Below are positions 1-64,000 of a DNA stretch of 64,000 nt, piece by piece. The notes under the pieces were generated by a model. It was not told where the DNA came from, did not search any database, and saw only the letters and a program-made list of their open reading frames with translations. Numbering within the stretch: the first letter of the stretch is position 1; each line of letters begins with the position of its first letter. The translations under genes and the position numbers were made by a program. This stretch comes from Luteibacter sp. dw_328 (lineage in GTDB: Bacteria > Pseudomonadota > Gammaproteobacteria > Xanthomonadales > Rhodanobacteraceae), in the NCBI RefSeq assembly GCF_018449605.1, contig NZ_JAAVUW010000007.1:62001-126000 (forward strand), read 5' to 3'.

Positions 1-255
1 GAATTCAGGTCGCGAACTTGGCCACTTGAACAGGTAACAATCGTGGTTGTGCCAGAAACATCCATGAACGAACACCGCGGTGCGATAGCGTGGAAGGACT
101 AGGTCGGGGTGTCCCGGCAGATCCTTTCGATGGAGTCGAAACCGTAAGCCAGCGGCATGAAGGAGACGGCGAACGGTCAGCTCCGGCTTGGTGTCCTTAC
201 CGCGAATTCCGGCCATCATCCGTGAGCGCCTAGCTGAGTCTACAATGTCTGTCAC
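1..255 (-). CDS. vsr: Very short patch repair endonuclease Vsr, 3' part cut by window edge
   Basis: Vsr nicks DNA next to T:G mismatches that arise when 5-methylcytosine deaminates, so it protects cytosine-methylated sites from C-to-T mutation. Reading the minus strand from a GTG at 255, the 85 visible codons contain the family hallmarks: MMAGIRGKDTKPEL near residue 13, then RFRLHRKDLPGHPDLVLP (the PD catalytic region), FVHGCFWHNHDC (zinc/His cluster) and FKWPSSRPEF at the edge. The GTG is preferred because AGGAG lies 7 nt upstream. The rest of the protein (roughly 50-70 residues in typical Vsr) is outside the window. It diverges from the cytosine methyltransferase with about 65 nt between starts, the expected partnership for dcm-type enzymes. 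Identification is firm; only completeness is unknown. Confidence 0.93.
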   Translation of the reverse strand, partial: MTDIVDSARRSRMMAGIRGKDTKPELTVRRLLHAAGLRFRLHRKDLPGHPDLVLPRYRTAVFVHGCFWHNHDCYLFKWPSSRPEF

Positions 256-320
256 GCGACAACTCCTGGCGAAAGTCCCTCGACTTGATATCCTATGCGT
301 CTCTAGGGGCGCGTACATCT

Positions 321-1901
321 ATGTCGAGTAAAATCAGCGTCATTGACCTTTTCGCTGGGCCAGGGGGGTTGAACGAGGGATTCTCTTCGTTTGTCAATGG
401 AAAAGGCCAATCGCCTTTCCAGACAGCCATTTCGATCGAGAAGGAAAGCAGCGCTCATTCGACGCTGCTCCTCCGTGCGTTCTATCGCCAGTTCCCTCAT
501 GGCGAGGCCCCCTCTGAATACTACGATTTTATCTCCGGCAGGCTCGGGCCGCGTCCGGAGTCTTCGTTGTACTCACTCGCAAAATTCCGGAAACAAATTG
601 CCCGTGCTCGCGAAGAGGCTCGCTGTCTTACCTTAGGCGAGCACGACGACGAGATCGATGCCGCTCTCCATACTTCAATGGGCTCGAATCGTGAATGTGT
701 CGTCATCGGCGGTCCACCCTGCCAAGCCTATTCGCTTGTCGGCCGATCGAGAAGAATGAGCGACGCCTCATACGTGGCGGAAAACGACGGCAGAAACTTC
801 TTGTACCAACAGTACTTGCGTATTATCACCAAGTGTCGTCCTGTCGCGTTCGTTATGGAGAACGTAAAGGGGATGCTATCTGCGGAGGTCGGGGGGGAGC
901 GCGTCTTTCATCGCATTCTGGAGGACCTGCAGCGCCCTTGGGGGCGCTCTAAGAAGGGCGGACTGGGCTATCGCATTTACTCGCTCGCGGTTCCTTCGGG
1001 CGTCGATGCTGGGGTTCTGGACGACCCCGCGGATTACGTGGTTAAGATGGAGCGATTCGGGATTCCCCAAGCGAGACACCGCGTTCTTCTGTTCGGCATC
1101 CGCGAGGACGTTGCGCCGCGATGGCGGCCGAACCTGCTGTTGGAGCAAGCCGCTGAGTTAACGGTAAGAGATGTCATTGGCGGCTTGCCGAAATTGCGCA
1201 GCGGCGTCTCGCGGACCGATGACAATCGCGATACTTGGCGCGCCGCTATGTCGGGCCTGAAGGCCAACTTGGCTGAGGTGCGAGCTCATGCAGGGGCACG
1301 TGTCGTCGAGCAAATTCGAGCAGCGATCGACGAATCGCTTACCGTTCCCGATTCTCGTGGGCAGAATTTTTCGCCGGACTCTGTTCCGGCGCGGATTTTC
1401 GGGAGCATGCCTCGATCGCTGCGCCGTTGGTACGCGGACCCATCGGGTAGGGGGTTGCTATGCAATCACGAGTCGCGAAGTCATATGCCCGGTGACTTGC
1501 AGAGGTATCTATATTGCTCCGCCTGGGCAAAGGTGGCACAGGGCAATCCTTCATTGCACCCTTTTCCCAAGCCATCTGACTATCCTGAGTCGCTAATCCC
1601 AGCCCATAGTAATTTCGCTTCGGGTCACTTTGCGGACAGGTTTCGAGTGCAGGTTGAGAATAGATTCGCGACGACCGTAACGAGTCATATTGCGAAAGAC
1701 GGCCACTACTTCATTCACTACGACCCGGCACAATGCCGCAGCCTCACCGTGCGCGAGGCTGCTCGCATCCAGACGTTCCCAGATAACTATTTTTTTGTAG
1801 GCAATCGAACACAGCAATATGTACAAGTCGGCAACGCTGTGCCACCGCTTCTTGCCGCAAAAGTTGCACAAATAGTGGCTACTCTTCTAAACGTGCATTG
1901 A
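321..1901 (+). CDS. dcm: DNA (cytosine-5-)-methyltransferase
   Basis: Transfers a methyl group from SAM to carbon 5 of cytosine in a specific DNA site. All the main C5-MTase motifs are visible: motif I DLFAGPGG (residues 9-16), motif IV GGPPCQ with catalytic Cys134, motif VI ENV (180-182), motif VIII QARHR (250-254), and the C-terminal motifs IX-X ending in QVGNAVPPLLA. About 200 residues between motifs VIII and IX form the target-recognition region. I use ATG 321, with AGGGGCG upstream; a TTG at 285 would add 12 residues but has no better ribosome site. Length (526 aa) is normal. It is followed after 67 nt by the three-gene ATPase operon on the same strand, so it probably supplies the self-modification mark for that module (inference). 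The recognition sequence cannot be read from the protein. Confidence 0.95.
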   Translation: MSSKISVIDLFAGPGGLNEGFSSFVNGKGQSPFQTAISIEKESSAHSTLLLRAFYRQFPHGEAPSEYYDFISGRLGPRPESSLYSLAKFRKQIARAREEARCLTLGEHDDEIDAALHTSMGSNRECVVIGGPPCQAYSLVGRSRRMSDASYVAENDGRNFLYQQYLRIITKCRPVAFVMENVKGMLSAEVGGERVFHRILEDLQRPWGRSKKGGLGYRIYSLAVPSGVDAGVLDDPADYVVKMERFGIPQARHRVLLFGIREDVAPRWRPNLLLEQAAELTVRDVIGGLPKLRSGVSRTDDNRDTWRAAMSGLKANLAEVRAHAGARVVEQIRAAIDESLTVPDSRGQNFSPDSVPARIFGSMPRSLRRWYADPSGRGLLCNHESRSHMPGDLQRYLYCSAWAKVAQGNPSLHPFPKPSDYPESLIPAHSNFASGHFADRFRVQVENRFATTVTSHIAKDGHYFIHYDPAQCRSLTVREAARIQTFPDNYFFVGNRTQQYVQVGNAVPPLLAAKVAQIVATLLNVH

Positions 1902-1968
1902 GCCATCTCGAAGCTCTCGTAGCCCAAGATAAGAATCGTAACTAATGATTTCCAAGGGGGAGATCAAC

Positions 1969-3828
1969 ATGCAGATCGATCGGTCATTCAAGGTGAACGG
2001 CCATGTCACGAGATTGGGTAGATTTTTACCCTTCAGTGCCGCTCATGATCAGATCTACGAGGAGTATCAGACAGAGGACGATGCCCTTGACTTGGATACT
2101 GTAGCGATCGATTACGCCAAGAAGGCTCTTTTCTCAGGTGCGACCTGCATCGTTCTCACGGGCGACGCTGGTCACGGAAAGACCCATATGTGTCGGCGTC
2201 TTCTGCAAGAGCATCTCGGATACTCAGGTCACGAGGCACGCGCGCTGCTGAATTCTGCCTGTGACGGTGAATCAGCGATCTTGAGTAACGTTCTTGGTTC
2301 ATCAGAAAGGTTGCGGATTCACAAGGACTTCTCCGAGACGGCACCCGAGATGGCCGCTCGGTACCTTGAAGGCGCGCCAACGCATTACGGTGAGGCGTTG
2401 ATAGTCTGCGCGAACGAGGGTCGACTTCGGGCGGTTCTGAATCAGCCATCGGCTGGCTCAGTGGCCAGGACGATCCGGGAGCTCTTCAAACAGAGCTTCG
2501 TGACGGGCGTGGCGTCAGCCGACGGTAAAATCCACGTAATTAACCTGAACTACCAATCCGTCGCAGCGGTAACTCCGCCTGAAGCGAGTTTGGTCCGTCG
2601 GACCCTTGAGAGATGGGTGGGCGACGGTCGCAGATGGGGCCAGTCGGCGTGCGGAAGCTGCCAATCCGAGAGTGTGTGTCCTATACGTCGGAATCGATAC
2701 CTCTTGGCGGAGGACGCGGAGCTGTCGCCTCGCCGCGTGGGGAAACTGGAAGAACTGTGCGCAACGGTTGAGCGTTTGGGGCACGTCATAACCATCCGAG
2801 AGATGCTTATGTTGGTCTCGTACGCAATCACCGGCGGTCTGACGTGCACAGACGTTCACAGTCGGGGAAGCGCCCCAGGCTGGCAAACTGACTATAGTTT
2901 CTATAACGCGATATTCGCACGCGTTCCCACAATTCCCCGCGACCGACTTCACAAGGGAATACCGATCCTGACCGCCCTCGAGACTCTGGATCCGGGCGCG
3001 GTGGCGAACCGCTCATTAGACGAGCGACTTCTGAACGAAGGGCATTCCTTTAAGGAAGGCGAACTAGACCTGCAGTTTAGCTACCCCGGTAGGGCTTATC
3101 CGGTAGATGGCGCTCTTGGGATCGATGAGGTTATCGGAAATCCGCAGAGCCATTCGGACCTGCTACGTGAGTCCGCGCTATGTGGCACTGTAGTTGCAGC
3201 TCTCAGGCGACGGTCTTTCTTTGACGACGAGACCACCGCGAGCGAGCTATTAGCGCGCCTCGGTTTCAGGTTTGGTGGTGAGTTCCTTGACTTGGTTGCT
3301 GGTCGCCTGTCTGCCCAAGTCACAATTAAACTGAAAAACTTGATTGTCGCGGGCCTTCACGCCGTTCAGGGGCTGCGTCTCTCTCGGACGGAGACGATGC
3401 TTCATCTCGTTGATCCGGCGTTCGGGCGTGCGAGTGTTGACGCGGCAATTATTGCAAGGCGCCTGCCGACGAGCGCGTTAACACTCATTCCTTCCGGGGA
3501 AGCGTGGATGCGCGAGCACCGAGAGTGGCCGATTGAGAAGTCAGTCGACTGGATCGATCGCTTTATCGTTCTTCGCGTGGAAGATGCATCCGGCGGCATC
3601 GCCGATCTTCAATTGGATCTTCTAGCGTTTGAGTGTCTGGCAAGGGCGGCATCAGGCCTTGTCTCGGAAGATTTCTACGCAAGTCAACTTAGAAGAGTGC
3701 GGTCCTTCCTGGGAACGTTGGCGGACCGCGGCAAAGCCGGTGAGCCTCAGGTTTCCCTATTCATCAATGGGGCCGTTCAGAACGTGTCGCTTGACATGGG
3801 CGTTGTCCAAGTAGGGGGTGTGTCATGA
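1969..3828 (+). CDS. P-loop ATPase with Cys cluster, DptF-like
   Basis: A 619-aa protein with a clear Walker A motif GDAGHGKT (residues 65-72) and a probable zinc site, CxxC-x5-C at 228-237 followed by PIRRN. Start is ATG 1969 because AAGGGGGAG ends 6 nt before it; the earlier in-frame ATG at 1945 would place that ribosome site inside the gene. The stop overlaps the next start (ATGA), so the three genes are translationally coupled. Size, P-loop and position as first gene of an F-G-H-like trio ending in a giant FtsK-type translocase recall DptF/DndF, the NTPase of phosphorothioation-dependent restriction. This match is from memory of architecture, not an alignment. It could also be a distinct ATPase family in a methylation-linked system. 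No export signal or membrane segment is seen. Confidence 0.6.
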   Translation: MQIDRSFKVNGHVTRLGRFLPFSAAHDQIYEEYQTEDDALDLDTVAIDYAKKALFSGATCIVLTGDAGHGKTHMCRRLLQEHLGYSGHEARALLNSACDGESAILSNVLGSSERLRIHKDFSETAPEMAARYLEGAPTHYGEALIVCANEGRLRAVLNQPSAGSVARTIRELFKQSFVTGVASADGKIHVINLNYQSVAAVTPPEASLVRRTLERWVGDGRRWGQSACGSCQSESVCPIRRNRYLLAEDAELSPRRVGKLEELCATVERLGHVITIREMLMLVSYAITGGLTCTDVHSRGSAPGWQTDYSFYNAIFARVPTIPRDRLHKGIPILTALETLDPGAVANRSLDERLLNEGHSFKEGELDLQFSYPGRAYPVDGALGIDEVIGNPQSHSDLLRESALCGTVVAALRRRSFFDDETTASELLARLGFRFGGEFLDLVAGRLSAQVTIKLKNLIVAGLHAVQGLRLSRTETMLHLVDPAFGRASVDAAIIARRLPTSALTLIPSGEAWMREHREWPIEKSVDWIDRFIVLRVEDASGGIADLQLDLLAFECLARAASGLVSEDFYASQLRRVRSFLGTLADRGKAGEPQVSLFINGAVQNVSLDMGVVQVGGVS

Positions 3829-5117
3829 GCTCGGCGCCAGCTGCTCCGGAAGTGACCACTGAGCTATTCGGCGGGACCTTTGTCATTGACGGCTCAGGTT
3901 TCTACCCCGGCCTTGAGTTGATAAATCTTGTCGTTACGTCGCTTGATGGGCCGCTGCCGTCAGGTGACATCGTGCAAGTTCGTCGTGTCGCACATGACTT
4001 TGCCAGAAGGTTAATTCGTGACGGCGGCCTCACTGAGGCCGTCCGGCGGAACGTCATCCTTGATGAGCACACCGAAGTTGCTGTAGGTAAGCTCTTTCGG
4101 TGCTTAGAGCTCCCAACTCCTAACGTCGTGAAAGCAAAGAGTTGGGGGAGAACACATTTCTTTCCCTATTCGCGCTCATTGGTGCATTGGGATGCAAGAG
4201 TAAGATATCGAGCGAAAGGCGAAGAAGTGTCTGCCGAGCGGATCTATCTGCGCGGCGGTGGAGCGTACGCGTTCACTGTGCTACGCAAGGACCCGAATGT
4301 AGGGCGGCGCCAGGCCATCCAAGACGGCTTCAATCTTCTCTACCCTCTGCACGATGACTCGCCGCTCGATCGCATCGCGGCAGTGCTTCGCGCGCAAGGA
4401 TACGTGGACAGTGACCCGGTCGAAGACGTCATCGAGCGGAAGTCGGTCGTTGTCGAGAGTAGGTGGACCGAGCTCTACCGAGACGGCGTCGCAAACATAC
4501 TAAGTTACGTCGGTCTGCCCTCCGTTCAGCGTGTTCGTGCGCTGATGAGCTGGACAGGTATCTGGATTGTGCTCTTGCAGGCATCAGAGAGTTCGCGATA
4601 CGTCAACGCGTCCTATAAGGGAATTATTCTGGATTGCGCCGGAGAGCATGCGCAGCTGCGACGAGCCGCCCAGCGGTCGCTTAAGGAGTCGCTTTCAGTG
4701 ATAGGAGAGGCGTCGCTCGCTGCTTCAGTCAAGCTGGGCTCCAAGCTCAATGCCAGTCAGCTTGGCCAAATCAAAGGATTCTTTGCGAGCACGGCTAGCA
4801 CTTGCGGGCTTCTGAATTCTGCAAAGGGCCGCCGTCACTTTACTCTGAAGCTCGACGCAATTGAGAGCTTGGTGATGGCTTCCGTTTGCGAGGGGGAGGA
4901 ACGCGAGTTTGAATCTTTTGCGGGTGATTGGTTGTTCGGTCGATGCCAACTGGTGATAGGTAGAAGCGCTGCTGAATCGGCTAGCTTGCTGGACACGTTC
5001 GACGCCACAATTTTTGAAGAGAACGAGAGAGCCTTGGCAGAGCGAATCCGCGCCACCGGGATGCTAAGAGTCTATTCGGATGCGACCCGAATGGTCGCGG
5101 CAGGAGCTGTGCAATGA
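3825..5117 (+). CDS. Middle subunit of the restriction-like operon, DptG-like
   Basis: A 430-aa soluble protein with no motif I can name. It sits between the P-loop ATPase and the FtsK-type giant and overlaps both by 4 nt (ATGA), which implies coupled translation and a stoichiometric complex. DptG/DndG, the middle protein of the DndFGH restriction set, is of similar length and is also short of recognisable motifs, so the assignment rests on position and size. No signal peptide, transmembrane segment or nuclease motif is visible. The functional link to its neighbours is well supported by gene overlap; the family name is tentative. Confidence 0.5.
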   Translation: MSSAPAAPEVTTELFGGTFVIDGSGFYPGLELINLVVTSLDGPLPSGDIVQVRRVAHDFARRLIRDGGLTEAVRRNVILDEHTEVAVGKLFRCLELPTPNVVKAKSWGRTHFFPYSRSLVHWDARVRYRAKGEEVSAERIYLRGGGAYAFTVLRKDPNVGRRQAIQDGFNLLYPLHDDSPLDRIAAVLRAQGYVDSDPVEDVIERKSVVVESRWTELYRDGVANILSYVGLPSVQRVRALMSWTGIWIVLLQASESSRYVNASYKGIILDCAGEHAQLRRAAQRSLKESLSVIGEASLAASVKLGSKLNASQLGQIKGFFASTASTCGLLNSAKGRRHFTLKLDAIESLVMASVCEGEEREFESFAGDWLFGRCQLVIGRSAAESASLLDTFDATIFEENERALAERIRATGMLRVYSDATRMVAAGAVQ

Positions 5118-8100
5118 GCTATCGGACCATCGCAAGGACGGCCCTTGCAATTGCGGTACATGTTCTCAAAGAGACGGAAGACGCGAGCCACAGATGCTTT
5201 CGAGTAAAGAATCTGCTCGCAGAAGAGGTCGGCCACTTCGTGAATCTCTGGCCCGCAGTCTCCAGTCGCCCGAGCATGGAGAATGTTCGTCTAGTTTCGG
5301 CGGAATCAGCGGGCGGTGCAATTCCCGACGCCTTCGTTGCAGAGCCTGGTCGATCGATCACTTATTACCGGAACAATAACCCAGGTGGTCTCGTTTACCT
5401 TGAGACCAGAGTTCAAAGCGACGAGCAGGGCCTGCAGAATATCTTTACTCTGCGTGACAGCAACTTTCTTGACGGAAGTTTCGACAAGTCGGCTGCAGGA
5501 GAGGACTCGGTTCCAGAGCTGATTGTTCAGATGGCATGGGGTGTCACGGGCGGATCAGGATCCGGCGAGAAGGCTCCTCGCCTGTTGGTGTCCTTGATTA
5601 AGGAGCTCCTTTCAATACTTCACCCTGAACTGATTCCGATACCAGTTCGACGCTTCGCAACGTTCGCCGAAGCTGTCTCTACACAATGGCGATCCAGCGC
5701 CCAAGCTTTTGATGCCGAGGCAGCAACGACTCTGATTGGAAGCAATCTTTGGCTGTTGGGATTGTTCCCAGATATGAACTGGCGCTCGACAGTGTCCGAC
5801 GCCAGGACGAAGCGTCGACTGACGACGAACTCGCGGTTGGCCGACCTATCTAGCCCATCCGGTGATCTCGATGCCGACATGTTGGTCAAGCGAATTCGAG
5901 AGACGAAGTTCAATAACCAGTCGGGACTTCCATTAGCAGAAGCGGAGCAAGTTCGGCTCAGAAGTCTTTGCGCAGATTACGTGCAAGGGCCTTCAACTGA
6001 AAAGCTGAGACTCATTGACTTCTTTATCTTTGAGCAGCTCTTTGCGCTAGATAGCGTTGGCCAACCCCTCGGCGATCGCGTCACTAATGAAATTTCATTG
6101 GTCGGCGCGAGTCGATCAGCCGAGCTTTTAGCCTTGGATGTGGTCACGGGCCTTAATGCGAAGATTCAGTCCGACGCTGAAAGGCTTATGGTGGCCGAGC
6201 CATTGGTCCCTGGAGATGCACGGATCTTTGATCTCCTCACCGCAGCCACAAAACGCTTGGTCGAACGTGTTGCGACCCCTAGAGTTCGGCGGTTCTTCAA
6301 CCCGTGCATCGAATTGGTGCGTTTCTATAACCAGGCGGCCGTGGCAGGCGAGAGGGTTGCGCGGATCGAAGTACAGCTTTCCGCAGATGTTCGAACGGAC
6401 TCACCCTCCCTCGGTCTCTTTACGTTTCTTTTTGCGGGTAGCCTCAGGGCGATTCAAGGAAGCATCGAAGGCCTTCCCTCGTCCTGCGAGCTGGTGCTAT
6501 CCGAGGACCTTGTGCGGCAGCGGCCAATCCCGAGCTTAATCGTCGAACCTGATGCAGATGCGGGTGACGATGAAGAGGAGGCGGCAATAGAGTGGGAGGA
6601 GCTGGCGCTTCGATTCACTGCGTTTGGCAGCGGCGGTAGCGTGATAGAAGTGGCCGATCAGGTTCGATGGGCTAGCGATTCGATGGGCCTCCATGCGATG
6701 TTCTGGCTGCTTGTTGTCGATGCGCAGTCTCCGTTGAGTTCGACAATGGGAAGCTTGAGGGTGACAGCTGAGGATGATCCCGCTCAGTGGCACCTACGGT
6801 ACGTGCAGCGCATCGCTAGTTTGGCCTCGCTGAAGAGTAACTCGACGCTCACTCTCGACTCGCTCTGTCTCGAGGTTGTTAGAGACAGAGAGTGGCTTCG
6901 TTCAGCGGTAGCCGGCGAGGGTTTGAGTGCCGAAATACTGAACGTATATGGCGACCGTTGGCTGGGTAATCTCGAACGGGCCAGGGAAACCTATGTTCCC
7001 AACGGGCGGCATATCCCGGAGATGGACGCTTTCTTGACGACAGACTTTGTTGTCGTCGGTCCCGACGGCCGAAGAGTAATGCTGCCGACCCACCCGATCA
7101 GGCTTAGGTGGTTGGCGAGCTATCTGGGGCGATGCGTCGACCTATCGGTTGCCTGTCTTTCGGGTGACCTCAAGTTCTCCGATTCAGACGGCTCAGACTA
7201 CCTGGCTTGGTTGGAGGATCATTCTCCTCACGAATCGCCGGCCGTCGCTGCGGATGAGCAAGGCACTCTTCTCTATGCCAAGGGAGAGGCCGGTTGGTTC
7301 GAAGAGTTCGGGGCGCTGGACGATGACGTAACAGACGTCTCGTCCGATCGGTACGCGTTAGACAGTATTGCGGGACAGGTTACGAAGTATTTAGAGGCCC
7401 ACCCATATAAGGAGGCTGGTCTCTCGATGCTCGCTGTGCTTCCCTCGTCGGACGACTTCCCTGCGACTTTGCTCGAGCTGACCGCCCGCGGCCGATGGCG
7501 TCGTATGAGGGCGTCCATGACAGTCGCAGCGCCTAAAGGTCGTTGGGAGACGATCGCTCGAAAGTTCGAGCAGCTTGACTCCTCGGATAGCATCGGCAAA
7601 CGCGCTGGCCTATTTCCTCGCTTCGATCTGACCTTCGTTGAGTTCGATCGCGGCGGTGACATCGCGGGTGCCATTGGTGACGCCGAATTTGACCTCTCGA
7701 TAGTTACGCATATCCTGCAGGATAGTGTGCTTTGTCAGCCGAACACGGAAGCGCCGAGTGCGCGACCGGGCCGGTTCGATCCGCTTCTTGATCGACCAGT
7801 TCGCCTCGATAAGCAAGGTGACGGAGGCTCCATTTCGGTTGTCATGCGTCCGCGCGACCCAGATCCACTCTTGGAGGCTTGGTCGACACTTGTCGTCCGT
7901 GCGAACAGGACCCGTCCGGTCGCGCCGGATCAACCCGAGAATATAGATTTCGTCGAGCTTCGAGTGAACTTTGAAGACTCTGCGAGGTTGTTCAATGCGC
8001 TACATCAAGCTTCGCATTGGGTGATTACTCTGGAGCGCCATATTTCTCGACAGCAGATCGAATCGACAGAGGCCGGTGCGCCAGATGTTCTTAGCATCCA

Positions 8101-10192
8101 GGACCAGATCGGTAACAATGGATTGAGCACGTTGATAGTGTCGTCGAGCTCGGGTCGTCGCCTTATTGAGTCTCGGATCTCGAGAAAGCTTGGCAGGCTT
8201 GTACCCCATGATAGGGAAGCAGATGCTTCGTTAGTCCTGCCGATTCTGGCAGCTCAGATATATGATGAGACGCGTCGCATTGCGCCTCACCTAGCGCTTC
8301 GCGCCATGGGGATTTCGCGGGTGACAGAGGAGATCCTCGGACTGTATGTCGCTCGATCCACCGCCGAGAGGCTGTACCCTGCAACGCCTAAGGATGGATT
8401 TCGCGTCTGGCTGAGTCTCGATGATCACGCAACTTGGTTCGGAGGCCAAGGGCAAGTGCGCCCTGACATGTGTCGCTTCTGTTTTGAACGGGCAGATGAC
8501 GGTAGCGTCCTTCTCGACGTCCTTGTCCTGGAGGGAAAGCTTCGTCAACAGTATGACGCACATGGTGTCGAGCAAGTCCTTCGGGGCGTTTCGTTCTTCT
8601 CTGGCGTTCTTAGCCATCAATCGACAAAGGATAGAATCGACTCCGAGATGTGGAATGAGCGGATTTTGGCAGCAATGGAATCCACAGCTGTTGAGGCGAG
8701 GCAGGCGTTTGGCGTAACGGCAGAAGAGAGGGCGCGAGGAGGGGCAATTCCTGCTGACATCCGAGCTAGTATTCGTGAGGGGCGTTTCGTTCTTAGGTCG
8801 CTGACTGGCTTGTACTGCATCACGCTGTGGGACGAGCTGGAGGCCGCTGAGCAGGTTCAGGATGAGCGGGGCATTACGGTCGTCCGGGCAGCAGGCAGAG
8901 CGCTATTCGTCGCCACATCACCGAGCAATTTATTTGAGAGTCCCGCGCTCGCAGAACTGCATGCTTTCGAGCCGACGGTTCACCCAGAACTGACTGGCGC
9001 AGTATCTATAGCGGTCACTGAACCCAATGACTCGACCTCGGCAGGCCACTTTGCAATGGATGCCACGGACTCGCATGCACCGGGGCCGTTGACATCTGCT
9101 TCTCCCGGTCCCGATGGCGTTGCGCGCAAGCGAATGACGAACGAAGAGCTTCTTCGCATTTACGGCGAGGTCTTGGGGTGCTTTGCCGAGCACGACGTCC
9201 AGGTCTCAAGAGCCCCCGACGACGACGTACCATTCGTGGAGGGGCCGGCGTCGATACTCTTCCGTGTGAAGCCTGGCCATGGGGTCGACCCGAAGAAGCT
9301 CTCGGAAAAGTCCGCCGCGCTCAAGCTGAGCCTTCGTCTTTCCGAAGAGCAGAACGTCGCTTTTGGTATTGATGCCGGCTACGTAACCGTTGACGTGCCA
9401 AAGAGTTCAGCGCAGCGATATTTTGTATCCGCCGAGGCGATGTGGAGTCGTTGGACTCGTCCAGTCGGCGTGTTGGAGGCGCCTCTTGGCGAGGATCGCT
9501 TCGGAAAGATCATAAGCATATGTTTCAGTTCGTCAAATTCGCCGCATCTTCTCGTTGGTGGCACCACGGGAAGCGGCAAGTCTGAAGCCTTGAATACGAT
9601 CCTCTTCGGTCTCTGTCACTTCTACGCAGCCTCTGAACTGCGTCTACTCCTGGTAGATCCAAAGGGCACTGAGCTCCTACCGTTTGAAGGCAGTCCGTAC
9701 CTTCACGGGACGATTGGCTGGGACGATGGGGACGCCCTGTTACTTTTGAAGGAAGCAGTAGAGGAGATGCAGAGGCGATACGCACTTTTCAAAGCACTGG
9801 GAACCAGGACGATATCCGACTACAACTCCGTTGCGCCATCCGATGAGCGGTTGCCGTGGTGGGTCATTGTTCTTGACGAGTACGCCGATCTCACCAACGA
9901 TGCCCAATCGAAGAAGGACATCGAACAGGAGTTGAAGCGTCTGGCACAGAAGGCGCGCGCTTCCGGTATCCATCTGATTATCGCTACGCAAAAACCAAGT
10001 GCAGATGTCATCAGTACCAATCTGCGGTCCAACCTGCCTGCTCAACTTGGGTTGCGGGTTAAGAGCGCAACGGAAAGCCGGGTCTTGATCGACGAGGCCG
10101 GCGCAGAGGTCTTAAACGGCAAGGGCGATGCACTCCTCAAGGCAGATGGTAAGGTCGTTCGCGTTCAATGTGCCCGGGTGGCGGGCGTCTAG
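5114..10192 (+). CDS. Giant FtsK/HerA-type DNA translocase, DptH-like
   Basis: A 1692-aa protein, last gene of the trio. The C-terminal 220 residues are an FtsK-family motor: Walker A GGTTGSGKSE (1482-1491), DPKG after strand 2, Walker B VIVLDEYADL with D1588/E1589, then HLIIATQKPSADVI and GAEVLNGKGDALL, the conserved end of FtsK/SpoIIIE motors. The preceding ~1450 residues match nothing I recognise and contain an acidic stretch near 480-490 (DADAGDDEEEAAIEWEE). DptH/DndH proteins are also about 1700 aa with a C-terminal FtsK/HerA ATPase, which supports the DptH-like call. It probably moves along DNA and drives or regulates cleavage (inference); no nuclease motif is obvious. The following 277 nt up to the convergent gene hold nothing I recognise. 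Confidence 0.65.
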   Translation: MSYRTIARTALAIAVHVLKETEDASHRCFRVKNLLAEEVGHFVNLWPAVSSRPSMENVRLVSAESAGGAIPDAFVAEPGRSITYYRNNNPGGLVYLETRVQSDEQGLQNIFTLRDSNFLDGSFDKSAAGEDSVPELIVQMAWGVTGGSGSGEKAPRLLVSLIKELLSILHPELIPIPVRRFATFAEAVSTQWRSSAQAFDAEAATTLIGSNLWLLGLFPDMNWRSTVSDARTKRRLTTNSRLADLSSPSGDLDADMLVKRIRETKFNNQSGLPLAEAEQVRLRSLCADYVQGPSTEKLRLIDFFIFEQLFALDSVGQPLGDRVTNEISLVGASRSAELLALDVVTGLNAKIQSDAERLMVAEPLVPGDARIFDLLTAATKRLVERVATPRVRRFFNPCIELVRFYNQAAVAGERVARIEVQLSADVRTDSPSLGLFTFLFAGSLRAIQGSIEGLPSSCELVLSEDLVRQRPIPSLIVEPDADAGDDEEEAAIEWEELALRFTAFGSGGSVIEVADQVRWASDSMGLHAMFWLLVVDAQSPLSSTMGSLRVTAEDDPAQWHLRYVQRIASLASLKSNSTLTLDSLCLEVVRDREWLRSAVAGEGLSAEILNVYGDRWLGNLERARETYVPNGRHIPEMDAFLTTDFVVVGPDGRRVMLPTHPIRLRWLASYLGRCVDLSVACLSGDLKFSDSDGSDYLAWLEDHSPHESPAVAADEQGTLLYAKGEAGWFEEFGALDDDVTDVSSDRYALDSIAGQVTKYLEAHPYKEAGLSMLAVLPSSDDFPATLLELTARGRWRRMRASMTVAAPKGRWETIARKFEQLDSSDSIGKRAGLFPRFDLTFVEFDRGGDIAGAIGDAEFDLSIVTHILQDSVLCQPNTEAPSARPGRFDPLLDRPVRLDKQGDGGSISVVMRPRDPDPLLEAWSTLVVRANRTRPVAPDQPENIDFVELRVNFEDSARLFNALHQASHWVITLERHISRQQIESTEAGAPDVLSIQDQIGNNGLSTLIVSSSSGRRLIESRISRKLGRLVPHDREADASLVLPILAAQIYDETRRIAPHLALRAMGISRVTEEILGLYVARSTAERLYPATPKDGFRVWLSLDDHATWFGGQGQVRPDMCRFCFERADDGSVLLDVLVLEGKLRQQYDAHGVEQVLRGVSFFSGVLSHQSTKDRIDSEMWNERILAAMESTAVEARQAFGVTAEERARGGAIPADIRASIREGRFVLRSLTGLYCITLWDELEAAEQVQDERGITVVRAAGRALFVATSPSNLFESPALAELHAFEPTVHPELTGAVSIAVTEPNDSTSAGHFAMDATDSHAPGPLTSASPGPDGVARKRMTNEELLRIYGEVLGCFAEHDVQVSRAPDDDVPFVEGPASILFRVKPGHGVDPKKLSEKSAALKLSLRLSEEQNVAFGIDAGYVTVDVPKSSAQRYFVSAEAMWSRWTRPVGVLEAPLGEDRFGKIISICFSSSNSPHLLVGGTTGSGKSEALNTILFGLCHFYAASELRLLLVDPKGTELLPFEGSPYLHGTIGWDDGDALLLLKEAVEEMQRRYALFKALGTRTISDYNSVAPSDERLPWWVIVLDEYADLTNDAQSKKDIEQELKRLAQKARASGIHLIIATQKPSADVISTNLRSNLPAQLGLRVKSATESRVLIDEAGAEVLNGKGDALLKADGKVVRVQCARVAGV

Positions 10193-10469
10193 GCATCCGC
10201 TCGCTGCAATTGATCGCCGCAGAGAATTGGCTGGACCAGCGCTCCGGCCGTAATGCTCTGGGCGGGCACCCGCGATACGAAGTTGAGTTCCGCCCGATTT
10301 TTGTGCGGAAGAGCCGCTTCGGCGCGTCGACCTGGCTTCGTCATAGGAGAACGTCCGTCGCGCTGCGTGCGATTCGTTCTTCTTTATTGACATGCCCGCG
10401 ATGCAGCGCTCATGAAGACGGTGGCGGGCCGCATAAATCCAGTGCAGCCCACCGATCGAGGAGATCAAC

Positions 10470-12134
10470 TCAGAGCGACCATTCCTCCCGGATGAACTCG
10501 ATGATCTCGTTGGTCCGGGTCTCCACATTCTTCGCTTTCCAACCTTCTTTGCGAACGACCGCGGCGACATGGCGCGTGGCACGGATGCCGGAATCTTCGT
10601 AAGCCTTGATCTTGTCGGCCGGTGACTTATCGCGCAACGACGAATTCACGCCGGGTGGCAACATCGTAAGGTTGCCGAGTTGGTGGATGAAGCTCCGATT
10701 TGAGCTCTGAGGAGTTATATGTTCAATGGATTTTGAGGGATCCTGCTGCCAGATCTTCTTCCACTCGCCTACATTGATCTTTTCCCCGTGCTTGCTGGAA
10801 AGGTGCTCCTCGTAGCGATACAGGATATATCGGAGCGGCTCCGCCCAGCCGGAGTAGCAGTCACTCCAGTCGGCATTTGCTAAGACCTTGTCGATATGAT
10901 GGTCACTGCCTGGGATCGCTATGAGGCGATCGCAGATGGCATCGGCGCTCATCGATCCATTCACTATCTCGTGTCCGAGTCGGGTGTACTCGCCAACCTT
11001 TTTTCGCTTATCGGATCCACCGAGACCATACACGAGGAACGTGACGTGCTCCCATGCCTTCATCGTGCGAAGTGCGTCACTCGCAGCCAACTTCCGTATA
11101 TCGATGCAGGTGGCGGCAAATCTGGCCTGCATGACACTAGTAACGGCCTTGATCCGATGATTCTGATCGAGCTTATCGATGGATTCGACGATCGATTCAA
11201 GGATGCGGGCGACCTTGATGATCGAAGGAAGATCCTTGCCTGCCGCCCGAATAAGCTCCGCCGCCGCATCTTCTTCGCTAAGTATGCGATTGGGTATGTA
11301 ACTCAGTTGCAGCGTGCCGGCAAATCTCAGCGCCTGATCTGCCAGGGTCCCGCGAAGGCCGACCGTCCGGTAGATGCGCCGCCATATCTCCCGCATCTCG
11401 TCTAGGGCTTCCTCCATTGCGCCGCCCTTGGCGCTTGAGAAAATGAGCGCCATGAGTTGGCTCTTGACCTTGTCAACCTGCTTAACGTCCAAGCCGCGGC
11501 TATTCAACACCTCAAATACGCGGTAGACAGAAGCTTCGTCCGTCAGTTCGTGATAGATCATCGATAGCCGATTTCTGAGAATCGAAACCAGGTCAATCAA
11601 GGTGGAGGTCTTTTGCCATCTAGTTACGAAACTCTGGCACTCCATGCAGGCGTCGATTAGGTTTCGCTCGGCCTCAGTCGTATGGGCGTTGGCGCCATAC
11701 GCTCCCGATCGGATGTAATCGGCGAACACATTGGTACTGTCGTGGTTCGTCTGAAGCAGTAACAGCGAATGATCGTCAGTCTTGACGAGAAGGTCCTTGA
11801 TCTCAGACCGGATCTTGGACTCTACCTTGTCGTCGAGATCCAGTGCCTGCTCGACTGCCTTCAGCAGGACAATCAGCGTGGTGATGCGTTGCTGACCGTC
11901 GACAAGGTCGACGGCGGTGTACTCGTCGGCAACAATCTTTCGCCTATCCTTAACGAGCGCAACCACCGTAGCCATGAAGTGATCTTGGTCTGTCTCCTGC
12001 ACTTCTTCGATGTCTGAAAAGAGTTCGTCGCGTTGCTGTTTCCGCCACGCATACGGCCTCTGGTAGTCAGGAATGCGGAAAAGTCTGCCTTGAAGAAGTT
12101 GTGCAAGCGTGTAATGTTTCGGATCCAGCCGCAT
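10470..12134 (-). CDS. GmrSD/SspE-like type IV restriction nuclease (DUF262 + DUF1524)
   Basis: A 554-aa two-domain protein. The N-terminal DUF262 domain has FRIPDYQRPYAW (19-30) and the DGQQR nucleotide-handling motif (79-83). The C-terminal DUF1524 His-Me-finger domain shows IEHITPQ followed by LGNLTMLP. This order is shared by GmrSD, BrxU and SspE, enzymes that cut foreign modified DNA or sense phosphorothioated DNA. It is convergent with the FtsK-type gene and lies 129 nt downstream of the dynamin-like operon on the same strand, so it may belong to either system. Length is typical of single-chain GmrSD relatives. Whether it attacks modified phage DNA or acts with the upstream modules cannot be decided here. 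Confidence 0.85.
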   Translation of the reverse strand: MRLDPKHYTLAQLLQGRLFRIPDYQRPYAWRKQQRDELFSDIEEVQETDQDHFMATVVALVKDRRKIVADEYTAVDLVDGQQRITTLIVLLKAVEQALDLDDKVESKIRSEIKDLLVKTDDHSLLLLQTNHDSTNVFADYIRSGAYGANAHTTEAERNLIDACMECQSFVTRWQKTSTLIDLVSILRNRLSMIYHELTDEASVYRVFEVLNSRGLDVKQVDKVKSQLMALIFSSAKGGAMEEALDEMREIWRRIYRTVGLRGTLADQALRFAGTLQLSYIPNRILSEEDAAAELIRAAGKDLPSIIKVARILESIVESIDKLDQNHRIKAVTSVMQARFAATCIDIRKLAASDALRTMKAWEHVTFLVYGLGGSDKRKKVGEYTRLGHEIVNGSMSADAICDRLIAIPGSDHHIDKVLANADWSDCYSGWAEPLRYILYRYEEHLSSKHGEKINVGEWKKIWQQDPSKSIEHITPQSSNRSFIHQLGNLTMLPPGVNSSLRDKSPADKIKAYEDSGIRATRHVAAVVRKEGWKAKNVETRTNEIIEFIREEWSL

Positions 12135-12263
12135 GATTCTCTTGTCCCTGTATAAGATTAAGCGTTGCTTATTGTCGGTAAGCTACCCGTTGGTCGAGCT
12201 GCTTATGCAGACGCTACCGGTGGATTCACCCTTCGAAATGCCCGAAGCGCTGATATTTAAGCC

Positions 12264-13862
12264 CTAAGTGTCTCCATGGCCTAGGGGGCCGGCCGAGGAA
12301 CTCATGGAAGCCCAAGACAGGGGGGCGACAGCTTCGGCGCGCACTGGTCGCGAAATGCCCGACACCGGACCGGTGACGACCTCGACGCATTCGACGAAGC
12401 ATTTTCTCAGCTGACGCGACTGCTCAAAAAGAGCTTTCACAGGCGCTACGGACAGTGCCTTCTTCAGCTCCGTGATGTTCGGCGCCATCTTGTCGCGGAA
12501 TTCGGTTCCGCCGGATGCGAAAGCGGCGAGATCGAGGCGGGAGACCAGCATGCGCTGGCGTTCAGAAAGCTCGCGGTCACTCTCCAGTGCTTCGTCGTAC
12601 ATGTCGAATACATCGTGGATGCGGTTAACAAGGGACGAGCCCGCGTCGCCGGGCACATTGGCCTTGCGCAGAAAGTCATGCAGTGAGAGACCCATAAACG
12701 CGAGTTCTCGCTTCAATGCCGCGCTGTAGGCACTAATACCTGCGACATCGATCCCACGCAGATCGAGAGCAAGCGATACGGCGTCTATGATCTCTTCAAT
12801 ATCTTCTTTTGAACGCTGATCGCTCTTGTTAAGCACCACGTATATGGGGCGTCCGTGCCCTATCTCGCATATAAAGGCCATGTCGGATTCCGGAATCACG
12901 CCGTTTACGTCGATTCCGATCATCCAGACCAGCTCATCAGCGCGGTGTGCGAGATTGGAGGCTTGATGACGGTCTCGCGCGCCGCCCTCCGATACGCCGT
13001 GGCCGGCGTTGTAGCCTGGTGTGTCGATGAGGCAAAGATGCTCAAAGAGCTCCGGATTCAACTGAGTTCGGACAAACATGAGCGGCATCAGGTCGCTCAG
13101 GTCGAAGCCGATCGAGCGAACCAGATCATGTGACAGGGTGGCGTAGAACGACGGATCGAGGTCGATTTTTCCTCCACTGGCCGCGCAGGCTTCGATAGCA
13201 GACCGGTCACTTGGTATGACGTAACTAGGAATGACTGTTACCGGTACGATTCCCTCAGCGAGGCGAACATCGGCGTCCTGGATGAAGCTGTTGATGAAAC
13301 TGGACTTTCCTGCGCTAAAACCGCCGACTATACTCACGATGCGGCGTCGGTGGATGTCGGGAAAGCGGGCGAGCATCTCGAGCTCACCGGCCACCGATTG
13401 CAGCATCATGAGCGATTTGGCTTCCGCCGCAAGTGACGACTCTGCGTCGGCAAAGCGAAGGTAGTCGTCCGCGAGCAAGCGGTTGAACTCGCCGACACCC
13501 GGATTTGGCTCGGGTTTGGCGTCGTGAAGCTTGCTTATCAGGGTGGACATGGCTGACGTTGACGCAAATCTCTTTGCCAGGTCGTCGTGTACCGCGGCCA
13601 GGTGGGCAGTTCGCAGGGTGGACGCCTCTACAAGGTCGCTCAGGGCCTCGACTTCCGTTAGAAGCTCAGCCCCCCTGCGCAGGGAGACCTCCAGGCTGGC
13701 CTGCAACTCGTCCCTCCGCGCGCTCAGGGTGGTGACCTGTTCGTCCATTACCAGTACGATCGTTCGAATCTCGCTGGCGAGCCGGCGTCGCTTCCAGACA
13801 AACGGCTTCCCGACACGATCGAGTGCGGAGAACAGTTCGCCGGCTACTAATCTCTCTGTCAT
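12264..13862 (-). CDS. Dynamin-like GTPase (third of three)
   Basis: A 532-aa large GTPase. G1 is GGFSAGKSS (180-188), G3 is DTPG (280-283) and G4 is NKSD (345-348). Residues ~35-110 before the G domain are rich in heptad-like Leu/Glu/Arg and probably form a coiled coil. The C-terminal portion after the G domain is short (about 150 aa), so a full dynamin stalk is unlikely within this chain; it may assemble with the other two GTPases. Its start overlaps the stop of the preceding gene by 4 nt. Bacterial dynamin-like proteins in tandem occur in membrane remodelling and in anti-phage systems such as Eleos (LeoBC); a defence role here is inference from the island context. Confidence 0.82.
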   Translation of the reverse strand: MTERLVAGELFSALDRVGKPFVWKRRRLASEIRTIVLVMDEQVTTLSARRDELQASLEVSLRRGAELLTEVEALSDLVEASTLRTAHLAAVHDDLAKRFASTSAMSTLISKLHDAKPEPNPGVGEFNRLLADDYLRFADAESSLAAEAKSLMMLQSVAGELEMLARFPDIHRRRIVSIVGGFSAGKSSFINSFIQDADVRLAEGIVPVTVIPSYVIPSDRSAIEACAASGGKIDLDPSFYATLSHDLVRSIGFDLSDLMPLMFVRTQLNPELFEHLCLIDTPGYNAGHGVSEGGARDRHQASNLAHRADELVWMIGIDVNGVIPESDMAFICEIGHGRPIYVVLNKSDQRSKEDIEEIIDAVSLALDLRGIDVAGISAYSAALKRELAFMGLSLHDFLRKANVPGDAGSSLVNRIHDVFDMYDEALESDRELSERQRMLVSRLDLAAFASGGTEFRDKMAPNITELKKALSVAPVKALFEQSRQLRKCFVECVEVVTGPVSGISRPVRAEAVAPLSWASMSSSAGPLGHGDT

Positions 13863-16129
13863 ATCGCCTCAAGCTCCTTCTTCATCAAGGCGAAACGTTC
13901 GCGACTGATGGCGAGGCTCTCAATATGTCCGATCAGTGAATCGACTCGCCCCAGTAGGTCGTCGAATACGACATGTGCAAGCGTCTTCGGAAGTGATGCG
14001 TGCATGCTCGCTACGAAATCATGAATGTTCGTGGTCGCATCGTCGCGCAGGGCGAGAAATGTCATGCGCACGTCCTCGATAAATGAGTTCGCTGCGCTTC
14101 CGACGAGTTTCTGTTCTGATGGCCAGCTGCGATCTACCTTTACCGGCGCAGGGAGATCAACCTTCAGGCTGTTCACTGCCACAGTCACTGCCCGGGAAAC
14201 CCACGAGATGATCGTCTCAGATGCAAGTTCGTTATCATCGTCATCAGCGCCGCCACTTATCTCATAAGCCCGAATGAGTTGATGCTCTGCGGCTCGGACC
14301 AGCGCCGTCTCAATATCGGTGCGAGCGCGGGTCTCATTGCGTTCCGATGTGGTAATAATTCGGTCATTGAGTTGTCGCGCGAATAGTTCCAGGGCCGTTA
14401 CGGCCTGGTCTCGGAAAACCGTGAGCGTTTCTGTCTTGACCTTTCCGCCGTCCCAGAGAACGTCAGCAAGCCAGTTTCCTACGCCGTCGCCGGTTCGCTC
14501 CCCCTTCACCACGTGCTTTGCGTCGGCAGACCGTTCGACCGCCTCGTCGTAAATCGTCACCAGCGCTTTGGTGAGCTCTACTGTCATGGCATCAAGGAAG
14601 CTGTGCTTCCATGCAACGAAGGCCCCGTCGATGGCGTGGCCGGCCTTGGTGGCGGCGTTCTCAAGCTTCAGCCGCTGTCCCCTTAGCGCCTTGACATCTG
14701 TGGCGTCGAGCTCCGCGCTGCGCTTCTCCACCTCTTGCCTAAGCGCAGACTTGAGGTCTCTCACAGCGATCGACTTTGCTGTCACCAGATCATCCAGCTT
14801 ACTGGCCATGAGGGCCGCCTTGCGCTTCCGCACCTCGTCGATGGATGCCTTCAGCCGATCGATATTAGAAAGCAAGCGAAGAGTGGCTTTGCTTCTTTCT
14901 GGATTGCCCTCGTCAAAGAATTCGGGAAAGTGCTCGCTGAGGTTGCGCCAGACAGTACGATCCGTCGAGTCCCAGCTGTCCGTTTCGTCAAATCTAGTTG
15001 CAAGGCCTTGGCATGCACTCGACGTCCAGAGGAGTGTTTCTTCAGCCGCGTTGATAAGCTCATCAAAGGCACCGCGGAACTCGGGATTAGAATCGGTGAG
15101 CCGAGTAAGCGTGCCTCTCATGTGACCACGAAGTACGGAGCTAATGCCCTCTAAGGTCGCCTCAGGCGTCGCGCGCTTCTCGCTTCCGAAGAGCTGGTTA
15201 TCGACTTGGCTTGCGACAACGGCTAGGTGCCTCACCCCTTCCCTGCGGGTGATGAGGCTCATCGCCTCAATATCGCGATGATTCAGGAACTGGCCCGCTG
15301 GGCTCACGATGAAGATGACATCGCAATCCTTGAGTAGCTGACGGGTACGTTCCTCGCGGGACTGTACCGGGTCATCCATGCCTGGCGTGTCGACGATACG
15401 GATATCCTTTAGCCACTCGATTGGCATATAGATGTCGACAGACTTGGTGAAAGGCATATACCGGCCCTCGGGACCAACAAAGTCCATAAGGCGTGCCGCC
15501 AGGTCTTCAGGCGAACTGCCATCGATCGCGCCGGGCCGTTCGGAATCGACGCCATGACGCGCCGCTTCAATGCGCCGCCACTGATCGTGGGACGCCGCCA
15601 TGGATGGCGCTTCCTCGGTCGCAGTACGCAACGACTGGCGTTCCGCGAGATCACGTAGACGATTCATGTCGGGCGCCGGCTGCGCGTTCTCGCGCGCCCG
15701 CGACAACGTAGAGGCGATGATCCCATCGGCAATCAATTTCCGCCTGTCTTGAAAGCGCTTTCCGTCACCGGAGATTCTTTCCAGATCAGCACTGGAAAAG
15801 TACTGGACCTCCGCCCGGAACGTTTCGCCGAACGCGAGCGTGGTCAGGGCCGCCGTCATCGGCGTGGCGGCCTTCGGCAGGACTGGTTTGCCGTCGAACA
15901 GCAGGGCGTTGAGCAGCGATGATTTACCAGCCTTTACTCGACCGACGATGCCGATTGTCAGGAGGCGCCCCGCATCCTCAGCTCCCGCGATGGTCGCGGC
16001 GAGCCGGTCATGCGTATCGACGCCATGCTTGGATGCCTGGACAGAAAAATCCCTTCCGATGACGTCTTGGTAGGTATCGGACCATGCGTGCAGCCTGCGT
16101 ACTTTTTCGACCAAAGCAACCGACATCAT
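13859..16129 (-). CDS. Dynamin-like GTPase (second of three, largest)
   Basis: A 756-aa GTPase with G1 GRVKAGKSS (63-71), Thr in the switch-I region (ATPMTAALTTL) and G3 DTPG (247-250). The G4 position reads SQVD rather than NKxD, a divergent base-recognition motif. A long C-terminal half with heptad-like helices (for example the stretch from residue 440 to 480) fits a dynamin stalk. It overlaps both neighbours by 4 nt, so all three GTPases are likely made together. The three proteins differ clearly in length and motif detail, so they are not a recent triplication. Likely membrane-associated assembly factor; its target membrane and trigger are unknown. Confidence 0.82.
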   Translation of the reverse strand: MMSVALVEKVRRLHAWSDTYQDVIGRDFSVQASKHGVDTHDRLAATIAGAEDAGRLLTIGIVGRVKAGKSSLLNALLFDGKPVLPKAATPMTAALTTLAFGETFRAEVQYFSSADLERISGDGKRFQDRRKLIADGIIASTLSRARENAQPAPDMNRLRDLAERQSLRTATEEAPSMAASHDQWRRIEAARHGVDSERPGAIDGSSPEDLAARLMDFVGPEGRYMPFTKSVDIYMPIEWLKDIRIVDTPGMDDPVQSREERTRQLLKDCDVIFIVSPAGQFLNHRDIEAMSLITRREGVRHLAVVASQVDNQLFGSEKRATPEATLEGISSVLRGHMRGTLTRLTDSNPEFRGAFDELINAAEETLLWTSSACQGLATRFDETDSWDSTDRTVWRNLSEHFPEFFDEGNPERSKATLRLLSNIDRLKASIDEVRKRKAALMASKLDDLVTAKSIAVRDLKSALRQEVEKRSAELDATDVKALRGQRLKLENAATKAGHAIDGAFVAWKHSFLDAMTVELTKALVTIYDEAVERSADAKHVVKGERTGDGVGNWLADVLWDGGKVKTETLTVFRDQAVTALELFARQLNDRIITTSERNETRARTDIETALVRAAEHQLIRAYEISGGADDDDNELASETIISWVSRAVTVAVNSLKVDLPAPVKVDRSWPSEQKLVGSAANSFIEDVRMTFLALRDDATTNIHDFVASMHASLPKTLAHVVFDDLLGRVDSLIGHIESLAISRERFALMKKELEAI

Positions 16130-17877
16130 GCGACAGCCTCGCTGTACAGCACTTCGTTGGCCAACCGTTGCACGGCATTGCGTGCGGTCGACAAGGCGGC
16201 GATCTGGACTGCTGCGCCTCCCTGGCTGGCGTTGGACATCGCAAGTGCTTCCGACACTGCCCGGCGTTGCTCCTCGATCTCGTTTTCGAAGCGCTGAGTG
16301 ACCGCCTCGACGAGTGCGGCGACCTCCGTGCTGACTATGGCGGGCAATTCATCGCGAAGCCCGCGGATGTAAGCAGGAATAATGTCATTCGCAATGCGCT
16401 GGCCTATGGCATCGCGGGCGCGAGATTCTTTTACCCAATCGATGATAGTGGGCAGGAATATGATAGCCAGCTCGACTAGTGGGGTGACGACATTAGTGGT
16501 CACTGCAAGCACCGTCGTCAGCCCCTGGTAAGCAGCCCTCGGAATCGGCTGCCCTTGCTTCCAGTTCATTTCCTCCTTGAGTTTCTTCGTTTCGGCCGCG
16601 TTACGGCTCGACATCGCGGTAGACCACGAGTTGAGCGTCTCACCTGCCAGTTTGAGACTGTTCTGCACGGTCACCAAGAGTTCCTGGCCCAGGCCCGCGG
16701 GCTCGGCCGCGCCGCTTCCTACGGGCTTGAGCGCTCCAGCAACTGCTGAGGCGATAGTCTGGCTCGCATCTCGTAGTTCGCCTTGCATTACCCGACCGAC
16801 AACATTCCGCGTGATCTGCGTGATTGCGACGCCGAGGGCGTCAGCGCTGCCCGACATCGCGGCTTGCACGAACTCGCCCTGAGCCTGATCAAGCTCGCGT
16901 GTCATTTCGCGCATGCATCTGTCGACCGCCCGATCGACGCGGGCCCCCTGGATCTCCTTGATGATGTCGTCGCGTTTGGCTTCGACTGCCTGAAGGCCTG
17001 AGGCCAGCTCGTCTCGACGCCTGCGATTCTGAGTGTCGTCGCGCTGGAAGGCGGCAACGGCGATGTTGATGCGGCCGAGGACTTCCAATGTTTCGTTCTT
17101 CAACAAGGGGGTGTAGGCGCTCCGCACAATCTCGTCAGGGTCTAGCATCTCAACGAGAGCACGCATGCCCTTTCCCGCATCTCTTTCCAATAGGTGCAGG
17201 TCAACGCGGCCGTCGAACGCGACCTCGGCCTGATCCCGCACGAGCTCGGCGACGGCCTCTACATCCTCTGCCGCTCGAAGATCGGTCTTAGAGAGCACGA
17301 AGGTCAACGACCGGCCAAGGCCGTGAATCTCGGACAACTGCCTCGTCATCGAATGTGTAAGGTTACCGTCCTCGACACTGATTACCGCAATAAAATGGGC
17401 ACCGCGAGGCAGGTAGTAAGCGACGGCTTTGTCGTGGTTGGCGAATGACGATCCAAACCCTGGCATATCCACCAGAACGAGTTCCGGGCGCTCAGCCAGG
17501 AAGGCACTATCGATGAAAGCCTGCAGATGCGTGAACTCGGCGGCTCGCGTCTTGATGCTGCTGATATTCGCCAGTTCCATGCGTTCGCTCGTCCCATCAC
17601 TGCGCCACGCGAGCAGGTGCTCATCGACCGAGTAGCGAAGCTCTGTCGCCAATTCCGTCTCCGGAGTGAGGCCTACCGGTAGAATGGGTCGGTCGAGCAG
17701 CGCGTTGAGTAGCGAACTCTTTCCAGCGCTGAATCCTCCGACTACCGGAATAACTACGTCTGTGCGTGCCAGATCGTGACTTATGTCCGAGAACGCGGTC
17801 GAATCTATGCTGACTCCATCGAGGATGGCGGAGACATCATCGGCGTAGCGACAGAGTGATTCTTGTGACGGCAACAT
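16126..17877 (-). CDS. Dynamin-like GTPase with membrane segment (first of three)
   Basis: A 583-aa GTPase with G1 GGFSAGKSS (47-55), the switch-I Thr in TPETELATEL, G3 written DMPG (137-140) and G4 SKTD (196-199). Around residues 450-485 a long hydrophobic stretch (VLAVTTNVVTPLVELAIIF) could insert in a membrane, as the paddle or hairpin of bacterial dynamin-like proteins does. ATG 17877 has AAAGGA about 9 nt upstream. It is the first GTPase gene after the WYL regulator (43 nt gap), so the operon reads regulator, GTPase 1, 2, 3, then possibly the GmrSD-like nuclease. A membrane-acting role is inferred from family and hydrophobic segment. Confidence 0.82.
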   Translation of the reverse strand: MLPSQESLCRYADDVSAILDGVSIDSTAFSDISHDLARTDVVIPVVGGFSAGKSSLLNALLDRPILPVGLTPETELATELRYSVDEHLLAWRSDGTSERMELANISSIKTRAAEFTHLQAFIDSAFLAERPELVLVDMPGFGSSFANHDKAVAYYLPRGAHFIAVISVEDGNLTHSMTRQLSEIHGLGRSLTFVLSKTDLRAAEDVEAVAELVRDQAEVAFDGRVDLHLLERDAGKGMRALVEMLDPDEIVRSAYTPLLKNETLEVLGRINIAVAAFQRDDTQNRRRRDELASGLQAVEAKRDDIIKEIQGARVDRAVDRCMREMTRELDQAQGEFVQAAMSGSADALGVAITQITRNVVGRVMQGELRDASQTIASAVAGALKPVGSGAAEPAGLGQELLVTVQNSLKLAGETLNSWSTAMSSRNAAETKKLKEEMNWKQGQPIPRAAYQGLTTVLAVTTNVVTPLVELAIIFLPTIIDWVKESRARDAIGQRIANDIIPAYIRGLRDELPAIVSTEVAALVEAVTQRFENEIEEQRRAVSEALAMSNASQGGAAVQIAALSTARNAVQRLANEVLYSEAVA

Positions 17878-17920
17878 GGTCTACATTCCTTTGACAGGGC
17901 TTGCAGGATCGCTCGGAAAC

Positions 17921-18922
17921 TCAGGCGCCCACATAGTTGAAAACTGTTTTACGGGCTTCTTCTAGTAACTCGTCGCGGAGGGCAACTGGTTCGCGCACCT
18001 CAACGCCGCTGCCGAAGGCTTTCAGCCACCAGCGGAGCGTCTGATCCGACTCTACGGTCGCCGTCACCGCCACTCGGCGGATTGCTGGTAGATCAGTGAT
18101 TGTCTGGTCCGCGGATAGCGGTGTTTCACGCAAGTGCTCCGCGGCCTCAGGCGTGAAGTGAGCGACAAGCCGTATCTCGCCCTGCGACTCGTATTTGGCG
18201 GCGACTCTTGCGTAGGTGGAGAAGACGAAACCAACTGGAACGCGGGCAGTGTCATGTGTTGGTCGTGTGTCCGACAGTCGGTGCAGTGCTAGCTGACGGA
18301 TGTCTGCGTAATCAAAGAGGGTGCATACCAGGTACTGCACAGACCCACGAACCAGTAGCCCTAATGGATGAATTGTGAGATCGCGAACATCAGACGCCCC
18401 TTTTGATCGATAACCGGCGATCAGCTGGCGACGGGTGGCGAGCGCCTCATGCACATCTCTTAGTACGCACCGATCAATTGCGGGTGGCAGCAGGGCGAGC
18501 GCCGACGGGATGACCGCGGTGCGCCGGTGCCACTCGTTCCATGCGCCCGCTGCGAGCTCCTGGTTTGCCATATCGAAGATCGGCGCGAGTTCGTGCATCA
18601 AGCTATCGGGCATCAAAGTGCGAAGGTGGAGCTGCGCGAGCAAAAGCGCGATGCCCTGCGAAACGCTTAGCTTTGGAGTGAACTCGAAGTTTGCATCTCT
18701 GGCCCAGTACCAGCCAAAGGGTTTGCTGGATTCGTCCGCGACAAGGGGAAAACGCACAGACAGGGTCTGGAGGTCTCGTTCGACGGTCCGCCGGGTGACT
18801 TCAATGCCTTGGCGGCTGAGCGAGCCGCGCAAATCTGATGCGGTGGTTCGCCATGGCGCCCGCGGAATCAAGCGCAACAGGGTCCATTGGCGCCAAATCG
18901 TGTCATTCGTTGCAGTGCTCAC
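17921..18922 (-). CDS. WYL-domain transcriptional regulator
   Basis: A 333-aa protein with an N-terminal winged helix (residues ~8-60, including SRQGIEVTRRTVERDLQ), a central WYL domain (IHPLGLLVRGSVQYLVCTLF) and a C-terminal WCX-type domain. I start at GTG 18922, preceded by GGGGGCGGAG; a longer reading from 18988 adds 22 residues that look like leader. WYL regulators such as BrxR and CapW control phage-defence operons and respond to nucleic-acid signals. Here it heads the dynamin-like GTPase operon and diverges from a small-protein/GIY-YIG-like set, so the 18923-19089 interval probably contains both promoters and its operator. No obvious operator palindrome was found by eye. Confidence 0.85.
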   Translation of the reverse strand: MSTATNDTIWRQWTLLRLIPRAPWRTTASDLRGSLSRQGIEVTRRTVERDLQTLSVRFPLVADESSKPFGWYWARDANFEFTPKLSVSQGIALLLAQLHLRTLMPDSLMHELAPIFDMANQELAAGAWNEWHRRTAVIPSALALLPPAIDRCVLRDVHEALATRRQLIAGYRSKGASDVRDLTIHPLGLLVRGSVQYLVCTLFDYADIRQLALHRLSDTRPTHDTARVPVGFVFSTYARVAAKYESQGEIRLVAHFTPEAAEHLRETPLSADQTITDLPAIRRVAVTATVESDQTLRWWLKAFGSGVEVREPVALRDELLEEARKTVFNYVGA

Positions 18923-19089
18923 AACTCCGCCCCCTGCGGCCCTCGATGCTCTCCATGATGCATCGATGTGCGACGCAGTATGTCGCATCGAAACGCAGAA
19001 TGGGATATGAGGGAACGCTTGCCGCGGCGAGGATGCCGCATGTCATCTATCGCGATTGCGCGAGCCCACCACTTCAACGGAAGACTTTC

Positions 19090-19188
19090 ATGTTCAAAAT
19101 TATCGGTGCAACAGTTGTTTACGGCTTCGCCATTCTTGGCATATCTACTTATTTGGCGCGCGTCAATTATTCGACGGTCGAGGAGTAG
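19090..19188 (+). CDS. Single-helix membrane microprotein (32 aa)
   Basis: A 32-codon frame starting at ATG 19090 with one hydrophobic stretch (IIGATVVYGFAILGISTYLA) and short polar ends, the profile of a one-pass inner-membrane microprotein. The upstream AACGGAAG gives a modest ribosome site. Its stop lies 3 nt before the next ATG and its last codons supply that gene's GAGGAG site, which suggests coupled translation. It faces the WYL regulator. Function unknown; small membrane peptides next to defence genes are often effectors, but nothing here proves that. It may also be chance, given its size. Confidence 0.45.
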   Translation: MFKIIGATVVYGFAILGISTYLARVNYSTVEE

Positions 19189-19191
19189 GCG

Positions 19192-19398
19192 ATGTGGGGG
19201 AAGGCAAGAAATCTTACCTCCGAATGTCTGGACTGCTCTTGGCGCAAGACGTCGCCGCCTGCAGGTGATGTCCTGATGCAGGGGCTCACCTACTTCAAGC
19301 ACTGCCCTGCCTGCGGGGGTGAGAATATGATTCGGCGTGAGTCCACAGATATCGAGCAGCTTGTGGAGCGGCTGATGCCGTGGCGCCGCGTTGATTGA
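19192..19398 (+). CDS. Small zinc-ribbon-like protein
   Basis: A 68-aa protein with two CxxC knuckles, ECLDC (Cys12, Cys15) and HCPACGG (Cys39, Cys42), the pattern of a zinc ribbon. GAGGAG sits about 7 nt before ATG 19192. It follows the one-helix microprotein directly and precedes the GIY-YIG-like gene by 48 nt, all on the plus strand. Zinc ribbons of this size usually bind nucleic acid or protein. No further family is recognised. Compact coding and a good start make it likely real. Confidence 0.6.
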   Translation: MWGKARNLTSECLDCSWRKTSPPAGDVLMQGLTYFKHCPACGGENMIRRESTDIEQLVERLMPWRRVD

Positions 19399-19446
19399 TA
19401 CTTGACGTTGGCGAAGCACGTTCGTTACTGACCCAAGGAATCGTCT

Positions 19447-20163
19447 ATGTCGTCACTTCTCACGTTTGCACCTCGTCTCAAGTTAAGCGACCTTTTCACC
19501 GTTAAGCCGGACCTCACCGCATGGGACGGACAATACGACGCGGTACCTCGTCCCAGGGAGGGCCGTAGCCTTGTAAGAACGCCCGCGCGAGGACTGGCAT
19601 CCTTCATTTCGTATGCGCGGGGGTTGGAGCTCGTCCCGGGCAAGCAGCTGCCGCACCGGCACGGTGTGTACGTCATTGGCTTTCTCGATCCGTACCCGGC
19701 GGTCTACGTGGGCATAGCTGCCGACGACAAAGCGAAGCCCGAGGGCATCCTTAAGCGGCTACAGAAGCACCGCGTGAAAGTCACGGGATCGCATGTGCAC
19801 GAAGCGAAGAACCTCGGCGGAATTCTCCATCCGAAGCGCTGGGGTGACTTCGCGGCGAGCCGCCATGCGGACTTCGCCTCGCGCGGAGAGGTCGACTTGC
19901 TTGAGGATGTCGTGATCATGACGGGTTCACTCGGCGAGGGTGCCAACGCTAAAGATGTGCTTCAGTCCTTCGAACAGCACCTCAGCCTTCCCCGAAAATT
20001 CAAGCAATCCAGCAGTCTGTGTCTGCAACTCGTGCAGGCGGTTTTCGATCACCGGCCAGCTGAGGTATATAGCCTTAATACGCAGCGCTCAAGGAGAGCT
20101 CCGCCCGGCGGGGTGAGCGTGTCGTTTGACGGCCAGCCGCCGATCCGCCTAGAAGCTCGTTGA
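19447..20163 (+). CDS. GIY-YIG-like nuclease-fold protein
   Basis: A 238-aa protein. Residues 73-89 read GVY, an 11-residue spacer, then YVG, which fits the GIY-x10/11-YIG core of this endonuclease fold. The next helix carries KRLQKHR (103-109), where the catalytic Arg and a His are expected, and acidic residues (EVDLLEDV, 148-155) could provide the metal-binding Glu. The N-terminal 70 residues and C-terminal tail are unrecognised. AAGGA precedes the ATG. It is the last gene of a short set divergent from the WYL regulator and converges on the hydrolase gene. GIY-YIG domains occur in restriction enzymes, repair proteins and homing endonucleases; activity here is inferred. Confidence 0.65.
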   Translation: MSSLLTFAPRLKLSDLFTVKPDLTAWDGQYDAVPRPREGRSLVRTPARGLASFISYARGLELVPGKQLPHRHGVYVIGFLDPYPAVYVGIAADDKAKPEGILKRLQKHRVKVTGSHVHEAKNLGGILHPKRWGDFAASRHADFASRGEVDLLEDVVIMTGSLGEGANAKDVLQSFEQHLSLPRKFKQSSSLCLQLVQAVFDHRPAEVYSLNTQRSRRAPPGGVSVSFDGQPPIRLEAR

Positions 20164-20195
20164 CTGACTAGGCTACTGTTTCTGGGTGCTTTGCT

Positions 20196-21050
20196 CTATC
20201 GATCTAAAAGATCGAGAAGCGCGGCTCGATAGGCTGGCCCCGCGATTAGAAAGGTATCCTCGTGATTGCCCCCGGGCACGGCTTCGAACCTCACGCCCGG
20301 ACGGTTGAGCATGATTGCATTCGCCGCATCGAAGGGTGCGACTTTATCGTCGGTGCCCTGGAAAACGATCATGGGCGGACCCTGCCAACGGCTTACCGCC
20401 GGCTCCAGCTCCCCTGCCATCGGTACGAGGGCTCGGATGGGTAACGACTGCCAGGCCCATGTTGCGATGTGCCGACGCATCCAGGCTCGAATAGCAGTCG
20501 CCAGGTCCGGAGATACGCCTTCCACCAATACGCCCTTGGGTCGTAACTTCGCAGCTTCCACGACAGCGATGCTTGCGCCCAAGGAGCGGCCGACAAAGAG
20601 GCTTTGCGCCATCGTGCAGAGGCCGTCGTCTGCGAGGAATCTCAGCGTACGTTCCACGTCCTCGGAGAGGTGCTTGAGCGAGCCTTGCCCTGGAGCGCCA
20701 TCCTGGCCGGGATACGAGATCGTATAGAGGGCGACGCCGTCGACTCGGATCAAGGGGAGGAGGTCTCGTTCGTATCTCGCCATTCCGCCGTGCTGGCCGG
20801 GGAAGAAGATCGCGCACTTGCCGTCAAGACCATTGCTGTAGCGGCGAAGAGCTACGCCGCGTCCTTGGTTTGTGGTTACGACGTGTCGCCATTGTTCATG
20901 GGTCGCCTCCGAGCGCGAGGGACTGAGTACCCACTGATCCAGCATGAAGACAAGTATCAATACAGGGGTCAAGAAGTACGCCACGAGGCAGGCAAAGCCT
21001 ATCCAGGCGAGACGAAGGCGATGCTGCTTTGCCCAGTGACGTACCGTCAT
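20196..21050 (-). CDS. Membrane-anchored alpha/beta hydrolase
   Basis: A 284-aa protein starting at ATG 21050, with AAGG just upstream; a longer reading from 21113 adds 21 unconvincing residues. Residues ~12-38 form a hydrophobic anchor (FACLVAYFLTPVLILVFML). The catalytic domain shows an oxyanion region FFPGQHGG, the nucleophile elbow GRSLG, an acid strand VFQGTDDKVAP and the catalytic His in GGNHEDTF. It resembles the membrane-bound alpha/beta hydrolases related to BEM46/ABHD13 (serine hydrolases). Substrate unknown. It is convergent with the GIY-YIG-like gene and probably monocistronic. Confidence 0.8.
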   Translation of the reverse strand: MTVRHWAKQHRLRLAWIGFACLVAYFLTPVLILVFMLDQWVLSPSRSEATHEQWRHVVTTNQGRGVALRRYSNGLDGKCAIFFPGQHGGMARYERDLLPLIRVDGVALYTISYPGQDGAPGQGSLKHLSEDVERTLRFLADDGLCTMAQSLFVGRSLGASIAVVEAAKLRPKGVLVEGVSPDLATAIRAWMRRHIATWAWQSLPIRALVPMAGELEPAVSRWQGPPMIVFQGTDDKVAPFDAANAIMLNRPGVRFEAVPGGNHEDTFLIAGPAYRAALLDLLDR

Positions 21051-21122
21051 ATCCTTGCTATCCCAAAAGCATTGACGAGAGCACCCGAGGTCGGGCGAAT
21101 GTACGCGTGTCATCGCGCAGGA

Positions 21123-21269
21123 CTACAGACAACCGAATGTTGTCTTGCTACGGCCGTTCCGTTGCCTGCGTCGTCGCTATCGGTGCTGCGCAGACAACCA
21201 TTGCTTAATGCTTTGAGAAGCGCAGACCAAGGGTGCTACCAACACCCTCAGCCTGCTAACCATGACCAA
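21123..21269. repeat. 147-bp structured repeat, copy A
   Basis: This interval aligns without net gaps to 21806-21952. Shared landmarks are CTACAGACAACCGAA at the left end, a second internal GCGCAGACAACCAT, an identical 40-nt block (21218-21257) and ACCATGACCAA at the right end. The block contains a hairpin with arms GGGTG/CACCC, and the left end a hairpin with arms ACAAC/GTTGT. The copy lies between the hydrolase start and the next minus-strand gene. No coding potential is convincing. Confidence 0.8.
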
Positions 21270-21320
21270 ATTATCGAGACCAGCGTCGATGGCGTCGCCA
21301 CAGAATAGCCAGCCGGGTTG

Positions 21321-21692
21321 CTAGGGTTGCGAGCCCTTGGCTTTGGCCTCGTGAATAAGTTCACGGATGGCGTCCGCTGGTAGCTTCTGCAGCTCGTCAT
21401 GCGCCGCATCGGTCACACGTTTACTACCAGTGCCCTCACCCATGACGCTGGTGGTTCCACCGTCCGCCTTGACGATAAAGTAGAACGAGCCGTCGAGACC
21501 CTCCGGCGTCGAAAAAACCGCCATCACACGCTCGTCCGAGCACGCAAAGACGAGCCATGGAGCGCCACCGAAAGTGTGCCTGACCGGTCCGTCTAAGCAG
21601 CTGATCTTCTCGGGTTGTGCGGGTGCCGTCAGCTGTAGTTCGCCACTGATTCCGCCGATCATCAATGCGGCGGAAAAGAAGATCGAGATCAT
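21321..21692 (-). CDS. Small secreted protein of unknown function
   Basis: A 123-aa protein that begins with a short hydrophobic segment (SIFFSAALMIGGISG), probably a signal peptide, and then a soluble domain with two Cys (ISCLDG and FACSDE) that could form a disulfide in the periplasm. The C-terminal third is helical and polar (ELQKLPADAIRELIHEAK). It lies between the two copies of the 147-bp repeat. No family recognised; proximity to the type IV effector region is the only context. Confidence 0.6.
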   Translation of the reverse strand: MISIFFSAALMIGGISGELQLTAPAQPEKISCLDGPVRHTFGGAPWLVFACSDERVMAVFSTPEGLDGSFYFIVKADGGTTSVMGEGTGSKRVTDAAHDELQKLPADAIRELIHEAKAKGSQP

Positions 21693-21805
21693 CGCAAGTC
21701 CTTGAGAATTGGATCACGAAAGCTTCGCCGGCCGATTGCCCCATTTACACGGGTCATCGACGAGCGCCCTTGCTTAAGCTTGAAAGCACTTGATCGTTTG
21801 GTCCC

Positions 21806-21952
21806 CTACAGACAACCGAAGGTTGTTTTGCTACGGTCATTCCCGTTGACTGCGTCATCGCCATCACACACGCGCAGACAACCATCGCTAAAGCGGTGAA
21901 AAGCGCAGACCAAGGGTGCTACCAACACCCTCAGCCTGCTGACCATGACCAA
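21806..21952. repeat. 147-bp structured repeat, copy B
   Basis: Second copy of the element at 21123-21269, in the same orientation, 683 bp further on. The first hairpin is perfect here (ACAACC gaa GGTTGT) and is followed by TTTT, so it could act as an intrinsic terminator on the plus strand. The 40-nt block (21901-21940) is identical to copy A. The rest differs at scattered positions, as expected of diverged copies under structural constraint or of an old duplication. Confidence 0.8.
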
Positions 21953-22305
21953 CTCTCAGGAAGTCGACAATGGCTACCCCCGATCATACGGCACGCGCTC
22001 GCCCGCCGAACCCCCTCGGCGACACCCCCAACGGTTACCGGCCAGTCTGCATACCGCGCAGACACGGTTGAAGAACCGCGGCGGCGGCCGCTTTTTCTAA
22101 GAACTTTCTTCGCCGTCTTACCCGGCACGTAGCCGCTTGGGTCGGTGGTCAGGGCTGACGCCGCGATCCACTTCGTCAATTACGCCGCCGGCGCCCGGAC
22201 ACGGGCAGTCGTTGAACCCGCGAGTCCTATGGTCCGCGGCACGCCGCGCTTTGCACGGCGTGCCGCAACTTAAACGTGGGGCGGCCATCCGAAAGGAAGA
22301 AGACC
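21953..22305. other. Non-coding stretch with an 11-bp hairpin
   Basis: About 350 nt without a gene I can support. Short frames on both strands run through it but lack ribosome sites and recognisable domains. At 22236-22266 there is an 11-bp perfect inverted repeat (arms GCGGCACGCCG and CGGCGTGCCGC, 9-nt loop), not followed by a T-run. It lies just upstream of the small helical protein gene and could be a terminator or a leader structure. Confidence 0.5.
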
Positions 22306-22548
22306 ATGAGTGAAATCAACGAAAGCGAAACCTCCACCCACGATCTCTTGAACCAGGCCACCGAGTGGCTGCAATACGCCCGAGGCCTTACCGAGCTGTT
22401 GGCCGAACTCGTGCACGAGTCCGATGCGGTCGATTGCAACCGTATGGCGATGGGGCTTGAAGCCATCAGTGCGCTGACGCGCTTGGGGGTGCGCTGTACG
22501 GCGGAGGCGCATGCGCGCATGACATGGGAGCGGGCAGGGCGGGCGTGA
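22306..22548 (+). CDS. Small acidic helical protein
   Basis: An 80-aa protein starting at ATG 22306 with GAAAGGAAG upstream. It is predicted helical and soluble, with DLLNQATEWLQYARGL near residues 12-27. A 36-nt segment coding DLL-Q--EWLQY recurs at 27154-27189 (30 of 36 bases identical), so the gene has a relic copy on the other side of the effector gene. It resembles small DUF3077/DUF6124-type proteins in size and composition, but that is only an impression. It lies 124 nt upstream of virD4. Confidence 0.55.
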   Translation: MSEINESETSTHDLLNQATEWLQYARGLTELLAELVHESDAVDCNRMAMGLEAISALTRLGVRCTAEAHARMTWERAGRA

Positions 22549-22672
22549 GAACCGCGGCCACGGCGGATAGAAGAATTCTGAAAAGTGGGCCAGACGTGTG
22601 CGGCGCACTCCGATTCTGACCCGGACTAAAGCATGCTCGCAGATTGGCATTCGCGTGAGGGAACACAGTTAG

Positions 22673-24487
22673 ATGAGCGGAATGTACAAGGCATTAACGT
22701 TGCTCGTACTTGGACTCTTTGCCCTGGTGGGCGGAGAGTACCTGGCGGGTTTCCTTACCCTATGGATTCTTGGCCTCGGCCAGGTGTCTCTGGAGGTGAC
22801 CACGTATTGGCAATACTTCCGCGCACTCGATCTGCCCCAGGTCGCGCCGTACGTCCTTAAGATCAAGCTGTGCGGTGCCTTCGGATTCGGTGGGCCGCTG
22901 GCGGCATGGTTGAGTCTTTTCATGCCGGTACTGAGGTCCAAACCAGAAACCATGCACGGCGACGCACGCTTCGCAAAGCTGGCGGACATGAAAAAGGCGG
23001 GGCTGCTCAAGCAAACTCCGGAAAGCATCCTCATGGGGAAGTACAAGGGTCGCTATCTCTGGCTCGGCGGCGCCCAGCATGTCATTACCATCAGCCCTAC
23101 ACGATCCGGTAAGACCACCAGCATTGCCATTCCGGCGCTGCTCTCGTACCAGCACTCAATGGTGGTGCTGGACCTGAAGGGTGAGCTGTACAAGGCGACC
23201 AGCGGCTGGCGCGAATCGCAGCAGCAGAAAGTCTACGTATGGGCGCCCTACGATGACGCGGGAAACACGCATCGATTCAATCCGATGACCACCTTGGCGG
23301 GTGTCGATCCTGCGAAGCGTATTGGCGAGATCCAGACCATCGCCGCCATTCTCTACCCGGACCAGCCAGGCAACGATCCATTCTGGACGTCGCAGAGCCG
23401 TGCGGCATTCACCGCCATGGCTTCGTACCTCTTCGAAGCCTGGGACGACCAGATGATCTCGCAGGCAGTGGACGGTACCGAACCGCTCATGGCGGATATA
23501 AACACCTCGCCGGATTTCCCCAGCTTCGAGCGCATCTTGCATTTCTCAAGTGGAACGGACACCCAAAGCACCAAAGAGGTCATCGATTCAATTCTCCGGA
23601 AGCCCAGATACAGGTTTGTCAGCCAGCAGACCCGAATCGTCTTCGGCAACCTCGCAGGCATGGCGGAAGATACCTTTTCGTCAGTGATCGCCACCATGCA
23701 GGCGCCCCTGCAGCAGTTCCTTAGCCCGATCCTCGCCGCAGCGACGAACGCCACGGATTTCGACATCGGCGCCCTGCGCAAGCGGCCAACCACCCTTTAC
23801 GTGATCATCCCCACAAACAAGCTGGACGAGAGCAGCAAGCTACTCAACATCTTCTTCAGCACCGTGATCGGAAACAATCTTGGCAAGCAACTCGGAGAAG
23901 ATCCTGATCTCAAGTATCAGATGCTCATGTTGATGGACGAGTTCACCGCCATGGGAAGGGTCGATGTATGGGCGAAGCGAATATCCATCGCCGCTAGCTA
24001 TGGCGTGCGCGACTTGTGCATCGTCCAGAGTCGGGCCCAGCTGCGCTCCGCCTACGGCGAGAACGACGCCCAGAACTTCATCACGAACCACGGTGCGCAG
24101 ATCGTTTTCGCACCGCGAGAGCAGAGCGACGCCAACGAATACAGCGAAATGCTGGGCTACAAAACGGTCCGGAAGGAACACCGGAGCACCAGTCGGGGTG
24201 GCGGAGCGCCGCAGGTGTCGACGAGCTTCAGTGAGGAGCGCCGAGCCGTTCTCCTGCCCCAGGAGATCAAGGAGCTGCCGGCCGACGAAGAGCTCATCTT
24301 CTACGAAGGTTGCCGACCGATCCGGGCAAGGAAGAACTGGTTCTTCAAGGACAAGAGGCTGCAGGCGCGCGCCGGTATGCCAGTTTCTGTAGTGGCCCAT
24401 GCGGGGCAGGTGTCACGTACGTTGGCGCGCGCCCAGGCCGTGCGGAAGCAAACTAACGCTCGAGTGCTCGCGGCGCTGGCCCAGTAA
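22673..24487 (+). CDS. virD4: Type IV secretion coupling protein VirD4
   Basis: A 604-aa hexameric ATPase that recruits effectors to the type IV secretion channel at the inner membrane. Two N-terminal membrane helices (residues ~6-34 and ~66-86) precede Walker A SPTRSGKTTS (141-150) and Walker B MLMLMDEF (~419-426), with the conserved VLDLKGELY and RFNPM motifs of the TraG/VirD4 family. In Xanthomonadales this protein binds the XVIPCD tail of toxic effectors. Here it is followed by an immunity candidate and an XVIPCD-bearing effector, but no virB genes lie in the window. GAGGGAA precedes the ATG. Confidence 0.95.
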   Translation: MSGMYKALTLLVLGLFALVGGEYLAGFLTLWILGLGQVSLEVTTYWQYFRALDLPQVAPYVLKIKLCGAFGFGGPLAAWLSLFMPVLRSKPETMHGDARFAKLADMKKAGLLKQTPESILMGKYKGRYLWLGGAQHVITISPTRSGKTTSIAIPALLSYQHSMVVLDLKGELYKATSGWRESQQQKVYVWAPYDDAGNTHRFNPMTTLAGVDPAKRIGEIQTIAAILYPDQPGNDPFWTSQSRAAFTAMASYLFEAWDDQMISQAVDGTEPLMADINTSPDFPSFERILHFSSGTDTQSTKEVIDSILRKPRYRFVSQQTRIVFGNLAGMAEDTFSSVIATMQAPLQQFLSPILAAATNATDFDIGALRKRPTTLYVIIPTNKLDESSKLLNIFFSTVIGNNLGKQLGEDPDLKYQMLMLMDEFTAMGRVDVWAKRISIAASYGVRDLCIVQSRAQLRSAYGENDAQNFITNHGAQIVFAPREQSDANEYSEMLGYKTVRKEHRSTSRGGGAPQVSTSFSEERRAVLLPQEIKELPADEELIFYEGCRPIRARKNWFFKDKRLQARAGMPVSVVAHAGQVSRTLARAQAVRKQTNARVLAALAQ

Positions 24488-24537
24488 TAGTTAGTGGCGC
24501 GAGCCACTCCACCCCTCGAAAGCTGACCCAAGGCAAC

Positions 24538-24855
24538 ATGACGACGCAAGAAGACTCCTGGGACGAGGACGAAGGCGCACGGCCGTCGTCCCTGCTCTCC
24601 GTACACAAGCTGTCAAGCCGCGATATCCACTACGACTCGCAGCTTCTGCGTGACCTTGAAATAGCAAACGCGCGCACCCGCGTCGAACTCGGACACCTTC
24701 CACCCGATGGGGTGCCCGTGGCGGTGAAGAGAAAGCCCAGCATTCCCAAAGCGGCAGATTCGCACGGTGATGCCGCGCGCGTTACCGGTGCTGCGACACC
24801 GTCGCCTGGCGATTCCGAAACTCAGATGGCTTACGACCCTCAGGAGGCAGAGATC
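24538..24855 (+). other. Open reading stretch in frame with the next gene, possible fused or truncated small gene
   Basis: From ATG 24538 the frame is open through the start of the downstream secreted protein, giving about 106 polar residues (beginning MTTQEDSWDEDEGARPSSLL) before the signal peptide. A signal peptide in the middle of a protein is unlikely to be functional, so this is either a separate small coding segment that lost its stop or a chance open frame. It follows virD4 by 50 nt. No family recognised. Confidence 0.3.
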
Positions 24856-25458
24856 ATGAAACTTCAATCCGTTGCGATGGCCGCAGCTATCGGCGCCGTC
24901 ACTCTTGCAGGCGGCCTTGCAAATGCATCGTCGCACGATTCGAGTCCGGCCAAGGCACGAACCGCTACGAGCCACGGACTTCCCGAGTACTTCGACCTCT
25001 ACTCGACTACACCGGTGGGTGACAACAGCAAATGCGTGGCTGGAAAGGTGACAGACGAAGACGGCATGTTCTCCCGCCCCTACGTCTATGTCGCCGACGC
25101 GGCGGGCGAGCGAATCAAATGGGCCAGGTATATGGATATGCCGGACGACTTCTATGAGGGCAGGGCGACTCACTGCGTGCGGCGGGGAGACGCACTGTAT
25201 GTGCTTCTCCAGCTCGATACCCAGGCCCCACGGTCGCTCTCGCAGACTCTGCTCAGCATAGTGAAAGTTCGCATAGCAGACGGCAGCACCGAGGGCGAGG
25301 AAGACGTTCCAGTACCCAATGCCAAGGGACCATATACATCTTGGGTCTGGGATGACGACGGACTCAAGGTGGTCAATGACGCATTCCTTGTTACAGGAAA
25401 GTATCGATATCTGGATACGGAAGACGACTTTCCGTTCTCCGTCACGATCAAGATGTAG
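24856..25458 (+). CDS. Periplasmic protein, candidate immunity protein for the adjacent effector
   Basis: A 200-aa protein starting at ATG 24856 with AGGAGG 9 nt upstream. It has a signal peptide (MKLQSVAMAAAIGAVTLAGGLANA) and a soluble domain with two Cys (SKCVAG and THCVRR) and several beta-like strands. It lies 30 nt upstream of a peptidoglycan hydrolase effector; X-T4SS effectors are normally paired with periplasmic inhibitors of this kind (X-Tfi). I do not recognise the fold. The frame is open upstream to 24538, but the ribosome site and signal peptide make the internal start preferable. Confidence 0.6.
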   Translation: MKLQSVAMAAAIGAVTLAGGLANASSHDSSPAKARTATSHGLPEYFDLYSTTPVGDNSKCVAGKVTDEDGMFSRPYVYVADAAGERIKWARYMDMPDDFYEGRATHCVRRGDALYVLLQLDTQAPRSLSQTLLSIVKVRIADGSTEGEEDVPVPNAKGPYTSWVWDDDGLKVVNDAFLVTGKYRYLDTEDDFPFSVTIKM

Positions 25459-25488
25459 CCGTCCTAGTAATTATTCCGCGAGCACTCC

Positions 25489-27138
25489 ATGGAAACCAAC
25501 GAAGAATTCATTGCAAGGTTGTACCCGATCGCCAGGAAGATTTCCGCTGAAACGGGCCTTTCCTGGGAGCTGATGCTTGCTCAGGCCGCTAAAGAGACCG
25601 GTTGGGGAAGGCATGTTCTTCCGGGCACGAACAACATGTTTAACGTCAAGGCGTTTGGCCGGTGGTCTGGCGAGAAAAAGACCGCCCATGTCGACGAGAC
25701 GTACGACAACACCGGAAAGAAAACTTGGGAGGACCATCCGTTCCGGGTTTATAAAACGGTGGAGGAGTCGTTCAGGGATCGCGCGAAGTTCCTTACGGAG
25801 AACCCTCGATACGCGAAAGCAGGTCTGTTTGACGAAGGCACGCTTGGCGACATTGAGGCGGAAGCTAAAGCCTTGTACAAGGCGGGCTTCGCTACGGACA
25901 AGCACTACGTCGAGGGACTTCTCGAAGTATTCAATGGTCCAACGATGCGCCGCAGCATCGCGTTGGCGAGCGGGCAAGAGGTCGCGCGCACGACGGCAGC
26001 CGGGTCGTCCAGGAGTGGCACCCTTCGAGAAGGCGATCGTTCGGACGCCGTAGGTGAGCTGCAGAACCGGCTGCGCCGACTCGGCTATATGGCACCCGAT
26101 GGAACACCTCTTGCCGCTGATCAAGACTTCGGCCGGCTAACCCGTCTAGCCCTCGAAGCCTTCCAGCGCGAGCACCAGCTGAAAGCCGATGGCGTCGCTG
26201 GTCGCGCCACGCTCGCCGCCATCGAACACGCCGTCCAGACTGAGCTGCGCTCCATAGGTCAGCCTGACGCACCGTACCTGCGAGCCGAGGAACCCAACGA
26301 AGCGCTGGCTGCCTATCATTCACTGGCCCCCGAACCGACTTTTGCAACGCCGGTCCTACCGGATGTCAGCTCTACACAGGCCGAGCCGAGAACGGATGCG
26401 CTGCAAGCAGCTGCTTTCGGTCGTCCGGATCCCGACACGACGCGCGCGTTGCAGGAGAACATGAATACGCTGGGGGTCGTAGATATGAAGGGCGAGGCAC
26501 TGGCGGTGGACGGCTTGTATGGTCCATCTACCCTCAGTGCTGTGGCGAGATTCCAGTCAGGTCACGATCTACCGATCACTGGCCACGCAGATGAGGCGAC
26601 ACGTTCCATGGCTCAGAGCCAGGCCTTCATCGCAGAGTTGCAGCAGCTTGCTCCATCCAGGGCGGCGAGAGAGACCCCGGTCTTGGAGGCAATGCGCTCA
26701 CCGGAAGCCGAGCAGAGCACGCCTGCACAGGTGAACGTGACGCGCCCAGCGGCAGTGATGAATCCGCCGAACATTGGCCTCGCAGTTAACGACCCGAGAA
26801 ACCCCGACAGCCCGACTCATGCGCTCTATAACGAGTTACAGCGGTGCATCCCTGACGCCTCAGAAAACCGACTCCTGCAGTTCACGGCCGCCTGTCACGA
26901 GAACATGATCACCGCGGAGAACCTGACCACAGTGCATCTGGACGAAGAGAAGATGACGCTGGATATCCGCGGATCAGGACCACTCACCACGGCCGCGCAG
27001 ATCGACCTGAGCGTTCCGCCTCCGCAGCCGGAGCAGGCAGTCGAGCAGATTCAAAAGTTCGATCAGCAAGAGATGCAGATGGCACAGGCATTCCAGGCGC
27101 AGAGCGCCCAGTTGGGCCAGCAAGGCATGTCGATGTAG
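25489..27138 (+). CDS. X-T4SS effector: GH73-like peptidoglycan hydrolase with PG-binding repeats and XVIPCD
   Basis: A 549-aa antibacterial effector. Residues ~5-160 are a glucosaminidase/FlgJ-like domain (LMLAQAAKETGWGRHVL, then NMFNVKAFGRWSG and FRVYKTVEESFRDRAKFL), with the likely catalytic Glu in KETGWG. Two peptidoglycan-binding type-1 repeats follow (~180-245 and ~310-370). The C-terminal ~120 residues begin NDPRNPDSPTHALYNELQ and end in a Gln-rich tail, the features of the XVIPCD recognised by VirD4 in Xanthomonadales. There is no signal peptide, as expected for type IV delivery. It is flanked by two periplasmic immunity candidates. It cleaves rival cell walls (family knowledge). Confidence 0.88.
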   Translation: METNEEFIARLYPIARKISAETGLSWELMLAQAAKETGWGRHVLPGTNNMFNVKAFGRWSGEKKTAHVDETYDNTGKKTWEDHPFRVYKTVEESFRDRAKFLTENPRYAKAGLFDEGTLGDIEAEAKALYKAGFATDKHYVEGLLEVFNGPTMRRSIALASGQEVARTTAAGSSRSGTLREGDRSDAVGELQNRLRRLGYMAPDGTPLAADQDFGRLTRLALEAFQREHQLKADGVAGRATLAAIEHAVQTELRSIGQPDAPYLRAEEPNEALAAYHSLAPEPTFATPVLPDVSSTQAEPRTDALQAAAFGRPDPDTTRALQENMNTLGVVDMKGEALAVDGLYGPSTLSAVARFQSGHDLPITGHADEATRSMAQSQAFIAELQQLAPSRAARETPVLEAMRSPEAEQSTPAQVNVTRPAAVMNPPNIGLAVNDPRNPDSPTHALYNELQRCIPDASENRLLQFTAACHENMITAENLTTVHLDEEKMTLDIRGSGPLTTAAQIDLSVPPPQPEQAVEQIQKFDQQEMQMAQAFQAQSAQLGQQGMSM

Positions 27139-27153
27139 TTGGCTGACTCTGGC

Positions 27154-27189
27154 GATCTCTTGAGCCAACCCAGCGAGTGGTTGCAGTAC
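27154..27189 (+). pseudogene. Relic of the small DLL/EWLQY protein gene
   Basis: This 36-nt stretch encodes DLLSQPSEWLQY and matches 22342-22377 (DLLNQATEWLQY) at 30 of 36 bases. Similarity is lost directly downstream and there is no good start, so this looks like a truncated copy. It sits in the 175-nt gap between the effector stop and the next gene. Confidence 0.5.
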
Positions 27190-27313
27190 CGCAGCAATCA
27201 GCTGGGACGACGGTCCGGCTTCTGCTGGGCAACACGCGCGATAACTGGGTCAGGGAGACGTGGCCGACCCATCAGCTGCTACATTCCCACAACGAGAGAA
27301 AAGGACAGGGACT

Positions 27314-28234
27314 ATGTCAATCAGTAAACACGCACCGATGTTCGGCCTCCTCATTGCGGCGATGGCCTCCGTATCTCCCGAGGCAAGTGCAAGCGCACAA
27401 ATCGGTCCATACGACATACCGCCTGAAACGTTCTCCAGCTTCGCGGCATGCCGACGCATGCTGGAAGATCGGTACAGGGACGTGCTGGAGGGGCTGCGTT
27501 CCGCCAAGCCCAGTACCGACTCGGACTGGACCAACCAGTTCTTCAACTCCAAAGGCGTTGTCGACACGGGAAAGAATAAGGCCGAGTACGAGGGACGCCT
27601 GAGCTACATCAGTGTCGGCAAGTTGAAGGACGGAACGTTCATCTCGTCCAGTGGGGCAAACGACTTCACGTATCGATGTGTGGGCAAGGTTCTGTCAGGC
27701 TCGCAGTATGAAATGGCGGTTCCGGGAGAGCCCTCGGAGTACCCAGCCGTCAGCCGTTGGAACGCAGACCGCAACGCGGCCAGATACCTCGAGCCAAAGG
27801 GAACAATACCGCCTCCCGATGTCTTCACCGGAACCTGGAAGAATGCCGAGTGCTACCCCGCGAGGGAGGGCGCGGCCGAGCAGTGCAACGCTGTGAGGCT
27901 TGCCATCGTGCAGCGGGGTGAGAACCTCTGTGGCGTCGTCCGCGATGCCGATGCGTCCACGGCCAAGACGCCTGACAAAGGCAGCGCAGTTGTTGGGACC
28001 GTCGTCGGCGGCGTTGCCATCATGGTGGTTCAGGCGGCATCGCAGGGATCGTATCTGGCGAGGGCGTCGATCTCGTCCCCCGGCATGGGATTTCGCATCG
28101 TTGGTGGCCTGGCAGGCGCGACCAACGCGGCGCTCGAAGGCGTCCCTATCACGGCGCATCTTATGCGTGACGACTCGGAAGCTGCGACTGGCGAGATGAA
28201 GCGGCTGTCGGAGTCGTGCACATGGCCCGAGTGA
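27314..28234 (+). CDS. Secreted protein, second candidate immunity protein
   Basis: A 306-aa protein from ATG 27314 (AAAGGACAGGG upstream; a reading from 27260 would bury the signal peptide). Signal peptide MSISKHAPMFGLLIAAMASVSPEASA. The mature part has paired Cys (FAACRRML, YRCVGK, NAECYP, EQCNAV, NLCGVV, ESCTWP), consistent with a disulfide-bonded periplasmic domain, and a Gly/Val-rich hydrophobic stretch near residue 240. It lies downstream of the peptidoglycan-hydrolase effector. An inhibitor role is inferred from position only. Confidence 0.65.
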   Translation: MSISKHAPMFGLLIAAMASVSPEASASAQIGPYDIPPETFSSFAACRRMLEDRYRDVLEGLRSAKPSTDSDWTNQFFNSKGVVDTGKNKAEYEGRLSYISVGKLKDGTFISSSGANDFTYRCVGKVLSGSQYEMAVPGEPSEYPAVSRWNADRNAARYLEPKGTIPPPDVFTGTWKNAECYPAREGAAEQCNAVRLAIVQRGENLCGVVRDADASTAKTPDKGSAVVGTVVGGVAIMVVQAASQGSYLARASISSPGMGFRIVGGLAGATNAALEGVPITAHLMRDDSEAATGEMKRLSESCTWPE

Positions 28235-28313
28235 CCCCTCTTCCTTCATACGGTTGACCAGCGCTTGGATCGGCTGGACGATTCAATTGGCTTGAACTGC
28301 GAGGAGGGGGCTC

Positions 28314-28907
28314 ATGAGAACGAACTATGTCCTGGTGGACTACGAGAACGTCCAACCTAAATCCTTGGCGGCACTCGCAGGTGACCAGCCCTTCAAGGTG
28401 CTGCTGTTCGTCGGTGCCAGCCAGGCGAAGGTGACCTTCGAGGTCGCTGATTCCATGCAGGCACTCGGGGGAAATGCCAGCTACGTCAAGATCAGCGGCA
28501 ATGGATCGAACGCGCTGGATTTTCATGTCGCCTACTACATCGGCCGGATTGCCTGTGAGGATCCGACAGCCTTCTTCCATATCATCAGCAAGGACGCGGG
28601 CTTTGATCCACTAATTGCCCACCTGAAGACCAAGAAGATTCTCGCAGCCCGGCACAAGGACGTCAGCGATATCCCGTTGTTGAAGGCCGCCAATACCAAA
28701 ACCTTGGCCGAGAAGGTCGAAGTCGTTGTAGCCAATCTTCGGCAGCGGGGCAGCGCGCGGCCCCGTACGGTCAAGACTCTGTCGAGCACCATTGGGGCGC
28801 TCTTTCAGAAGCAGCTGGGCGAGAGCGACATCAAGGCCGTTCTGGGCGAACTGGTTAAGGCTGGTCACGCTGTCATTGATGGAACGAAGGTGAGTTACAG
28901 CTTGTAG
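28314..28907 (+). CDS. PIN-like/NYN-domain protein
   Basis: A 197-aa protein. The first strand is YVLVDYENVQ, with the Asp of the PIN/NYN active site, followed by SGNGSNALDFHVAYYIG (second acidic residue) and ISKDAGFDPLIAHL (third), the acidic set of the NYN/LabA RNase-like fold. The C-terminal ~60 residues look like a small helical domain (LSSTIGALFQKQLGESDIKAVLGELV). GGAGGGGG precedes the ATG. It is single in its transcription unit and probably a cytoplasmic RNase or RNA-binding protein; catalytic activity is inferred. Confidence 0.75.
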   Translation: MRTNYVLVDYENVQPKSLAALAGDQPFKVLLFVGASQAKVTFEVADSMQALGGNASYVKISGNGSNALDFHVAYYIGRIACEDPTAFFHIISKDAGFDPLIAHLKTKKILAARHKDVSDIPLLKAANTKTLAEKVEVVVANLRQRGSARPRTVKTLSSTIGALFQKQLGESDIKAVLGELVKAGHAVIDGTKVSYSL

Positions 28908-29021
28908 GAACGGAGGTCCTTGGAGTGCGTGAGGAACGCCCCCCGGACGACTCGACTTCATCCGCACGCAATCCTATGCTCAGCCTCAAGCCCACAGGAA
29001 CGGTGGGAGTAGGGGAAGTTC

Positions 29022-29816
29022 ATGAGAACAGTGACCGCTCGCACCCTTTGCCTCCACGCCCGCTGGCCGGCGCTGGTCCTGGTGGCCTCCATCGCCGCCC
29101 CTGCCTTTGCCAACGACGCACCCATCCTCTCTCAGATGCAGGCTATCGACCTTAGTAGTCGCGTAGCCCGCCAGGTGCCTGGGGTGACCGATCTGGTTAT
29201 CGCCCCCATGCCTTACGAGGCCGCCAATCTTCGCTGGGTGACCCTGTTCAAGCGGAATACGGGGGATGGCTTCATCGTTACCCTGGACGAGAGCACCGGA
29301 GAAATCTGTGCCTTGTTCGAACATCAGGACAAATGCGCCGCCGAGGGCAGCGCGAGCGATGAGATCGCCAAAGCTAAGGCCGTTGCCAAGGCGAGCGAGG
29401 AGGCAAGGCTGCATCCGCCGCCGGATCTCGAAGACCTCTGGCTCACGGTCCTGCTCAAGATTGCTCCAAGCAAGGCGCCTTCGCCGGGAGGCTTCGGAAG
29501 TACGTGGTATGTCAGTGTCAGCACGGGTGCAGAGAAACCTGTCGATCTCCCAGCAACCGCCATCGCCAAGGCACAGATTCCGGGCATCAAGATTTTTCCG
29601 GCAAGTGCCGCGCCAAGCGCCACAGTGGGCAGCGCCGTCACGCAAGGGGAGTACCACATCGGCATCGGCCTCCCGCTAAAGCGCCCGGACGGAAACTACG
29701 ACGTCACGTACAGTTACTACTGCGGCGTGGTCTGCGCCGCTTCGATGACAGCCGTTATGTCTCACGACCATTGGGGATGGCACCTCATTTCGAGCCGGAT
29801 GAACTGGATCTCCTGA
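29022..29816 (+). CDS. Secreted protein of unknown family, long paralogue
   Basis: A 264-aa exported protein (signal peptide through APAFA, residue ~30). Residues ~35-110 form one domain (QMQAIDLSSRVARQVPGVTDLV onward). The C-terminal part begins PPDLEDLWLTVLLK and includes STWYVSVSTG, GEYHIGIGLP, RPDGNYDVTY and SHDHWGWHLISSR. A second gene at 48193-48750 has the same C-terminal region but lacks the first domain. No family recognised. The genes before it encode a PIN-like protein and effector/immunity candidates. Confidence 0.7.
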   Translation: MRTVTARTLCLHARWPALVLVASIAAPAFANDAPILSQMQAIDLSSRVARQVPGVTDLVIAPMPYEAANLRWVTLFKRNTGDGFIVTLDESTGEICALFEHQDKCAAEGSASDEIAKAKAVAKASEEARLHPPPDLEDLWLTVLLKIAPSKAPSPGGFGSTWYVSVSTGAEKPVDLPATAIAKAQIPGIKIFPASAAPSATVGSAVTQGEYHIGIGLPLKRPDGNYDVTYSYYCGVVCAASMTAVMSHDHWGWHLISSRMNWIS

Positions 29817-29865
29817 CGCATACGCACAGCGTGACGGCACACCATGCGTTTGGCCGAGCACGAGA

Positions 29866-30279
29866 TCACCGCGTTCCTGAACGCGTTGTCGACGCCCGCG
29901 CCAATGCCTGCGTATCAACATACTCCCGAATCTTCGCCACCTTGCCCTTTCGAACGGTAATGGCGAACACCCAATCGTCCTCGAACGTCCTGTTCGTGGC
30001 TTTGATTCTTCCCGTAGCGAAGCCCACGACCATAACCCGGTCTCCCTGCGCCACGTATTCAGGAGGCTCCGGGAATGAAGTCTCCATCGTTTCGGAGGCC
30101 TTCTGAAGGAAGGCACGCAATCCCGCGTGCCCCCGGTGCGTACCGGCCAGCGACCAATCCTCGCCCGGAACGATCCACTCGATATCGTCGGCACACAACG
30201 CGAGCAGGCCTTCCTTATCGCCGCTGCCCATGGCTGCAAAGAAGTCCTTCACAACCTGGACATTCTCTTGCACGCTCAT
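29866..30279 (-). CDS. SnoaL-like/NTF2-fold protein
   Basis: A 137-aa protein of the SnoaL/ketosteroid-isomerase-like NTF2 fold: NVQVVKDFFAAMGSGDKEGLLALCADDIEWIVPG at the start, a conserved THRGHAGLRAF helix, and WVFAITVRKGKVAKIREYVD at the end. The fold holds small hydrophobic ligands or catalyses isomerisation; substrate unknown. Its start overlaps the stop of the upstream dinucleotide-binding protein gene by 4 nt, so it is the last gene of a four-gene minus-strand operon running from 32556. Confidence 0.85.
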   Translation of the reverse strand: MSVQENVQVVKDFFAAMGSGDKEGLLALCADDIEWIVPGEDWSLAGTHRGHAGLRAFLQKASETMETSFPEPPEYVAQGDRVMVVGFATGRIKATNRTFEDDWVFAITVRKGKVAKIREYVDTQALARASTTRSGTR

Positions 30280-30896
30280 CCGAGGTCGACCTTCATCGCG
30301 ATGTCGAAGCTGCCGGCGCCGTTTTGGGCCAGGCCGATGAGCATCAGACCGACCGCTTCAAGTGTCGCCGCCATGTGCAGGCCGCCGACATCGAGCGGAC
30401 GCAGACCGAGACTCTCGATGAAGGTCGAGACGCGGGCCTTGGCGTCCGCATCGTCGGCTGCGATGAATGCGTCGAGGCGTCCACGCTGAGCAAGTACGGG
30501 GCCGAAGAGGGTGTTGAACGCCTTGACGACATGCGCGCTGGCCGGCGCGCCCTTGGCGATCTCCTGCGCCCCCGAACTACCTGCGGGGGTGACGAGGCTT
30601 TTGGCGTCTTTGGAGACCGGGTTGGTGATGTCGATGATTAGCTTGCCGTCGAGCGCGTTTCCGTACTCGGCGACCACCGCTGCCGCACTGCTGTACGGCA
30701 CGGCGAGGATGACGATGTCGCCCTTCGGCGCGGCGCCGTAGGTCCCTGTGGTCGCTGGGGCCGTGAGCCGGTCGGCCAGCGCCCGTGCCTTGGCGACGTC
30801 GCGGCTGATCACCTCAACGGCGTGTCCGGCCTTGGCGGCACGGCCACCGATCGCTGCGGCCATGCCGCCTGATCCAATGATGCTGATGGTGCTCAT
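30276..30896 (-). CDS. NADPH-dependent F420 reductase-like protein, copy 1
   Basis: A 206-aa Rossmann protein beginning MSTISIIGSGGMAAAIG (GxGxxA/G dinucleotide motif) with VEVISRD at the end of the second strand and a conserved GDIVILAVPYSSAAAVV. The family includes coenzyme F420:NADP oxidoreductase-like proteins. F420 is not expected in this group, so the true substrate is probably a different redox cofactor or ketone. Copy 2 at 31921-32556 is closely similar. It overlaps the SnoaL-like gene by 4 nt. Confidence 0.85.
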   Translation of the reverse strand: MSTISIIGSGGMAAAIGGRAAKAGHAVEVISRDVAKARALADRLTAPATTGTYGAAPKGDIVILAVPYSSAAAVVAEYGNALDGKLIIDITNPVSKDAKSLVTPAGSSGAQEIAKGAPASAHVVKAFNTLFGPVLAQRGRLDAFIAADDADAKARVSTFIESLGLRPLDVGGLHMAATLEAVGLMLIGLAQNGAGSFDIAMKVDLG

Positions 30897-30926
30897 ATGC
30901 AGTCTCCTGATGAGATGGGGTATGGC

Positions 30927-31868
30927 TTAGCCGGCAGGGAAGTAATGGCCGTTGTCCAGGTCGGTGAGCAGGCCGGGCTGAGTGGGTTCCCAGCCAAGGG
31001 TCCGACGGGTAATGGCACTAGATGCGGCGACGTCCAGCTTCACCAGATTCGCGAGGAACCCGAAAAAGCCTGGCAGCATCAGCTCATCCGCGGGAATCGG
31101 CACGGCTGGCAGGTTCAAGCGGCTGCCGATGGCTTCGGCGATCTCGCGGAAGGGAATAGCCTCGTCGGCAACCGCATGCCAATTCCTGCCGGCGGGGCTC
31201 TCCTCCAGCGCCAGACGGAACACGGTGGCGAGGTCGCGGGCGTGCACGGCCGACCACTTGTTCTGGCCGTCACCGGGATAGCCTACGACGCCCTTCTCCT
31301 TCGCAAGCCCGATCAGTATCGGGAGGAAGCCGGCGTTGTCGGTCGTGCTGTGCATGATGGTAGGAATCCTCACGACCGAAGAGCGCACGCCTTGCTCGGC
31401 GAGGCCGAGCACCGTCGTTTCGACAATGTTGCGAACGCGCAAGGTGCCTTTGAACTTCTCGCCGCCAGAGAGGGTGGGGTCCTCCTCGGTGGCTGGACGG
31501 CCGAGATGTTCCCAACCTGGCGAGCCGATGCTCCCGGACGTGACGAGTGGCTTTCCGGTCCCCTTCAGAGCCTCACCGTAGGCGAGCATGATCTTGTGCT
31601 CCGCGGCAGCCACCGCGTCGAGGCCTCCGGTGGGAAGCAGGTCTTGCCGGTGCGCGACGTGGATGACGCCGTCGGCATCTGCAGCTGCCGCCTTTAGCCC
31701 GTCGAGATCATCAAGATCGCCGCGACGCACCTTGGCGCCAAGGGCGGACACTGCCTCCGCAGACTTATCCGACCGGGCTAGCGCAGTAACCGTGTGACCG
31801 GCTGCGATGAGGTCGGAAATGATATACGGACCGGAATGGCCGGTTCCGCCGGTAACAAAAACATGCAT
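30927..31868 (-). CDS. SDR-family NAD(P)-dependent oxidoreductase
   Basis: A 313-aa extended or atypical short-chain dehydrogenase. N-terminal GGTGHSGPYI is the glycine-rich NAD(P) motif; VRRGDLDDLDGLKAA marks the third strand and GVIHVAH the cofactor contact. The usual YxxxK is not evident; the region reads SGSIGSPGWEHLGR, so it is closer to the atypical NmrA/NAD-dependent-epimerase-like group. It sits between the two F420-reductase-like copies in one operon. Substrate unknown. Confidence 0.85.
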   Translation of the reverse strand: MHVFVTGGTGHSGPYIISDLIAAGHTVTALARSDKSAEAVSALGAKVRRGDLDDLDGLKAAAADADGVIHVAHRQDLLPTGGLDAVAAAEHKIMLAYGEALKGTGKPLVTSGSIGSPGWEHLGRPATEEDPTLSGGEKFKGTLRVRNIVETTVLGLAEQGVRSSVVRIPTIMHSTTDNAGFLPILIGLAKEKGVVGYPGDGQNKWSAVHARDLATVFRLALEESPAGRNWHAVADEAIPFREIAEAIGSRLNLPAVPIPADELMLPGFFGFLANLVKLDVAASSAITRRTLGWEPTQPGLLTDLDNGHYFPAG

Positions 31869-31920
31869 GCTGATAATCCTTGTGGGTGATGTGATTCGAG
31901 ACGTCGTGGTGCCGGCGTAC

Positions 31921-32556
31921 TCAGCCGAACAGGCTGAGGCCGATGGCGAAGTGGGTGTGCTTGACGGCGTGCGTCATGAGGCCCAGCGACAGAAGGCAGA
32001 CGTGCTCGAGCGTGCGCGCCATGGGCAAGGAGCCAACGTCCAGCGGGCGCAGTCCGATGCTCTCGACGAACGACGAGACGCGCAGCTTCGCTTGCGGGTC
32101 GTCACCGGCGAGGAACACGTCCGACGGGTGGCCCTCGAGGGGACCGGCAGCCAGGACGTGCGAGAACTGGGTGTTGAACGCCTTGACGACTTGCGCATCG
32201 GCAGGGGCGGCCCTAGCGATCTCCTGCGCGCCGAAACTGCCTTCCGGAGTCACAAAGCTCGTGAGGTCGGAGCCGACGGGATTGGTAATGTCGACGAGTA
32301 GCTTGCCTGCCAGCGCATCGCCGTACTGCTCCACCACGTCGAGAACGGCGGAGTAGGGAACCGCCAGGATCACGACGTGCCCGGCCGGGGCGGCGCCAAA
32401 CGTTCCTGTTGTCGCGCCGGCTCCTAACTGTCCGGCCAGCGCTCGCGCCTTGGCGGCATCGCGACTGGTCACCTCGACAGCGTGTCCGGCCCTGGCGGCA
32501 AGGCTTCCGATGGCTGCGGCCATACCTCCTGAGCCAATGATGCTGATAGTGCTCAT
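31921..32556 (-). CDS. NADPH-dependent F420 reductase-like protein, copy 2
   Basis: A 211-aa Rossmann protein, first gene of the minus-strand operon. It shares the N-terminal MSTISIIGSGGMAAAIG and most of the central sequence with copy 1 (AARAGHAVEVTSRDAAKARALA and VDITNPVGSDL), so the pair arose by duplication with the SDR gene between them. Its start faces the HxlR regulator across a 110-nt region with two operator palindromes. Confidence 0.85.
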   Translation of the reverse strand: MSTISIIGSGGMAAAIGSLAARAGHAVEVTSRDAAKARALAGQLGAGATTGTFGAAPAGHVVILAVPYSAVLDVVEQYGDALAGKLLVDITNPVGSDLTSFVTPEGSFGAQEIARAAPADAQVVKAFNTQFSHVLAAGPLEGHPSDVFLAGDDPQAKLRVSSFVESIGLRPLDVGSLPMARTLEHVCLLSLGLMTHAVKHTHFAIGLSLFG

Positions 32557-32599
32557 GCGCCGTCTCCTCGTTCAACGTTCAAATCATGCTGGCCTCATT

Positions 32600-32616
32600 A
32601 CTTGCAAATAGCAAGT
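32600..32616. promoter_or_regulatory. Operator palindrome 1 for the HxlR regulator
   Basis: ACTTGC-N5-GCAAGT, a perfect 6-bp inverted repeat. A second identical palindrome with a different spacer lies with its centre 33 bp away, about three helical turns, in the gap between the redox operon and hxlR. HxlR-family dimers bind such inverted repeats. Confidence 0.75.
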
Positions 32617-32632
32617 GAAAGTATGTGATGTT

Positions 32633-32649
32633 ACTTGCGACGCGCAAGT
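32633..32649. promoter_or_regulatory. Operator palindrome 2 for the HxlR regulator
   Basis: Second perfect ACTTGC-N5-GCAAGT palindrome, 17 nt upstream of the hxlR-type start. Its closeness to that start suggests autoregulation, while palindrome 1 would control the divergent operon. Confidence 0.75.
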
Positions 32650-32666
32650 GATGTTAAGATCGGGTC

Positions 32667-33116
32667 ATGAAGACGACAGGCAAAGAAGACATCCGGTCCC
32701 ACTGCGCTGTGAACTACGGCGTGGAGGTCTTCGGCGACCGTTGGTCGCTCCTGATCATTCGCGACATCGTCTTCGTTGGTAAGAAGACGTATGGCGAGTT
32801 CCTGAAGTCGGAGGAGGGCATCGCGACCAATGTCCTTGCATCGCGCCTGGCCTTTCTTGAAGAGCAAGGGATTCTCTCGAGGGCACCCAGCCCCGACGAC
32901 GGTCGTAAGGACTTTTACACGCTGACCGAGAAGGGCCTGGACCTCATTCCCGTGGTGCTTAACATCGTCCTTTGGAGCGCGAAGCACGATTCGAAATCGT
33001 ACGTGCGGGGCGCCAAAGAGTTCCTTGCTCGCTTAAGCCGAAGCCCCATGCAGACGAGCGAAAAGGTAAAGACGCTGGTCCGCAACGGCGGATGTCTCTT
33101 TCCTGAGAGCCGATGA
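32667..33116 (+). CDS. HxlR-family winged-helix regulator
   Basis: A 149-aa regulator with the HxlR signature VFGDRWSLLIIRDI and GEFLKSEEGIATNVLASRLAFLEEQGIL in the winged helix. HxlR proteins sense electrophiles or quinone-type stress and control nearby oxidoreductases. It diverges from the redox operon and two perfect palindromes lie between them, so it very likely regulates that operon and itself. The N-terminal SHCAVNY carries a Cys that could be a redox sensor (inference). Confidence 0.92.
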   Translation: MKTTGKEDIRSHCAVNYGVEVFGDRWSLLIIRDIVFVGKKTYGEFLKSEEGIATNVLASRLAFLEEQGILSRAPSPDDGRKDFYTLTEKGLDLIPVVLNIVLWSAKHDSKSYVRGAKEFLARLSRSPMQTSEKVKTLVRNGGCLFPESR

Positions 33117-33188
33117 AGTGTGACCTGGGTCACCTTCCTTTTGCATCGCAGCGTGCGTCACCGAACGCACCGCTATAGAGTTTCCCAA

Positions 33189-33216
33189 GCCGGCATTTAG
33201 ATCGATCTAAACCGGC
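33189..33216. promoter_or_regulatory. Long inverted repeat upstream of the GH18-like gene
   Basis: A 16-bp perfect palindrome TTTAGATCGATCTAAA (33196-33211) bordered by GCCGG and CCGGC arms with a 2-nt bulge. It lies 150 nt before the secreted GH18-like gene. A smaller palindrome, GTGACC TG GGTCAC, is at 33120-33133. Either could be an operator; the long one could also form a cruciform or hairpin. Confidence 0.5.
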
Positions 33217-33366
33217 ACGGAGCGCTGCAGCGTTCCGCAATGCACTCTGCAAGAAAATACGACACGCCATCAAAGGGGTAACGCGGAACATCGCTCCGAT
33301 AGCGAAGGATTCGGAGTGCGCGTTGGGTAGTGGCGTGGCCTCATACACAACCATCGGAGCAGGTTA

Positions 33367-34302
33367 ATGAGTCCCAAGTCTCGGTTTAAGCGCACGCGCG
33401 TCACAGCTGCTTTGCTTCTCTCGATCGCCGGATTGACCGTTTCCTCAGCATCGCTCGCCGACACCACTGGCTATATAGGCATTTTCGGCGGCGGACCGAT
33501 TTACAAGAACGCCAACAACAACATTACCGAGCTCAGCCAGTCGGGTTTTACGGAAGTCATTGTGTGGAGTGTCGAGGTCAAGGCGAATGGCGACCTCAAC
33601 CTCAACGGTGAATTCCCCATCGTCTCCAACGGCGCCTATATCGGCAACCAGACGTATCCGAACTTCGTGTCCAACCTGGCCAGCCTGAAGACGGCGGGCG
33701 TCAAACGCATCACCTTCAGCATCGGCTCGTCCAACTTCGGCGACTTCCAGGACATCAAAGCCCTGGTGAACAGCACCGCCACCGGCGGCGGCACCGGCAC
33801 CAAGAGCACGCTCTACAAGAACTTCCAGGCGTTGAAGAAGGCCATCCCTTCGATCGATGCCATCGACCTGGATGACGAGAACGGCTACGACACCGCATCA
33901 ACCGTCGTGTTCTCCGTGATGCTCGGCAAGCTCGGTTACCACGTCATGCCGGATGCCTACACGAACGCCTCCTATTGGACATCCGTGGTCAAGCAGATCA
34001 ACAGCCAGCGCGCCGGTACGGTGGATGGTGTGCATCTGCAGGCCTATGCTGGTGGCGCGGGCAATAGTCCCTGTTCGGGTTGGGACTTCGGCGGTGTTCC
34101 TGTCTATCCCGGCATCGGTGACTCGTCGATCGGCGGCGACTCGGTACCCGGCGCGCAGAGTAAGTTCGCCAACTGGGCTGATGAGTGCAGCGTCACTGGT
34201 GGTTTCCTTTGGCTTTACGACGATGTGGCGGGTAAGACGTACAACGGTAAGACGCTGTCGGCGGCGTATGCCGGGGCGATCGATGCGGGTTTGACGCAGT
34301 AA
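33367..34302 (+). CDS. Secreted GH18-like glycoside hydrolase
   Basis: A 311-aa exported protein with a Sec signal peptide (cleavage near SASLA/DTTG, residue ~32). The mature part looks like a TIM barrel. It has IDAIDLDDE, where residues 164-171 match the GH18 catalytic pattern DxxDxDxE exactly and E171 would be the acid. TGGFLWLYDDV near the C terminus fits the last barrel strand with its Trp. GH18 enzymes cut chitin or the core of N-glycans. It is monocistronic, with GGAGCAGG before the ATG. Substrate not determinable. Confidence 0.75.
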   Translation: MSPKSRFKRTRVTAALLLSIAGLTVSSASLADTTGYIGIFGGGPIYKNANNNITELSQSGFTEVIVWSVEVKANGDLNLNGEFPIVSNGAYIGNQTYPNFVSNLASLKTAGVKRITFSIGSSNFGDFQDIKALVNSTATGGGTGTKSTLYKNFQALKKAIPSIDAIDLDDENGYDTASTVVFSVMLGKLGYHVMPDAYTNASYWTSVVKQINSQRAGTVDGVHLQAYAGGAGNSPCSGWDFGGVPVYPGIGDSSIGGDSVPGAQSKFANWADECSVTGGFLWLYDDVAGKTYNGKTLSAAYAGAIDAGLTQ

Positions 34303-34668
34303 GTTATCCCAAGGATGCACGGCCTGACGTGGGCCCACATAGGTCGTGCGTCCCCGCGGCTCATTTGCTGGCACGATCGACATCACCGTGCTCGCATGCT
34401 TGGTAGCTCTCACCAAAGCGCACACAAACCCCGCTTTGCCAGCCGTGAGCAACGCCTGAAGTACGGCTCGACTCGGACTTGTCTGGCTTGTCCGACGTCC
34501 CCCCAGTTATTCGCAAGGTCAATACAGTCTGACTGGACCGAACTCCAATACCGCAGCAGCTGCAATTATCTAAGATGGAGGCCACGCAAACATAAACATT
34601 CCGGACGTACCAGGCGCAGTTGCTGAGTACTACTATATTGCGCCGCCTCGGCCGATGGGAGGATAGAG
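34303..34668. other. Intergenic stretch with a terminator-like hairpin
   Basis: No supportable gene in 366 nt. At 34318-34348, just after the GH18-like stop, arms CACGGCCT and AGGTCGTG enclose the perfect palindrome GTGGGCCCAC, giving a strong hairpin without a T-run, a possible terminator. The remaining sequence shows only short frames on both strands with no ribosome sites or motifs. Confidence 0.5.
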
Positions 34669-35067
34669 ATGTTGTGCGCCGCGCGGATTGCTGTAGTAAT
34701 CGTCCTACTGGCTTGTCTCGGCGCGTGCTCGGGATGTGTCGATGCCGTTTTGACTGAGCACGAGGTTGTCACGCAGGGTGGGCTCAATGGATTTCAGATT
34801 GGCGGTGACAAGGCCGCAGCGCTTGCACGCGCAAAGTCACTCGACGTCTATGCAATCGGCATTCCTCCGTACGAGAACCATATCGATCGGGCCCAGCTCT
34901 TCAAACCAAAGGGCCTGTCATCTGCAGAGGCTGCGTCGCTGATGAAATTTGATTGCTGGAGTTTCGAGTTGGTAGAGAAGCCTGGGGGCGCGTTCTACGA
35001 GCTTCGCTTTATTGGAGGTAAGCTCGCCGAGATTCGTTATGACCGTCCGCGCACCCAACCTGAATAA
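34669..35067 (+). CDS. Small lipoprotein
   Basis: A 132-aa protein with an N-terminal hydrophobic segment and lipobox LGAC (Cys at residue 20), so it should be lipidated and membrane-anchored in the envelope. GGAGG precedes the ATG by about 6 nt. The mature domain contains LNGFQIGGDKAAALARAKSLDV and ends YELRFIGGKLAEIRYDRPR. No family recognised. It stands immediately upstream of an Rhs relic and may be an envelope immunity protein for a lost toxin (speculative). Confidence 0.65.
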   Translation: MLCAARIAVVIVLLACLGACSGCVDAVLTEHEVVTQGGLNGFQIGGDKAAALARAKSLDVYAIGIPPYENHIDRAQLFKPKGLSSAEAASLMKFDCWSFELVEKPGGAFYELRFIGGKLAEIRYDRPRTQPE

Positions 35068-35085
35068 TGCAAATAAGGGCTACCC

Positions 35086-35235
35086 GGCCAGTACTACGAT
35101 GTCGAGAGCGGGCTGAACTACCTATGTGCATGTGACGATGGATCGATTGTGATCAAGCCCGTAGGCACCTGCGGCATCGGCGGAAGTAATGCGTCGATCA
35201 ATGTGGAGTCGACATGCGATTTGAAGTGCGGTTGA
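35086..35235 (+). pseudogene. Relic of an Rhs/YD-repeat core end
   Basis: The plus-strand frame from 35086 reads GQYYDVESGLNY, the hallmark found at the end of Rhs-family cores just before the variable toxin tip, followed by about 37 residues and a stop at 35233-35235. No start codon, ribosome site or remaining core is present, so it is a detached fragment of a polymorphic toxin gene. It overlaps the start of the DUF4279-like gene in another frame. Confidence 0.7.
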
Positions 35236-35615
35236 AGATAAGCGGTTCGAACTTTAGTCCTCAAGCATTTGCAGAAAATCACGCGCTAGAAGGTGCCGGC
35301 GAAGTTCGGCCGTACCTTGGCCATCGTGCGGTGCCAGGAGGCTTAGGGGATAGTTACTGGGTGTCCAAGCCTGTCAAGGTCCTCGAGTCACCGGAGGTTG
35401 CTTGCATTAACCTACTGACATCGCTGAAGGCGCAACTCAAAGCGGCTCGGGCATGTGGTGGCAAGATATCCATCCAGATCTCGGCTTATTACAAGGAGGA
35501 TGATGATCGCCGTGGGTTCTACGTGCCCAGTGAGCTAATCCACTTGATCGGAGAGGTCGACGCCGATCTGGACTATTCACCCGAGATCGACCTTCAGGCC
35601 CTGTCCCATGATTGA
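35214..35615 (+). CDS. DUF4279-like protein, likely orphan immunity protein
   Basis: A 133-aa soluble protein starting at ATG 35214 with GGAG upstream. The pattern FEVRLKISGSNFSPQAFAE near the start and a C-terminal FYVPSELIHLIGEVDADLDYS fit my memory of DUF4279, a family common beside Rhs toxins. It starts inside the Rhs core relic, the position where a toxin's immunity gene would lie after the tip was lost. It probably bound and neutralised a toxin in the cytoplasm. Family call is from pattern only. Confidence 0.6.
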   Translation: MRFEVRLKISGSNFSPQAFAENHALEGAGEVRPYLGHRAVPGGLGDSYWVSKPVKVLESPEVACINLLTSLKAQLKAARACGGKISIQISAYYKEDDDRRGFYVPSELIHLIGEVDADLDYSPEIDLQALSHD

Positions 35616-35771
35616 AACGCACGACCCTTATGGGTTTTGCGTTCTTGCGACTCACTACACCTTCACCCCATCGTGCCTCACCCTTTAGTCTCGAGAGTAG
35701 AATGCTGTGTTCATCGTTGAGGCCGACAGCAACGTAAGCTGGGTGACGTCGGCTCTAAAGGAGTGCTGGAC

Positions 35772-36305
35772 GTGACCACCCAACTACCCGCCGTGATCAC
35801 AGGGTGCGACGAGTACGAAACACTGACCGAAGACGAGCGCGCCGCCTTCCTTCGAAGATTGGAAGTCGCGCTTGAATTGGGCACCTCTCTGTCGGGAGGC
35901 AAGCGAAGGAAAGAGTTTCCTGACTTCTTCCATTTTGTAGAAGACCTGGAACAGGACGCCAGTCATCTGCAAGAGTTCACGTTGCCCTGGGGTGGAACGC
36001 TGAGTCGGTGGCTTGTCCACTATTCGTGGACCTTCGACACTACGCCGGCCGACATGAGGGCCAGCCTCACGGCGCAGGTTCTCCACTTGATCAACTCAGA
36101 TGAACCTTCGACCGATGCATCGCTCGAAGTATCGGAGCGGTGGTTCACGGAACTAGGCGATGGCGTAGCTATCGCGGCCAGGGCTGTCCTCACCGCGACG
36201 GACTTCGGCTCGGCGATGGCACATCAGATCGCGCTGGACATCTTGCTAGGCAGGATACTGTCCGCTTGTTACCGGCTGCGCCTGAACCGGCTTGTTCCCA
36301 GGTGA
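35772..36305 (+). CDS. Hypothetical cytoplasmic protein next to Rhs relic
   Basis: A 177-aa protein. Start GTG 35772 is preferred because AAAGGAG lies 8 nt before it; the earlier GTG at 35763 overlaps that ribosome site. It is acidic in its first third (CDEYETLTEDERAAFLRRLE) and helical later (AMAHQIALDILLGRILSACYRL). No signal peptide. Position suggests another accessory or immunity gene. Not recognised. Confidence 0.55.
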   Translation: MTTQLPAVITGCDEYETLTEDERAAFLRRLEVALELGTSLSGGKRRKEFPDFFHFVEDLEQDASHLQEFTLPWGGTLSRWLVHYSWTFDTTPADMRASLTAQVLHLINSDEPSTDASLEVSERWFTELGDGVAIAARAVLTATDFGSAMAHQIALDILLGRILSACYRLRLNRLVPR

Positions 36306-36466
36306 CCATCGAACGGCCGTAGTGGGACAGAGCGGCGAAATGATCGATAGTTTGGTCATATGCCCCCGGCCACGCCCAGCCGCCCTCCTCGTGACATCCC
36401 GCCGCAAATCCGGCAGCATGCCGACGTAATGCAACCACAGGACGGTCTGCATGCAAGGGGGAAAAC

Positions 36467-37588
36467 ATGCTCAAGCGACAACTCCGCTGGCTCCTGCCGG
36501 CGATAGTGCTGTGCGCCGTGTTGTACGTGGCCTATGTCCACCTAACGCCCCCTTCGGCACTGCCAAACGGCCATGCCGCGGATACGCGTGAGGAGTTCGA
36601 AAAGCGTAAGACGCTCATGGCCGCCGCAGGCCAGCCCCTGGCCGATGACATCCGTTTCAATAGCACCCAGGCTCGCGAGCTCGCGACGCGGGTGAGCCTC
36701 GATGCGATGAAGGCGCGTCTGGCGACAACGGGTCTCAGTTACGACTTCCAGTGGCGTGCGCATCTGTCGCAGACAGCCCTTGCTGCATGGGAGGCCGAAG
36801 ACGCCCGCTACCCGCCTAGTGCGGGCAGGTGGCCTACCAAGACCACGCTTGTGCGTCCGGGGGTGTGGAGGGCCATTGTTATCGAGTCTGCCGCTAGCCA
36901 GGCGCCGGATCTTTACATCATCCGTGTCAGCGTGCGTCCTGACGTCGCGTTAGCACACTGGTCGGCCGAGGCACGCTTTCGCTTTCCGCCGTCTCCGGGT
37001 GTTCCCGAGGCTGTTCTGTCCTGTGGTGTGGGCAATTGGATACCTTCTTCGCCGAGCCACGGCTACTGCTCTTTACCGGCGCTCAACCAGCGGGCGAATG
37101 ACGAGGCAGATGCGCCCCTGCTCGACCGCCTGGTCAAGCTGCAGACCGAAGGTCCATCACCAGGCATGGTTGCGGCCAAGATAACCTGGCCAAGCGGCCT
37201 CGTGGCAGCCTCCGGCGAGATGGCCGAGGAGGTGCGCCAGGAGGAGCAGCGGGGAACACGTGAGCGCGCAGCGGACGAGGCACGCCGGTCCGTGGAACAG
37301 ACGGCGACCTATATCATGTACGCCATAGCCGGCTTGATCCTGTTCGGCCTGCCTTCACTGGCGTTGTTCGGGGCGATCAGGGCACGTCGCTCACGAGCAG
37401 CGCGGAAAGGCTCGGGCGTATACGGGGTTGTTTGCGTGGGCATGGCAGGAGCAGCCGCTTACGGCATCACCCTTGTGCACGGGGGAGATGGGACGCTGCT
37501 AGTACTGGCTCTCGCGGGGATTGCGCTTGTTGCGGGCGTGGCCGGGTTGATCGCCTTGGTGGGGGCGGCTTTCGGTACGAGCGAATAG
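36467..37588 (+). CDS. Membrane protein of unknown function
   Basis: A 373-aa protein with an N-terminal membrane anchor (WLLPAIVLCAVLYVAYVHL), a ~250-residue extracytoplasmic domain with two Cys (LSCGVG and GYCSLP), then three C-terminal hydrophobic segments (from ~residue 285: ATYIMYAIAGLILFGLPSLA, VVCVGMAGAAAYGITL, LLVLALAGIALVAGVAGLIA). AGGGGGAA precedes the ATG. It is flanked by a long hairpin downstream. No family recognised. Confidence 0.65.
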   Translation: MLKRQLRWLLPAIVLCAVLYVAYVHLTPPSALPNGHAADTREEFEKRKTLMAAAGQPLADDIRFNSTQARELATRVSLDAMKARLATTGLSYDFQWRAHLSQTALAAWEAEDARYPPSAGRWPTKTTLVRPGVWRAIVIESAASQAPDLYIIRVSVRPDVALAHWSAEARFRFPPSPGVPEAVLSCGVGNWIPSSPSHGYCSLPALNQRANDEADAPLLDRLVKLQTEGPSPGMVAAKITWPSGLVAASGEMAEEVRQEEQRGTRERAADEARRSVEQTATYIMYAIAGLILFGLPSLALFGAIRARRSRAARKGSGVYGVVCVGMAGAAAYGITLVHGGDGTLLVLALAGIALVAGVAGLIALVGAAFGTSE

Positions 37589-37618
37589 TCGCGATGGATC
37601 AGCGCATAGGGGGGAGCG

Positions 37619-37662
37619 GTCACATGGACGCACGACCCGCATGGGTGGTACGTCCATGTGAC
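37619..37662. terminator. Bidirectional terminator-like hairpin
   Basis: Perfect 12-bp arms GTCACATGGACG and CGTCCATGTGAC, with an inner ACCC/GGGT pairing in the loop. It lies between the convergent membrane protein gene and cusF, where a shared terminator is expected. There is no T-run on either side, so it could instead be a Rho-dependent or mRNA-stabilising structure. Confidence 0.6.
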
Positions 37663-37670
37663 TGATCGAC

Positions 37671-38012
37671 TCAGTCCGCCGGCGCGATCGACGTCACCGT
37701 CCCACCCATCCCATTCGGCTTCAATCCAAACCGCACCCGATCACCTACCTTGGCAGCCGTGAGCAACTCTGGCGAACCCGCCTTGAACGCCATCGTCATA
37801 GCCGGCCACCCAATCGCCTTGATCGCCTCATGCTGCAGCGTGATCGTCCCCTTGGCCGTGTCGATCGCCTTGATCACACCAACGCCCTGAGCATCTGCCG
37901 GCTGCGCAGCGTGGTCCATGCCGGCCATGTGCGGGTCCATGGGTTGCTGTGCGCTAGCCACAGTGACGGTTCCAAGGCTGGCAAGTGCAAGAAGAGCAAA
38001 CATCGTTTTCAT
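37671..38012 (-). CDS. cusF: Periplasmic copper/silver chaperone CusF-like
   Basis: A 113-aa periplasmic metallochaperone. Signal peptide to residue ~21 (ASAQQ), a Met/His-rich linker (MDPHMAGMDH), and the CusF fold with GVIKAIDTAKGTITLQHEAI then IGWPAMTMAF, whose Trp and Met residues bind Cu(I)/Ag(I). It hands metal to the CusCBA pump. It is the last gene of the operon, 11 nt after cusA. Confidence 0.93.
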   Translation of the reverse strand: MKTMFALLALASLGTVTVASAQQPMDPHMAGMDHAAQPADAQGVGVIKAIDTAKGTITLQHEAIKAIGWPAMTMAFKAGSPELLTAAKVGDRVRFGLKPNGMGGTVTSIAPAD

Positions 38013-38023
38013 CGAAGTGTTCC

Positions 38024-41000
38024 TTAGTGAGGGGAGGGAAGCATTCCAGCCCGCCGACGCAAGCGCCGACGAACCAGAAGGTGAAAAGCAGCAGGAAGAA
38101 CCAACATGGAAAGAAGCGGCGCGGTCAGCATTCCACCGACCATCGGCGCCGCAATGCGTTGCATGACCTCGGACCCAGCGCCATGCCCCAGCAAGATCGG
38201 CAACAGGCCAGCAAGAATCACAGCCACCGTCATCGCCTTGGGCCGCACACGCTGCACGGCACCCTCGCGGATGGCCTCATCCAGCTCGGCCTCTCCGGCA
38301 TCGGGATGCGCCGCCAACGTGCGGTCCCAGGCGTGGCGCAGATACAGCAGCATCACCACGCCGAACTCGGCGGCTACGCCACCTAGCGCAATAAACCCGA
38401 TGATCGTCGCGACAGAAATCGCGTGACCCATCGCCCAGATCAGCCACAGTCCGCCGACCAGCGCGAGTGGCACGCTAGCCATGATCACCAGCGCCTCACT
38501 GACACGACGAAACACCGCGTAGATCAGGCCAAAGATGATCACCAGCGCAGCAGGCACGACCCAGACCAACCGCGCCATCGCACGCGCGAGATACTCGAAC
38601 TGACCGGACCACGCGAGCGTGGTGCCCGGAGGCAACACGACCTGCGCACCGACGGTACGTTGCAGGTCAGCAACCACCGACCCAAGATCGCGCCCCGCCG
38701 TATCGATATATACATACGTCGCCAGTGCCCCGTTTTCACTCTTGAGCATCGGCGGGCCGGCGACCACGGTGATGTCGGCCACTTGCGCCAACGTTACCTG
38801 CGCACCGCCACTGGCGACCAATGGCAGCTGCCGCAGTGCCGCCAACGAATCCCGATCCACCCGCGGATAACGCACCACGATGGGATAGCGCTCGCGCCCT
38901 TCGACGGTCTGCCCGATCGGATCACCGCCAACGACGGTAGCGATCGTGCCTTGCACCTGAGCCTGTGTGAGACCGTAGCGCGACGCGTCGTCCCGGCGTA
39001 CCCGCACATCGACATAGCGCCCGCTCGCGCTGCGCTCAGCTACGGCAGAGGCCACACCCGGTACGCCACGCGCTACCGCTTCGATACGATCCGCCACCTG
39101 CTGCAAGCTCGACGGATCGCTCCCCAGTACCTTGATCCCGATCGGACTCTTGATGCCGGTCGCCAGCATGTCGATACGATTGCGGATGGGTGGCACGAAG
39201 AGATTGGTCAGCCCGGGCACGTGCACCGCCTGGTTCAACTCGTCCTTGAGCTTCGCCATCGTCATGCCGGGACGCCACTGATCCTTGGGCTTGAAGGTGA
39301 TCGTGGTCTCGAACATCTCCAGTGGTGCGGGATCGGTCGCGGTCTCCGCCCGGCCGGCCTTGCCGAAGACGTGGTCGACCTCAGGCACCGTCTTGATCAT
39401 CCGGTCGGTCAGCTGCAGCAGTTGCGACGCCTTGCCAGCGGACAAGCCCGGCAAGGCGGTGGGCATGTAAAGCAACGTGCCTTCATCCATCGGCGGCATG
39501 AATTCGCTACCAAGCCGACTCCACGGAAACAGCGCACTCAGCAGTAGCAGGCCGGCGAGGGCCAGGGTCGTCTTCGGAAAGCGCAACACCGCATCGAGAA
39601 TCGGCCGATACGCAGCGATGAGCACACGGTTGAGCGGATTGTCACGCTCGGCACGAATACGCCCGCGCACGAGGTAACCCATCAGCACTGGCACGAGTGT
39701 CACCGCAAGTCCGGCCGCCGCAGCCATCGCGTAGGTCTTGGTAAAGGCCAGCGGTTTGAACAGCCGGCCTTCCTGCGCCTCCAGCGCAAACACCGGCACG
39801 AAGGACAGCGCGATGATCAGCAGGCTGACGAACAGCGCCGGACCGACTTCGGCCGAGGCTTCGGCGATCAGTGTCCAGCGCTCGGCCGAGGAGGGCTCCA
39901 CCCCATCGTTCCGATCCCGCCAGTGTTCCAGGTGCTTGTGCGCGTTCTCGATCATCACGACGGCGGCGTCGACCATCGCGCCGATGGCAATGGCGATGCC
40001 ACCCAGCGACATGAGGTTGGCCGAGACACCTTGCATGTGCATCACCACAAAGGCGGCGAGTACACCCAGCGGCAGGGTGATCACGGCGACCAGGGCGGAA
40101 CGCAGGTGTCCAAGAAATAGCACGCACACCAGCGCCACCACGAGGAACTCTTCGATCAGCTTGCCGGTGAGGTTGTCCACGGCGGCGTCGATCAACTGCG
40201 AGCGGTCGTAGGTCGGCACGATCTGCACGCCGGCGGGCAGGCTGCGTTGCAGTGTTTCCAGTTTCGTTTTCACAGCGGCGATGGCGGCCTTCGCGTTCTT
40301 GCCCGAGCGCAGCACGATCACGCCGCCGGCTACCTCGCCCTGGCCGTCGAGCTCGGCGATACCGCGACGGAAGGTCGGGCCGCGTTGCACGGTGGCCACC
40401 TCGCGCAGGAGCACGGGTGTTCCTCCGGCCGATGTCGTGATCGGCACGGTGGCGAAGTCCTCGGCCGTTCGCAGATAGCCCTCGCTACGCACCATGAACT
40501 CGGCTTCGCCTTGCTCGATCACGGAACCGCCATTGGCACCGTTGGCGGCGCGCACCGCGTCGACGAGGCGATCCACGGTGATGCCGCGTGCGGCGAGCGC
40601 CGCCGGGTCGGGCACGATCTGCCACGCGCGCTCCATGCCGCCCACGCTGGCGACTTCGGCGACATCCGGTACGGTCTTCAGCTGGTAGCGCAGGAACCAG
40701 TCCTGCAGGCTTCGTAGTTGCCCGAGGTCGTGCTGACCGGTGCGGTCCACCAGCGCGTACTCGTAGATCCAGCCAAGACCCGTCGCGTCGGGACCGAGGG
40801 CGGGAGAGACCCCGGTCGGCAAGCGATCGCGCACCTGGCTCAGGTACTCGAGCACGCGTGAGCGCGCCCAGTACAGATCGGTCTGCTCGTCGAACAGCAC
40901 GGTGACGTAGGAGTCGCCGAAGAAGGAATAGCCGCGCACGCTGGTCGCACCGGGCACCGAGAGCATGGTGGTGACGAGGGGGTAGGTGACCTGGTCCTCG

Positions 41001-41182
41001 ACGATCTGCGGCGATTGGCCGGCCCAGCTGGTGCGAATGATCACCTGGGTGTCGGAGAGGTCGGGAAGGGCGTCGATGGGTGTACGTGCCGCCGAGTAGA
41101 TACCGGCGGCGGCAAGCACCAGGGCAGCCAGCAGCACCCAGCCGCGGTGGGCGATCGACGCGCGGATCAGGCGCGCGATCAT
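38024..41182 (-). CDS. cusA: Heavy-metal RND efflux pump CusA-like
   Basis: A 1052-aa HME-RND transporter, the inner-membrane proton-driven pump of the tripartite CusCBA complex that exports Cu(I)/Ag(I). N-terminal TM1 ([18 protein letters not shown]) is followed by [13 protein letters not shown] and [12 protein letters not shown], typical of HME-RND pumps. TM4 carries [13 protein letters not shown], and a second set of helices lies at the C terminus. Full length for the family. Start overlaps cusB by 4 nt. The pairing with CusF points to copper/silver rather than Zn/Co/Cd. Confidence 0.95.
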
Positions 41183-42402
41183 GGGTGATGCTCCAGACGA
41201 TCCAGCGCACCCGACAGGTTGGCTTCGGAATCGATCAGGAACTGTCCGGAGACAACGATGCGGTCTCCTTCCGCCAGTCCGCTGCGGATTTCCGTCATGC
41301 CGCCGGAGGTACGGCCCGGCGTGACCACCGCCGCCCGAAAGCGACCCTCGCCCTCGGCCACGATGATGCGCGTGCCCTCCCCATCGGCAATCAAGGCTTC
41401 ATCGGGCACGACGATGACGGGCGCTTCCGAGGCGGGACTCAGCGTGACATGCGCAAACATCCCTGCGGCGAGCGCACCATCGGGATTGCTCAGCACGATC
41501 CGCGCACGCTGCGTACGGGTGGCACCATCGATCTCCGGCAGCAAGGTCTCGACCTGACCGCTGAAGATGCGACCCGGCCACGCGTCGACGCGTACGGACA
41601 CCGGCGTGCCAGGCCGAATCGCTGATGCCTGTCCCTGTGGTACGGCCGCTTCGACCCAGACCGATGTCGTACCGTTGATGGTCATGAGTGTCTGGCCGGC
41701 GGTGACGCGCTGGCCCTCGCGGACATCGAGCGTGGTGATGGTGCCGCCGATCGGCGCGCTGAGTCGAATCGCCGCGCCATCGTTGCGCGCGGTCGCACCA
41801 TCGGCCGGCGACAGGCCGAGCACCTGCAGGCGCGCTTGCGAGGCGTCGTTTAAGGCCTTCGCGTCGGGCGATTGCACGTGACGCAGTGCCTCGGCTTCGG
41901 CTAGGGCACTGCGCCACTGCGGTGCGAGAAGCGCAAGCAAGGGCGCGCCTTTGGTCACCGTCGTATACGGTGCACGGACATCCAGGTGCTCGACGATGCC
42001 ATCGACGCGCGCGCTGACCGTGACGGCCTGGCGCATATCCCACGTCACGTTGCCGGGCACGTCCACGGCGGATGCCAGGCTGCGCTTCGCGACGAGGGCC
42101 GTTCGCAGTCCGAGGTTTTGTTCCGTGGCGGCGTCGATGCGAACGCCACCCGAGGGTGCACTCGCGTCATCGACCTTGGGCACCATTTCCATGCCCATGG
42201 GCGACAAGCCGGGATGGTCGAAGTGCTGCTCGGGGACCATCGGGTCGTACCAGTAGCGGACGGCCTTCGCTGGCGCCTTCGCGGTGGCTTGCATCGGGGA
42301 AGCTTCGGGTGGCGTCGCGCCGTGGCGGCCGGCGAGATAAGCGGCGGTCGCGATCACGACGACAAGCAACGCGCCAAGAGCAAGACGGGCAGGGCGGTTC
42401 AT
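41179..42402 (-). CDS. cusB: Periplasmic adaptor CusB-like
   Basis: A 407-aa membrane-fusion protein that bridges CusA and CusC. It has an N-terminal anchor ([17 protein letters not shown]), a heavy-metal-binding segment (YWYDPMVP then [13 protein letters not shown], residues ~49-75) whose Met residues take metal from CusF, then lipoyl/hairpin and beta-barrel domains ([27 protein letters not shown]). It overlaps both neighbours by 4 nt. Confidence 0.94.
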
Positions 42403-43655
42403 CGGTCAGCTCCGGCGGGAATGAGGTAAGCCAGGGCCGCCCACGCGCGGCCGTACTCGGCTTGCATGCGTGCGTAGTCGGCGTGGTGGGCGAGTTCGTC
42501 GCGGCGGGCGCTAAGTAGGGGTGCGATGTCGCCACCGCCGCGGTAGGCGGCGAGGGCGAGCGCGACACGATCGCGGGCGAGAGGGAGGAGCACATCGCGG
42601 TGGCGACGCACTTGCGCGCCCCACGCCTCCCATTGCGACCATGCGCGCTGGATGGCCTCGATCTGCGCACGCCTTGCGTCTTCGTGTTCGAAACGCACGG
42701 CATCCAGATCGGCGGCACGCGCGGCGATGCCACGGTCCTGTCGGTTGCGTGTAAACAGCGGCAGGCTGACGCCGACCTGCAAGGAGACCATGTCGGACAG
42801 GCCACGAACGCGCGAGCCGTAGCTCACGCCGAGATTCCAAGCGGGGCGTTTGTCCGCTTGCGCGGCGGTGAGCGCGGCGGCTGCGGCGTCTTCGCGCGCG
42901 GGCCACGCCAGCAAGGCACCCTGCGCGTCGACATGCGCGAGCAGGCCTTTTTCGTCGAAAGGCAGCACGGTGAAGTCCGGCGGATCCGCCAGCGACGCAT
43001 CGTTCGCCGTGTCGACCCAGCGGGCCAGACTGACCCGCGCCTGCGCCTCCTGCGCGGTCGCTTCGTCGAGACGGTTATCCAGATCCAGCGCTTCCATGCG
43101 CGCCGCCAGGACATCCGCCGCGCTACCGGAGGCGCCACGCAGGCGGGCAGTCGCCGCGTCGATGTCCTGATTCCAGGCCGAGCGCAGGGCGCGAAGCATC
43201 GCGATTTCCTGCTGTGCGCCCCAGGCACTGACCCACGCCTCGGCGGTGGCTTGCCGGACGGATGTCGAGGTCGCCACCTCGGTGGCGCCGGCCACCACGG
43301 CCTGCGCCTGACCCATGGCGCGCTCTGCGTTGCGCTTGCTACGCGAGGGCAGCGCCTGGCTGATCCCGACTGTGCGCATGGTCATGTCGTCGCCGCCGGC
43401 GGTGTACGCGCCCGGCCCTTGCGTCGCCAGGTTGTCGATGCCGAAGGTGAGTTGCGGGTCGGGCAGGGCACCGGCGCGGGCGGCTTCCTGACGGGCGGAC
43501 TCCGCCTGCGCGCGGCGCGCTTCGAGCAACGGCGCCTGCGCCACGGCCTGATCAGCGGCGGCTTGCAGGGTAAGGATAGGTGGCGACGCCGCGGCCGCCA
43601 CGACGGGTACTAACGCAGGAACGAGAGCGGCCAAAAGCCGCTTGAACGAAACCAT
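42399..43655 (-). CDS. cusC: Outer-membrane efflux channel CusC/CzcC-like
   Basis: A 418-aa TolC-family channel of the copper/silver pump. ATG 43655 has GGAG 6 nt upstream; a longer reading from 43679 would precede the signal peptide. Signal peptide to the AAAA/SPP region, then two repeated helical hairpins rich in Ala/Gln (QAVAQAPLLEARRAQAESARQEAARAGALPDPQL). ATGA overlap with cusB. Preceded by the copL-like gene. Confidence 0.9.
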   Translation of the reverse strand: MVSFKRLLAALVPALVPVVAAAASPPILTLQAAADQAVAQAPLLEARRAQAESARQEAARAGALPDPQLTFGIDNLATQGPGAYTAGGDDMTMRTVGISQALPSRSKRNAERAMGQAQAVVAGATEVATSTSVRQATAEAWVSAWGAQQEIAMLRALRSAWNQDIDAATARLRGASGSAADVLAARMEALDLDNRLDEATAQEAQARVSLARWVDTANDASLADPPDFTVLPFDEKGLLAHVDAQGALLAWPAREDAAAAALTAAQADKRPAWNLGVSYGSRVRGLSDMVSLQVGVSLPLFTRNRQDRGIAARAADLDAVRFEHEDARRAQIEAIQRAWSQWEAWGAQVRRHRDVLLPLARDRVALALAAYRGGGDIAPLLSARRDELAHHADYARMQAEYGRAWAALAYLIPAGADR

Positions 43656-43722
43656 GATGATCTCCGATCGCAGACACACACGGCCGTGCGCACACGGCCG
43701 ACGAGGGACGTGCGATCGGGGT

Positions 43723-44139
43723 CTAGATCAGGAGCGTGCAGAACCGCAGCGAGGGCGGTGGATCAGGCCGGAGCAGGGTCGGGTCCGGCAGCGCGACGCG
43801 TTCCGGGCAATCGGACAGCGTGGCCGTCAGGACCGGCCAGTCGGCGGGCAGGAGCAAGGGCGGCAGCGTCGGCACGCGGGCATCGGGCACGGCCGAGGTG
43901 TGGTCGGCGCAGTGTTCCGCGCAGCGCGGATCGGTGCCGTGCATGCTGGGGGCGTGGCTCGTTGGCGCGGCGGCCATCGCCATGTCCGCACACCCGCCGG
44001 CCATGACCATGGCGGTCGGCTGGGTCGGCAGGGTGCACACATAAGCCGCCATCGCCAGCTGCTGGAACAGCAGGCAGAACATCACCAGCCCGATGGAGAG
44101 GGCTCGACGGCGGCGGCTAAGGCGGAAGCGGGGACGCAT
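43723..44139 (-). CDS. CopL-like Cys/His/Met-rich secreted protein
   Basis: A 138-aa protein with an N-terminal hydrophobic segment (ALSIGLVMFCLLFQQLAMAA) and a short mature domain rich in metal ligands (GGCADMAMAA, APSMHGTDPRCAEHCADH). It leads the cus operon, 67 nt before cusC. In Xanthomonadales, CopL-type small proteins precede copper resistance genes and are needed for copper-induced expression. Similarity is in composition and position rather than a clear domain; DUF2946 is an alternative. Confidence 0.65.
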   Translation of the reverse strand: MRPRFRLSRRRRALSIGLVMFCLLFQQLAMAAYVCTLPTQPTAMVMAGGCADMAMAAAPTSHAPSMHGTDPRCAEHCADHTSAVPDARVPTLPPLLLPADWPVLTATLSDCPERVALPDPTLLRPDPPPSLRFCTLLI

Positions 44140-44240
44140 GGCGGGGTATTCTAGAACAGCTGGACCTGGGTCCTGTCAAGTGGGGCGCGCACTTGCCGGG
44201 CATAGGCAGGATCACAAGGACAACGGCGATTCATCCCATG

Positions 44241-44690
44241 ATGAGCAAGCAGCACTATAAAAAGGCCACTGGCATCATTGGGGGTGATGATGCGGATACT
44301 GCAAAGGCCTACATACAGTCCTTCTCTTGGTGCCCACCGATCAAGGACATGTACTTCGCGTGCGGGGTTGGCGGAGTAGTCGCCGTGTTCATAGTGGAGT
44401 TTCTTCAGAAAATCCAAGGCTACGATGAGGAGCTTTGGGTAGTCGTTGGTGACGTACCTAGCGCCTATTTAGTTGTCGAGCCGATGGACGACGAGGCGCA
44501 GGCGCTTGAGCGATATTGCGAATTGATGGATCAGTGGATAGCCGCGGTTCGCAGCGCCGATGACCTTAGCAAAGTGTTTCCGGTATCGGCCGAGCCAACT
44601 GTCAAGCACGCGGACATGTTGCGCAGCCGGATAGAACTGTTGCGTTCCGCGCTAATTCCGCGAATAGAAAGGCGAACGGAACGAACCTAA
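44241..44690 (+). CDS. Hypothetical soluble protein, DUF4826-like in part
   Basis: A 149-aa protein from ATG 44241 (ATG 44238 directly before it is an alternative). The central ELWVVVGDVPSAYLVVE resembles the GDLP/GDxPxxY signature of DUF4826-like proteins, and the remainder is helical (ALERYCELMDQWIAAVRSADDL). No signal peptide. It lies divergent from the copL-like gene and starts a run of small accessory genes. Function unknown; immunity-like by size and context only. Confidence 0.55.
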   Translation: MSKQHYKKATGIIGGDDADTAKAYIQSFSWCPPIKDMYFACGVGGVVAVFIVEFLQKIQGYDEELWVVVGDVPSAYLVVEPMDDEAQALERYCELMDQWIAAVRSADDLSKVFPVSAEPTVKHADMLRSRIELLRSALIPRIERRTERT

Positions 44691-44761
44691 CGATCATCTG
44701 ATCAATCCTATTGTTGGGTCCGTTCACGCCGTTTACGTCAATGTGTGTCGAGAGGTTACTG

Positions 44762-45202
44762 ATGCGCGCACATCTGCCTGCGTTCTCGTTACTAGTGTTG
44801 GGGCTTCTTCTGTCCGCATCGACGAGCGCCTCTGAGTCGACGTCGGTTGATACGGTTTCGTCTCTCAATCAACGTAGGGGGGAGTTTGACGGTAAGGACG
44901 TCAGGCTCAAGGGCTACCTGTGGATCGGGCCCGAGCAGTTGTACATTGTCGACAGAAAATTCGACAACGATGATGCGTGGCAGAAAAACTCAGGCTGTCT
45001 GAGCCTTTTGAATGCGGGAAGCCTGGGATCCATGGCAAAGACGTTGACGGGCAAGTACGTAGAGATTACGGGACGTTTCGTCGCGGATTCCTCGTCTTAC
45101 GGTGTCAGCCTTATGGTGTGCGGATCAACGGGACTGGATCTTGGCGCCCGTCCGGAGGAACGCATCAAGGTCATTGCTAGCCCGGGACCTAGGGGGAAAT
45201 AG
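44762..45202 (+). CDS. Small secreted protein with an OB-like domain
   Basis: A 146-aa protein from ATG 44762 with GAGAGG upstream. Signal peptide LPAFSLLVLGLLLSASTSAS, closely similar to that of the gene at 45712. The mature part reads as beta strands (GKDVRLKGYLWIGPEQLYIV, GKYVEITGRFV), as in OB-type folds, with two Cys. It is 1 nt from the next gene, so probably one transcript. No family name. Confidence 0.6.
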   Translation: MRAHLPAFSLLVLGLLLSASTSASESTSVDTVSSLNQRRGEFDGKDVRLKGYLWIGPEQLYIVDRKFDNDDAWQKNSGCLSLLNAGSLGSMAKTLTGKYVEITGRFVADSSSYGVSLMVCGSTGLDLGARPEERIKVIASPGPRGK

Positions 45203-45203
45203 C

Positions 45204-45698
45204 ATGAACCTATCGACGATCAGGAACTGCTTTGTGTTTCTCCTGCTGCTTGCTGGCGCTACGTCCAACACCGCAGTGGCCGCCGAAAGTATTGCTGTCT
45301 GCACTTCATTGCCTGCCAATGGTTCATTGATCAAGACCGATGGCGGTCACAAACTCGTACTTACCGTCACCAATCCAACGGACGTCGCAGTCGACCTCAT
45401 GGCATTCTACTTCGAGTCAGACTTGCTTCGATTGAGCGCCGTCGAGAAAGAAAACAATCGGCCTTTGCGTACACTGGTTCCGTTAGTGTCACCAGGCGTT
45501 TCGCCGATCACAATTCGAGCCAAGGATAAGTTCGTCCGGGAGTTCGATCTGGTCTCAATCTTTCCTGACCTCGAATCGACGCTGACCCGGTCGGCCGTCG
45601 CGGTCTCTTGGAGGCTCAAGCTGGATCCTGGCCCGGGCTGCTTTTCGGAGGTGATCGAGACCACGTTCGCTATTCCTAAGAATGCTGGTGCGCCATGA
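45204..45698 (+). CDS. Secreted beta-sandwich-like protein
   Basis: A 164-aa protein from ATG 45204 with AGGGGGA upstream. Signal peptide to about residue 27 (SNTAVAA), then Ig-like strands (HKLVLTVTNPTDVAVDLMAFYFESDLL). Two Cys (AVCTSL, GCFSEV) may form a disulfide. Middle member of a three-gene secreted set. No family recognised. Confidence 0.6.
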   Translation: MNLSTIRNCFVFLLLLAGATSNTAVAAESIAVCTSLPANGSLIKTDGGHKLVLTVTNPTDVAVDLMAFYFESDLLRLSAVEKENNRPLRTLVPLVSPGVSPITIRAKDKFVREFDLVSIFPDLESTLTRSAVAVSWRLKLDPGPGCFSEVIETTFAIPKNAGAP

Positions 45699-45711
45699 TC
45701 TGGAGTCGAGC

Positions 45712-46065
45712 ATGTACCGCTTGGGCAAGTTTTCGCTACTAGTCGTGGGGCTTCTTCTGTCTTTCTCGGCCAGCGCTTCCGCGCCGCATACGATGAATGC
45801 GCGTGTCATCGCGGTATCAGAAACGCCGAGGGTGCCATCAGGCGTCATCATCAGCTGGGTGGATATTACGGTGACTGAGCACGGGACCGCGACGACAAAG
45901 CTGAAACTTGCCTATGTTTCAGCCGCGACGAAGCTTCCCCGTGTCAGCGAACATTGTGTCTTCACCGTACATGGCGAGCGCAGTGGAAGCACTCGCGACA
46001 GGAATGGGGTGGCTGTCGATGATTCGATCGTGGTTGATGACTTTCAGTGCGGCTGGGCCAGGTGA
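45712..46065 (+). CDS. Small secreted protein sharing its signal peptide with the gene at 44762
   Basis: A 117-aa protein from ATG 45712. The signal peptide GKFSLLVVGLLLSFSASAS is a near copy of the one at 44762, and the DNA is similar over about 50 bases, but the mature domains differ (here ARVIAVSETPRVPSGVIISW and two Cys near the end). This suggests shuffling or duplication of the leader. Last of three adjacent secreted-protein genes. Confidence 0.58.
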   Translation: MYRLGKFSLLVVGLLLSFSASASAPHTMNARVIAVSETPRVPSGVIISWVDITVTEHGTATTKLKLAYVSAATKLPRVSEHCVFTVHGERSGSTRDRNGVAVDDSIVVDDFQCGWAR

Positions 46066-46164
46066 GGTATCGGTGCCAGAACGAGCCGTCACCACAAGAT
46101 CGCCGGCAGGAGATTGCTCAAGAGCGACGAGACAGCCTGGGTCCGAAAGATTGAGTCGAGATCT

Positions 46165-46500
46165 ATGATCGATATTCAGCACGCATTTCAAAAAGACAGT
46201 CTCAAGCGAGTGCTGTCGTCACTTGGAACTCTCCCCGAAAGACTTATGCCTAAGTATTTTGGGTATGACGAAGATATCTATTCGCGAGAGGATCTCGTGA
46301 ATGATGATGCGCGGTTCGAACTTTTTCTTCAAAGTGCAGAAAGCGGATTTTTCTCTATGCCGAAGATGTTTCTTACACATTCATCGTCGAATCCGCCATT
46401 CTCAAGGTTCATGTTTTCGATGCCAGCGTTCACGATGGCATAGCGATATTTCGTGGTCTATCGGCTTGTGGGTCCATCTTCGGATATGCGGCTGAAATGC
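46165..46500 (+). pseudogene. Frameshifted hypothetical gene
   Basis: From ATG 46165 the frame reads a plausible soluble protein (MIDIQHAFQKDSLKRVLSSL, then YFGYDEDIYSREDL) until a T-run near 46352. There it leaves a good frame; one extra base in the run would continue as FLYAEDVSYTFIVESAILKV and HDGIAIFRGLSA. As written the frame ends at 46443 with uncharacteristic sequence. I read this as a one-base deletion in a homopolymer, either a real mutation or a sequencing error. The original 3' end is unclear, so the right boundary is approximate. Confidence 0.5.
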
Positions 46501-46570
46501 ATCGAGCCGCCATTAGTGGCGGAGAGGCGCCACGTAACGGTCGAAGCGATTCGGACGTTCATGACTGGTA

Positions 46571-46906
46571 TCAGGCGACGGTCGGTGCGGCGCTCACGTG
46601 CACCAATGCCGGCGCGTGGATCGTGGCTTTCACCAGTTCCGCAAAGATTCCGGACAAGGCGTTCATGCTCGGATTGCCACGTGGTGAAAGCATTCGGTGC
46701 AACGACTTCGGCGGCGTTCCCGTGACCCGTGCGAGAGTTTCGAAGCCAAGCAAGCCATGAGTGAGGTCACGCATTAGCAGACGTGCGGCCTCGGCTTCGC
46801 CGTTGACCATGAGTGCCATGGCTTCGTCCAAGAGCGCGCTTGCAAATTCTGGATCTTCCTTGATGCGGTTCGCGATCGTGTCGCGGTAGTCCACTGTAAG
46901 TGCCAT
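46571..46906 (-). CDS. HigA-like antitoxin (XRE/HTH)
   Basis: A 111-aa protein with helix-turn-helix features in its C-terminal half (GLLGFETLARVTGTPPKSLHRMLSPRGNPSMNALSGIF), typical of addiction-module antidote proteins. It binds and neutralises the upstream toxin and represses the pair. Gene order is toxin first, antitoxin second, as in higBA-type loci; the gap is 44 nt. Confidence 0.82.
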   Translation of the reverse strand: MALTVDYRDTIANRIKEDPEFASALLDEAMALMVNGEAEAARLLMRDLTHGLLGFETLARVTGTPPKSLHRMLSPRGNPSMNALSGIFAELVKATIHAPALVHVSAAPTVA

Positions 46907-46950
46907 GAAGGCTTTCCTTAATCAGGATATTGATGCCGTCGTTTAGAGGG

Positions 46951-47346
46951 CTATTTTCGTTTCGTGGATTTGCCAGTTTGAACCTTCGCATCCTTGCTGG
47001 CTTCTTTGGCGGTCTTCGCCGCCGCTTTCTTTCGTTCTTTGTATTCTGCTGCCAGCGTGGCGGCAGCGGTGACTTCAGCGGACTGGTTGCCTTTGTCGCT
47101 ACCTCCGAGCATCACCACCAGTTGATCGCCATCCTGGTGAACGTAGAGGCGGATGCCCGGTCCCCAATCAATGCGCCATTCTGCGAGCCCGCTTCCGAGG
47201 CCTTTTAGTCCACTGGTGTTGCCAGCAGCCATGCGGGCAACGGCAGTAGCCGCTTTAGCTGCTGCTTGCGGAGCAAGGCTGTTGAAAAACTCGCGGTAGT
47301 GGTTTCGCCCGTCTGATGAAACGTATTCCTGAACTATTGTGGCCAT
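46951..47346 (-). CDS. HigB/RelE-type toxin (addiction module killer)
   Basis: A 131-aa protein. Residues ~55-90 carry LAEWRIDWGPGIRLYVHQDGDQLVVMLGGSDK, the core of the 'addiction module killer' branch of RelE-like ribosome-dependent mRNA interferases. The Lys-rich C-terminal extension (EYKERKKAAAKTAKEASKDA) is longer than in typical 100-aa members. It precedes the antitoxin gene and is preceded by a palindromic operator at 47370-47393. Confidence 0.82.
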   Translation of the reverse strand: MATIVQEYVSSDGRNHYREFFNSLAPQAAAKAATAVARMAAGNTSGLKGLGSGLAEWRIDWGPGIRLYVHQDGDQLVVMLGGSDKGNQSAEVTAAATLAAEYKERKKAAAKTAKEASKDAKVQTGKSTKRK

Positions 47347-47369
47347 CAGCCAATCCTTTGTTATGCCAA

Positions 47370-47393
47370 AATGGTATCATATGTGGTACCATT
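47370..47393. promoter_or_regulatory. Toxin-antitoxin operator palindrome
   Basis: Arms AATGGTA and TACCATT separated by 10 nt, the inner part also partly symmetric. It lies 24 nt upstream of the toxin start, where an antitoxin-bound operator overlapping the promoter is expected. Confidence 0.7.
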
Positions 47394-47520
47394 AAAACAA
47401 GGATCCGAGATCGTGCAGCAGAGCCAGCACCATGCTCAGGAGATAGAGCAGGGGTCGGCCATGGGATGGCTCTAGCGCCGCTCGCAAGATTTGATACGGC
47501 CGAGGCTCACGATCGGCCGC

Positions 47521-48015
47521 ATGACCACCGCAGCCCTACCTGACCCTCTGACCGACGATGACGTGCGCTGGCTGGTCGTTCGTACCGCCTCCTCGCTGGC
47601 GAGGCTCTGGGCACGGCTGAAACGCTTCGCCAGTCAGCCAGGACGACATCCCATGCGCGTCCTCGAGGCCCGAGAAGTCAGCCTCGGGGAGCCTTGGCTG
47701 AGCGATGTGCCGCCGAACACGTCCTTCGACGGGATCCTGTTTGCCGTCAAGTTGGCCCAAGGTCTGTTGCTTCGCGAGGCTGCCAGCCACAAGCCGCCCG
47801 ATCACCGGCAGCTGTGCCTGATCGTGCAGCATGTCAGCTGTGGTGCGACCCACTGGTCGGCGAACTCTCTTCGTCTGGCTGAAGTGCTCGGCGTGTGCCT
47901 GGCGGCTCGTCCGCGGGACGAACCTGGGTCAGACCTTCATAGGGAAATCTACGCCTTGGATGGCACCTATGCGGAGACAAAGGCCGCCATGGTCGCCGGG
48001 CAGGGTGGCCGGTAG
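47521..48015 (+). CDS. Hypothetical protein
   Basis: A 164-aa protein from ATG 47521; an earlier TTG at 47491 is less likely. It is mostly helical with LTDDDVRWLVVRTASSLARLWARLK at the start and SFDGILFAVKLAQGLLLREAA in the middle. No signal peptide or known motif. The ribosome site is weak. Divergent from the toxin-antitoxin operon. Confidence 0.45.
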   Translation: MTTAALPDPLTDDDVRWLVVRTASSLARLWARLKRFASQPGRHPMRVLEAREVSLGEPWLSDVPPNTSFDGILFAVKLAQGLLLREAASHKPPDHRQLCLIVQHVSCGATHWSANSLRLAEVLGVCLAARPRDEPGSDLHREIYALDGTYAETKAAMVAGQGGR

Positions 48016-48192
48016 CGCGGATCCATTGCGTCCGGGTTATACAAAAACGGCAGAGCACATGACTGGGCGCGGCTCGGGCATCCTCGTGGACGCCTTGGTA
48101 TCACGAAATTGTTAGAGTGAGCATCGCCGAGGGAGGGGGCGACGCGTATCGGCATTGGGGTAGTCACTCTCTTTTTACTTATAGGGACGTCC

Positions 48193-48750
48193 ATGAGCAC
48201 GCTGATCGTTCGTAGCCTCGATCTCCGTACCTGTCGGCTCGTAGTGGCCCTACTGGGCTTTCTGGCTACCCCCGCCATCTCCGTCGGCTCTCCCGCGCTT
48301 CCTCAGATGCAGGCCACCGCCCAGGCCGCCGAAGAGGCAGGGCTGCATCGTCCACCGGATCTCGAAGACCTCTGGCTCACGGTCCTGCTCAAGATGGCTC
48401 CCAGCACACCGCCTTCCTCAGGAGGCTACGGAAGCACCTGGTACGTCAGCGTCAGCACTGGCGGCGAAAAACCTGTCGATCTCCCAGCAGCCGCCATCGC
48501 CAGGACACAGATCGCGGGCATTACGATCCTTCCGGCTAGTGCCGCGCCAAGTGCCACGGCGAGCGACAACGCCGTGCAAGGCGAATATCACATCAGCATC
48601 GGCCTCCCGCAGAAACGGCCGGATGGCAATTACGACGTCACGTACGGGCACTACTGCGGCGTGATGTGCGCAGGCTCGATGACATCCGTCGTATCTCACG
48701 ACCATTGGGGCTGGCGCATCGTTTCTAGCCGGAGCAACTGGGTGTCCTGA
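48193..48750 (+). CDS. Secreted protein of unknown family, short paralogue
   Basis: A 185-aa exported protein (signal peptide through TPAISVG). From PPDLEDLWLTVLLK to the end it parallels the gene at 29022 (STWYVSVSTGGEKPVDLP, GEYHISIGLP, RPDGNYDVTYGHYCGV, SHDHWGWRIVSSRSNWVS). The central ~80 residues of the long copy are missing here: PALPQMQATAQAAEEAGLH joins directly. The conserved half is therefore an independent domain. The next gene follows after 32 nt. Confidence 0.68.
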   Translation: MSTLIVRSLDLRTCRLVVALLGFLATPAISVGSPALPQMQATAQAAEEAGLHRPPDLEDLWLTVLLKMAPSTPPSSGGYGSTWYVSVSTGGEKPVDLPAAAIARTQIAGITILPASAAPSATASDNAVQGEYHISIGLPQKRPDGNYDVTYGHYCGVMCAGSMTSVVSHDHWGWRIVSSRSNWVS

Positions 48751-48782
48751 AGCGCGTCCATCCATCGCGACGGAGTCATGCC

Positions 48783-49535
48783 ATGCAGAAGATCGGTGTT
48801 CTCTTCCTGCTAGCCATGTTGGCGACCGGCACGGTGGTGGCTGACAGTCGGCCCAAAGCCTTTCCCGACGAAGCCACGCTACGGCAACGCCTGAGCATCG
48901 ACCCCCATTCGAAACTCGTGCTGCGCGGTCGCGATGGTTCACCTATCGGCATCAAGGCGTTTCTGGCTGGCGCGAACGCTCCGGGCGGTGAGTTCTCTTT
49001 CATTCCTGACCCGGGTAGCGGCATTGTCACGCTGACGCTCAGCAAGCTGCCCTCGAAGCCGCTGAACAAGTGGGGCGATTTGGTCATCGGCGATCCGCTA
49101 CCTGCCTTCACGTTGCCCTCGAGCGAAGGCCGCACCATCCGCTCGCATCGCTTCGACCATGACCTCACCGTCGTCAACTTTTTCTTTTACGAATGCACTG
49201 GATGCATCGCCGAGATTCCTGCGCTCAATGCATTCCACGCGGCGCATCCGGAGATCGGTGCGCTGGGGTTAACGTACGAGGCAAAGGAAGGATTAGCCGC
49301 CTTCCGAAAGAAGTACGGGATGCAGTGGGAAATCGTCACGGGCGCCGTCTCCTTTTTCGACAGGGCCAACATCGCGATGTATCCAACGCTTGGCATCGTG
49401 GATCGACATGGCCGCCTGCTGGACTTGCAAGGCAGCTGGACGTTGCATCCTGCCGGGCGGAAGCTAGAGGCAGACGATGTAGCGCGATGGGTGGCGACTT
49501 ACGCGCGAACCAACACGCGTGATACCGGCAACTAG
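48783..49535 (+). CDS. TlpA-like thioredoxin-fold protein
   Basis: A 250-aa exported protein (signal peptide to residue ~17, VVADS). A domain of ~80 residues precedes the thioredoxin fold, which starts at GDPLPAFTLPSSEGRTI and has the redox pair Cys138-T-G-Cys141 in FYECTGC and a cis-Pro in MYPTLGIVD. TlpA/AhpC-type reductases act on periplasmic disulfides or heme maturation proteins. GGAG precedes the ATG. Partner unknown. Confidence 0.8.
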   Translation: MQKIGVLFLLAMLATGTVVADSRPKAFPDEATLRQRLSIDPHSKLVLRGRDGSPIGIKAFLAGANAPGGEFSFIPDPGSGIVTLTLSKLPSKPLNKWGDLVIGDPLPAFTLPSSEGRTIRSHRFDHDLTVVNFFFYECTGCIAEIPALNAFHAAHPEIGALGLTYEAKEGLAAFRKKYGMQWEIVTGAVSFFDRANIAMYPTLGIVDRHGRLLDLQGSWTLHPAGRKLEADDVARWVATYARTNTRDTGN

Positions 49536-49569
49536 GTACGTGGAAGCGAAGCGTGATCCGCTGGAAGCA

Positions 49570-49668
49570 TCACGTAGGTCGGCGAGACTCCTGGGTGTCG
49601 AAGGCATGCGCTGAGGGCAGGGTGACAAGCGTGGCGAAGCCGAGTATGAAGCGCTTAGGGAATGTCAT
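49570..49668 (-). CDS. Very short ORF consisting mostly of a signal peptide
   Basis: From ATG 49668 on the minus strand, with GGAG 7 nt upstream, a 32-aa frame reads MTFPKRFILGFATLVTLPSA followed by only a dozen residues. It looks like the remains of a secreted protein whose mature part was lost, or a microprotein. Low confidence. Confidence 0.3.
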   Translation of the reverse strand: MTFPKRFILGFATLVTLPSAHAFDTQESRRPT

Positions 49669-49758
49669 CGCAGGTCTCCGTGGACGGTCTGGCGGCAGCT
49701 GGCGCCAAGGATAGGTCCCTACCGATTGGCGGCACCAGACCCGTTGGAGCAATGACGT

Positions 49759-50019
49759 ATGGCATTTACAAAGAGGCTGGCGTGCCTCCTTTTCATCTGC
49801 GTTTGCACGCTTGGAAGCGTACGTGCCGCCGAGAAAGATCTGCGGAAGTATCCCTGCGATGTCTACATGTCGTCGGCCTGTATGCGACTGCCGAACGAGA
49901 TGTCGGTCAGCTACCGCGTCCCCGCCGATTTCGGCATCTACACCGTGCAGTCGTCAGGGAAGAATCTCCTTTCGGTCTACGTGGGCAGTGCACCTCAGCT
50001 TCCGACTGGCGTTCCTTGA
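49759..50019 (+). CDS. Small secreted protein
   Basis: An 86-aa protein with signal peptide LACLLFICVCTLGSVRAA and a short mature domain containing two Cys (YPCDVYMSSACMRL), likely disulfide-bonded in the periplasm. GGAG precedes the ATG. The stop is 1 nt before the next ATG, so the two genes are cotranscribed. Possibly a remnant, as the mature part is only about 60 aa. Not recognised. Confidence 0.5.
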   Translation: MAFTKRLACLLFICVCTLGSVRAAEKDLRKYPCDVYMSSACMRLPNEMSVSYRVPADFGIYTVQSSGKNLLSVYVGSAPQLPTGVP

Positions 50020-50020
50020 T

Positions 50021-50605
50021 ATGAGTGAGCTGTCGGAGATTGACCAACTGGTGGCCGGCATCAGGGAGCTTGGTGACGCGAAGGCCCTGGCGTTCGGCAT
50101 CTGCTTGCTTGAGCGGGCCATGCCGGCCTTCTTTCAGTTCCAATGTGACACGGGGTGGGTCGGCGGCGGCGTCATGCGCGCGGCCGTTGCCCGGTGTTGG
50201 GCGGTGCTGGAGGGTAGTCCGGCCGAGGCGGTCAAGTTCGTATCCGTCGCGGAATGCGAGCGTGCTGTGCCGGATTCCGAAGGCCGGTACGACTCTGACT
50301 ACACGTCGGCCGCTATCGATGCGGTGGATATGGCGTGCAACCTGCTGGGCTTCGTCGAGAGCGGAGATATCGAACTCATCGTCGACTCCGTCACTGCACA
50401 AACGGACACGATCGATCTGTTCGTTCAGCAGTCGGATGGCTCGGTGCATTCGCTTCTGAACGACGAGCTCGATCTGATGCAGGCCGACCTCGATTTTTTA
50501 AGGGTAATTCACGGCGGCGAAAGGATGCTTTTCCCGGCACTCTTGAAGCGCGTCTCTGATCTTGAGTACAGGACGCTCCGGTTGACGCTTCCGCGCGTTT
50601 CTTGA
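50021..50605 (+). CDS. DUF416-like protein
   Basis: A 194-aa soluble protein from ATG 50021. Residues ~18-45 read KALAFGICLLERAMPAFFQF, close to the DUF416 pattern (Phe-rich helix, Glu-Arg, Pro, Phe), and the next segment MRAAVARCWAVLEG also fits. DUF416 proteins are small helical proteins often found as immunity-like genes. Directly follows the small secreted protein. Family call is from pattern. Confidence 0.6.
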   Translation: MSELSEIDQLVAGIRELGDAKALAFGICLLERAMPAFFQFQCDTGWVGGGVMRAAVARCWAVLEGSPAEAVKFVSVAECERAVPDSEGRYDSDYTSAAIDAVDMACNLLGFVESGDIELIVDSVTAQTDTIDLFVQQSDGSVHSLLNDELDLMQADLDFLRVIHGGERMLFPALLKRVSDLEYRTLRLTLPRVS

Positions 50606-50655
50606 AGCACGGATTCACGCGTCACGTCCCGGTGAGCTTGCTCCGGGCATACGCC

Positions 50656-50934
50656 TCAACCCACAGCCACCTCTTCCTTCTCCTTCGTCACCTCTTCATC
50701 CTTGTCCGGCGGCGGAAAGTGGTACCACGCTTCGTGGGGAGACGACCGCTTGCACGACGGGCAAGCGGTCATGGTCCAGAAATGGCCGCATCCTGGACAG
50801 CAGCCTGCGGTCCAAAAGGTATGCCACTGCGTAAGGCATCCTGAGCCGGGTTCGCCGGGTGCACATACCCAGCGACTCTCGGGTTTGGGTTCCCAGCTGC
50901 AACGCGGGCAATGGATATGAGGTTCGCGGCTCAT
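50656..50934 (-). CDS. Cys-rich zinc-ribbon-like protein
   Basis: A 92-aa protein with several CxxC or C-pairs: HCPRC, PGSGC, CCPGCGHF and CPSCKRS, which suggests two zinc ribbons, and an acidic C terminus (DKDEEVTKEKEE). It starts 10 nt after arsC and may be cotranscribed with the arsenic genes. No arsenic-specific role known. Confidence 0.6.
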   Translation of the reverse strand: MSREPHIHCPRCSWEPKPESRWVCAPGEPGSGCLTQWHTFWTAGCCPGCGHFWTMTACPSCKRSSPHEAWYHFPPPDKDEEVTKEKEEVAVG

Positions 50935-50943
50935 CGGGTCGCT

Positions 50944-51348
50944 CTAGGGGGCGATGATCTCGCCATCTTCCTTGGTAAACGGGCCGGGCAGCGGCGGGAT
51001 GATCTCGAGCACCTTCTCGGACGGACGACTCAGGCGCGTTCCGCGATCCGTGACGACAAACGGCCGCTCGATCAGGATCGGATGCGCAAGCATGGCGTCG
51101 ACAATCGCCTCGTCGCTGACAGACGGGTCCTTTAAGCCCAACTCACCGAACAGCGGTTCCTTCTGACGCGCCGCCTCGCGGGGCGTCAGCCCCGCATCGA
51201 CGAGGAGGCGCAGCAGTGTCACTCGATCCGGCAGGGTCTTCAGGTACTCGATCACGGTCGGCTCGATGCCGGCATGGCGAAGGATCGCCAGCGTGTTGCG
51301 CGAGGTGCCGCACCGGGGGTTGTGATAGATCGTTGCGTTCATGGTCAT
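50944..51348 (-). CDS. arsC: Arsenate reductase, glutaredoxin type
   Basis: A 134-aa ArsC that reduces arsenate to arsenite using glutathione/glutaredoxin. Catalytic Cys13 lies in [11 protein letters not shown], and the anion-binding Arg cluster includes [15 protein letters not shown]. It ends KEDGEIIAP. Overlaps arsH by 4 nt; downstream of the arsR-arsH divergent promoter. Confidence 0.94.
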
Positions 51349-52070
51349 GACGTAGGTTCCACTACGGCTGCAGCGGCAGCCAGTGCACGGGCCTCAGCGG
51401 CGCCTTTGCGCTCGCTGTAGCGGTCAACAAGATAATCACTGCGGCCACGGACCAGAAGCGTGAACTTCATCAGCTCCTCCATGACGTCAACCACGCGATC
51501 GTAGTACGGCGACGGCTTCATGTGGCCGGCGGCATCGAATTCGTTCCAGGCCTTCGCTACTGAGGACTGGTTCGGGATGGTCACCATGCGCATCCAGCGG
51601 CCGAGTACGCGCAAGGCGTTGACCACGTTGAACGACTGCGAGCCACCCGATACCTGCATGACGGCCAGCGTCCTGCCCTGGGTGGGACGCACGCTGCCGT
51701 CTTCCAGCGGTAGCCAGTCGATCTGGTTCTTGAATACACCGGTCACGCTGCCGTGCCGCTCGGGGCTGACCCAGACATGGCCCTCCGACCACAACGAAAG
51801 CGCGCGAAGCTCCTGCACCTTCGGATGACTCGCGGGCACGCTGTCGAGCATGGGAAGGTCGGCGGGATCGAACACGCGTGTTTCGGCGCCCAGGTGCTGG
51901 AGGATGCGCTCCGCCTCGTAGGCGAGCTTGCGACTGAAGGATTGCGGTCGCAGCGAGCCGTACAGGATCAGGATGCGCGGCGCATGGCCGCCGTCGCCCT
52001 GGACGGTGAGGCGTTCCCACTCGGGCAGCGGCAGGTTGCCGGTCAGGTGGGGAAGATCGACTGACGTCAC
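51345..52070 (-). CDS. arsH: ArsH, NADPH-dependent FMN flavoprotein
   Basis: A 241-aa flavodoxin-like oxidase that oxidises trivalent organoarsenicals or reduces quinones/azo dyes. Visible hallmarks are [19 protein letters not shown] (FMN phosphate loop), [21 protein letters not shown] and [11 protein letters not shown]. Divergent from arsR, overlaps arsC. No arsenite exporter (arsB/acr3) is in the window. Confidence 0.94.
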
Positions 52071-52144
52071 GATGCTCTCCGAGGGTTGCCTGGCGCTAAT
52101 GATTCTATCATTCTAGAGATATCGAGACGAACGACGCAACCGCC

Positions 52145-52522
52145 ATGCAAACCGCCGACGCCATCAAGGTCCTTTCCGCGCTCGCTCAGGAGTCGCGCCT
52201 GGCGATATTCCGCTTGCTCATCGAGCAGGGGCCGGAAGGATTGCCCGTGGGGGTGATCGGCGAACGTCTGGGTTTTCCGAGTGCCACCCTCTCGTTCCAT
52301 CTGAAAGAGCTGCTGCACGCGGGCCTTGTCACCAGTCGCCAGAGCGGTCGCTTCATTTACTACGCGCCGGTGATCGCCGCGGTGAATGGCCTTGTCGGTT
52401 ACCTGACCGAGAACTGCTGCGCGGGTAGCGGTGGTAGTTGCGCGCCGGCGGCGAACGTCGCGAAGGCGGCAGGCAAGCGCGCGGCGGTTGCCAAACGTCG
52501 AGGCGTAAAGGCACTCGGGTAA
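52145..52522 (+). CDS. arsR: ArsR-family arsenite-responsive repressor
   Basis: A 125-aa winged-helix repressor (LIEQGPEGLPVGVIGERLGFPSATLSFHL in the HTH). Instead of the classical ELCVCDL site in helix 3, the putative As(III) ligands are C-terminal: Cys91, Cys92 and Cys99 (ENCCAGSGGSC), as in the Acidithiobacillus-type ArsR. It is divergent from arsH; the 74-nt gap contains the shared promoters. Confidence 0.92.
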   Translation: MQTADAIKVLSALAQESRLAIFRLLIEQGPEGLPVGVIGERLGFPSATLSFHLKELLHAGLVTSRQSGRFIYYAPVIAAVNGLVGYLTENCCAGSGGSCAPAANVAKAAGKRAAVAKRRGVKALG

Positions 52523-52599
52523 GAGCGGAATGGGCACTATGATTCACGGCGGCCGCATGGTTCGCATGTGCCCCTCCTCACTTACTCGTCGAGCCTTTC

Positions 52600-54558
52600 A
52601 TGCACTCAGTCCCTTTCGCCGGTGTGCCGGCTGCCAAGCATCGTAAGTTTTCGCGCCTCTCTCTCTCCCTTGCCTTGGCCCTCGCCTCCGGCACGGCGGC
52701 CGCGCAATGGACTGTCTCCGACCATGTACCCCCGCCGCAGGACACGCCGTACGTCGGGACGGTGGCGATCCACGTCGATGCGAACGATACGGCGCAGGGC
52801 ATCTTCCGCGTCCATGAATCCATTCCGGTGAAGGCGGGCGCGCTGACCCTGCTGTACCCGCAGTGGATTCCCGGCGACCACTCGCCCACCGGCCCGATCG
52901 CCATGCTCGCTGGCCTTAAGCTCAGCGCCAATGGCAAGCCGCTCGCGTGGAAGCGCGATGAGTACAACGTCTACGCCTTCCATCTCGACGTGCCGGCGGA
53001 TGTCTCGTCGATCGACGCGGACTTTCAGTACCTGTCCGAGCGCGGGGATGACGCGGACTTCGAGATCACCGATCGCCTGATGTCGATGGAGTGGAGCAAG
53101 GTGGCGCTGTATCCCGCGGGCTATTACACGCGCGGCATCACCTTCGCGCCCAGCCTGACGCTGCCGCACGGCTGGCAGCTCGGCACCGCACTGGAGACCG
53201 CCTCGAAGGCAGGCGACACCACCACGTTCAAGCCGGTGTCCTTCGAGAACCTCGTCGATTCGCCGGTTTACGCGGGCCAGTACTTCAAGCGCGTCGCGCT
53301 CAATCCGGGTGACAAGGCGCCGGTGTTCCTGGACGTGGTCGCCGACGAGCCGAAGTACCTCGAGATAACGCCCGAGCAGCTCACGGTGCATCGCAACCTG
53401 GTGACGCAGGCGACGAAGCTGTTCGGCTCGCACCACTACGACCATTACGACTTCCTGTTCTCACTGTCGGATCAGTTGGCGGGTAACGGCACGGAGCATC
53501 ACCAGTCCAGCGAAGACGGACTGGGCGCCGACTACTTCACCGGTTGGAAGGACGCGGCATCCGAGCGCGACCTGCTGGCGCATGAGTACACGCATTCGTG
53601 GAACGGCAAGTTCCGCCGTCCGGCCGATCTGTGGACTCCCAACTTCAACGTACCGATGGGCGATTCACTTCTGTGGGTGTACGAGGGCCAGACGCAGTAC
53701 TGGGGCTTTGTACTGACCGCGCGCGCCGGTATGTGGTCGCCGCAGGAGTTCCGTGACGGGCTGGCGCTGGTCGCGGCCAACTACGAGCGCAACCGCGAAG
53801 GTTTCCAGTGGCGCACGCTCGAGGACACCACGAATGATCCGACCGTCGCGCAGCGTCGGCCCCTGCCGTACCGCAGCTGGCAGATGAGTGAGGACTATTA
53901 CAGCGGCGGCCAGATGATGTGGCTGGCCGTGGACACCAAGCTGCGCAGTCTCACGCACGACAAGTCGTCACTCGACGATTTCGCGCGCAGCTTCTTCGGT
54001 GTCGAGAATGGCAGTTATGTGCCCAAGACCTATACGTTCGAGGACGTGGTGGCAGCGTTAGATGGTGTTGCCAAGTACGACTGGGCAACCTTCCTGAAGG
54101 CGCATGTCGCCTCGATCAATCCGCAGCTGCAGGATGGCCTTGCGGGCACGGGCTGGAAGCTGGTCTACGACGACAAGGAGAGCGACTACGAGAAGGCGTA
54201 CGACGCCCGGCCGGAAGCGCTTCGCCACTTGGTGAACTTCACCTGGTCGATCGGCCTGACGATGACCGACGCTGGCAAGGTGGGCGACGTGCGCTGGGAT
54301 GGCCCTGCGTTCAAGGCAGGCGTCAGCAGCGGTGCCACCGTGGTCGCGGTTAATGGCGCCGCCTATTCGAAGGATGTGCTGACGACGGCGATTACCGCCG
54401 CCAAGGACAGCAAGACGCCGATCGAGCTGACGCTGAAGTACCAGGGTCGCTTCCGTACCGTTCCCGTGGATTATCACGGTGGTCTGCAGTATCCGCATCT
54501 GGTGCGGGTGGATGGGACGCCGGATTATTTGAGCGAGATTATTGCTGCGCGGAAGTAG
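52600..54558 (+). CDS. M61 family aminopeptidase-like metalloprotease with PDZ domain
   Basis: A 652-aa exported protease (signal peptide to ~residue 35, GTAAAQ). The catalytic zinc motif is HEYTH (His328, Glu329, His332) in LLAHEYTHSWNGK, with WVYEGQTQYWG providing the downstream Glu ligand. The C-terminal ~100 residues form a PDZ domain (SIGLTMTDAGKVGDVRWDGPAFKAGV). M61 enzymes include glycyl aminopeptidases. Its last codons lie inside a 48-bp direct repeat shared with the 3' end of the LysR gene. Confidence 0.9.
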   Translation: MHSVPFAGVPAAKHRKFSRLSLSLALALASGTAAAQWTVSDHVPPPQDTPYVGTVAIHVDANDTAQGIFRVHESIPVKAGALTLLYPQWIPGDHSPTGPIAMLAGLKLSANGKPLAWKRDEYNVYAFHLDVPADVSSIDADFQYLSERGDDADFEITDRLMSMEWSKVALYPAGYYTRGITFAPSLTLPHGWQLGTALETASKAGDTTTFKPVSFENLVDSPVYAGQYFKRVALNPGDKAPVFLDVVADEPKYLEITPEQLTVHRNLVTQATKLFGSHHYDHYDFLFSLSDQLAGNGTEHHQSSEDGLGADYFTGWKDAASERDLLAHEYTHSWNGKFRRPADLWTPNFNVPMGDSLLWVYEGQTQYWGFVLTARAGMWSPQEFRDGLALVAANYERNREGFQWRTLEDTTNDPTVAQRRPLPYRSWQMSEDYYSGGQMMWLAVDTKLRSLTHDKSSLDDFARSFFGVENGSYVPKTYTFEDVVAALDGVAKYDWATFLKAHVASINPQLQDGLAGTGWKLVYDDKESDYEKAYDARPEALRHLVNFTWSIGLTMTDAGKVGDVRWDGPAFKAGVSSGATVVAVNGAAYSKDVLTTAITAAKDSKTPIELTLKYQGRFRTVPVDYHGGLQYPHLVRVDGTPDYLSEIIAARK

Positions 54559-54559
54559 G
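54512..54559. repeat. 48-bp direct repeat, left copy
   Basis: Matches 55481-55528 at 46 of 48 bases. This copy contains the last codons and stop of the M61 peptidase gene. The pair bounds a 969-bp segment carrying yoeB-yefM. Confidence 0.88.
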
Positions 54560-54581
54560 CAGTTACCCGCTAACGTTGACC

Positions 54582-54621
54582 CGAAGACACGGCCGTATCT
54601 CCCGATGCGGCTGTGTCTTCG
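54582..54621. terminator. Hairpin between the M61 peptidase and yoeB
   Basis: Arms CGAAGACACGGCCG and CGGCTGTGTCTTCG (14 bp, one G-T pair) with a 12-nt loop, just after the M61 stop and before the convergent yoeB stop. A good bidirectional terminator candidate, though no T-run follows. Confidence 0.65.
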
Positions 54622-54639
54622 CTGAAGCTGCGCTTCGGC

Positions 54640-54909
54640 TTAGTGATCACCGTAGTGGAACTTGCAGCTGATGATGGAGATGCACTCATCGTCGAAGGCG
54701 TAGACCAGTCGATCCTTCTTATTGATGGATCTGGACCAAAAGCCAGCCAGATCACCGCTCAATTCGTGTGGATCGCCCAATCCGTCGTTCGGACTCCTCT
54801 GCACATCCTTGATAAGGGAGTTGATCTTTTTCAGCGTCTTCTTATCTTCGGTCCAATCCTGATAGTTCTTCCAGGCTTCGTCCGTGAACTTGATACTCCG
54901 TGCCATCAA
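54640..54909 (-). CDS. yoeB: YoeB family mRNA interferase toxin
   Basis: An 89-aa Txe/YoeB toxin that cleaves mRNA on the ribosome. It shows FTDEAWKNYQDW at the start, PHELSGDLAGFWSRSI with the catalytic Glu/Arg region, RLVYAF, and the C-terminal FHYGDH with the catalytic His-Tyr. Overlaps the antitoxin gene by 4 nt. Confidence 0.94.
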   Translation of the reverse strand: MMARSIKFTDEAWKNYQDWTEDKKTLKKINSLIKDVQRSPNDGLGDPHELSGDLAGFWSRSINKKDRLVYAFDDECISIISCKFHYGDH

Positions 54910-55172
54910 GCGGTTTCCTTCTCCTCGATCAGCTCTCGTTTCGAAGTCTTGCCCGCCTTGAACTGAGCGATGGACTTGGCGAGGTGATCGCGGTTTGCCT
55001 TGTTGCTGAGCAGGTGAATGGTGTCTGCCATCGAGTTGTAGTCCGCAAGGGACATGACTACTGCGTCCTCGTGGTCACGGCGATGGATGACCGTGATGGA
55101 GCAGTCGCTCGCTACGGTATCCAGCACACCCTTGAGGTTGTTACGGGCGTCCGAAAAGCTGACGACTCGCAT
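54906..55172 (-). CDS. yefM: YefM family antitoxin
   Basis: An 88-aa Phd/YefM antitoxin: VVSFSDARNNLKGVLDTVA and VVMSLADYNSMADTIHLL are the family's DNA-binding/dimer region, followed by a flexible toxin-binding tail. It autorepresses the operon with YoeB. Confidence 0.93.
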   Translation of the reverse strand: MRVVSFSDARNNLKGVLDTVASDCSITVIHRRDHEDAVVMSLADYNSMADTIHLLSNKANRDHLAKSIAQFKAGKTSKRELIEEKETA

Positions 55173-55427
55173 GGGGTTCTCCTGTGTGTCTTACCTTTCT
55201 ATGTACTTCTGATGTCTTTCTTAACTTGTACAGGTTCTTGCACAAGTGCAGTTTAGAGCATGTCCTGGAAGGCGGCAAGGGGTCAGTACAGCTGCCATGT
55301 ATGTCTAAGTATCTGAATACTAATGGTAATACATGCCTGAAGTCATGGACTGGCGGCGGTACGGAGTACCTCCAGTCCAACGGAAATGGGCTAGGCATCG
55401 AATACTGGGCGGGCACGATATGGCGAA

Positions 55428-55481
55428 TCAATGAGCGAGTTTGCGCACGACGCTACATGTGGCGACGGTTTCCTGCGCACA
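55428..55481 (-). pseudogene. C-terminal fragment of a CadR/ZntR-type MerR regulator
   Basis: The minus strand reads CAQETVATCSVVRKLAH and stop. The intact MerR gene at 62683 ends CAQKTVATCSVVQTLAH, 14 of 17 identical. The similarity ends exactly where the right direct repeat begins (55481), so this is a piece of a different regulator gene brought in with the insertion. Positions 55173-55427 hold nothing else I can identify. Confidence 0.75.
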
Positions 55482-55528
55482 TGGGACGCCGGATGACTTG
55501 AGCGAGATTATTGCTGCGCGGAAGTAGG
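55481..55528. repeat. 48-bp direct repeat, right copy
   Basis: Second copy of 54512-54559. On the minus strand it encodes the last residues and stop of the LysR regulator (TSAQQ), so each copy completes a different gene: M61 on the left, LysR on the right. Confidence 0.88.
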
Positions 55529-56380
55529 TTTGATCGCGTCGAAGAACGAAGTTACCGACTGCGTTCTTCGACGCTCCTTGAGGCAACAGACCTGGATATG
55601 GGTCACCACTGGTTCGCCCTCGATCGGTAGCGGAACGAGTCGTTCATCCGGCACATATTCCGACTTCGACACGGTTCCTGCGCCCAACCCACGAATCACC
55701 GCCTCGCGTAGTGCCTCGCGGCTGCCGATCTCCATCGCTACCGTCGCGGCGAGTCCTTGCTCGCCCAGCGCTGCTTCCAGTGCGAGCCGCGTGGTGGATC
55801 CGGGCTCTCGCACCAGCAACGGCTCGGCGCTGAGTTCCTCAAGGCTGACCGACTCGCGCTTCGCCCACCGATGCTCCCGATGTACGAAGACGATCACCGG
55901 GTACGTCGCGTAAGGCTGCATATGGAACCGCGTATCGACGGTTCCCTTTGCGATGACGCCCACGTCGCAGAGGTAGTGCTCCAGATCGTGCAGCACTTTC
56001 TCCGAGTTACCCAGCGACATCGACAGGAACATCTGCGGATGACGCGCGTGGTACTTGTCGATCATCTCGGTGACATGGAACGGACTTACCGCGCCGATCC
56101 TCAGCGAACCGCGACGCATGGAACCGCTGTCTTCCAATAGCACGCGCCCGTCGTCTTCCAGATCCACGATCTGCCGCGCGATGCGCAGGAACTCGCTACC
56201 TGTGGCCGTGAGGTCCACGCGGCGGCCGCGCCGATGGAACAGCTCCACGCCGTGTTCTTCTTCAAGTGCCTGAATCTGAGAGGTCACCGTGGTCTGGCTG
56301 GTGTGCATGGCACGCGCCGCAGCGGTGAATCCACCATGCTGGACAACGGCGATGAAGCTGCGGAGCTGGGTGAGGGTCAT
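55508..56380 (-). CDS. LysR-type regulator of the phosphonate operon
   Basis: A 290-aa LysR protein with N-terminal HTH (MTLTQLRSFIAVVQHGGFTA, HTSQTTVTSQIQALEEEHGV) and a substrate-binding domain (SLRIGAVSPFHVTEMI). I start at ATG 56380; a longer reading from 56458 adds 26 residues. It diverges from phnX and probably activates the operon in response to a phosphonate or intermediate (inference). A 20-bp palindrome lies between the genes. Confidence 0.9.
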   Translation of the reverse strand: MTLTQLRSFIAVVQHGGFTAAARAMHTSQTTVTSQIQALEEEHGVELFHRRGRRVDLTATGSEFLRIARQIVDLEDDGRVLLEDSGSMRRGSLRIGAVSPFHVTEMIDKYHARHPQMFLSMSLGNSEKVLHDLEHYLCDVGVIAKGTVDTRFHMQPYATYPVIVFVHREHRWAKRESVSLEELSAEPLLVREPGSTTRLALEAALGEQGLAATVAMEIGSREALREAVIRGLGAGTVSKSEYVPDERLVPLPIEGEPVVTHIQVCCLKERRRTQSVTSFFDAIKPTSAQQ

Positions 56381-56443
56381 GGGGGCGGTCCGATCGTTTG
56401 CGCCATAGGTTGAACGATCCATGTGACATCTATCCACCGAAAA

Positions 56444-56463
56444 AACCGATGGAACCATCGGTT
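56444..56463. promoter_or_regulatory. Candidate LysR operator palindrome
   Basis: AACCGATGGAACCATCGGTT, a 9-bp perfect inverted repeat around AA, in the gap between lysR and phnX. LysR dimers usually bind T-N11-A sites; this palindrome is the strongest symmetric candidate in the gap. Confidence 0.6.
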
Positions 56464-56547
56464 AAGGGGGCGGGATTCGATCATTGAGGTGCAACCTGGC
56501 GTCTCTAACCTGCCTCCATCATCGGCAGTAGAGCGGCGCTCATCATC

Positions 56548-57396
56548 ATGTCTTCGGTTATTCCTTCGTCCCGGCCCTCGGGTGGTAGCTATCCCGGGCC
56601 GCTTACCACCGCGATCTTCGACTGGGCGGGCACCGTGCTCGACTTCGGCTGCATGGCGCCGGTGGACGCCTTCCGTCAGGTGTTCGAGGCGGCCGGCGTG
56701 CCGATCTCGATCGCCGAAGCCCGGCTGCCCATGGGCGCAGCCAAGCGCGAGCACATCGCCATGATCCTGGCCATGAGCGAGGTGGAGGGTCGCTGGCACG
56801 CCGTGAGGGGTCATAAGCCGACCGCGGGCGATCTGGACCAGCTCTACGCCGCCTTTCTCAGCGCGGATGCCGCGAACGTGGAGCGCCACAGCGCGCTCAT
56901 CCCCGGTGCCCTGGAGACCATGGCTGCCCTGCGTTCACGTGGCCTGCGCATCGGCAGCACGACGGGTTATCCGCATGAAGTCATGGCTAACCTTGTTCCG
57001 CTAGCGAAGGCTCAGGGCTACGAACCCGACCACACCTGCACGGTGAGCGACGTGCCGCGTGGGCGTCCGGCGCCGGACATGTGCCTGGTCAACGCGCTGG
57101 TCCTCGAGGCGCTGGACGTGAGGGCTTGCGTGGTTGTGGATGACAGCCCGAGTGGCCTGCTCTCGGCACGCGCTGCCGGCATGTGGGCAGTGGGTGTTTC
57201 CGCGAGTGGTAACGAGGTGGGTCTGTCGCTGGCCGATTGGCATGCGCTGCCTTCTACACAGCAGCAGGAACGGCTGGGGGTAGCGCGGCATCGCCTGGAA
57301 GCCGCGGGCGCGCATTTCGTGATCGAGACCATCGCGGACCTGCTGCCGGTGATCGATGCCATCGAAGCGCGTCTTGCCGATGGGGTGGCGCCATGA
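56548..57396 (+). CDS. phnX: Phosphonoacetaldehyde hydrolase
   Basis: A 282-aa HAD-superfamily enzyme that splits phosphonoacetaldehyde into acetaldehyde and phosphate. The nucleophile is Asp25 in IFDWAGTVLDFG, and ARLPMGAAKREHI carries the Schiff-base Lys66 that marks PhnX rather than other HAD enzymes. STTGYPHEVM and RPAPDMCLVNA are also conserved. ATGA overlap with the next gene. No phnW aminotransferase is found nearby. Confidence 0.93.
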   Translation: MSSVIPSSRPSGGSYPGPLTTAIFDWAGTVLDFGCMAPVDAFRQVFEAAGVPISIAEARLPMGAAKREHIAMILAMSEVEGRWHAVRGHKPTAGDLDQLYAAFLSADAANVERHSALIPGALETMAALRSRGLRIGSTTGYPHEVMANLVPLAKAQGYEPDHTCTVSDVPRGRPAPDMCLVNALVLEALDVRACVVVDDSPSGLLSARAAGMWAVGVSASGNEVGLSLADWHALPSTQQQERLGVARHRLEAAGAHFVIETIADLLPVIDAIEARLADGVAP

Positions 57397-58529
57397 AGGA
57401 CTGGTCGTTTCATAACCCGGTTCGCGTGCACTTCGGCGTGGACTCGCTCGATACGATCGGTCGTCTGCTGCACGGACGTAGCTACGCGCTGGTGACTTAT
57501 GCGGGAGACATCTTTCGCGGATTCGCGCAACGTATCGCGGCGCAGGCCGGGCCGGCGCTGGTGACCATCGACGCCATCGAGCCCAACCCGACCTTGGCGA
57601 TGCTGCAGACCGTCTGTGCACAGATGGAGGCGCTACCGACCAAGCCGGACGTGCTCGTCGCGCTGGGTGGTGGCTCGGTCATGGACTCCGCCAAGGTGCT
57701 CGCCACCGGCCACGGTCGCTGGCAGCCTGTGGTCGAGGCACTCAACAACCCGGCGGCCGACGTGCCACGCGCCATGCCGATCATCGCCATTCCGACCACC
57801 TCGGGTACGGGCAGCGAAGTCACTTGCTGGGCCACCGTGTGGGATCCGGAAAACGACCGCAAGCTGTCGTTGTCGCGGGACGATCTCTACCCCGAAGCGG
57901 TGGTGGTGGACCCGCGACTCGTGGCCGGCTTGCCTCGTAGCGTCACCATCGCCAGCGGTCTCGATGCGTTGTCGCATGCCCTGGAAAGCCTTTGGAACAA
58001 GAACGCCAGCCCAATTACGCGAAGCCTGGCCGTGCAGGCAGCAAAGGAAATCATGCGGGGCCTGGCGCGCCTCAACGGCGACCTCCATGACCTCGACGCC
58101 CGCACGTTGATGGCACTGGGCTCGCTGCGCGCAGGCCTCGCGTTTTCCAACACACGCACCGCGCTGGCTCACAACATCTCTTACCCGATCACCCTCCGCC
58201 AGGGCATCGCGCACGGCATCGCCTGCTCGTTCTGCCTGCCGGACGTGATGACGGCCGCGATCGGCGCGGAACCGTCCTGCGACAGCGCGCTTGAAGACCT
58301 CTTCGGCGACCTGCGCAGCGCGCCACAGACGCTGCGGATCTTCCTCGACGGCCTCGGCGTGTCATCGGATTCGCGCGACTACGGCATGGATCCGGCGCAG
58401 TGGCGCGACGTCGTCGCCGAAGCGTTCGACGGCGTGCGCGGTCGCAACTTCATCGGCGCCATCGAGCGCTTTCCGTTTCGGGACGTTGTGGACGTACCGG
58501 GCAGCCAAGCCGTAGGGGCATCCTTATGA
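57393..58529 (+). CDS. Iron-type alcohol dehydrogenase, probable phosphonoacetaldehyde reductase / hydroxyethylphosphonate dehydrogenase
   Basis: A 378-aa class III (iron-containing) alcohol dehydrogenase. GGGSVMDSAKV is the NAD(P) phosphate loop; SGLDALSHALESLW and GIAHGIACSF carry metal-ligand His. It is close in type to phosphonoacetaldehyde reductases. With phnX but no phnW, it likely oxidises 2-hydroxyethylphosphonate to phosphonoacetaldehyde for PhnX (inference). It overlaps both neighbours by 4 nt, so it is part of one tightly coupled operon. Confidence 0.85.
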   Translation: MKDWSFHNPVRVHFGVDSLDTIGRLLHGRSYALVTYAGDIFRGFAQRIAAQAGPALVTIDAIEPNPTLAMLQTVCAQMEALPTKPDVLVALGGGSVMDSAKVLATGHGRWQPVVEALNNPAADVPRAMPIIAIPTTSGTGSEVTCWATVWDPENDRKLSLSRDDLYPEAVVVDPRLVAGLPRSVTIASGLDALSHALESLWNKNASPITRSLAVQAAKEIMRGLARLNGDLHDLDARTLMALGSLRAGLAFSNTRTALAHNISYPITLRQGIAHGIACSFCLPDVMTAAIGAEPSCDSALEDLFGDLRSAPQTLRIFLDGLGVSSDSRDYGMDPAQWRDVVAEAFDGVRGRNFIGAIERFPFRDVVDVPGSQAVGASL

Positions 58530-59998
58530 AGGCGCAGCAGAGTATCCAGACCGATGCGCTTGCGCGCCTCGACGAAATGCCGTGGACGCGATTCCACACC
58601 ATCCTGACCCTTGCGCTTGGCGTGGGCTGGGCACTCGATTCGTTCGAGACGAACATCATCGGTAGCGTGTTCGGTGTGCTGAAAGCGCAATGGCATCTTT
58701 CGTCCACGCAGGGGTCGCTCGCCGTGAGCCTTTGGGTGATTGGCATGCTCATCGGTGCGATCGGATTCGGCTATCTCGCTGATCGTTACGGCCGTAAGAG
58801 GCTCTTCCTTGGCACGCTTCTCTGGTATGCGGTGTTCAGCACGGGCACGGTGTTCTCGTGGAACTACGAGTCCTTCCTGTTCTTTCGCGTAATGACGGCG
58901 CTCGCTGTAGGCGGTGAGTACTCGGCGGTGACGGCGACCATGGGCGAGTTCATTCCGAAGCGGCATCGCGGACGAACGGACGCAACGATTCTTTCCGGGT
59001 TTCCGCTGGGCGCGTTGACTTCCGCTGCCGTCACGCTGCTGCTACTCAACCAGCTTCCCGGCAATATCGCCTGGCGTGTGGGCTTTGGTCTGGGGACGAC
59101 GCTGGCGCTGATGTTCTTCTGGATTCGTCGCGTGATTCCCGAGTCACCGCGCTGGTTACTTCAGCAAGGGCGCATTGCGGAGACGGAAGCGATCGTGGAT
59201 CGCATCGCCGCGAGTGCCGAGCGCGCCGGTACGTCGGTCGATCACAAGCTCCAGGCCCGCAAGCGCTACCCGGCTGTACCGTACACACCGACGACGCCGG
59301 CCTTCCTGCGCAATATCCGTGAGCTCTTCGGCCAATACCGCCTGCGCTGCGGCCTCGCCAGCGCGCTGAACTTCTCACAGGCAGCCGTGGTATATGGCGT
59401 TCTCTCACTGATGGCCCTGGTGATCCTGCCGTACATGAAGGTGCCTGCGGATCGCATGCCGATCTACTATGTGTACGGCAATGCGGCGGCGTTGCTTGGC
59501 GGCCTTACGGCGGCCTGGCTGGTGGAAGCCTGGGGACGCCGCTGGTCGTTGCTGGTGAGCTACAGCTTCACGGCCCTGGCGATCGTTCCGCTTTATGTAC
59601 TGCACACGTTGCCCGGCATGGTCGCCGCGTACTGCATGATCCAGTTTGGGGTGACCTGGGCGTATATCTCCGGCTACGTGATCTCGTCCGAAGTACTGCC
59701 GACCCGCATGCGGGCCACGGGCCTGGGCATCTCGGTGGCGGTCGGAAGGGTGGGGGCCATGATCTCGCCGCTGTTGCTGACCTATGCCTACCAGATGTCC
59801 GGCGTGCCTTCGTCTGCCCTGATCGTCCTGATTACGTTGGCCCTGCCGGGCCCGATCGCCGCCGCACTGTGGTGGCGCATGGGTAAGGAGACCCGCAACG
59901 TCTCGCTCGAAGAGGGCAGCGTGGAAACGGCACGCGCTCGCGAAGCCGCCGCACGCAGCCAGCCGTACGGCACGCTCTCGCACACTCACACGCACTGA
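58526..59998 (+). CDS. MFS transporter, probable phosphonate importer
   Basis: A 490-aa, 12-helix major facilitator. The loop signature GYLADRYGRKRLF follows helix 2, and GTTLALMFFWIRRVIPESPRWLLQQGR marks the end of the first half, as in AAHS/sugar-porter-like organic-acid transporters. ATG 58526 overlaps the dehydrogenase stop. Likely imports the phosphonate used by the operon (inference). Confidence 0.85.
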   Translation: MKAQQSIQTDALARLDEMPWTRFHTILTLALGVGWALDSFETNIIGSVFGVLKAQWHLSSTQGSLAVSLWVIGMLIGAIGFGYLADRYGRKRLFLGTLLWYAVFSTGTVFSWNYESFLFFRVMTALAVGGEYSAVTATMGEFIPKRHRGRTDATILSGFPLGALTSAAVTLLLLNQLPGNIAWRVGFGLGTTLALMFFWIRRVIPESPRWLLQQGRIAETEAIVDRIAASAERAGTSVDHKLQARKRYPAVPYTPTTPAFLRNIRELFGQYRLRCGLASALNFSQAAVVYGVLSLMALVILPYMKVPADRMPIYYVYGNAAALLGGLTAAWLVEAWGRRWSLLVSYSFTALAIVPLYVLHTLPGMVAAYCMIQFGVTWAYISGYVISSEVLPTRMRATGLGISVAVGRVGAMISPLLLTYAYQMSGVPSSALIVLITLALPGPIAAALWWRMGKETRNVSLEEGSVETARAREAAARSQPYGTLSHTHTH

Positions 59999-60110
59999 TT
60001 TCACTCCACGAGTCTTGTTCGGGCGCATCGCCACGCGATGCGCCATGGGGGCGGCTTGCCTGAATCCATCGTTTTCCCACTCATTCGCAACGTTCGACGG
60101 GGGTTACAAC

Positions 60111-61469
60111 GTGGCACGACACGACAATCCGGCACACCGGAAGAAACTCGGCGCGATCATCGGTCTCGCCGCCCTGGGCATCACGCAGACTTCCTTTGCC
60201 GCCGATGACAATAGCCTCACCTGGAGCGGCATCACGCTCTACGGCACGGTGGACATTGGCGTGGCTCACCAGAACCACGGTGCGCCACTCAGCCAGGACA
60301 TGTATACGGGCCTGGCGTACATGGTCACCAAGAACAGCAACCACGCGATCACCTCAGTGGCGCCGAACGGACTGAGTCAGTCGAAGCTGGGTTTGAGGGG
60401 CGATGTTCCGGTGGCCGACGACCTTCGTTTCGTCTTCAACCTGGAGTCGGGCTTCAATCCCGAGTCTGGAAAGCTCTCCGACGCGCTGGCCGCTCTGGTC
60501 CATAACAACGGCAAGTCGGCGGATGTGCAGACGACGGGCGCCGATGGCTCCCGCGCGGGGCAGTTGTTCAACGGTCCGGCATTCGCAGGACTAGCCTCGC
60601 CGACCTTCGGCACGCTCACGGTTGGCCGTCATAACACCTTCCTGACGGATGTCGTGACGAAGTTCGACCCGCTGACCGTTTCCTACGCCTTCTCCGTGCT
60701 GGGTGCTTCGGGCACGACGGCGGGTGGCGGCAACACCCAGGACGTGCGGCTGGACGATTCCTTGAAGTACACCTACACATGGCAGAACCTGCACGCGGGC
60801 GCGCTGTATCAGTTCGGGCATAACGACACGAGCCCGGGTAGGGCACTTCAGCTGGATGCGGGTGGCGTGTTCGGGGCCTTAGCCGTCGACGCCATCTATG
60901 CCTCGAAGAAACAGGCGTTGCTTGCATCATCGCTGTCGGCCGCTCAGATGGCGACGCCGGGTGTGCCACACGACTCGTTGGCGGCGACCGTTTCGGATAA
61001 CCACTCCTATGGGCTGACCGCCGCGTACCGGCCGGGAGGCTGGTGGAATGTCATGGGCGGGTTCGAACGAATCACCTACGAGAATCCGTCGTCGCCGTTG
61101 GCTGCCGGCTTCAGTTCGCTGGGCGGCTACTTCATCAGCTTCGTGAACAACAATGCCTATCCGCATGAGAAGGTGTTGAAGGTGTCCTGGGTCGGCTCGA
61201 ACATGCGCCTCACTGATGCGCTCACGCTGACGGGCGCCTGGTACCACTACGACCAGGACAGCTTTGACGGCAAGGGCTGTTCCAATCGTTCCGCGAGTAC
61301 GTGCAGCGGCACACTCAACGCGGTGTCCGCCGTCCTCGACTACCGGTTCGACAAACGATTCGACGTGTACGCGGGCGCGATGTATTCGCATGTCGAGGAC
61401 GGCCTGGCGAACGGCTATCTCTTTACGTCCGCGGTCAATGTCATGACCGGCGTGCGCGTGCAGTTCTGA
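60111..61469 (+). CDS. Gram-negative porin
   Basis: A 452-aa outer-membrane porin. GTG 60111 is preceded by GGGGG; a longer reading from 60015 has no signal peptide at its start. Signal peptide LGAIIGLAALGITQTSFAA, then SLTWSGITLYGTVDIGVAHQ, a typical first strand of proteobacterial general porins, QSKLGLRGDVPV, and a terminal Phe (GVRVQF). It follows the MFS gene by 112 nt and probably admits the operon's substrate. Confidence 0.9.
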   Translation: MARHDNPAHRKKLGAIIGLAALGITQTSFAADDNSLTWSGITLYGTVDIGVAHQNHGAPLSQDMYTGLAYMVTKNSNHAITSVAPNGLSQSKLGLRGDVPVADDLRFVFNLESGFNPESGKLSDALAALVHNNGKSADVQTTGADGSRAGQLFNGPAFAGLASPTFGTLTVGRHNTFLTDVVTKFDPLTVSYAFSVLGASGTTAGGGNTQDVRLDDSLKYTYTWQNLHAGALYQFGHNDTSPGRALQLDAGGVFGALAVDAIYASKKQALLASSLSAAQMATPGVPHDSLAATVSDNHSYGLTAAYRPGGWWNVMGGFERITYENPSSPLAAGFSSLGGYFISFVNNNAYPHEKVLKVSWVGSNMRLTDALTLTGAWYHYDQDSFDGKGCSNRSASTCSGTLNAVSAVLDYRFDKRFDVYAGAMYSHVEDGLANGYLFTSAVNVMTGVRVQF

Positions 61470-61494
61470 TTCACCTCACTGGAAGGGAGCGACC

Positions 61495-62679
61495 ATGAAG
61501 AAGCTTTTCTTGTCGGGCGTGGCTGCCTTGCTTGGCCTGGCCACGCAAGTTCACGCGCAATCGCTGGGCGAATTCCGCTTCACGCCGAACGCGGCTATCT
61601 CGGGATTCAACACGCAGCATCTGAACAACGTCACACCCGAGGCGTGCGCGACGACATGTCGCGATGTCGACCACGGTGCGTGGTGTGTCTCGTTCGACTA
61701 TTACCGGGCGTCCGGCCAGTGCGACCTGAGCAACAAGCGGGCAGCGGATGTAGGTGGACTGAAAACGGACTATGCCGGCAATCCGTATGACCACTACAGC
61801 CTTTCTCCAGCGGTCAACGCACCCGATCCCATCCCCGGCAAACGGCACGTGCTCGTTATCGGGATCGACGGTCTCAGGGGCGATGCCGTGCGCTGTACGG
61901 GCTGCGCGAATCCGCCTTCGCTCAACGCGCTGATCGATGGCGGAGCCTTCCACAGCGACATGCTGGCCGGCGGGCCTCAAGTGACGCTGAGTGGCCCGGG
62001 CTGGGCAAGCAACTTCACGGGGTACTGGGCCGCGGACCACGGAGTTACGTCGAACGACATCTCCCAGGTGTTGAAGAAGCCCCACGTGTTCGACCTGATC
62101 AAGAAAGTTTATCCGGACGCGACGACAGCCGTGGTCGCCGATTGGGCCAACCTTACCCAGGGCCTGATGCCGACGGGTGCTGACTTCGTCTCGCGTAACG
62201 ATGCCAAGAACTCGCAACAGGCGACGGACGTGGTTAAGGAATGGCTGAGCTGGGATAACGCCCCGACGGCGATCTTTTACTATCTGCACAATGTGGACAT
62301 CCACACCTGCTGCTACGACCCACTCAACGCCGTGTATCAGCAGAAGATCCTCGACGAGGACGCGCAGATCGCACAGGTGCTCGATGCGCTTGTCCACCGG
62401 CCGGATTATGCGAATGAGGACTGGCTGATCGTGGTGGCCTCGGACCACGGTGGGCTCAACGATAACCACGGCGGGCAGAGCGCCTCGGAGCGGGATGCGC
62501 TGTTCATACTCAACAATACGTATGGGAAGCCCGCGGCGGTTCCTTATTGCCATGGCGACCTCACCAGCTATCCGCTGACCCAGATCGATGGAGTGACGCC
62601 GCATGTGCTCGACTTCCTGGGGATTGCGAACCCGACGGCAGGGAGGAAGCTGCCGGTTTGCGGAGTGAGCTCGCAATAG
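61495..62679 (+). CDS. PAN-domain alkaline-phosphatase-superfamily phosphoesterase
   Basis: A 394-aa exported protein. After the signal peptide (to ~residue 21), residues ~30-102 form a PAN/Apple-like domain with Cys51, Cys55, Cys64 and Cys76. The catalytic domain has VIGIDGLRGD (metal Asp125), VTLSGPGWASNFTG where Thr164 or Ser166 would be the nucleophile, and VASDHGG as a second metal site. This fits type I phosphodiesterase/NPP or phosphonoacetate-hydrolase-like enzymes. It may release phosphate or phosphonate outside the cytoplasm for this operon (inference). Confidence 0.82.
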   Translation: MKKLFLSGVAALLGLATQVHAQSLGEFRFTPNAAISGFNTQHLNNVTPEACATTCRDVDHGAWCVSFDYYRASGQCDLSNKRAADVGGLKTDYAGNPYDHYSLSPAVNAPDPIPGKRHVLVIGIDGLRGDAVRCTGCANPPSLNALIDGGAFHSDMLAGGPQVTLSGPGWASNFTGYWAADHGVTSNDISQVLKKPHVFDLIKKVYPDATTAVVADWANLTQGLMPTGADFVSRNDAKNSQQATDVVKEWLSWDNAPTAIFYYLHNVDIHTCCYDPLNAVYQQKILDEDAQIAQVLDALVHRPDYANEDWLIVVASDHGGLNDNHGGQSASERDALFILNNTYGKPAAVPYCHGDLTSYPLTQIDGVTPHVLDFLGIANPTAGRKLPVCGVSSQ

Positions 62680-62682
62680 GCC

Positions 62683-63066
62683 TCAGTGCGCCAGTGTTTG
62701 CACGACGCTACAGGTGGCGACGGTTTTCTGTGCACAGGCGGCCAGCATGCTGCGCAGATCCCCCGCCATCTCCGCCAGCGCCTTCTGCTTCGCCTCGATC
62801 TGTTCAAGGTGCGTCTGGACGATCACGTCGACTGCCGCGCACGAATCGTCTCGCCTGGCACTCAGGCCGAGCAGGCTCCGGGTCTCCTCGAGACTGAAAC
62901 CCAGATGCCGACACCGCATGATGAAGTCCAGACGCGCCACGTCGTCGGCGCCGTACTGGCGATACGTTCCCAGCCGGGGCGGCTCGGGAAGCAGAGCGAT
63001 CCGTTCGTAGTACCGGATCGTCTCCAGGTTGCACCCGGTGGCGGCGGCCAGTTCGCTGATGCGCAT
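62683..63066 (-). CDS. MerR-family metal regulator, CadR/ZntR-type
   Basis: A 127-aa MerR protein with the N-terminal HTH (MRISELAAATGCNLETIRYY, GTYRQYGADDVARL) and three Cys (76, 111, 119) placed as in CadR-type Cd(II)/Pb(II)/Zn(II) sensors. It represses, then activates, the divergent exporter from a long-spacer promoter. A 17-residue C-terminal relic of a relative lies at 55428-55481. Confidence 0.9.
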   Translation of the reverse strand: MRISELAAATGCNLETIRYYERIALLPEPPRLGTYRQYGADDVARLDFIMRCRHLGFSLEETRSLLGLSARRDDSCAAVDVIVQTHLEQIEAKQKALAEMAGDLRSMLAACAQKTVATCSVVQTLAH

Positions 63067-63069
63067 GGG

Positions 63070-63100
63070 TTGACTCCGTAGTTACTACGGACCTCAGTCT
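63070..63100 (+). promoter_or_regulatory. MerR-type promoter of the metal exporter
   Basis: TTGACT (-35) is followed by 19 bp containing the perfect palindrome CCGTAG TTA CTACGG (63076-63090), then CAGTCT as a weak -10. The overlong spacer with an operator between -35 and -10 is the hallmark of MerR-activated promoters. Confidence 0.75.
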
Positions 63101-63127
63101 AAGCCCTTTCCTGGTGGAACTCCCTGC

Positions 63128-63757
63128 ATGGGTTGCTGTGATCACGATAACTGCGAGGCCCGCGCCCTGGCGGATACGTCGGCCCACCGCCGTGTGCTTT
63201 GGACCGTGCTGGTTATCAACCTGGTGATCTTCGGCGGCGAGTTCGGCGTCGGCTGGTTGGCTAATTCCAGTGCCGTGCAGGGCGACTCGCTGGACAGCCT
63301 GGGAGATGCCCTGGTCTACGGCATCAGTCTGCTGGTGGTCGGTCGTTCCCTGCGCGCTCGCGCGATGTCCGCGTTGACCAAGGGTGGGTTGCAGGTCGCC
63401 TTTGCGGCGGTGGTGATGGCCGAGGTGGTCTACCGGTTATCCCACGGGGTGCCACCCACCACGGGCCTAATGAGCCTGGCGTCGGCTGGCGCGCTCATGC
63501 TCAACGGCGCCTGCCTGGCCTTGCTGACACGCTATCGCGCGGACGACATCAACATGCGTTCGGTGTGGCAGTGTTCGCGAAACGATGTCATCGGGAATGC
63601 AGGGGTGCTGGTTACCAGCGGGCTGATCGCGTGGACCGGCTGGTGGTGGCTCGACCTGGTCTTCGGTGCGGCGTTGGCTGCGCTGTTTTTGCAGACAGGG
63701 TTGTCGGTGATTCGGGCGGCGGTGCCGTTGGTGCGAGGCCCCATCGCAGGTGTGTAG
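63128..63757 (+). CDS. Cation diffusion facilitator family metal exporter
   Basis: A 209-aa membrane protein with a metal-binding N terminus (MGCCDHDNC) and about six helices, including GDSLDSLGDALVYG whose Asp residues form the CDF transport site. The cytoplasmic C-terminal domain of longer CDF proteins is absent. It exports divalent metal (Cd/Zn/Co) and is divergent from its MerR regulator. Confidence 0.88.
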   Translation: MGCCDHDNCEARALADTSAHRRVLWTVLVINLVIFGGEFGVGWLANSSAVQGDSLDSLGDALVYGISLLVVGRSLRARAMSALTKGGLQVAFAAVVMAEVVYRLSHGVPPTTGLMSLASAGALMLNGACLALLTRYRADDINMRSVWQCSRNDVIGNAGVLVTSGLIAWTGWWWLDLVFGAALAALFLQTGLSVIRAAVPLVRGPIAGV

Positions 63758-63806
63758 CGGTACGGCGTAAGATTCCGCAACGCCACGAGAAGGAACTCCA
63801 CCGGAT

Positions 63807-64000
63807 ATGCGCCTGGGACTGATTGGATACATACGAATACTTGTCGCTGCGCTGGTGATCACGTCGCCACTGGTCATGGCCGCGTCACTCGATCCTGCGG
63901 CTCTGCCCGGTATCTGGAAAGGCAGCATCGGATGGCAACCTGTCGTCGCCTGCTTCAATCGCTCGGACACCCACGGGGCGGAGGGCAGCTACTACTACCT
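63807..64000 (+). CDS. Secreted protein, cut by the window edge
   Basis: From ATG 63807, with AAGGA upstream, 64 codons are visible and run off the edge. A signal peptide (ILVAALVITSPLVMAASL) is followed by DPAALPGIWKGSIGWQPVVAC. Function cannot be judged. Confidence 0.6.
   Translation, partial: MRLGLIGYIRILVAALVITSPLVMAASLDPAALPGIWKGSIGWQPVVACFNRSDTHGAEGSYYY

What the first reader, a model, noticed from the sequence alone, without database searches (positions are those of the whole stretch)
1..10192. A cytosine-methylation-linked DptFGH-like restriction module without phosphorothioation genes
A dcm/vsr pair abuts a coupled operon whose three products match DptF/DptG/DptH in size order and in the C-terminal FtsK motor of the third, yet no dndBCDE or sspBCD genes are in the window. 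If homologous, the restriction machinery may have switched from reading phosphorothioate to reading 5-methylcytosine as self mark. That would be a distinct defence type.
Basis: partly seen in the sequence, partly recalled or inferred. Interest (0 to 1): 0.88.

Follow-up and report, generated by a model that had tools for sequence, protein, structure and literature searches.

The report
Methylation-linked version of a phosphorothioate-type restriction system
A three-protein DNA-cutting defence complex that is best known for working with enzymes that mark the host's own DNA with sulfur has here, and in relatives from several bacterial phyla, a cytosine-methylating enzyme beside it instead, which suggests that the same cutter can work with a completely different chemical 'self' label.

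Summary
Window 1945-10192 encodes three overlapping genes matching SspF, SspG and SspH; the SspG model folds like DndG (Z 15.0). A C5 cytosine methyltransferase (C5-MTase) lies directly upstream, with divergent vsr. The genome shows no SspB, no DndC over cut-off and no second C5-MTase.

Survey of 88 loci: a C5-MTase is in the flanks of 17 of 21 loci of the window's group and 24 of 26 of an actinobacterial group, SspB/C/D in 0 of 47; of 41 other loci, 33 have SspB/C/D and none a credible C5-MTase. On the SspF tree the C5/phosphorothioate label changes once. SspB is absent genome-wide in 40 of 40 C5-group genomes tested and present in 10 of 10 controls. Among loci with a C5-MTase, its type changes seven times on the tree while FGH stays. 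SspH nuclease residues are invariant in 77 of 77.

Most likely this is a restriction system in which 5-methylcytosine marks self. That FGH reads 5mC is inferred, not shown. My literature searches found no prior report.

The parts
1..318 (-). vsr, mismatch endonuclease (cut by the window start; whole gene in L003:17761-18318)
   Evidence: Pfam Vsr 5.3e-34; NCBIfam vsr 141.6 bits for the whole gene
321..1901 (+). C5 cytosine DNA methyltransferase (longest ORF from TTG 285; probable ATG 321), C5 motifs I, IV, VI, VIII and X present
   Evidence: Pfam DNA_methylase 5.5e-40; PADLOC DrmMII 3.3e-87; motifs; start region
1945..3828 (+). SspF homologue, P-loop NTPase (ATG 1969 after GGGGGAG is an alternative start)
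   Evidence: PADLOC SspF 2.5e-35; P-loop residues invariant in the 11 sequences of A1; sequence
3825..5117 (+). SspG homologue, DndG fold
   Evidence: PADLOC SspG 3.7e-16; AF2 pLDDT 92.8; DndG 7exx Z 15.0, rmsd 6.3, 328 aligned
5114..10192 (+). SspH homologue: methyltransferase-fold domain about aa 734-1013, nuclease-type residues D1118, E1140, K1142, Q1154, FtsK-type motor about aa 1446-1690
   Evidence: PADLOC SspH 8.6e-79; Pfam FtsK_SpoIIIE 8.2e-34

Best explanation
A restriction-modification system in which the C5-MTase methylates cytosines of a target motif in the host genome and the SspFGH-type complex attacks DNA that lacks that mark. Inferred division of labour: SspG (DndG-like fold) and the methyltransferase-like part of SspH, probably catalytically dead, recognise DNA and its modification state; the conserved D...ExK...Q nuclease of SspH nicks or cuts; the FtsK motor moves on DNA; the SspF NTPase controls the complex; Vsr repairs T:G mismatches left by deamination of 5mC. 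Shown here: homology, gene order, conservation of a C5-MTase with absence of the tested PT genes, conserved catalytic residues. Inferred: that 5mC protects, that FGH cuts unmethylated DNA, and every step of the mechanism.
For: Gene overlaps in the window; in L034 vsr, C5-MTase, F, G and H lie on one strand, with overlaps of the longest ORFs at vsr/C5-MTase and C5-MTase/SspF. C5-MTase in the flanks: 17 of 21 and 24 of 26 loci, 40 of these 41 within about 1.5 kb of the trio; the four misses of the first group are cut by contig ends; other loci 0 credible of 41. C5/PT label: 1 change on the 84-row SspF tree (41 C5, 33 PT, 10 unlabelled). SspB genome-wide: 0 of 40 C5-group genomes, 10 of 10 PT controls. 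C5-MTase (39 loci) and Vsr (19) are by far the most recurrent neighbours; the next clusters hold 3-5 actinobacterial loci. Among loci with a C5-MTase there are 7 types of it and 7 changes of type on the tree, e.g. L049 and L064: SspH 90% identical, MTase core 30%. Nuclease residues invariant 77 of 77, motor residues 76 of 76 ungapped. Published: SspFGH without its modification partner damages host DNA and impairs growth in E. coli (PMC8092258, Results part 1), so a partner that marks self is expected.
Against: No biochemical or phage data. Two Nocardia loci with both flanks visible (L050, L054) have no C5-MTase there; their genomes have one elsewhere, with a Vsr hit in the same fetched stretch, that scores only 84 and 88 bits on the C5 profile, and the genome of L054 also has DndC over cut-off, as has that of L042. 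L033's C5-MTase sits beside an AspBHI/Mrr-type nuclease gene and L032's beside an unassigned ORF, so these two may belong to other systems; without them 5 MTase types remain. Near-identical SspH go with only distantly related MTases, awkward for a complex tuned to one methylated motif unless the motif is shared. PMC10853773 proposes DndFGH as a stand-alone system (section 25). With 1 change of label the many loci are not independent; the count of MTase exchanges looks only at loci that have a C5-MTase.
Confidence: 0.72

Rival explanations
1. 5mC is an activator rather than a shield: as SspE is stimulated by PT, FGH in this group senses 5mC on DNA and acts under infection.
For: SspE is PT-stimulated (PMC8092258 Discussion); the methyltransferase-fold domain in SspH could bind methylated DNA either way (speculation).
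Against: PT-linked SspFGH, the homologue, damages DNA without the mark and is harmful without its partner.
Confidence: 0.12
2. FGH is a stand-alone system and the C5-MTase with Vsr protects the host against other enzymes or tunes expression; the linkage is selected but not as mark and reader.
For: Stand-alone proposal for DndFGH; no C5-MTase in the flanks of L050 and L054.
Against: C5-MTase in 41 of 47 loci, kept through 7 changes of MTase type, while 33 of 41 other loci carry PT genes in the flanks.
Confidence: 0.1
3. Chance neighbours in defence islands.
For: The window locus does lie among other defence-type genes.
Against: 0 credible C5-MTases in 41 other loci against 41 of 47 here; one C5-MTase in the 5-Mb genome; no other gene family recurs widely (ORFs of 120 aa or more, greedy choice).
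Confidence: 0.02
4. PT modification is supplied in trans by genes elsewhere.
For: DndC over cut-off in 2 of 41 genomes, at E <= 0.001 in 5 of 41.
Against: SspB absent in 40 of 40 tested and in the window's genome; DndC below cut-off or absent in 39 of 41.
Confidence: 0.03

Closest known systems
SspABCD-SspFGH (PT-based; Vibrio anguillarum FF-93)
   Same: Three-gene FGH operon; PT-linked relatives found here are homologous in all three proteins and share nuclease and motor residues
   Different: SspB/C/D in 0 of 47 loci; a C5-MTase, often with Vsr, beside the trio
DptFGH/DndFGH (dsDNA PT-based)
   Same: SspG model matches DndG 7exx, Z 15.0; methyltransferase-fold domain, nuclease-type residues and FtsK motor in the order described for DndH
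   Different: No model named after DptF/G/H or DndF/G/H among the hits listed; DndC not over cut-off in the genome
CxC ABC-ATPase/DndE systems with cytosine methylases
   Same: Published case of cytosine methylases in place of PT genes (PMC10853773 passages)
   Different: That concerns the DndDE-type modification core with other nucleases; here it is the FGH complex. No DndD/DndE model is named among hits listed for the window genes scanned; the survey did not look for them
BREX type 4
   Same: Exchange of methylation and PT within one defence family (PMC12839542 passages)
   Different: There PT takes the place of methylation, with other effector proteins
Type II restriction-modification and DISARM (DrmMII)
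   Same: C5-MTase as self-marker; best PADLOC match DrmMII
   Different: FGH follows the MTase; no DrmA/B/C named among hits listed for the genes scanned

Membership tests
SspFGH restriction module | Three-gene operon with SspF, SspG and SspH homologues | tested here: met
SspFGH restriction module | SspABCD phosphorothioation partner | tested here: not met
   SspB absent in own genome and in 40 of 40 genomes of the group; SspC not searched genome-wide
SspFGH restriction module | Restriction of phage without the self mark | not testable with these tools
   Needs bench work
DptFGH/DndFGH | Sequence match to DptF/G/H models | tested here: inconclusive
   None listed among PADLOC or NCBIfam hits; no positive control run
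DptFGH/DndFGH | DndG fold in the second protein | tested here: met
   7exx, Z 15.0, rmsd 6.3, 328 aligned, next row 4.8; Foldseek alone E 0.06
DptFGH/DndFGH | Third protein with methyltransferase-fold domain, then D...ExK...Q residues, then HerA/FtsK motor | tested here: met
   Fold; residues; motor. The nuclease fold itself and the N-terminal domains were not tested; the DndH order is from PMC10853773
DptFGH/DndFGH | DndBCDE partner | tested here: not met
   DndC 19.9 bits in own genome, cut-off 290.4; other dnd genes not searched
Type II restriction-modification | C5-MTase with a cognate site-specific endonuclease | tested here: inconclusive
   C5-MTase present; whether FGH acts as its cognate endonuclease is untested
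DISARM | DrmMII with DrmA, DrmB, DrmC | tested here: not met
   Among the 10 neighbouring proteins scanned with PADLOC only the MTase lists a DISARM model (lists of three proteins were capped at 25)

The most novel reading that the evidence does not exclude
One conserved FGH nuclease works with two chemically unrelated self marks, backbone phosphorothioate and base 5-methylcytosine, in two separate lineages; the 5mC lineage spans Pseudomonadota, Actinomycetota and, by one metagenome-assembled genome each, Verrucomicrobiota and Thermodesulfobacteriota, and tolerates exchange of its methyltransferase for only distantly related C5-MTases.
Probability: 0.65. Interest if true: 0.82.

Novelty: new variant of a known kind. 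Interest (0 to 1): 0.73.

Why it matters
How DndFGH and SspFGH tell marked from unmarked DNA is open, the more so since PT occupies only 10-15% of its consensus sites in the studied case (PMC10853773 introduction, passage). It would also mean that FGH loci filed under PT defence by annotation need not use PT.

Tried and rejected
Viral contigs: two scans with SspF found no relative. Plasmids: 7 records hold SspF relatives of 22-26% identity; I fetched 6 of these and one more from the SspH search. Five have annotated PT genes beside FGH (L005, L007, L008, L009, L011); L006 and L010 carry no such annotation but score for SspC/D and SspB/C/D. The profile of SspG finds nothing in the PDB, that of SspH 590-1300 one designed protein at 0.38; the SspF profile finds weak P-loop hits, mostly myosins, best 0.0066, with McrB at 0.082. 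The SspH fragment search is filled by methyltransferases, so its other parts were barely tested by fold. The target-recognition domain of E. coli Dcm is 17% identical to the window's, so no target motif is proposed. My first neighbourhood count and the labels in the tree used a greedy ORF choice that hid the C5-MTases of L030 and L046; corrected after one search showed them. One search also gave one 38-bit, 91-aa antisense hit in L071, not counted. In one search (Pfam on 85 of the 92 ORFs listed) only 25 of 106 families are shown, so absence of DNA_methylase there is not established. The survey kept the best 80 of 200 relatives. The C5 profile was built from members of the C5 groups, which could favour them; a motif scan on the greedy ORFs of the 34 other loci then held found none. 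Where a locus has two C5-MTases (L043, L045, L049) the better scoring one was used for types.

Full report
What is there. The window (own genome contig C19:62001-126000) begins inside vsr. The C5-MTase (probable start 321) is followed by three coupled genes at 1945-3828, 3825-5117 and 5114-10192. PADLOC profiles name the three SspF, SspG and SspH (2.5e-35, 3.7e-16, 8.6e-79) and the MTase DrmMII or type II. Upstream, outside the window, are a Dam-type adenine methyltransferase matching PD-Lambda-5_B (352 bits) and an AAA ATPase (best PADLOC match AriA, 59 bits); downstream lie a GmrSD-family gene and three dynamin-family genes. The setting looks like a defence island.

PT genes not found. SspB (PF13182) gives no hit in the genome but rings in 4 of 4 PT-linked records and genomes. 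The single PAPS-reductase-family hit lies in what looks like a prophage region (my reading of the neighbouring ORFs) and scores 68 bits against SspD, compared with 280, 348 and 356 for three SspD beside FGH. DndC scores 19.9 bits against a cut-off of 290.4. The only C5-MTase matches in the genome are two halves of this gene. SspC, DndB, DndD and DndE were not searched for. Of 60 relatives searched (genus, family, order) none matches the window's SspF at E 0.001, so the trio was probably acquired horizontally.

Survey. A scan of genome contigs with an SspF alignment matched 284 stretches, 200 relatives by tblastn, best 80 kept; with seven plasmid loci and the window that makes 88 loci. Iterated profiles recover SspF in 88, SspG in 80 and SspH in 78. 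Six-frame ORFs were scored with profiles. I grouped loci by similarity to the window and by taxon before counting. Window's group (21 with the window; Pseudomonadota, one Verrucomicrobiota and one Thermodesulfobacteriota MAG): C5-MTase 17, Vsr 13, SspB/C/D 0; the four without are L026 and L042 (402 and 61 bases upstream of SspF visible) and L068 and L069 (contig ends inside SspF). L026's genome carries a C5-MTase and a Vsr on another, 10-kb contig, the MTase 47% identical to the window's in the core and 41% in the target-recognition region. Actinobacterial group (26): C5-MTase 24, Vsr 17, SspB/C/D 0. All other loci (41): SspB/C/D 33, Vsr 0, C5-MTase none apart from a 38-bit antisense fragment in L071; this group includes partial or distant relatives without recognised SspG and SspH (L071, L072, L073, L087). 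Genome-wide, I gave 40 of the 46 loci of the two C5 groups (window apart): SspB is absent in 40 of 40 and present in 10 of 10 PT controls (completeness of these genomes is not told). DndC passes its cut-off in 2 of 41 genomes (those of L042 and L054) and reaches E 0.001 in 5 of 41.

Tree. On an 84-row SspF tree (quick method; L068, L069, L071 and L072 too short) the C5 and PT loci separate at a starred branch; with corrected labels, 41 C5, 33 PT and 10 unlabelled, the label needs 1 change. Two points against my grouping: L042, which I counted with the window's group, falls beside the actinobacterial group, and L073 and L087, which I counted as other and which have neither module in their flanks, fall on the C5 side on the longest branches of the tree. 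The tool warns that such placements may be false, and names L040 and L070 too. The root is not inferred, so direction is open.

Exchange of methyltransferases. Clustering MTases by core identity (40% or 45%) gives 7 types, needing 7 changes on the tree; loci without a C5-MTase are not counted here. L049 and L064 have SspH 90% identical but MTases with 30% core identity; L061 has a third type with SspH 85% identical to L049's; L027 and L029 have SspH 90% and MTase cores 48% identical. Among the 13 other window-type MTases of the survey the target-recognition region is 36-43% identical to the window's. A Mantel comparison of MTase and SspH distances gives r 0.36 (16 loci, 2 of 2000 permutations as high) and 0.34 (24 loci, 37 of 2000). 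Repeated replacement by the same kind of enzyme is the best evidence here that a C5-MTase is needed. Caveats: L033's MTase is next to a gene with AspBHI and Mrr nuclease domains and L032's next to an unassigned ORF; both may belong to other systems. In an all-against-all comparison of neighbouring ORFs (120 aa or more, greedy choice) C5-MTase (39 loci) and Vsr (19), window included, stand out; the next seven clusters hold 3-5 actinobacterial loci each, nearly all Streptomyces.

Anatomy. SspG model: pLDDT 92.8; DndG 7exx at Z 15.0, rmsd 6.3, 328 aligned, next row BrxA at 4.8. SspH 590-1300 model: pLDDT 82.7; residues about 734-1013 match SAM-methyltransferase folds (best Z 15.6, rmsd 3.4, 175 aligned), but no glycine-rich SAM loop is seen in the 14 aligned sequences that I displayed, in keeping with the inactive methyltransferase domain described for DndH (PMC10853773 section 21). 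D1118, E1140, K1142 and Q1154 are invariant in 77 of 77 SspH; K1489, D1588 and E1589 in 76 of 76 without a gap there. That these residues form a PD-(D/E)xK nuclease is my reading; the fold search did not test that part.

Literature. Read: PMC8092258 (Results part 1, distribution section, Discussion), PMC10853773 (abstract, sections 12, 19-22, 25 and passages), passages of PMC12707154 and PMC12839542; of other papers only search listings with abstract beginnings. PMC10853773 reports DndFGH often without DndABCDE, and cytosine methylases with CxC-DndE cores; in the parts I read it does not report C5-MTases next to FGH. The searches listed no paper that I recognised, by title and abstract beginning, as describing an FGH-C5-MTase system; the library holds open-licence papers only and supplements could not be read, so this is no proof of novelty.

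Verdict. Genomic linkage: very strong. Function as 5mC-based restriction: likely, untested. I class it as a new variant of a known kind.

Noticed in passing
L003:14915-17495 (upstream of the window): AAA ATPase gene and a Dam-type adenine methyltransferase gene that matches PD-Lambda-5_B (352 bits); PD-Lambda-5_A was not among the 25 listed matches of the ATPase.
   Followed up: partly
window 10470-12134 -: GmrSD-family (DUF262-DUF1524) gene right after the trio; a relative (BrxU) is reported to act on m5C DNA (passage), which would be odd in a 5mC-marked host.
   Followed up: no
window 12264-17877 -: Three consecutive dynamin-family GTPase genes, followed by a WYL/WCX-domain gene at 17921-18988 -.
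   Followed up: no
L033:18241-20960: C5-MTase, Vsr and an AspBHI/Mrr-domain nuclease gene beside an FGH trio.
   Followed up: partly
L034:1869-12347: vsr, C5-MTase, F, G, H on one strand, with overlaps of the longest ORFs at vsr/C5-MTase and C5-MTase/SspF.
   Followed up: partly
L062 and L063: Two FGH loci with identical SspF rows under one Streptomyces carminius strain name.
   Followed up: no
L001 (own genome C11): PAPS-reductase-like protein in what looks like a prophage region, distant from SspD.
   Followed up: partly
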